In this document: positions 1 to 22,626 of the stretch, piece by piece
How the letters are laid out: the number at the start of each line of letters is the position of its first letter
Position numbering within the stretch: the first letter of the stretch is position 1
DNA from: a virus
Length of the DNA: 22,626 nucleotides
Virus record (IMG/VR): IMGVR_UViG_3300015360_000213
Coordinates: 1 to 22,626 of that record
Strand: one strand, 5' to 3'
The notes under the pieces: model-generated
Told to the model about the DNA's origin: nothing
The model's input: the letters and a program-made list of their open reading frames with translations, nothing else
Databases searched by the model: none
Program-made: the position numbers and the translations under genes

Positions 1-118
1 ATAATTCAATGTGGTTATTATACAGCACAATCAACTATATTGCAATACGGCTAAAGCCTAAAAGCGTCTAACCCCACGACTAAAGTCACGGGGCTTGCGA
101 CGGGCTAAAGCCCCAAGA
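1..118 (-). mobile_element. Left copy of IS200/IS605-type insertion sequence end (window starts inside it)
   Basis: Read on the minus strand from 118 to 1, this matches 22404-22522 with about three differences (two substitutions and one 1-bp indel). It carries three small hairpins with a shared CTTTAG core at 102-113, 72-93 and 49-58, typical of subterminal palindromes of IS200/IS605 elements. Just before it on the minus strand lies TGAC, as at the right copy, which suggests target-specific insertion without duplication. Similarity continues to base 1, so this copy probably extends beyond the window into the same tnpB remnant seen on the right. No transposase gene is visible here. The IS assignment is inferred from hairpins and from the tnpB fragment joined to the other copy. 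Confidence 0.7.
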
Positions 119-618
119 GGTCAACAATATGTCAACAACTTGGGGACATTCCTACAAAAATAAGACGTTCCACTCATACGGCACACCCCCCACTCTCTTG
201 CTGTACGGTTACAGGACGGCAAGGGGTAGCAAGCTAAAACGCTTGCACCTCATACGCCGGAGGGGCTTGTGTATCGCGCTCACACGGCAAGCTGCACCTA
301 GCGTCATGGGGTGCTGTGCAATGTCACGTTCCGATTGATACTGACGGCACATCAAAGCAGTGTTCGCTGTAATGTCATGAGAATACGCCTTCTCGCCTAC
401 CGCAAGCAATAAAGTCTATGACACGCGAATAGACAAGGCTACACCCCCACAAGTCGTGACGCTCCACAGCCGCTAAAGCGGCGTGGCTTCCAGTCCAACG
501 CATGTCATGGTGTTTCGCTTTTTTGGAAGTGAGGGTCGTATCGTTGGATACCGTAAAAGCGAGACGTTCTATATAGTGTGGGTAGATTGTAGCTTTACCC
601 TCTATGATCATAAGTAAG
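119..618. other. Gene-free stretch between IS copy and late operon end
   Basis: About 500 bases with no ORF I would defend; short ORFs on both strands (129-338, 209-409, 375-611) lack family resemblance. It contains an 8-bp direct repeat GTCAACAA at 120-127 and 131-138 with 11-bp period, a small hairpin (GCAAGC around 230-246) and a stronger hairpin at 464-486 whose loop again reads CTTTAG on the minus strand. It may be older IS debris, a non-coding RNA region, or phage sequence left after loss of the tail module. I see nothing that decides between these. Confidence 0.5.
464..486 (-). repeat. Hairpin with CTTTAG core, related to IS-end hairpins
   Basis: On the minus strand a CCAC/GTGG stem and a GCCGC/GCGGC stem, separated by one bulged T, close on a CTTTAG core. 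The loop is the same as in the three hairpins of the flanking IS ends and the orientation matches the left copy. It may be the remnant of a second, older IS200/IS605-type end. Confidence 0.45.
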
Positions 619-643
619 ACACCCCTTCTTCAGGGGTGTTTTT
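619..643 (+). terminator. Hairpin with T-run (rightward terminator, possibly bidirectional)
   Basis: An 8-bp GC-rich stem (ACACCCCT with AGGGGTGT) closes on a 5-base loop and is followed by five T residues on the plus strand. That is a textbook rho-independent terminator for transcription entering from the left flank. It sits only 17 bases beyond the last late gene, so it may also end the leftward late transcript, although the minus-strand tail is a poor T-tract (CTTACTTA). Confidence 0.65.
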
Positions 644-647
644 GTTC

Positions 648-666
648 TCACTTACAACAGCTACAA
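648..666. repeat. Degenerate copy of the long palindrome (intact half-site)
   Basis: The half-site TCACTTACAAC is intact here and followed by A, as in the palindrome at 18447-18469. The second half is degraded and overlaps the stop codon of the last late gene. On the minus strand the bases after the half-site (GAGAA) also match the context at 18469-18472. This is the third occurrence in the window. Confidence 0.5.
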
Positions 667-948
667 AGGAAAATCTTCCTCTTGTCCGTCGTCCGGCTCT
701 TCGTCGGCAAAGGGAATCTCTTCCTCTTCTTCTGGTAAAGGCGCACCATGTTCTGGGTTCAGTAGTTCGGTGACCTTGTACAGCTTTTCAGCCGTCACCG
801 AACCTACTACAAAGAAGCCTTCACGACCCGGCACCCCTGCAATGACACTGTAGGGGCGAGTTACTTCATTCCCGTCAATGTCCAGTTCGGGGTGCTTAGT
901 AATCAAGCCCTCCGCCGTAATGCGTCCCACTTTTTTCATTGCGTCCAT
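661..948 (-). CDS. Small acidic late protein, possible tail assembly protein
   Basis: A 95-residue protein with a basic N-terminus and a very acidic C-terminal third (a run of five Glu, then DEEPDDGQEED). The ATG overlaps the stop of the tail-tube gene as TAATG, which fixes the start and implies coupled translation. In siphophages the slot after the major tail protein usually holds tail assembly chaperones, and the size and acidity fit, but no conserved motif is recognised. I see no slippery sequence that would give the usual frameshifted longer chaperone. It is the last gene of the late operon; the tape measure gene expected next is missing. An unknown structural protein remains equally possible. 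Confidence 0.6.
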   Translation of the reverse strand: MDAMKKVGRITAEGLITKHPELDIDGNEVTRPYSVIAGVPGREGFFVVGSVTAEKLYKVTELLNPEHGAPLPEEEEEIPFADEEPDDGQEEDFPL

Positions 949-1841
949 TAGGCAGCTGCCTCGAAGTCAGTTTCGGATAAGATACCCACACGATCCGCCA
1001 ATGCGCCTGCTGCCGTCAGCGTTGCAAGTCCTGCTAACGTTGCGGAGGCGAGTGCGGTCTTTGTGCCATTCTTTACCATTTCGTTGGCAGCCGAACCCAA
1101 CGTTATGACAGTGGACGTGGGCTTGTAGGGAAGTTGAATGGCGGTTCCGGCTGCCGACATAAGGGCAGTGGTCAGCGCCAACGGCTTCGACGTAACAATC
1201 GCTTCCATAAGGGTCTTGCCCTTTGCCACACCCGTTGCTCCTGCGGACAGCGCCAAGCCGTGTGGCTCGTATGCCATGAGTGAGGGGGCGACGGTGTAAG
1301 AGACTGGACCTTCTGCCTGGAAGGACATAGCCGCAAAGCCCGGCTGAATCTGGCAGCGACCAATAAGATAGTTGATCCACAATTTTTCACCGTCGCTGCC
1401 TGCGTCAGTAGAAACAAACTGCGTGGATAACAGCAAGCCGCACTGAGGCAAGTCCGCTTTGTTGATATTGTCGCTAAAGCGATTCCAGCGTGAGTTGGTT
1501 GTGCTGTCAAGCGCGGAGTCCGTCGCCATTGCGTGAAACTCTGCATTGAGATCGCCCAACGTCAAAGGAAAATTGCCGAAGTCGGACGGACCAAACATGA
1601 TCGAACCGAACACCTTATCGCCACCCGTCAACTGACGAATGACACGCGCCGGAGTCGGCACGTTCGCCGCTTGCGCGTATTGCAGCAACAACGGAGCCAT
1701 AATCAGCGACGCCGTTGGCGCGGCTGCAAGCGCCGCATCTGCTGCTTCCTTGCCGAGCTTGCCGTAGGCAAACCCGTTACCACCCACGCGCCAAGCCTGC
1801 ACATATTGCAGACCGACGACGTAACCACTTTTACTAGCCAT
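948..1841 (-). CDS. Major tail (tube) protein-like
   Basis: A 297-residue protein rich in Ala, Gly, Ser and Thr with no membrane or signal segment. Length, composition and position (after the neck gene, at the head-tail boundary) match siphophage tail-tube proteins. Tube proteins assemble into stacked rings around the tape measure and form the DNA channel. The ATG lies 8 bases inside the preceding gene; the stop overlaps the next start. There is no clear catalytic motif, and the C-terminal 60 residues are low-complexity Ala/Thr-rich. The assignment rests on context more than on motifs; another head-tail structural protein is the alternative. Confidence 0.55.
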   Translation of the reverse strand: MASKSGYVVGLQYVQAWRVGGNGFAYGKLGKEAADAALAAAPTASLIMAPLLLQYAQAANVPTPARVIRQLTGGDKVFGSIMFGPSDFGNFPLTLGDLNAEFHAMATDSALDSTTNSRWNRFSDNINKADLPQCGLLLSTQFVSTDAGSDGEKLWINYLIGRCQIQPGFAAMSFQAEGPVSYTVAPSLMAYEPHGLALSAGATGVAKGKTLMEAIVTSKPLALTTALMSAAGTAIQLPYKPTSTVITLGSAANEMVKNGTKTALASATLAGLATLTAAGALADRVGILSETDFEAAA

Positions 1842-2361
1842 TGAGCGATTCCTTTCCGGCTGTCATAACGATATTTAGCACGAGATCAAGTGCAACCACG
1901 TCCTCGCCGTTGGGAGCAGGGACTTTGATTAAGCCGCTGTCCTCAACAATGGGCGCAGTGCCTTGACCCGGCACAATCCCCACGCAATAGCGCAATGGGG
2001 GAAGGTGTGTTGTTTGGAGTTCGCGGTGCAGGAAGTAGTAAGCATGGGCGCGTGTAAACCAGTGCGTTCCCTTGCGATACAACTCACTGTCGGAATCCAA
2101 ATCACTAGACCCCTCCTGAATGGGAGCGATCACGATACGCTGCACATACTGACGCGGCACAACCAAGCGCCCGGCATTCGGGTTCTGCGCCGCAAACGTG
2201 CCTCTATAGAAGTGATAGGCACAGGGCATAGCGTCCGCGACAATGGCGCTCGACGGCGGCATTGCCCACGCTTGCTTGAGTCCCATGTCCAGCGCACACT
2301 CGGCTAGGCGCTCCATAACCAACTCTTCAAACGATAAGCCGCTGTATAGCCAGTTGCTCAT
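1834..2361 (-). CDS. Head-tail joining / tail terminator-like protein
   Basis: A 175-residue protein between the connector gene and the tail-tube gene, the place where phages of this type carry the neck or tail-terminator protein that caps the tube and docks it to the head. The start overlaps the upstream stop as ATGA. A mixed alpha/beta protein is expected: a helical N-terminus of about 35 residues followed by strand-rich sequence with several aromatic residues (WFTRAHAYYFLHREL around 100-115). No family motif is recognised, so the function follows from gene order only. Confidence 0.5.
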   Translation of the reverse strand: MSNWLYSGLSFEELVMERLAECALDMGLKQAWAMPPSSAIVADAMPCAYHFYRGTFAAQNPNAGRLVVPRQYVQRIVIAPIQEGSSDLDSDSELYRKGTHWFTRAHAYYFLHRELQTTHLPPLRYCVGIVPGQGTAPIVEDSGLIKVPAPNGEDVVALDLVLNIVMTAGKESLNG

Positions 2362-3191
2362 GGGGTGACTCCCATAAAGCGCACTGACTTACGGAGTTGC
2401 TCGATCATTGCTTGCAAGTCTTTGGGCATAACCGTAAAGTCTGCCGGAACGGTGATCTCCCCCATTTGCACCAAGCCAAACAGAGGGTTATCCCCTAGCT
2501 TGTCATACCAGCGCACCATGCGTTTGATCGCACGTTGCACGAGGGTATCGGGCTGAAACAGGTAGATTGCTGTGCCAGAATCGTGAGGCGTAGCCGAGCT
2601 GCCATTGTGCGCCCGTGAGACGGTCAATGTTCCTGTCACAACCGTCTCAATGAGCATGTACTCCTCACCTACCCGAATGACCTGCCCACGTTCCAGACCC
2701 ACGGCATTGTTAATGCTAAGGGTCGCTTGAACCGCGTCCATTGCGCTGGTTAAAGTTTTGAGGGTATTGACCCACCGTCCGCCGTAACCCCACACACCCC
2801 GAATGGCAATGGCGCGGCGAGCGTTTGTGCCGGGTTGCCAGAGCAGGGTTTGGTTGGTGATCTCAACGGACGAGTAGTGGGTGATCGGATTGTCCGGCAG
2901 TAACACGTAGTCATTTGTAGAAACGGTTACCCCGTCGCCATTGGTTACGCTGAGCAGCTGCTGACAATCCGCCCTCAACAGCAGTTCGCGCCCGTCAATG
3001 TCGCCCCCATGCTTTACTGACTTATAGTCATAGCGATAGGTAGCGATCACATGATCGAAGCGCCGATTGCACAGCGATTCCAACACCTTGCCGCACTCTT
3101 CGATCAACTCATAGACCCGTCCCTTAAAGGTGTCCGTGTCTAAACTGGTGCGAAGTTCGGCGGCGGCTTGCGCGAGGGTAATGTACTGCAT
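2358..3191 (-). CDS. Head-tail connector (HK97 gp6-like) with inserted beta domain
   Basis: A 277-residue protein. The N-terminal 60 residues are helical (an AAAELRTSLDTDTF segment, then an ELIEECGKVLESLCNRRFD helix), as in phage connector proteins that bind beneath the portal ring. A C-terminal helix pair (about 215-270) completes that fold. Between them, about residues 150-215, lies a beta-rich insert with the pattern LERGQVIRVGEEYMLIE..TVSRAHNGSS, which looks like a small barrel added to the connector. Start and stop overlap the neighbours (TAATG and ATGA). The role is inferred from fold pattern and gene order. Confidence 0.6.
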   Translation of the reverse strand: MQYITLAQAAAELRTSLDTDTFKGRVYELIEECGKVLESLCNRRFDHVIATYRYDYKSVKHGGDIDGRELLLRADCQQLLSVTNGDGVTVSTNDYVLLPDNPITHYSSVEITNQTLLWQPGTNARRAIAIRGVWGYGGRWVNTLKTLTSAMDAVQATLSINNAVGLERGQVIRVGEEYMLIETVVTGTLTVSRAHNGSSATPHDSGTAIYLFQPDTLVQRAIKRMVRWYDKLGDNPLFGLVQMGEITVPADFTVMPKDLQAMIEQLRKSVRFMGVTP

Positions 3192-3499
3192 TAAGGTTGG
3201 CTTTCCTTTACGGCTTGCAGTTCCAGCAACTTAATTAGGTCAAATTTCTTTGCCCCTGCTGGAATCTCAATGCCTTTTTCGGTCAGCAGTTCGGTCAACT
3301 CTTTCACGCTCATAGCGGAAAAGTCCGGCGTGTTATCGCTTTCCTCTTCCCCACTAGGTGGTGTTTCCAGCCACACGGCATGACCGTTGGCGACGAGGTA
3401 CGCCGCATTCTCGACGTTGGCGCTGTCGTACACGCCTGCCACGAGCAAGGTATCAGCGTAGCGGTCCTGGTAGTTGTTGAACAATTCAAACTTTGCCAT
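3191..3499 (-). CDS. Small capsid-associated protein with HeH/LEM-like helix-extension-helix
   Basis: A 102-residue protein. Residues 1-45 contain a compact segment ending NGHAVWLETPP, followed by an acidic Ser/Glu-rich linker. Residues about 59-93 (SVKELTELLTEKGIEIPAG, then KKFDLIKLLE) match the helix-extended loop-helix pattern of HeH/LEM/SAP-type domains, which bind DNA or RNA and occur in phage head genes. A GAGG ribosome-binding site precedes the ATG. Just upstream lies the 33-bp perfect palindrome at 3515-3547, which could form an mRNA hairpin or be a protein-binding site. Confidence 0.55.
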   Translation of the reverse strand: MAKFELFNNYQDRYADTLLVAGVYDSANVENAAYLVANGHAVWLETPPSGEEESDNTPDFSAMSVKELTELLTEKGIEIPAGAKKFDLIKLLELQAVKESQP

Positions 3500-3514
3500 A
3501 GGGAATCCTCAGAT

Positions 3515-3547
3515 AAATGTCACTTACAACTGTTGTAAGTGACATTT
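3515..3547. repeat. 33-bp perfect palindrome in late operon
   Basis: Sixteen bases on each side of a single central T (3531) are exact reverse complements; the inner arms are TCACTTACAAC and GTTGTAAGTGA. It lies between two late genes and has no T-tract, so it is not an ordinary terminator. The same inner palindrome occurs at 18447-18469 inside the ParB-methyltransferase gene, with a half copy at 648-666. Confidence 0.85.
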
Positions 3548-3561
3548 GAGTTCAATTTGTG

Positions 3562-3915
3562 TTAGATGGCGGAGAAGGCGACGGTAGCCGACGCGATCAC
3601 CTGCAAGCGGTTGGCACTAACCACACGGGCGAGAACAAAGTCACTGGCGCTGTCGAGCGTCACGCGGTTATTCGTCCCGTCCCATGTGTAGCCTGCCGGC
3701 AGGGTCACGGTATGCGCCTGTGTGCCAATGGTGGAGCGAATGAGAAACTCGCTCCCCAGTTTCAGGTTGGCGAAGGTCGCCGCGATCACGCCCGTGTTGT
3801 TGGTCAAGTTGACCGTGCCGGACACGTTCGGGATTGCGCCGCTTGCAATGAGGGTGACGGTATCGGACAGTACGTCCGCGACCTCCTCCTGTTTAACGTT
3901 GGTTAGCTTACCCAT
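3562..3915 (-). CDS. Head decoration-like beta protein
   Basis: A 117-residue protein directly downstream of the capsid gene. A short N-terminal helix is followed by a strand-rich Thr/Ser/Val sequence with alternating hydrophobics. That profile and position fit capsid decoration proteins, which bind the outside of the mature shell and stabilise it. The start is well supported by an AAAGGAGG ribosome-binding site 6 bases before the ATG, one of the strongest in the window, consistent with a high-copy structural protein. No specific family motif is recognised; a small spike or fibre protein is possible. Confidence 0.55.
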   Translation of the reverse strand: MGKLTNVKQEEVADVLSDTVTLIASGAIPNVSGTVNLTNNTGVIAATFANLKLGSEFLIRSTIGTQAHTVTLPAGYTWDGTNNRVTLDSASDFVLARVVSANRLQVIASATVAFSAI

Positions 3916-3927
3916 GTCAAGCCTCCT

Positions 3928-6114
3928 TTATGGGGTGATCTTGACGTTGTAGGCAATCTTGGAAGCGTGACTATCACGGGCAACCAAGCCCCAACGCATG
4001 TGTGCGACCAACTTGTGACTGTCGCTCATAGGGTCGTAGGTCAGCGAGGTCTTGATACGACGCTTCCAACGAGCTGCCCAGCGGCTGGCAACAATCAGCG
4101 CCAAGCGTCCGCGTATGTTGTTTGCCGGAGTGGTGACGGCAACCTTGCCTGCGGTGTTCGCCAAGCCCATAAACGCAGATTCCATGAGCGCGATTTTCCA
4201 GATTGAGCTAATCGCACCTTCAAACAGCGTTGCGGCGCTGTCGGCGGTGTCACGAGTCTTGAAGCTGGAAATGTTGCTGCTGGCAATAGCAACGTCACTG
4301 TCTACCACGTAGAGCAGTTTCGAGCGATCTTGACGCAGTTTCACGGGCAACAACTGGAACAGGCGCAGGTACAGTTCTTCGTCAACCATGTTCAGCGCGT
4401 CCATACTGCCTGCCGTAAACGTGACCAACGGCAGCTTCAGCATACCATTGAGCAAGCTGTAAGCCGGACGGTTAGGCGCGGCGGCAGGTGTATCGTCAAT
4501 GGCGTTGATATTGACGTTGGCACCTAGCGCGGTATCGCCGTTTAGCAAGATACTCTCGATTTGCTCCGGCGCAGTCACTTGGATTTTGCGCTGTGCTTCG
4601 GGGACGATTGAGATAATGCTGTCTTCATTGAGTTCTTCACTCATGAGAATGGCAACGCTCAACTTCGCTACGTTCAGCTTGACCTTTCCCGTACCCACTT
4701 TGGACGGGCTGAAGGTGGGGGTCACATTGCCGGAACTGGTATCGTAATTGCTGGCTTCGCCTGCAACGTACCATGTCGGGTCTGCGCCTTCGACTTGAAT
4801 GTCTTCGCCTTCCCAGCCTTGCGGCAGTTCTTTATCGTCCAAGCCCTTGCTACGCAGCGCGTCATACAAAGGTGTTTGGTTACGAATGTCTTCCCACATG
4901 GACGTGCCGTGCAGGTCGTACACCCATTCGTCGCCGAAGCCCACCAGATCGGCTTGCATCACTTCGTCAGCACGAATGGTCAGGGTAGAGCGAACAGCAG
5001 GGTTGTCGGCGTAGCTTTTGCCTGCGTCACGGGCTGCCGTGGCACGGGTCGCCAATGCGCGGAACAATTCGTTGGAAGGGGTCAGTGTGCCTTCACGCGG
5101 TTTGGCGGAGCGCGTCAGCATGTACGCGAGTGCCAGTTCACTATCGTCAAGGTGGGCGTACTTGTCGGTCACGCGAATGTTGCGCGGCGGTGTGGCAGCG
5201 TTGCCGTTGCGAGCCGCCGGAACTTTGGCAGGTAATGCCGCGTCACGTTCATGCTGACGGTTGCGCTGGGCGCTACGACCATTGTTGACCAATGCGGCGA
5301 ATGCAGCAATGAAGTCAGCGTTGGAATTGGCATCAGGCGCGTCGTCGGTGCGTTCTTCGGGCATTTCTTCGGCAGGAGGCGTTGCCGCTTCTTGCATAAT
5401 TGCCATGATTTCTTCGGGGGTTATGCCGTCAGCTAAGAGGGTCGCCAGTGCGTCTTGTGTAGACAACTCCTGTCCTTCCGCGTTGAAAACGGCGCGAAAG
5501 TGGGTCAGTTCACGGAGTGCTACCGCACGAGTGATCTCTTGCCGAGCGGCGTTATAAAAACGCTGCATGGTAGAGTCCTTTTTCTCGTTGGGAAGGGTGC
5601 GCTGGCTGTGTGCTAAAGCATTCCGCTTCCCGGCACTCCGTATCAGCTGCACTACTGGCATCCTACTCTCAGCCGGTGAATCTGTCAAACTTAGCTCGGC
5701 TAGTAGCCAATCCACGAAACGTCCGTCCGTGTCAAAATTAACTAAGTGTTCGGCTGTGCCGGAGCTAGTGGCGTGTTTACCTTGTTGGATTTCCTTCAAC
5801 ACGCGGTTAAAGTGAGGACTACTACGATCTAGTAACCCGTTGAATCCAATGCCAAGATCGTCGAAAAAAACTTCGGTCACACTACCTACAACTGCCCGTG
5901 CAATCGTCGGGTCTTTACTGTGTTGATAGATCAGGGGAATGGGGAGGAAGTCTAAACCTAAGTTGGGAGGATTGGCGCGGTCTGCCCATGTCCCGTAAGA
6001 ATCGGTTTGCTCAGGCGACCCCCACAGCATGATATAGCCTGTAATTTCGCCGAGTACGGTATTCGACAGCCGGACGGTGCGGCTTGGTGCGGTCAGTGGA
6101 GCGAGGCGCGGCAT
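3928..6114 (-). CDS. Prohead protease (S78-like) fused to HK97-fold major capsid protein
   Basis: A 728-residue ORF joining two proteins that are normally separate. Residues 1-160 look like an S78-type prohead protease: H65 in LIYQHSKDP, S117/S118 in HATSSGTAEH, and E140 in LAELSLTDSPA, which would form the His-Ser-Glu centre. Residues about 185-330 are helical, acidic and Ala/Gln-rich, as expected of a scaffolding delta domain that is cleaved off. From about 375 (ADEVMQADLVGFG) the sequence follows the HK97 capsid pattern, including SVAILMSEELNEDS and the EQIESILLNGD helix. A second in-frame ATG with its own AAGGA site at codon 183 suggests capsid protein is also made separately. The ORF starts 12 bases after the gp10-like gene. 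Confidence 0.85.
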   Translation of the reverse strand: MPRLAPLTAPSRTVRLSNTVLGEITGYIMLWGSPEQTDSYGTWADRANPPNLGLDFLPIPLIYQHSKDPTIARAVVGSVTEVFFDDLGIGFNGLLDRSSPHFNRVLKEIQQGKHATSSGTAEHLVNFDTDGRFVDWLLAELSLTDSPAESRMPVVQLIRSAGKRNALAHSQRTLPNEKKDSTMQRFYNAARQEITRAVALRELTHFRAVFNAEGQELSTQDALATLLADGITPEEIMAIMQEAATPPAEEMPEERTDDAPDANSNADFIAAFAALVNNGRSAQRNRQHERDAALPAKVPAARNGNAATPPRNIRVTDKYAHLDDSELALAYMLTRSAKPREGTLTPSNELFRALATRATAARDAGKSYADNPAVRSTLTIRADEVMQADLVGFGDEWVYDLHGTSMWEDIRNQTPLYDALRSKGLDDKELPQGWEGEDIQVEGADPTWYVAGEASNYDTSSGNVTPTFSPSKVGTGKVKLNVAKLSVAILMSEELNEDSIISIVPEAQRKIQVTAPEQIESILLNGDTALGANVNINAIDDTPAAAPNRPAYSLLNGMLKLPLVTFTAGSMDALNMVDEELYLRLFQLLPVKLRQDRSKLLYVVDSDVAIASSNISSFKTRDTADSAATLFEGAISSIWKIALMESAFMGLANTAGKVAVTTPANNIRGRLALIVASRWAARWKRRIKTSLTYDPMSDSHKLVAHMRWGLVARDSHASKIAYNVKITP
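5566..5580 (-). promoter_or_regulatory. Internal ribosome-binding site and in-frame start for the capsid part
   Basis: On the minus strand AAGGA (5580-5576) is followed, after 7 bases, by ATG (5568-5566), in frame with the surrounding protease-capsid ORF. Translation from here would give a scaffold-capsid protein of 546 residues without the protease. This would solve the stoichiometry problem of a one-to-one fusion, as nested starts do in some phages. Confidence 0.6.
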
Positions 6115-6126
6115 GTATTGTTCTCC

Positions 6127-6687
6127 CTATGGTAGCAGCCTCCCCACTGCACCCTGTAATCCATTACGTATAACGGCATTGTAATCGCGTATGGCAGTTG
6201 GATTTGTGACTGTCTCACGAAGCGGGGTCCATGTGCCGGCGTGGTAGTGCGACTGATCGCCCTCGTCACCAATAACCTTCTTGGCATAAGGGGTGTTCGT
6301 CCCAACCTCAATGACCCACAGATTGTTAGAGGGGTGCAGCACACGGCTCGTAATGGACTTGCCGAGCGTCCCTGTCCGCTTATAGGGGATACCGCCCTTC
6401 TCGCCTAACTTAATGACGAAGTAAGCCTGCTTGTCGCTTTTGAACTTAGAGAGGTAGGGTTTTGTGGGACGACCAAAGGCAGTCGTGCGCGTGTAAAACT
6501 TAGGCAGAGGCTTCCTGCTCGGCACAGGATACTCACGCGCTTTGCTCTCCGCGACCACGCCGACGGTTGACGCGATCTGGAAGAACAGCGCGTCACGTTG
6601 CGATTTGCTCAACACCGAGCGAAGGCGTTTGGTTAGTTCGCTAAACGCCTTATCACTTGCTTTGAAAATAATCAGCTTGTCGGTCAT
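6127..6687 (-). CDS. HK97 gp10-like head-tail joining protein
   Basis: A 186-residue basic protein. The segment PYKRTGTLGKSI (101-112) is characteristic of the HK97 gp10 family, which contributes to the neck or to tail completion after DNA packaging. An N-terminal helix (residues 10-50) precedes it, also as in the family. Its ATG overlaps the portal stop as ATGA, so translation is coupled. It lies between portal and capsid genes, somewhat earlier than in HK97, where it follows the connector genes. A minor head protein role is the alternative. Confidence 0.65.
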   Translation of the reverse strand: MTDKLIIFKASDKAFSELTKRLRSVLSKSQRDALFFQIASTVGVVAESKAREYPVPSRKPLPKFYTRTTAFGRPTKPYLSKFKSDKQAYFVIKLGEKGGIPYKRTGTLGKSITSRVLHPSNNLWVIEVGTNTPYAKKVIGDEGDQSHYHAGTWTPLRETVTNPTAIRDYNAVIRNGLQGAVGRLLP

Positions 6688-9600
6688 GCTGCCTCTAGGC
6701 TAAAGTCAATCTCCACAATCGGACGCATGAAGCAGCGACAACCGGGGTGTGCCGGAATGTTGAAGGTCTGCCCAGCAAACTTGGACGTGTCCACACCGCC
6801 GACGCTGCGCCCATCATGCACCCACCCCGTATCAAACGCGGCTTCCCTGCCCTGTAGGGGTCGGCAGATCGGACACACATGCTCGTCTTTCACAGTCTGG
6901 TACGCGGCACGTTGTACGCCCACATTGCGCCAACGCTCTTTCGCGCCCTCGTTGTAAACCCGTGTGGTCTCGGTCTGGGCAATCAGCCGCGCGCGAACAG
7001 GGTCATTGAAGACGGTGTTTAATTCTCTGGTTAGTTCCTCCAGTGTACCGCCGCGCTCCAACCACTCGCTGACTATGCGGCTTACCTCGTCTTGAGTCGT
7101 GCCGTCAATACGGCTAATCAGACTAAACGTATATTGCGTGGCAAAGCGAATCGCTTCCTCGCTTTGGAGTTTCCAATTCAACGAGAGATCAAGCTCGCGC
7201 AACGCCGAACGATAATCGGCACTGGCATTGTGGATCAGGCTTTCGTTTCCGGCTGCCATACCTGCCCAGATCAGTTTGAGCATTGCGCCGGGGTCGTCCG
7301 CCGTGCCGACCCATTCACGCACCAGATCGTCGTGCAAGGTTTGCAGGGTGAAGCTGATACTCAGGGCATTGGTCTCGGCGCTGACGGTTGGGGCAATGGT
7401 TTCCCATGCCTTCGCCATGTAGCCCTCTAACCATGCGTCACCAATCTCCGCTTGCAACTTGTCATACTCCGACCAGAAGGCTTCAAATTCTTCCGGCGTT
7501 GCAAACTGTTCGGGTTCTTCCAGCAGATTGTGAGGATTCAGAGTAGGGTTACGTGCCGCTTGTGCTAACTGGTCGCGCCGGACTTCCTCCCTAAACTCGC
7601 CACGTAATAAGCGTTTGGCTGTTGGGAACACGTCGGCAGGGGTCGCGCCCATACGCAGCGCCAAGTGGACGAAATCAGAGGTCGGGGTATCGGCAAGGCG
7701 TAGGGGCAGAAAGGGTTTCTTGCCCCTTGTGACGACGTGCTGCCAGTTCTTGAGTTCGGCTACTTCGTCCGGCGAAAAGCGTAACTCGTACTCGCCAACC
7801 ACTTGATTGTTGTAGCGCACCTCTAGACAGTCCAGCACAATCGGATAGGCTTCACTCGCAATAGTTGGCGGTAGCTCCCCCTCATAGATTGCAAGCGGAA
7901 TGATCGGCTGCCAGTCTTCCACATTTACGCCGATTCGTTCGCTGACTTGCGCTGAAAATTCGTACAAGCTCTCGCTGTTTGCCAGTGTCGCCACAATGTG
8001 ATTATTGACACAATCAAACCGCGCAATGGACGTGTTGAACTTCTCAAGTTGCAAGTCTTCAAGCTGCGCCAATATGCCTTTCGCGTCGCCTAGTGTTGCG
8101 CCTTCTAAGGTGGCGAAGGTTACAAACCACTGATCGTCCGTCTCCCAGAAAGGGTTCGGCAACTCCTGCTCCGTGAGATAGGCAGACAGGGTACGACGGG
8201 CATAGCGCAGCATGGCGTTGTTCGCAAGCGACACACCCACTGTCACCCGACCTGCGGCGCGTGTGGGCGTGGCAGGCGCGGAAGTCGGCACGGGTGCAGG
8301 CAACACAGGAATCGCCTCGCGTACCCGACCCTCTACTTGCTCCAGTAGTTGGGTACTGTGCGCTTCTAACATAGAGCGTAGTGTGGTTTCCACGTCGGAG
8401 AGGGTGAAGGGGAACGAAGGCATGGCAGGAGCCGGCGCGGTTACGTTCTGCTCGGCAAGCTCTACCAGTTTGTTCAATGGCACAATGCCAATCGCCGTCT
8501 TGACCACACGCCCCATACCGAAGGGCATATCGGGTAAGCCGATTAAGCGCCGCACTTCGTCGAGGTAGGCAATGCCCGATTCCCACACGGAGAGCGCCGC
8601 TACAGGGTCACGCGATAAGTAGCCCTCCTCCACGTCAAGACCGACAAATTCGCGCCCCTCGTTGTAGGTCGCCATACCGCCGATAGTAACCGCTTGTGCC
8701 GTCTGCGCGTTTTCGAGGTTGGCATTGCTGAGTACCCCAATGCCTTTGCGGTTCACTTCCAAGCGGTAGTAACGCTTCTCGCGGAAGTCAGTGGCAAGCC
8801 ACTGATCGTACAGCGTTTCGAGGATATGGTCGAGGCGTGGCAGCGCGACCCCTTCAATGTGACTGCGCTCAATCTGTCGGTAGGTGTTCTGTGCCGATAG
8901 TGCGTCGGCAGCCGTCGCCGCGCCGATCAACACAGGATTCACCTGCATAATCTTGCAAATATCTTCGGCGATCTCGCTGCTCACTTCGCCAATGGCAAGG
9001 TCTACCGGGTTCGGGGTGATCGGAATCCACTCCCAGTCTCCCCCCTGCACAAAGGTTTTGAAAGCGTTATCGCTGCCCTGAAATTGCTTCCAGTCCTGTT
9101 TCGCCCGCTTAATCTCGTCTTCGGTTTTCTTGCCCTTCGCAATCAGCATTCCGTCAGGACGCGCCATGTTGCGGAAGAAGGAGGCGCGGAACTTCTGAAC
9201 ACCCTGCTCTCCCAAAATGGGCGTAAGCGCCACTTCGACCCGGCTCTTGATCGTGAAGGACTGTGCCGGGAAGCAGACAATATCCTCTTGGGGAATTTCC
9301 TCTAACGCGCCGTCGTCACTTTGCACCCGATAGCGACAGCCTGCCGCGTCTTCAATCTTTTCCACTAGATCACAGTGCAACCATTGCAAGCCCGTTGGGT
9401 AGCCGGCTTTATTGCGCCACTTACGAACGTAGGCAACGTTGTAAATATTCAGGCTTGCGTCCACATACCAGATCACCGAAGACAGTAGCTTCATAGAGTT
9501 CATGATCGGGTTGAGGTCTGCCGCCTCGCCATTAGGTTCAACCACCATGAGGGGCAGCGACTTCACAGTATCGGCACGGTGAACCAAACACGCGAACGCG

Positions 9601-9782
9601 GTTGCGCTTGCCGTCGCTGCCTGAGTGAGGGCGCTCTCCTGCAACGCATAACCGTTCATGAGGGCGCGGAATTGTTGATCGAGGGTGCTGCGTGTGCCGG
9701 AGACTTCCGTCAGTTGATCGCCCGTTACCATAAAGACGGTGCGCGTCTCTGCCAACGCCATAAGTGCTTGTTCGTCTACCAT
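6684..9782 (-). CDS. Portal protein fused to 2H-like and MuF-type minor head domains
   Basis: About 1,032 residues from the ATG at 9782, which overlaps the terminase stop; a TTG four codons upstream is the other start. Residues 40-430 match HK97-type portals: the DLNPIMNSMKLLSS helix, the IVCFPAQSF strand, a stem with IGEVSSEIAEDICKIMQVNP, and the LSAQNTYRQIERSHIEG helix. Residues about 510-670 resemble a 2H phosphoesterase fold with the catalytic histidines replaced (WFVTFATLEG, WQPIIPLAIYEG). The C-terminus is a phage Mu F-type domain with VCPICRPLQG near 970 and PAHPGCRC near 1015. Portal forms the dodecameric DNA gate; MuF proteins enter the head. Such a triple fusion is longer than a usual 400-500 residue portal. 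Confidence 0.85.
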   Translation of the reverse strand: MVDEQALMALAETRTVFMVTGDQLTEVSGTRSTLDQQFRALMNGYALQESALTQAATASATAFACLVHRADTVKSLPLMVVEPNGEAADLNPIMNSMKLLSSVIWYVDASLNIYNVAYVRKWRNKAGYPTGLQWLHCDLVEKIEDAAGCRYRVQSDDGALEEIPQEDIVCFPAQSFTIKSRVEVALTPILGEQGVQKFRASFFRNMARPDGMLIAKGKKTEDEIKRAKQDWKQFQGSDNAFKTFVQGGDWEWIPITPNPVDLAIGEVSSEIAEDICKIMQVNPVLIGAATAADALSAQNTYRQIERSHIEGVALPRLDHILETLYDQWLATDFREKRYYRLEVNRKGIGVLSNANLENAQTAQAVTIGGMATYNEGREFVGLDVEEGYLSRDPVAALSVWESGIAYLDEVRRLIGLPDMPFGMGRVVKTAIGIVPLNKLVELAEQNVTAPAPAMPSFPFTLSDVETTLRSMLEAHSTQLLEQVEGRVREAIPVLPAPVPTSAPATPTRAAGRVTVGVSLANNAMLRYARRTLSAYLTEQELPNPFWETDDQWFVTFATLEGATLGDAKGILAQLEDLQLEKFNTSIARFDCVNNHIVATLANSESLYEFSAQVSERIGVNVEDWQPIIPLAIYEGELPPTIASEAYPIVLDCLEVRYNNQVVGEYELRFSPDEVAELKNWQHVVTRGKKPFLPLRLADTPTSDFVHLALRMGATPADVFPTAKRLLRGEFREEVRRDQLAQAARNPTLNPHNLLEEPEQFATPEEFEAFWSEYDKLQAEIGDAWLEGYMAKAWETIAPTVSAETNALSISFTLQTLHDDLVREWVGTADDPGAMLKLIWAGMAAGNESLIHNASADYRSALRELDLSLNWKLQSEEAIRFATQYTFSLISRIDGTTQDEVSRIVSEWLERGGTLEELTRELNTVFNDPVRARLIAQTETTRVYNEGAKERWRNVGVQRAAYQTVKDEHVCPICRPLQGREAAFDTGWVHDGRSVGGVDTSKFAGQTFNIPAHPGCRCFMRPIVEIDFSLEAA

Positions 9783-11149
9783 ACGCCCGTCCAACCTTTC
9801 CCGTTGCGTTTTGCGCCGGCGAGTGCGAGAACAAAACTATCTGCTGCGTCGTCTGCTAATCCTTGCGGCGCTCGTAGGGTGCTGCGCTCAATCGAGATTA
9901 GTTGGTCGTAGGTCTTGCGGCTGTGAATAATGGGAGTGCCGGCTTTCAAGAGGTCGCCGCCGTCGCTGTACATAATGTGCTTGCCTCGCGCACTGGACAG
10001 CCACCCCGTATTGTCGTCGTGTCCCGCCAACACTTGCAGCCCGCTATGCTCCTCCAACCACAACAGCACAGCATGACCGTGATTGTTGCGCTCAACCATA
10101 ATCGAGGCTTGGTTGTAGTAGTCGCCAATCGTGTCGGCGTATCCGGCAAGCACGGCAAAGTGAATCTTGCCACTTAGGTGACAAACCTCTTCGAGCGTGT
10201 CCACGTCCAACACCGTGATACTGCTATCGTCGCTGGTATCCTTGCCCTCTGCTGGGTCAACGCCCAACACATAGGCTTTGCCCTTTGTCGGCGCGGCGTA
10301 AAGGTGTAGGTCACTAATGGCGGGTGCGTCGCTGAGTGGCAGCAGGTCACGTTTTTGGTAGCACTGCTCAACCCAACCGCTTTCGAGCAGCTTGTCGCTG
10401 GTACGTGCCGAGAGTGCTTGTGCGTCGGTTGCCGGGTACTGCTCGTGCAGGTCGTCCAGCGTCATGTTGCGTGATTGCTTCTCATACCATGCTGCGTCAC
10501 GCAAGGGGTGAACATGCCAGGGCAGGAAGATCGCTTTGAAGCTGTTCTCGCCTTGTGCCGCGCCTCTGTACAATTGCTTAAAGTATGAGTTGGGCTTCTT
10601 TTTATCGGCACGACTAATCAGCGCCAACTTCCCTCCAGCGTTGACGGTAGGTTCAACTCGTCCGAGTAGCTCTTTCAAGTCCGGCACAAGATCAGCTTCG
10701 TCAATGAAGGCAAACGTGGCACTGTAAGAATCCCCTGCATTACTTGGGAAGGCACGAATGCCAGACAGATTGGTCAGCCGGAAATGGGTGATGTCGTCCT
10801 TGATAATCCCACGCGCTTGCAGGAATTCGGGGAGGTGCGTGTACATGCCGCGCAGACGCTCATTGCTAATGAGGTACATAGCTTCGTCCTCGCGCTTGCT
10901 AAAGACAAGGCACTCAGCAATCGGACGAAACAGCATAAGCCATAGGGCATACGCCATCAGAATCCATGTGAGTCCCATTTGCCGCGCCTTCAACCCGATA
11001 AACTCTTTCGCGGCGTGCAGGGTATCTACCACGTGACGCTGGAAGCCCCACAGCAAAAAGGGAATCCAGCTTTTAGCGACGGGATCATAGATTTTGATAT
11101 AAGTGGTTATGAAATATGCCGGGGAGAGGGCGCACTTCTTCACTTCCAT
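9776..11149 (-). CDS. terL: Large terminase subunit (ATPase-nuclease)
   Basis: A 457-residue protein from the ATG at 11149 (a GTG at 11167 is also possible; the open frame extends to 11239). The N-terminal ATPase has a terminase-style Walker A, KARQMGLT at 54-61, and a Walker B, FAFIDEAD at 146-153. The C-terminal RNase H-like nuclease shows acidic residues at D298 (GVDPAEG), E353 (VERNNHG) and D437 (DDAADSF), the usual metal-binding set. It pumps DNA through the portal and cuts genome units. The ATG lies about 5 bases from the TerS stop, and its stop overlaps the portal start. All key motifs are intact, so the enzyme looks functional. Confidence 0.9.
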   Translation of the reverse strand: MEVKKCALSPAYFITTYIKIYDPVAKSWIPFLLWGFQRHVVDTLHAAKEFIGLKARQMGLTWILMAYALWLMLFRPIAECLVFSKREDEAMYLISNERLRGMYTHLPEFLQARGIIKDDITHFRLTNLSGIRAFPSNAGDSYSATFAFIDEADLVPDLKELLGRVEPTVNAGGKLALISRADKKKPNSYFKQLYRGAAQGENSFKAIFLPWHVHPLRDAAWYEKQSRNMTLDDLHEQYPATDAQALSARTSDKLLESGWVEQCYQKRDLLPLSDAPAISDLHLYAAPTKGKAYVLGVDPAEGKDTSDDSSITVLDVDTLEEVCHLSGKIHFAVLAGYADTIGDYYNQASIMVERNNHGHAVLLWLEEHSGLQVLAGHDDNTGWLSSARGKHIMYSDGGDLLKAGTPIIHSRKTYDQLISIERSTLRAPQGLADDAADSFVLALAGAKRNGKGWTGVW

Positions 11150-11153
11150 AAGT

Positions 11154-11747
11154 TCATTTTCCGTCACGTTGCGCCTTCTCCCATGCTTCGAGTTGCGCGA
11201 GTACGGCGGCGAGGTCGTCAATCTTGGTTTCAATCTCAATCGGCTTGCCGTCGTTGCCCGTGATCTGATTCTGGGTCACGCGCTCCGGCAGCCCTACCGC
11301 CCGTCTACCCTGCTGACTAATGTCATTACGCCAACGGCTGATCTTCTCCCAGTCGCTCGTGTTCAATTCCATGAGCTTGACCTTTGTCCCGTCGTCCAGC
11401 GTTTCGGTATGGGTGCGCTTGTGCAACTTGGTTTTCTCAACGAACTCGCGCCACTTGCGAAGCTGTAACTCATAGTCGCTGGTCTCGTTCTCAAGAATCT
11501 CGTCTCGCCGTTTCTTGAGCAGCGCTTCACGATCTTTAAGAGCAGCCTCTGCCTGTGCTTTGTCGTAGTCGCGCACCCGTTCAACCCAGTTGTATTTACG
11601 CGACCAACGACTAATGAGCGCGGTACTTTTGCCTAACTTATTTGCTACCGACTCATGAGAGCGATTCACGCCCATATCGCGGTAAAGACCGAAGGCTTCA
11701 AAGGATTTATCGGTGTCAGTGGACTGCCATTCCCAACTGTTACTCAC
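11154..11747 (-). CDS. terS: Small terminase subunit
   Basis: A 197-residue protein with an N-terminal helix-turn-helix at residues about 18-50 (AFGLYRDMGVNRSHESV, then GKSTALISRWSRKYNWVERV), typical of phage small terminases that recognise the packaging site. It is followed by a long charged helix (about 55-115) for oligomerisation. The C-terminal tail would contact TerL. It lies directly upstream of terL in the same operon. The intergenic space before it (11748-11899) contains a strong hairpin. The call combines the HTH-plus-coil architecture with position next to an unmistakable TerL. Confidence 0.8.
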   Translation of the reverse strand: MSNSWEWQSTDTDKSFEAFGLYRDMGVNRSHESVANKLGKSTALISRWSRKYNWVERVRDYDKAQAEAALKDREALLKKRRDEILENETSDYELQLRKWREFVEKTKLHKRTHTETLDDGTKVKLMELNTSDWEKISRWRNDISQQGRRAVGLPERVTQNQITGNDGKPIEIETKIDDLAAVLAQLEAWEKAQRDGK

Positions 11748-11818
11748 GGGAGGTCTTTCTATTGCGTGACGACGTTATTGTTGTCAGTGTAGCCGTGCGA
11801 GGAAGGCAATTTGTACAA

Positions 11819-11859
11819 ACACAAAGCGACGCGGAGGGGGAAGGCGCGTCGCTTTGTGT
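11819..11859. repeat. 15-bp perfect inverted repeat between integrase and terS
   Basis: Arms of 15 bp (11819-11833 and 11845-11859) pair perfectly around an 11-base loop. On the minus strand the hairpin is followed by a modest T-rich stretch (GTTTGT), so it may attenuate transcription from the integrase into the packaging genes. It also lies just beyond the integrase C-terminal coding region, where serine-integrase phages often carry attP. It could therefore be a terminator, a pac-related site or part of an attachment site. Confidence 0.6.
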
Positions 11860-11899
11860 CGTCATTGGAGACTTCTTAACAGTAGCGCAAATGGTGAGG

Positions 11900-12193
11900 T
11901 TACTTGTGCAACGTGGTAAGCGCGACAAACTCTACAGTCCCCACAATCTCATTCTCTTTGGCAACAAGCCGGCGCTTGCCCATCAGTTGGTGCAGGGTCG
12001 CGTTAATGAACTGAATCGGCTGCTGCCAGAACAAATCTACTCCCTGCTCGGCAATGGCGTTAAGCGCATGTGTAGGTGATCCCGACTGACTTTGTGCGGC
12101 GAAACTCAGCAACTCCTCTTTATGCGTCACAAGTTTCTTGCGCCGCTTGCTGGCACTTTGAAGAGCGTTAGCGTAGTCCGATTGCAAGCCGTC
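11900..12193 (-). pseudogene. C-terminal end of the serine recombinase, cut off by an in-frame stop
   Basis: These 97 codons continue in exactly the same frame after the TAA that ends the recombinase ORF (12196-12194). The sequence reads on smoothly as a large-serine-recombinase C-terminus: a charged coiled coil (SASKRRKKLVTHKEELL) and a final segment LMGKRRLVAKENEIVG, a family-typical ending. The only nearby restart is a TTG at 12187 with no convincing ribosome-binding site. So it is probably part of one 521-residue protein broken by a nonsense change, or read through; separate translation seems less likely. Confidence 0.75.
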
Positions 12194-13465
12194 TTAAGCC
12201 GCCGCTTGCAACATAATAAGGTTGCTAATTTCCTTACTCAATTTTTCCAGTTTGCCTTCGGCTTCGGCGATCTCTTTATCATAATCGCGCACGTCACTTA
12301 CGCCCAGAAATGCGCTCAAGTCACGGCTCAAGATCAATGTTCGCAGCGCCTTGTCGAGGTATTGGTAGATAGTCTTGATATTAATTGTGGTGTTGTTATT
12401 GCATTGGCGGGTGCTCGTCGGGCTAGTGTAAGCAGAGCAACTCAGGGTGACGTAGTTGAGATCGTTATCCCTAGTAGTCATGTGGTAGCCGCACTGGTAG
12501 CAGACGATCAGTCCAGCAAACCCATGTCGCGGCTGCGCGGGGCGGTGGCTGCCACGAGTTTGCTCTCGCCGTGACATTTCCGCTTTCACCCGTTCGGCAA
12601 GGTCGCCCTCGTACACACTTGGCACCACGTTATAGTTCACTTGCACCTTGTCAGGAATAGGATTTCCAGCTTCACGCACCCACGGACCCCGTTCGCGGTG
12701 CTTATAATGACGCGCCATGTGTCCCCAAAACACAGGACTACTCAATAAACGCCAGTAGTATTTCGGTTGGTAGGGTTCGTTGAGAGCGTTGGCATAGCCA
12801 TACTGGTCGAACATGGCTTGTTCAATTTTCCCGTAAGGCATTCCCGACAGCACTAACTCGGCAAGGTGCTGAAACTCCTGTATACGCTGAGGATTGACGA
12901 CCACTTGCGAAACCTTGCCTGCCGTATCACGCAGTACCTGGTGGGAATCCGGCACACTGGCACTGGACGGAAGCCCACGTTGAAACAGCTTGTTCATGCC
13001 CTCCTGATTGCGTCGGCGCATTTCAGTCATTTCGCTCTGCACACGAAAGCCGTCCAGTGCCGACCAGCCGACATAGGTTTGCTTGTCGACCCAACCCGAC
13101 GAAAATGTGTAGATTCGCGCTTCCGCTTCGACAATGGTACGCGCCGTGACATAAGCATGAAGCGCCTGAGTACGGGCGAAGCGGCTGCCGTCACGCACGA
13201 CCAACACGTCGAAGTCCTTCGCAAGCCAGTGCGCTTCCAATTTCGTAAAGGCGAAAATGCCGGCGCGTTCCATGTCGCGCTTCGCGTCGTGAAAGTCTAT
13301 GTAATCCCGTGAATGTCCCGGCACGACGAGGGTATCTACCAATGTCCACCCGTTGCTCTGGATCAGGGCAAGGTTGTTTTCGTGCTGCTTTGGGAGGCTG
13401 TCTTTGTCCTCATGGGTCTGCGAAACCGTGCTGACCGATTCCCAAGATATGGCGCGTAAGGTCAT
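12194..13465 (-). CDS. Large serine recombinase (phage integrase), C-terminally truncated
   Basis: 423 residues. The resolvase domain spans about 5-150: the nucleophile region is SVSTVSQ (S12 likely catalytic), followed by DKDSLPKQ and the SRFAR segment (R95, R98). The Arg that normally precedes the nucleophile (RVS) is Ser here. A recombinase DNA-binding domain follows (SGMPYGKIEQAMFDQYG near 207; RLLSSPVFWGHMARHYKHRERGPW near 240). Then comes a zinc ribbon with CYQC at about 322-325 and Cys near 343 and 355, and a coiled coil from about 390. An in-frame TAA truncates the coil; 97 more family-like codons follow. It joins attP and attB for integration. Its ATG overlaps the upstream stop as ATGA. 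Confidence 0.85.
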   Translation of the reverse strand: MTLRAISWESVSTVSQTHEDKDSLPKQHENNLALIQSNGWTLVDTLVVPGHSRDYIDFHDAKRDMERAGIFAFTKLEAHWLAKDFDVLVVRDGSRFARTQALHAYVTARTIVEAEARIYTFSSGWVDKQTYVGWSALDGFRVQSEMTEMRRRNQEGMNKLFQRGLPSSASVPDSHQVLRDTAGKVSQVVVNPQRIQEFQHLAELVLSGMPYGKIEQAMFDQYGYANALNEPYQPKYYWRLLSSPVFWGHMARHYKHRERGPWVREAGNPIPDKVQVNYNVVPSVYEGDLAERVKAEMSRREQTRGSHRPAQPRHGFAGLIVCYQCGYHMTTRDNDLNYVTLSCSAYTSPTSTRQCNNNTTINIKTIYQYLDKALRTLILSRDLSAFLGVSDVRDYDKEIAEAEGKLEKLSKEISNLIMLQAAA

Positions 13466-13791
13466 GGGCTAATTCCTTCATCCATGAGACATTGCTGGAA
13501 CGGTGCATCAAGCGTAGGGGAAGCGTTGTGACAAGCCGTGATCTTATCGGGCATAATAGTCATGGCATTAACTGACCACTCGTAACACGTCGTGTTTTGT
13601 GGGTCAGCTTGAAAACAATACAACGTCAACCTGCCAACGATTGCGCCCTGCTCACGCGCCGGACGAAGCACGGTAATGTCATACGCGATATAGGCAGCAA
13701 TGAACACAAGCACGATCACAACCCCTGTCACAATAGCAGTCATGAGTGGCGAACGGCGCGGCTTACCCGACTTAGGTTTTGGTTTTGTCAT
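13462..13791 (-). CDS. Single-pass membrane protein upstream of integrase
   Basis: 109 residues: a strongly basic N-terminus (KPKPKSGKPRR), one transmembrane helix at about 17-38, then a 70-residue outer domain with four Cys (59, 69, 87, 101) that could form two disulfides. Positive-inside topology places the C-terminal domain outside the membrane. The stop overlaps the integrase start as ATGA, so the two are co-translated. Function unknown; superinfection exclusion or another lysogenic membrane function is a guess from its link to the integrase. A GAGG motif lies about 10 bases before the ATG. Confidence 0.65.
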   Translation of the reverse strand: MTKPKPKSGKPRRSPLMTAIVTGVVIVLVFIAAYIAYDITVLRPAREQGAIVGRLTLYCFQADPQNTTCYEWSVNAMTIMPDKITACHNASPTLDAPFQQCLMDEGISP

Positions 13792-13901
13792 ATATTAAAA
13801 CCTCACACAAACTAAGTTCTAACGGTCAAAAGCAATCAGAACACTCATTCCATAGAAATTTTGTGCTACTATCTATCTATTACGAATCACTTGGAGTTAT
13901 T

Positions 13902-14051
13902 ATGAGTAAGGTTGAAGGGTATCCGACGATTGAGGAACAGATATTCTTAGCGCGATACAGGCGGTATCCGCGCTGGAAGAAGAAGGTGGTCGTGTGGCTG
14001 CTATCCGTTCCCGTCCTTCGGCTCGTCACCTTGCGGCTGATTAAACTTTAG
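13902..14051 (+). CDS. Small basic membrane-active protein, convergent with repressor
   Basis: 49 residues starting at an ATG with a GGAG site 7 bases upstream. The N-terminal half is polar; a basic RYRRYPRWKKK stretch precedes a hydrophobic C-terminal segment VVVWLLSVPVLRLVTLRLI. It could insert in or lie on the membrane. The 3' end overlaps the repressor gene by 51 bases on the opposite strand, so the transcripts would be partly antisense. No family recognised; small size keeps confidence moderate, but the ribosome-binding site and isolated intergenic position support it. Confidence 0.45.
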   Translation: MSKVEGYPTIEEQIFLARYRRYPRWKKKVVVWLLSVPVLRLVTLRLIKL

Positions 14052-14357
14052 CATGGCAAGCCTCACTAACTCCGTAACATTTTTACCTTGATAAGCACGT
14101 AAAGCGAGCAGCTCGTCTTGTGGCAAACTGTCTACTGAAATAACACCCGTAAAATCGTCGCTGCGCCCCAGCAGGTAATCGGCACTTATATCCAGCACGT
14201 CGCAGAGTTTGGCAATAATATCGTAGGGTGGTGAAGCGTCGTCAGCCTCCCAACGAACGATAGAACTTTTATGAACGTCGAGCCTGTCTGCCAGCTTTTG
14301 CTGTGACAAATTGGTTCGATTGCGTGCCGCTTTCAAACGATCTCCGAAACTGCTCAT
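14001..14357 (-). CDS. XRE-family phage repressor
   Basis: 118 residues from the ATG at 14357. The open frame extends upstream across the operator region, but that start would bury the operators, and an internal GGAG lies 10 bases before this ATG. The N-terminal Xre/Cro helix-turn-helix spans about residues 5-62: LKAARNRTNLSQQKLADRLDVHKSSIVRWE, ending ISADYLLGRSDD, the classic family ending. The short C-terminal part has no Ser-Lys autoprotease domain, so induction would need another signal than RecA-type cleavage. It is divergent from the early operon and probably binds the two palindromes at 14411-14447. Confidence 0.85.
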   Translation of the reverse strand: MSSFGDRLKAARNRTNLSQQKLADRLDVHKSSIVRWEADDASPPYDIIAKLCDVLDISADYLLGRSDDFTGVISVDSLPQDELLALRAYQGKNVTELVRLAMLKFNQPQGDEPKDGNG

Positions 14358-14410
14358 ACCCGTTGTACTCCCATACCTCCATTTTAACAAATTTGTGGTT
14401 GCTTTTTTGG

Positions 14411-14447
14411 TATCACTTGTGATAATATAGATATTGTCACTTGTGAC
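14411..14447. promoter_or_regulatory. Two palindromic operators between repressor and early operon
   Basis: Two sites share the core TCACTTGTGA: 14411-14424 (TATCAC and GTGATA arms around TT) and 14436-14447 (GTCAC and GTGAC arms around TT). Their centres are 24 bp apart, about two helical turns plus a little. A -10-like GATAAT at 14421-14426 overlaps the first site. The region separates the repressor from the early genes, so repressor binding would block the early promoter. A further palindrome, ACAAATTTGT, lies at 14387-14396. Confidence 0.75.
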
Positions 14448-14469
14448 TACATTACCCAAAGGAGTGTTC

Positions 14470-14724
14470 ATGCCTGTACCGTCCAAAATCCGCGACCTTG
14501 CTGACGCGAAAGGAATTCCAGAAGTGGAGTTTGTTTCGCAGATTGTTGAAGAAGAACAAGGGAACGTGGCGCGTGCCTCTCGTCGGCTAAACGTAACACG
14601 CGCCGCGCTCGAAAAATTTATGTCGCGCCATCGCCTCGCTGTGATCGCAAAGGTGATTCGCTTGACACCCGAATTGTATCCGCAAAAAAGCGTTGTGAGC
14701 GAAAGGATTGCAAATCCGCAATGA
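14470..14724 (+). CDS. Fis-type HTH early regulator
   Basis: 84 residues from the ATG at 14470, chosen because AAAGGAG lies just upstream; the open frame begins earlier but that start would lie inside the operators. Residues about 29-52 (EQGNVARASRRLNVTRAALEKFM) match the Fis/NtrC-type helix-turn-helix. As first gene of the early operon it occupies the Cro position and may repress its own promoter or activate later genes. A DNA-binding role is supported by the motif; the exact regulatory effect is inferred. The stop overlaps the next start as ATGA. Confidence 0.65.
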   Translation: MPVPSKIRDLADAKGIPEVEFVSQIVEEEQGNVARASRRLNVTRAALEKFMSRHRLAVIAKVIRLTPELYPQKSVVSERIANPQ

Positions 14725-15272
14725 ATCTATCGCCAATTGACTCGAAAGAAACTTGGAAGGCTGTCGTTGGATACGAACGCTTATATGAAGTCAGTGATCT
14801 GGGGAATGTTGTTCGCATAAAGAGGAACGACAACCGACAGCTTACTCCCCGAGACAACGTAGGGTACTACGCAGTCGCTCTTTGCAAAGACGGCAAAGGA
14901 AAAAGCTTTCTTATCCACAGATTAGTAGCTTTAGCGTTTCTCCCTATGCCAGATCAACAAATGGTCGTGAATCACAAAAACGGCATAAAGACCGACAACC
15001 GTCTCTGTAATCTTGAGTGGACGACTCAAAAAGCCAATATTCGACACGCGATTGAAACGCTTGGAAGAGTGTTTGGCACAAACCGACCACGTGCTGAACA
15101 AATGTCTCGTGGCGAAAGCAGTGGTCGTAACAAGCTAACCGAAACCCAGATAGTTCAAATTCGGGAAATGGCAGCTAACGGCTACTCACAGCGAAATATA
15201 GCCAAAACTTTCACAGTAACTCAGGCATGTATCTACGACATCCTCAATCGTCACACATGGAGGCATGTATGA
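14721..15272 (+). CDS. NUMOD4-HNH homing-type endonuclease with C-terminal HTH
   Basis: 183 residues. The N-terminus (ETWKAVVGYERLYEVSDLGNV) is a NUMOD4 motif. An HNH_3 nuclease follows: IHRLVALAFLP (H66), VVNHKNGIKTDNR (H85), NLEWTT (N97). The C-terminal part (about 139-180, LTETQIVQIREM, then YSQRNIAKTFTVTQACIYDIL) is an HTH DNA-binding module. This architecture is typical of free-standing phage homing endonucleases that nick or cut cognate DNA and spread by gene conversion. Unlike many homing genes it is tightly built into the operon, with ATGA overlaps at both ends. Confidence 0.85.
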   Translation: MNLSPIDSKETWKAVVGYERLYEVSDLGNVVRIKRNDNRQLTPRDNVGYYAVALCKDGKGKSFLIHRLVALAFLPMPDQQMVVNHKNGIKTDNRLCNLEWTTQKANIRHAIETLGRVFGTNRPRAEQMSRGESSGRNKLTETQIVQIREMAANGYSQRNIAKTFTVTQACIYDILNRHTWRHV

Positions 15273-15451
15273 ATATTTGCCACGCTATTTTGAAAAAGTT
15301 CGCGCAATCCTTCGCATGGGTCATTGTCGCGCTCCTGTTAGGAGTGTGGCTCATGGTCGAACGGTTGCGTCGTAATCGTAATCGCTACCGTGCGAAACGG
15401 GCAGTGGAAGAGCAGGTTCGTCAGCTCTTGAAAGAGACACGCAATGGCTAA
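15269..15451 (+). CDS. Small single-pass membrane protein
   Basis: 60 residues from the ATG at 15269, which overlaps the HNH stop as ATGA and has GGAGG 5 bases upstream. One transmembrane helix (about residues 12-30, FAQSFAWVIVALLLGVWLM) is followed by a strongly basic cytoplasmic tail (ERLRRNRNRYRAKRAVEEQ) forming an amphipathic helix. Function unknown. The longer open frame beginning at 15227 lies inside the HNH gene and lacks a ribosome-binding site. Confidence 0.6.
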   Translation: MNICHAILKKFAQSFAWVIVALLLGVWLMVERLRRNRNRYRAKRAVEEQVRQLLKETRNG

Positions 15452-15737
15452 AGCACGAGACCCATACACGCTGCGCCCTGTTGCAGGGTATCTGCAAGAC
15501 GGCGCAGAGACGACCCAAGACTATGTTGAGGAAGGGATTGCAAAGATTACATCGTCATTGGCTGACGACGGGATTATTGATCCCTCCGAAGCTGGTCAAA
15601 TTCTCTCGATATTTTTGAGGGCTAACAAAAGCAACAACACGGTCTTATCCGTTGCAACGCTCTTACACAACGGCGGTCTAGACCTCGCTCTCGCAGAAGT
15701 AGATCGGCAGCAAGCGCGTCGTCGAGGGGGACTATGA
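15444..15737 (+). CDS. Small early protein of unknown function
   Basis: 97 residues, overlapping the membrane-protein gene by 8 bases and the next gene by 4. The sequence is largely helical and soluble, with a DDGIIDPSEAGQILSIFLRANK segment resembling an EF-hand-like or acidic loop-helix, and a basic C-terminus (RQQARRRGGL). No family is recognised. The tight overlaps on both sides and normal codon use make it a real gene. Confidence 0.6.
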   Translation: MAKARDPYTLRPVAGYLQDGAETTQDYVEEGIAKITSSLADDGIIDPSEAGQILSIFLRANKSNNTVLSVATLLHNGGLDLALAEVDRQQARRRGGL

Positions 15738-15940
15738 CGAGCGACGAGCTAGACCAATTGTTTCCTGACCGTCAGCAGATCGCTGACCGCTTGGGACTGC
15801 ACCCTGAGCTATGCGCGTCGTTTGCGCCGATTTGCTCACCCGGCAGCCTCACCCAACACCAACTACCTGCTCTCTTTCCGAACGCTCAGTTGTTCGGAAT
15901 GGCACTCAACAAACTATGGAGAACGACTCATGCCTATTAA
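15734..15940 (+). CDS. Small early protein of unknown function
   Basis: 68 residues starting at an ATG that overlaps the upstream stop as ATGA. An N-terminal helix pair (TSDELDQLFPDRQQIADRLGLHP) could be a small DNA- or protein-binding module; the rest is hydrophobic and Pro-rich. The last 11 bases overlap the start of the next gene. No homologue recognised. Confidence 0.5.
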   Translation: MTSDELDQLFPDRQQIADRLGLHPELCASFAPICSPGSLTQHQLPALFPNAQLFGMALNKLWRTTHAY

Positions 15941-16937
15941 CGGCTTAACGCAACACCACACGTCTGGCAGTGGCTTGGCGCGGCTCGGTGTCCTGCACAA
16001 AGGTGCAGTACGCAGCGACGCGGACAAGGCAAACAACAAGCCCGGCAAAGACCTCGACTATTTCCGTATGCAGTTCGCGCCGGAGTGGCAGCACCTACAA
16101 CCGGCTTGGGAAGCCCTATATGGCACTCAACCCAAGACCATTACCAACGCCTTCCTCATGACAGGCAATGCGGACGCGGCGCTCGATTCGTGGCTAGAGC
16201 AATGGGGCGCTTCTGGATTGATTCACCGTTGCGACGGACATACCCAGCGTGATTGGTTCAATGCCGAGAAGGGCAAAGTTGAACGCAACTCCTCCAAACC
16301 CTGCGAACAGCCCTCTTGCCAATGCAAGAAGATTGGTCGGATCAATCTGTTTCTGCCGGAGTTCGTTGCCCAGACAGGGGCGCTTGGCTATGTTGCCCTG
16401 CACACCCATTCCGTGCTGGACATTAAGCATTTGTACAGTTTGCTATCCGATCTAGAAAACCTATACGGCACGTTAATTCGTGTGCCGTTTGTCGTATCGC
16501 GCCGTCCTCAATCCGTTGAAATTCCAGAAGTGAAGCAGGGCAAGCCGACAGGCAAGCGCATGAAGATCGTGAAAAGCCTCATTCATATTCAGTCAGACCC
16601 GACCTTTACCCAACAGCAGATCGCGCCGCGCCTCATGGCGGTTGCTAACGCCTTGCCTGCCAATGTCAACCCGGCAACCGGAGAGGTTATCGCAGTGCGT
16701 CCGGCACTCCCTGCAACCACGCAATCTGCCGGTTGGTCGAGGATCGAAGCAATCGCTTGGGTAGACGCAGTTACCAAACAGTATCCCGATCTTACAAATG
16801 ACAACCTGAAAACAATGTTAGGAGTCAGGTTGTTTACCGAGTGGCAGGGAACGGCTGAACAAGCAACGCAAGCGGTTAATGCTTGGATTGAAGAAGCAGA
16901 GGCAGCCGCCGAAGAAGAGCCGGAGATTGAATACTAA
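15930..16937 (+). CDS. Gp3-like recombination directionality factor candidate
   Basis: 335 residues from the ATG at 15930 (GGAGA upstream). The sequence follows the pattern I associate with phiC31 Gp3-like directionality factors: an N-terminal GLARLGVL..G motif, a KPGKDLDYFRM segment (38-47), WEALYGTQPK (60-69), a LEQWGASGLIHRCDG box (89-103), a Cys cluster (C101, C125, C130, C132), GRINLFLPEF (136-145), GALGYVALHTHSVLDIKHL (150-168) and a conserved VPFVVSRRPQSVE strand. Such proteins bind large serine integrases and switch them to excision, and this element carries one. The C-terminal 100 residues are more variable. The family call is from memory of the pattern, so a Gp3-like protein with another role is possible. 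Confidence 0.6.
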   Translation: MPINGLTQHHTSGSGLARLGVLHKGAVRSDADKANNKPGKDLDYFRMQFAPEWQHLQPAWEALYGTQPKTITNAFLMTGNADAALDSWLEQWGASGLIHRCDGHTQRDWFNAEKGKVERNSSKPCEQPSCQCKKIGRINLFLPEFVAQTGALGYVALHTHSVLDIKHLYSLLSDLENLYGTLIRVPFVVSRRPQSVEIPEVKQGKPTGKRMKIVKSLIHIQSDPTFTQQQIAPRLMAVANALPANVNPATGEVIAVRPALPATTQSAGWSRIEAIAWVDAVTKQYPDLTNDNLKTMLGVRLFTEWQGTAEQATQAVNAWIEEAEAAAEEEPEIEY

Positions 16938-17233
16938 TGGGCATACACCGTCGCGCTGCCAAGAGGGACGCAAACGAAACGCCGATTATCGCTGCCCTCA
17001 AAGCGGCGGGGGCGACGGTGTATCAACTGTCTGCAACTGGAGTGCCAGATTTACTTGTGTGCTACTACGACAAAGAAAAGGGCGAGTACGACACGGCACT
17101 GATAGAGGTGAAGGACGGCTACAACACGCTGACCGAAGCCCAACAAGAATTTATGAAAACGTGGAAAGACGACAACGTCCACCTTGCTTACACCATTGAA
17201 GAGGCTTTGAAAGCCATAGGAGCTATCTCATGA
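16937..17233 (+). CDS. VRR-NUC-like nuclease
   Basis: 98 residues forming a minimal VRR-NUC/PD-(D/E)XK fold: an N-terminal helix with E14, GVPDLLV (D38), a strand with IEVKDG (E57, K59), then LTEAQQEFMKTWK and a C-terminal helix. In phages, stand-alone VRR-NUC proteins act on branched DNA or replication intermediates. The start overlaps the previous stop as TAATG and the stop overlaps the next start as ATGA. The catalytic set is intact. Confidence 0.8.
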   Translation: MGIHRRAAKRDANETPIIAALKAAGATVYQLSATGVPDLLVCYYDKEKGEYDTALIEVKDGYNTLTEAQQEFMKTWKDDNVHLAYTIEEALKAIGAIS

Positions 17234-17766
17234 TTCCAGATTTTGTACAGACCGCCCCCACCTTTTATACCAACACCCAAACGGGTGAGGTGATTAGCAC
17301 CGAAGAACACGACCTGCGCGAATTAGGCAAGCAGGTCAAGGAACGCGGCGCATTGCTTGAGTTGAAGAAAGCCGACCTCGCCGAGCAGCGCCTCGCCGTT
17401 GACGCGCTCATTCGCGCTCATTTTCCTAACTTGCGTCAGCAGGAGCAGGAGGTCGCCGAACTAGAAGAAGAGTTTTTGAACGACATACACACTATGCGTC
17501 AGCTTGCCCTCTTCCTACACGAAGATCAGGGCAGCAAGTCCTTCTTGAGTGGGGCGCTCACGGTTGCCCTGTATGACCGCACCACGAGCTACAACGAAGC
17601 CGAAGCGTTGGCATGGTGCGAGGAGATGCGTCCCGACCTGATTAAGCGCAGCGCCGACAAAAAGAAGCTGGAACTACTGGCAAAGACAGGCGCTATGCCA
17701 AGCGAAGTCATTGTCGTGGAGAAGGTCGCCGAGACGCGCTTCACGTTTTCTAAGCTGGAGGGCTAA
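17230..17766 (+). CDS. Coiled-coil early protein (Gam/Gp157-like architecture)
   Basis: 178 residues. After 25 residues a long charged coiled coil runs to about 95, followed by a compact segment SKSFLSGALTVALYDRTTSYN and a C-terminal globular part ending VAETRFTF. Coil-then-domain proteins in this position include phage nuclease inhibitors such as Gam and Gp157-like proteins, which protect DNA ends. I see only the architecture, not a decisive motif, so that function is a suggestion. It lies between two nucleases and a second coiled-coil gene. Confidence 0.55.
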   Translation: MIPDFVQTAPTFYTNTQTGEVISTEEHDLRELGKQVKERGALLELKKADLAEQRLAVDALIRAHFPNLRQQEQEVAELEEEFLNDIHTMRQLALFLHEDQGSKSFLSGALTVALYDRTTSYNEAEALAWCEEMRPDLIKRSADKKKLELLAKTGAMPSEVIVVEKVAETRFTFSKLEG

Positions 17767-17767
17767 C

Positions 17768-18049
17768 GTGAAAATCCCTAACAGAGATTTGCGTTACAAC
17801 GTTGCCGCTATGCAGAAAAAGCGAAACGACAATGTGGAAGACCGTACCCTGCTCCAGCAGCAGGAACAAACCATGTTGGCAACTCGTGCTGAACTCGACG
17901 CAGCTATTGCCAAGATTCAGCGTGACATCCGTATCTGCGATCACGCCATTAGCGATCTCGACAGCGACATTAAACAGGGCGTGACCAAGCTCATGCTCAA
18001 CGAATCCCACGACATGGAGCTATGGAGTCGCTATGCAACTACTGATTAG
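17768..18049 (+). CDS. Small coiled-coil protein
   Basis: 93 residues from a GTG at 17768 with GGAGG 6 bases upstream, directly after the preceding stop. An upstream in-frame ATG lies inside the previous gene and lacks such a site. Residues about 20-75 form a charged helix with heptad character (QQQEQTMLATRAELDAAIAK). The 3' end overlaps the ParB-methyltransferase gene by 17 bases. Function unknown; it may partner the coiled-coil protein before it. Confidence 0.55.
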   Translation: MKIPNRDLRYNVAAMQKKRNDNVEDRTLLQQQEQTMLATRAELDAAIAKIQRDIRICDHAISDLDSDIKQGVTKLMLNESHDMELWSRYATTD

Positions 18050-19499
18050 TCGTATTCGCACGGACGGCGGGACGCAGCCGCGTTCGCTGATAGACGAGCA
18101 GGTGGTTGCCGACTATGCCGAAGACATGGCAAAGGGCGATACCTTCCCGGCAGTTGATCTGACCTATGACGGGGAGAGCTATTGGCTGACGGACGGCTAC
18201 CACCGTATCGCGGCTGCCAAGTCGTTGGGGTTAGCAGAGTTTGCCGTCACCGTGACACAAGGCACTCAGCGCGACGCGGTGCTGTCCAGCGTAGGCGCAA
18301 ACCATGAACACGGCTTGCGTCGTACCAACACCGATAAGCGCCGTGTGGTCGAGCGTCTGTTTGCGGACAGCGAGTGGTCGGGCTTTAGCGACAGCGAGAT
18401 CGCCCGACGCTGCCGGGTGACGCAGCAATTCGTGTCGAAGCTAAGGTCACTTACAACAGTTGTAAGTGAGAATGAGCAACGCACTTACACGAATAAGCAT
18501 GGTCAGGAAACAACCATGCAGACGGGCAAGATCGGCAAGTCACGGCTCAAGAATTACCAGAAGCGCACCAGCGACAACGACGCAAGCCGTCCGATACCGA
18601 CAAAACCCTTGCTTGATCTGGACGCGCCGATTTATCTACACGACGCGATAAGCGCAGGCAAGATCGGCGTGGTCAAGGCGATTGCAGTTTGGGATGCGCT
18701 CCGTAACGTGACAGAACATGTCCGTTATGCGTGTATACAAAACGAAGTCTTGGACGCGCAGGCGGTCTTGCTGTTTGATCGCAAGAGCCACACGGAAACG
18801 GCACAAGCTGCCCTTGCCAGTGGCTACCTGCAAACAGGTGACGAAGAGGACGCGCTGCCCCTGTCCGAAGCTACAGCGTGGGACATTCAGGGGTTGCTAA
18901 GGACAGCCGAGCAGGAACACCGTCGCGCCGGCATTGATCTGAAAATTGCCGCACAACTGGCACAAATTCAGACTGCGCCCAGTGAGGTGTACAGCGTGAT
19001 CTACGCTGACCCGCCCTGGCAATATGACAATCAGGGTCACTATGGCGCGAGCGAACGCCACTACCCCACGCTGCCGACTGACAAGATCGCCTCGCTGCTA
19101 ACCGATATTGATCTGGTCGTGGCAGACAACGCCGTGCTATTCCTCTGGGCAACCAATCCTTTGCTGCTTGACGCGCTGCATGTGCTAAAGGCATGGGGCT
19201 TTAACTACAAGACCAATCTTGTATGGGATAAGCGTGTGCCGACGTTAGGGCTTGGCGTGTATGCGAAGGGTCAGCATGAGCTATTGCTGATTGCGACGCG
19301 CGGCAGCTTCCGACCCAACTTCATGTATCCCTCTGTCATTTGCGAAGAGAAGACTACGCACAGCACGAAGCCCTCGCGCCTGTACGCCATGATCGAAGCC
19401 ATGTACCCGGCACAACGGTATATGGAGTTGTTCGCCCGTCACCCCGAATCCCGCGAGAGTTGGTCATTTTGGGGCGCAGAACTGGAGCGTGCCTCATGA
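18033..19499 (+). CDS. ParB-like N-domain / HTH / MT-A70 adenine methyltransferase fusion
   Basis: 488 residues. Residues 1-90 are ParB/Srx-like: a QPRSLIDEQVVADYAEDMAKG start and a LTDGYHRIAAA box at 52-62, the ParB nucleotide-binding motif. A helix-turn-helix follows at about 118-140 (SDSEIARRCRVTQQFVSKLRSL). Residues about 320-485 are an MT-A70-type N6-adenine methyltransferase with the catalytic DPPW at 326-329, YPTLPTDKI, VLFLWATNP and ELLLIATRG. It would methylate adenine in DNA, probably at sites chosen by the HTH part. The start (GGAG, ATG 18033) lies inside the previous gene; the stop overlaps a nuclease start as ATGA. The codons right after the HTH contain a 23-bp palindrome. Confidence 0.88.
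   Translation: MQLLISRIRTDGGTQPRSLIDEQVVADYAEDMAKGDTFPAVDLTYDGESYWLTDGYHRIAAAKSLGLAEFAVTVTQGTQRDAVLSSVGANHEHGLRRTNTDKRRVVERLFADSEWSGFSDSEIARRCRVTQQFVSKLRSLTTVVSENEQRTYTNKHGQETTMQTGKIGKSRLKNYQKRTSDNDASRPIPTKPLLDLDAPIYLHDAISAGKIGVVKAIAVWDALRNVTEHVRYACIQNEVLDAQAVLLFDRKSHTETAQAALASGYLQTGDEEDALPLSEATAWDIQGLLRTAEQEHRRAGIDLKIAAQLAQIQTAPSEVYSVIYADPPWQYDNQGHYGASERHYPTLPTDKIASLLTDIDLVVADNAVLFLWATNPLLLDALHVLKAWGFNYKTNLVWDKRVPTLGLGVYAKGQHELLLIATRGSFRPNFMYPSVICEEKTTHSTKPSRLYAMIEAMYPAQRYMELFARHPESRESWSFWGAELERAS
18447..18469. repeat. 23-bp perfect palindrome inside the ParB-methyltransferase gene
   Basis: Arms TCACTTACAAC and GTTGTAAGTGA flank a single central A (18458). The same arms form the core of the 33-bp palindrome at 3515-3547 and one arm is kept at 648-666. 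Here the repeat encodes residues 139-146, just after the HTH recognition helix, so protein and DNA constraints overlap. Confidence 0.85.
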
Positions 19500-20011
19500 C
19501 ACTCTTTAGCGAGAATCTGCGCGTCATGGGGCGCGAGGGCGAAAAGCAAGCCATGTCCTTATGTATGGCACTGGGCATGAGCGTTGTGGATGTCACGGAA
19601 AATACCGCATGGCAAGCCAAAGAAGTGGACTTGCTTACGCGGCACAAGGGACAGACCTTTCATGTCGAGGTCAAAACAGATCGCTATATCTCGAAGACCA
19701 AGAACTTCAACTTTGAGTTACTGCGCCTCTATCACCTCGACAGCAATCAGCGCATGGGTTGGTCGCACTTTAGCCACGCCCAAACGTTCATGGTCTGGGA
19801 CACGATCAACACCATGTATGTGTTTATGGTCGGGGACTTGCGCCGCACCAAAGACCGCTTTATGCAGGCGACCCGTCCCAACAATAACGCCCTCCGCATG
19901 GTGGTGTCCGACGATCACTGCACCACGATTAACCTGCTCATTCCCCTTGCCGAGTTGGACTATCAGTTGTGGGTATGGGATGCAGGCAATTGGGTGAAGG
20001 GGGTGCGCTAA
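19496..20011 (+). CDS. PD-(D/E)XK nuclease coupled to the methyltransferase
   Basis: 171 residues from the ATG at 19496, which overlaps the methyltransferase stop as ATGA; GGAG lies upstream. The PD-(D/E)XK signature is complete: N-terminal helix [23 protein letters not shown] (D45), FHVEVKTD (E58, K60). The rest is alpha/beta. Small nucleases of this type include resolvases and restriction enzymes. Coupling to an adenine methyltransferase makes a restriction-modification-like pair possible, but a role in DNA repair or host DNA degradation fits as well. The longer frame starting at 19340 lies in the methyltransferase gene. Confidence 0.7.
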
Positions 20012-20607
20012 TGTCCATTAAAGCCATTACATGGGTCTGGGAACACAGCCCTTACAAGGGAACGCAATTGCTTATTCACCTTTCATTGGCGGACATTGCC
20101 GACGAGGAAGGACAAACCGTCGTCAATTACGAATGGCTTGCAGATCGTGCAAGGTGCAGTGAATTGGAAGTTGTTTACACCCTGCACCTGATGCGTGACA
20201 ACAAGGACATTGCAATCTCGGAAAAAGCTGTGACGTTGACAAGCTATCTGGAGAGTAATCCACTCCAGCCGATTGCAAACCGCAAGAAAAAGTACAAGTC
20301 AGTTATCCACAAGGCACCGACTATCGCCGCTCGTGATAACGGTTGGCAGTGCTTCTACTGCCACGTCGCACTCATTCCTTATGGGATTGCTCCTGACGAT
20401 CCGGCATACCCACGCGATAGATACTCGCCGTGTGAAGTTGACCATCGTTTCCCCAAAAGCAGAGGTGGCAGCGACCATTTAGACAATTTGGTTTTAGCTT
20501 GCAACACCTGCAACGCTCGTAAAGGGGCAAAGTCCGATACGGAGTTTCTCTTGTGGTTAAGTGAGCGCGGCGAACTGGCAGTCATGGAAAGGATTCGCTA
20601 TGAGTGA
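20011..20607 (+). CDS. HTH (winged-helix) - HNH endonuclease fusion
   Basis: 198 residues from the ATG at 20011, overlapping the previous stop as TAATG with AAGGGGG upstream. Residues 1-80 resemble the winged-helix domain of phage replication proteins ([41 protein letters not shown]). Residues 110-175 are an HNH nuclease with a zinc knuckle: CFYC (114-117), [15 protein letters not shown] (H145), [17 protein letters not shown] (C164, C167). The N-domain resembles that encoded by the next gene in type, suggesting an HNH nuclease that gained a replication-type DNA-binding domain. It could nick at or near the origin; homing is an alternative. Confidence 0.75.
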
Positions 20608-21478
20608 ACGTATCCGCCGCGCTACTCACGGCAAGCAGAATCCCTACTTCCTGTTCTCACGGGATACTGCCCAAGATCGTACCCTTTCGTTTGAAGCGCG
20701 AGGCATGTTGGCATACCTTCTCAGCAAGCCTGACGACTGGGCGGCTGACGTGCGAGATTTACAGCAGGAATGCGGACGCGATAAGGTTTACAAAGTCCTG
20801 CGCGAACTTGTTGAACACGGCTATATCACTGATCGGGTGCGTACTCGTAGCAAGGAAGGAACATGGCAATACAGCGATTACATAGTACATGAAACTCCCT
20901 GCGAATCCACGCCGCTTCCTGAAAAACCGTATACGGACGCACCGTATACGGAAAACAAGGAAATAAAAGCACTTAATACAGAGGGACAAACTTCAGATTA
21001 CAAAATAAAGATTGTGTCTGCGTCTGACGACGCGCCACCGTCTTTTGAAAAATCTGTGAGACCTCGCTCTGAAAAGCAACAAGCGCGTGACGCTCAATGG
21101 GAAGCCCTTAAAGCTGCCATGAAGTGGGAGACCGTCGCCAAGACTGACGAAAAGCGGTTCGGGCAGGTTGTCACTGGATTGTCCGTGCTCACCCCGGCAC
21201 AGATCGAGCGGTACGTCGAGTGGGTACGCGGACTTGCTGCCTCACAGCGTTGGACGTTTAGCCTCAATGCGCTCATGGGTACAGGGCGTGTGTCGCAATT
21301 CCTGAGCCAGCTTCCCAAAGCAGTTCCGTCCGCACCCCCTCAATCTACAACCGACTGGGATAGCAGGGGCTTGGATAAGTGGGGCGATCCCAAAAGCCCT
21401 TACTACGACCTGCCTACATGGTCACGCGAAAAGAAAAAGCTAAAAGAGCAGGAGGCAAGCCGTGTCCAGTCCGCTTAA
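20600..21478 (+). CDS. HTH replication initiator
   Basis: 292 residues from the ATG at 20600 (GGAAAGG upstream; overlaps the previous gene by 8 bases). The N-terminal domain (about 15-95: [28 protein letters not shown], then [15 protein letters not shown]) is the winged helix-turn-helix of phage replication initiators. A low-complexity linker (about 105-165) contains a repeated PYT(D/E) motif encoded by two palindromic iterons. The C-terminal part (about 175-240) resembles DnaD-like or loader-binding domains. It lies directly upstream of a DnaC-type loader, the lambda O-P arrangement, so it probably binds the origin in its own gene and recruits the loader. Confidence 0.75.
20927..21016. other. 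Candidate replication origin: two iterons plus AT-rich stretch
   Basis: Two copies of the perfect palindrome CCGTATACGG lie at 20927-20936 and 20942-20951, 15 bp apart, with extended flanks in common (A before, A after). They are followed by an AT-rich run to about 21016. The location in the linker region of the initiator gene mirrors the lambda origin inside gene O. Confidence 0.55.
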
Positions 21479-22397
21479 GAAGTTGGTCAACAACGACGAA
21501 ACCGCCGCGTTCATTCGCAAAATTCAGGCGAGCTTCGACGCGCAAAACGCCAAGCGTCCTATGCTGGTCACGTTTGAAGAGCCAGCACCGATATGTCCGG
21601 TCTGCTCCAACATGGGCGTGGTATCGCACCGCGCACCGCTTGGGCATAGGGACTTCGGCAAGTTGTTCCCATGCCCTCATGAGAATTGTCCGACACGTTA
21701 TGACTGGCAGAAACGCCGAGCGTACAAGCTCATGAATGAGACCGAGATACCCGCCGCGTATGTGGATTTGAACCTCGAAGCCTTCTTGGACATGAACCCG
21801 TCCGTGCTGAAGGGCAAGTACCTGGCGTGGGGATTGTGCGCGGCAATGGTCTTTTATCACGGTGCGACGGAAGGTTTCACGCTGCGCCATGCGGCAGAAC
21901 TCACGGGCAAACTCAATCCAGAGAAATATAACGACACCCTGCCGCGTCGCTCGTTGGTTTTGTCTGGCACGTATGGACTGGGCAAGACAACGCTCGCTTG
22001 CGGCACGGTAAAGGCATTGGCAGCCGCGAATATCCCCGTGTTGTACATACGGCTCGACGATCTGTTTACCGACATTCAGCACCGTTATGGCGAGATTGGC
22101 AGCGACGAAGACCGCGCCGAGCAGCGCCTACGCCGTGTGTCTCTCATGCCCGTGTTGGTGCTGGACGAGTGCAATGTCTCGACCATAAGCGACGACAAGC
22201 AGCGCATTTTTGAGAGCATTGTCCGTTACCGCGCCGGCAACCGACTGCCCACGCTGTACACAACCAACTTAACCCATGAAGAGTTTCGGCGCACATGGGG
22301 GCAGCGCATTGCTGATCCCTTATTTGCCGACGCGCACTATATCGAGCTACAGGGCGAACGCCTCCGCGCGAACGCCAATGTTGCACAGGAGTGGTAA
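21462..22397 (+). CDS. DnaC/IstB-like helicase loader ATPase
   Basis: 311 residues from a GTG at 21462, supported by GGAGG 7 bases upstream; the first 17 bases overlap the initiator gene. The N-terminus carries a zinc-binding set (C45, C48, C71, C76). The AAA+ core has Walker A SGTYGLGKTT (168-177), Walker B VLVLDE (231-236) and a sensor region LYTTNLTHEEF (265-275). DnaC-type loaders place the replicative helicase on the opened origin. No helicase, primase or polymerase is in the window, so it would use a host helicase or one encoded beyond the break. The IS copy begins 6 bases after its stop. Confidence 0.88.
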   Translation: MSSPLKKLVNNDETAAFIRKIQASFDAQNAKRPMLVTFEEPAPICPVCSNMGVVSHRAPLGHRDFGKLFPCPHENCPTRYDWQKRRAYKLMNETEIPAAYVDLNLEAFLDMNPSVLKGKYLAWGLCAAMVFYHGATEGFTLRHAAELTGKLNPEKYNDTLPRRSLVLSGTYGLGKTTLACGTVKALAAANIPVLYIRLDDLFTDIQHRYGEIGSDEDRAEQRLRRVSLMPVLVLDECNVSTISDDKQRIFESIVRYRAGNRLPTLYTTNLTHEEFRRTWGQRIADPLFADAHYIELQGERLRANANVAQEW

Positions 22398-22403
22398 ATG
22401 ACA

Positions 22404-22522
22404 TCTTGGGGCTTTAGCCCGTCGCAAGCCCCGTGACTTTAGTCGTGGGGTTAGACGCTTTTAGGCTTTAGCCGTATTGCAATATAGTTGATTTTGCTGC
22501 ATAAATAACCACATTGAATTAT
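22404..22522 (+). mobile_element. Right copy of IS200/IS605-type end, directly after TGAC
   Basis: Inverted counterpart of 1-118. It holds three small palindromes with CTTTAG cores at 22409-22420, 22429-22450 and 22464-22473; the second has two G-T wobble positions that pair only on this strand or its RNA. An alternative stem joins 22408-22414 with 22426-22432. The TGAC at 22399-22402 is matched by TGAC before the left copy. It leads straight into a tnpB C-terminal fragment, so this looks like an element end joined to a largely deleted tnpB. The repeat may continue past 22522, since the left copy is cut by the window start. Confidence 0.7.
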
Positions 22523-22626
22523 GTGGACAGGTATTTGAGAATTTCAGCCTATCCACACGATGGGTAGATTGCGATTGCGGATTGTCTCTTGACAGAGATC
22601 ATAATGCCGCCATTAACATTTTGAAA
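22492..22626 (+). pseudogene. tnpB: TnpB C-terminal fragment (zinc knuckle and RuvC-III end)
   Basis: Open frame to the window end with CGQVFENFSLSTR, a CDCG knuckle and DRDHNAAINILK, the diagnostic TnpB C-terminus with the last RuvC aspartate. The first Cys pair of the knuckle is incomplete: the C-x-x-C expected before CGQ is replaced by sequence of the IS end, which marks the junction near 22520. An in-frame TGA at 22489-22491 and no plausible start show that it is not an intact gene. TnpB proteins are RNA-guided nucleases of IS200/IS605 elements; the guide RNA derives from this 3' part of the gene. The fragment continues beyond the window. Confidence 0.85.

Follow-up and report, generated by a model that had tools for sequence, protein, structure and literature searches.

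The locus raises the question of whether a Gp3-like protein encoded in a phage early operon is the dedicated recombination directionality factor (RDF) of a serine integrase encoded 2.5 kb away, or a protein of replication and recombination. The sequence-only reading had paired the two and seen in them a possible new system for reversible recombination. Earlier work already covers the PF18897 family, the RDFs in it and what they look like in structure, and also the idea that they moonlight. Two things are new here: a Gp3-like protein of divergent sequence next to a serine integrase that is itself divergent and interrupted, and a tally of family members from phages in which no integrase was detected. 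A limited search, which says little about the wider literature, found no papers that name PF18897 and none that mention Gp3-like along with recombination directionality factor. The window is the whole DNA stretch analysed, the 22,626-base virus record IMGVR_UViG_3300015360_000213 (positions 1 to 22,626; classed as linear).

Layout of the window

The structural genes run leftward and reach about position 11747. Portal protein and Mu gpF-like head protein are joined in a single 1036-aa ORF (6684-9794; PF04860, PF04233). A 728-aa ORF in the capsid region (3928-6114) looks by eye like a protease-capsid fusion; Pfam (E up to 0.01) gave no match for it, and neither did tblastn against the phage collection.

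The early operon runs rightward, divergent from the gene of a CI/Cro-type repressor (Table 1). Its order is HNH (NUMOD4/HNH_3), Gp3-like, VRR-NUC/Holliday-resolvase-like, ParB-like/MT-A70 fusion, HNH, replication initiation-like and DnaC-like. In the fusion (18033-19499), an MT-A70 DNA methyltransferase follows a ParB-like N-terminal part (matches to phrog_1033 and PF05063). A GGAGA stretch (15918-15922) lies 7 bases ahead of the Gp3-like ATG. The early operon with nuclease genes nearby is a feature shared with phiC31 gp3, phiBT1 gp3 and TG1 gp25. The window holds no tRNA genes and no Rfam families, and its counts of promoter and terminator consensus sequences are not above those of shuffles.

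The best named matches point in several directions: the terminase to Stenotrophomonas phages, the ParB part to Acaryochloris among others, and the Gp3-like protein to a cyanophage and a Chloroflexota plasmid (23-26% identity). The portal protein gave weak matches only in this named-match search for the host.

Table 1 Features of the window discussed in the text
Feature	Position	Strand	Remarks
Terminase	9776-11239		Leftward structural block
Terminator-like hairpin, strong	11812-11864	-	Past the end of the continued integrase frame; MFE -30.1 kcal/mol
Integrase frame continued past the TAA	11900-12193	-	97 stop-free codons; coding-like periodicity
Serine integrase, first 423 aa	12194-13465	-	Ends at in-frame TAA 12196-12194
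Small ORF	13462-13791	-	Between integrase and repressor genes
CI/Cro-type HTH repressor	14001-14486	-	PF01381 E 2.2e-13; PF07022 E 3.6e-6
Gp3-like protein, 335 aa	15930-16937	+	ATG start; PF18897 E 8.9e-22
RCDG box, R100-G103	16227-16238	+	C101 and G103 align with phiC31 gp3 C117 and G119
C125, C130 and C132 of the Gp3-like protein	16302-16325	+	From alignments
HTHS strand, H158-S161	16401-16412	+	T and S in common with the aligned QTGS strand of phiC31 gp3
VRR-NUC/Holliday-junction-resolvase-like protein	16937-17233	+	Gene after Gp3-like; PF08774 E 1e-4, just under cut-off; phrog_5702 E 2.7e-8
Replication initiation-like and DnaC-like helicase-loader genes	20603-22397	+	Same operon as Gp3-like; profile matches

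Sequence of the Gp3-like protein

As the sequence-only reading had proposed, the protein belongs to the Gp3-like family. Its PF18897 match scores 78.3 bits against a cut-off of 23.6, with residues 19-202 covering positions 1-179 of the 191 in the profile; this is far beyond chance for a sequence match, and phiC31 gp3 itself scores lower (64.4 bits). NCBIfam gave no match for the protein. An OB-fold core (about residues 17-230) is followed by a helical C-terminal part (270-328) and an acidic tail ending in EEEPEIEY, with a net charge of -8 over the last 20 residues. The phiC31-type RDFs, at about 20% identity, are roughly 240 aa long and do not have the C-terminal extension.

Both motifs first noticed, RCDG and HTHS, also align as had been suggested (Table 1). 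The protein shares PF18897, the CDG box, a T-x-S strand and the predicted core fold with phiC31 gp3, phiBT1 gp3 and TG1 gp25. To judge from their positions, C101, C125, C130 and C132 likely form a zinc site. Four Zn residues are predicted for the phiC31-family RDFs (PMC11530663), from which the window protein differs in having these four cysteines. The CDG cysteine is absent from two aligned relatives: a Promineifilum plasmid protein (L007) and its identical IMG/VR copy (L015) read RGDG. Hence, not every member of the PF18897 family has the likely zinc site.

In phiC31 gp3, the residues G27, M105, C117, G119, P154, P168 and L170 are reported as needed for integrase binding (PMC5814800). The window protein keeps G27, C117, G119 and L170, and has Leu, a similar residue, in place of M105. 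P168 is not kept, and the region of P154 is poorly aligned. Together with the PF18897 match, the RDF fold described below and the closeness of the integrase gene, the kept residues argue for a dedicated RDF, which would clamp the hinge between the zinc domain and the coiled coil of the resident integrase and so lead to excision from attL x attR. Its place in an early operon opposite a CI-like repressor would also suit an excision factor. However, most relatives that have no serine integrase also retain G27, C117 and G119. With the interrupted integrase frame and the position of the protein in the family tree (both below) also weighed, we consider a dedicated RDF unlikely, though not far-fetched.

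Predicted structure

We modelled the window protein and a second family member (L008) with AlphaFold; the alignments behind the two models are shallow (9 and 10 rows, respectively). The window model has a pLDDT of 74 overall, and the ten-residue blocks of the core are mostly at 71-96. Searched against the PDB, it matches a single chain at E up to 0.001, 9teh_I (E 1.4e-8), with Z 11.7 over 184 residues and an rmsd of 5.1. Chain I was identified with phmmer as phiC31 gp3, and 9teh is the phiC31 excisive synapse. The L008 model matches the same RDF (E 5.1e-7; Z 12.1). A profile search with the family alignment against PDB sequences gave nothing at E up to 1, which leaves Pfam and the fold as the basis for linking the protein to 9teh. 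In BFVD, the window model has ten matches at E up to 0.001, of which the best two are unnamed.

After the RDF, the structural neighbours include the T4 and RB69 gp32 cores and many SSB, RPA and PriB OB folds, a weak likeness throughout (Z 3.0-4.3, under 8). The gp32 cores match over 116-129 residues, that is, over most of the core, with Z 3.6-3.7 for the window model and 4.3 for the L008 model; no sequence similarity was found between gp32 and the window protein. gp32 has a zinc site. The C-terminal part of the window model (265-330) gave MCM C-terminal matches with Z up to 6.4, which rank above gp32 and lie in a range common for helical parts.

The resident serine integrase

The integrase claimed as the partner is present, and the pairing stands to this extent; its frame is cut by a TAA in the coiled-coil region. 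By sequence, the protein is a divergent large serine recombinase: the zinc ribbon PF13408 is above cut-off, PF00239 is below it (E 0.004), and phrog_95 matches with 101.8 bits for the open part and 108.5 bits in a six-frame search. Zinc ribbon, catalytic-domain match, the position of the catalytic Ser (Ser12), and the remains of a coiled coil and C-terminal part are features in common with phiC31 Int and TP901-1 Int. It is unlike both in the low PF00239 score, in the TAA and in having Ser at position 10. This position, two residues before the catalytic Ser, is Arg in all eight comparison integrases. An Arg at this place acts in serine integrase catalysis. PMC4058570 mentions active-site arginines in general terms.

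In a six-protein alignment, the TAA falls on Y475 of phiC31 Int, in the coiled coil and adjoining E476/D477, which are marked residues in the zinc-domain model of PMC5814800. According to the same paper, deletion of residues 457-523 from phiC31 Int abolishes both integration and excision. For LI integrase, some intramolecular activity is left when the coiled coil is missing (PMC5814800). The domain bearing the coiled coil is also the one on which phiC31 gp3 acts. Given a stop in this region and Ser for a conserved Arg, the integrase as assembled is probably non-functional.

The segment behind the TAA is likely to have belonged to the integrase gene because three features agree. Base composition by codon position is similar before and after the TAA (0.58/0.41/0.63 and 0.60/0.37/0.63; 0.66/0.50/0.36 in an intergenic stretch). 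When the TAA is read through, the phrog_95 match runs on to residue 454 and gains 7 bits (101.8 to 108.9). The hairpin, which none of 200 shuffles equalled (z -5.6), follows the end of the frame. It is absent from the consensus terminator scan, in which the loop limit is 8 bases. Taken alone, the segment has no PHROG match, and two other pairs of gene neighbours in the window share a frame, so that a same-frame continuation by itself is no proof of one gene.

The like periodicity on either side of the TAA, the profile extension and the hairpin would also suit a TAA introduced by sequencing or assembly, or one carried by a minority only, the integrase being intact in the population. It is also the single stop inside the integrase frame, as an additional TAG that was counted lies upstream of the ATG. 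The Ser-for-Arg change, however, is independent of the stop and likewise points to a decaying enzyme, and no relative of the integrase was found in the viral contigs for comparison. An artefact or minority variant is a serious possibility, though less likely than not. A two-piece enzyme, in which a C-terminal peptide with its own start (TTG 12187) would pair with the 423-aa part through half coiled coils, seems to us highly improbable: the 95-codon same-frame tail has this possible start and coding-like periodicity, but by eye no ribosome-binding site precedes the TTG, we know of no precedent, and a plain nonsense mutation accounts for the same facts.

Distribution of the family and of integrases

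Nine distinct environmental phage sequences carry Gp3-like relatives (L005, L006, L008-L010 and L012-L015; the L011 protein is that of L010), as do cyanophage CL131, Ca. Promineifilum breve plasmid III and actinophages. Terminase and capsid genes are annotated on plasmid III. In the group of uncharacterised proteins from L005-L015, CL131 (gp101), Microcystis phage MinS1 and plasmid III, those compared are 22-38% identical to the window protein, and most members have a long C-terminal part.

PF18897 is above cut-off in 15 of the 16 records tested, the exception being TP901-1, and a serine integrase (phrog_95) is present in four: the window, phiC31, TG1 and TP901-1. Searches with phrog_95, and also with PF00239 and PF13408, thus detected no serine integrase in 12 of the 15 Gp3-like records, where the absences from IMG/VR records are weak as these are fragments. 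Among the 12, G005 and G006 share one Gp3-like protein, and the protein of the G010 locus (L015) is the same as that of W03.

We therefore give separately the count for complete phage genomes, a sample of 16 from 24 evenly spread matches among 229 INPHARED records matching phiC31 gp3 (left out were phiC31 itself, H85, and H86, H92, H94, H95, H102, H103 and H105). A serine integrase was detected in nine and undetected in seven; six of the seven also have no detectable tyrosine integrase, and Microcystis phage MinS1 has two tyrosine matches. An RDF role is plausible for the actinophage members, where the association with serine integrases is real (9/16). With the resident integrase interrupted, and no serine integrase detected in 12/15 and 7/16 Gp3-like carriers, the idea of a working pair for reversible recombination is not supported.

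Phage genomes receive the label 'recombination directionality factor' from likeness to the Gp3-like family. Four of the seven integrase-free complete genomes carry it: in the actinophages TukTuk, SansAfet, Dismas and Squircle (L042, L044, L045 and L046), a gene has this label although no integrase of the serine or the tyrosine type was detected in the genome. In view of these genomes, the label should not count as evidence that an integrase and an RDF are paired.

Single-protein scans found no close relative of the Gp3-like protein in viral or genome contigs, and an alignment scan of the genome contigs was also empty. In the viral contigs, such scans found no close relative of the terminase and none of the integrase. 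The contig scans yielded no sister phage for comparison, whether its integrase was intact or broken.

Family tree and position 170

We used a tree of 29 core rows and 228 columns, in which CL131 and Promineifilum have long branches; an earlier 13-row tree was set aside for its few supported branches and long-branch warnings. The window protein falls in a set of 11 rows (support 100/98), the 10 others of which come from integrase-free records. The actinophage rows, including the phiC31/TG1 branch, form the other side (100/100). Its grouping apart from phiC31 and TG1 argues against the dedicated RDF considered above. L005-L015, CL131 gp101, MinS1 and the Promineifilum plasmid III proteins stand on the same side and have similar replication and recombination surroundings. 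Unlike the window, they have no detected serine integrase, so that within this set of sequences the window is the only carrier on its side. The serine-integrase label needs 3 changes on the tree.

The position of phiC31 gp3 L170 holds Leu in all 12 integrase carriers, the window protein included, vs 3 of 17 others. Among the actinophage rows, it is Leu in 11 of 11 carriers and Trp in six integrase-free rows. The three other Leu rows (L005, L008 and L010) are among the 10 integrase-free neighbours of the window protein; hence, Leu170 does not decide for an RDF role.

Role of the Gp3-like protein

Around the Gp3-like gene, many actinophages have exonuclease, Holliday resolvase and nucleotide-metabolism genes. 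In L008 and L012, a PF00436 SSB gene lies directly behind it. The Gp3-like protein ends in EEIPF in L008, alone among the IMG/VR members, and in D(E/K)PAF in five Dismasvirus members; we take these tails to resemble the tip of bacterial SSB. TG1 integrase uses an ssDNA-binding protein as its RDF, and the Gp3-like RDFs are perhaps moonlighting phage ssDNA-binding proteins (Alsaleh 2025, as cited in PMC12924846).

Because of the weak OB-fold neighbours, the SSB-adjacent genes and tails, the recombination-gene surroundings and this moonlighting literature, we favour an early protein of the ssDNA-binding type, and infer ssDNA binding for the window protein. It is on balance probable that the Gp3-like gene encodes such a phage replication and recombination protein, the stock from which the phiC31-type RDFs were recruited. 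The many carriers without a detected serine integrase and the place of the protein in the tree also speak for this reading. Against it stand the low Z values, the shallow alignments under both models, the separate SSB genes of three IMG/VR records, the two relatives that have lost the CDG cysteine, and the Leu170 pattern. An OB-fold, gp32-like protein with a zinc-site insertion would then work in the early replication and recombination module, and the phiC31-type factors would be a specialised branch whose integrases learned to use the family protein. The favoured reading treats RDF activity as only a recruited second job in some lineages, and an RDF role of the window protein as unproven. As the resident integrase is probably inactive, any RDF function of the window copy would now be idle or lost, and the protein may still serve as the RDF of an intact copy of the integrase in sister phages. 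That the window preserves a second, independent recruitment outside the phiC31/TG1 branch, in which a divergent integrase was acquired, tuned and is now decaying, is a speculative and rather improbable extension. Recruitment from an ssDNA-binding-type protein offers a testable picture of RDF origin: a general phage ssDNA-handling protein would have come first, and integrases would have adapted to it later.

Two further roles were considered. Replacement of SSB by the Gp3-like protein, in its simple form, was rejected, as three IMG/VR Gp3-like records also have a PF00436 SSB of their own. That the protein stands in for one of single-strand annealing is compatible with the absence of RecT from all 16 records and of ERF above cut-off, but annealing is unsupported and we did not adopt it.

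At the L008 locus (10001-11518), the Gp3-like protein with its EEIPF end is followed by a PF00436 SSB with two matched stretches, which itself ends in KIPF.
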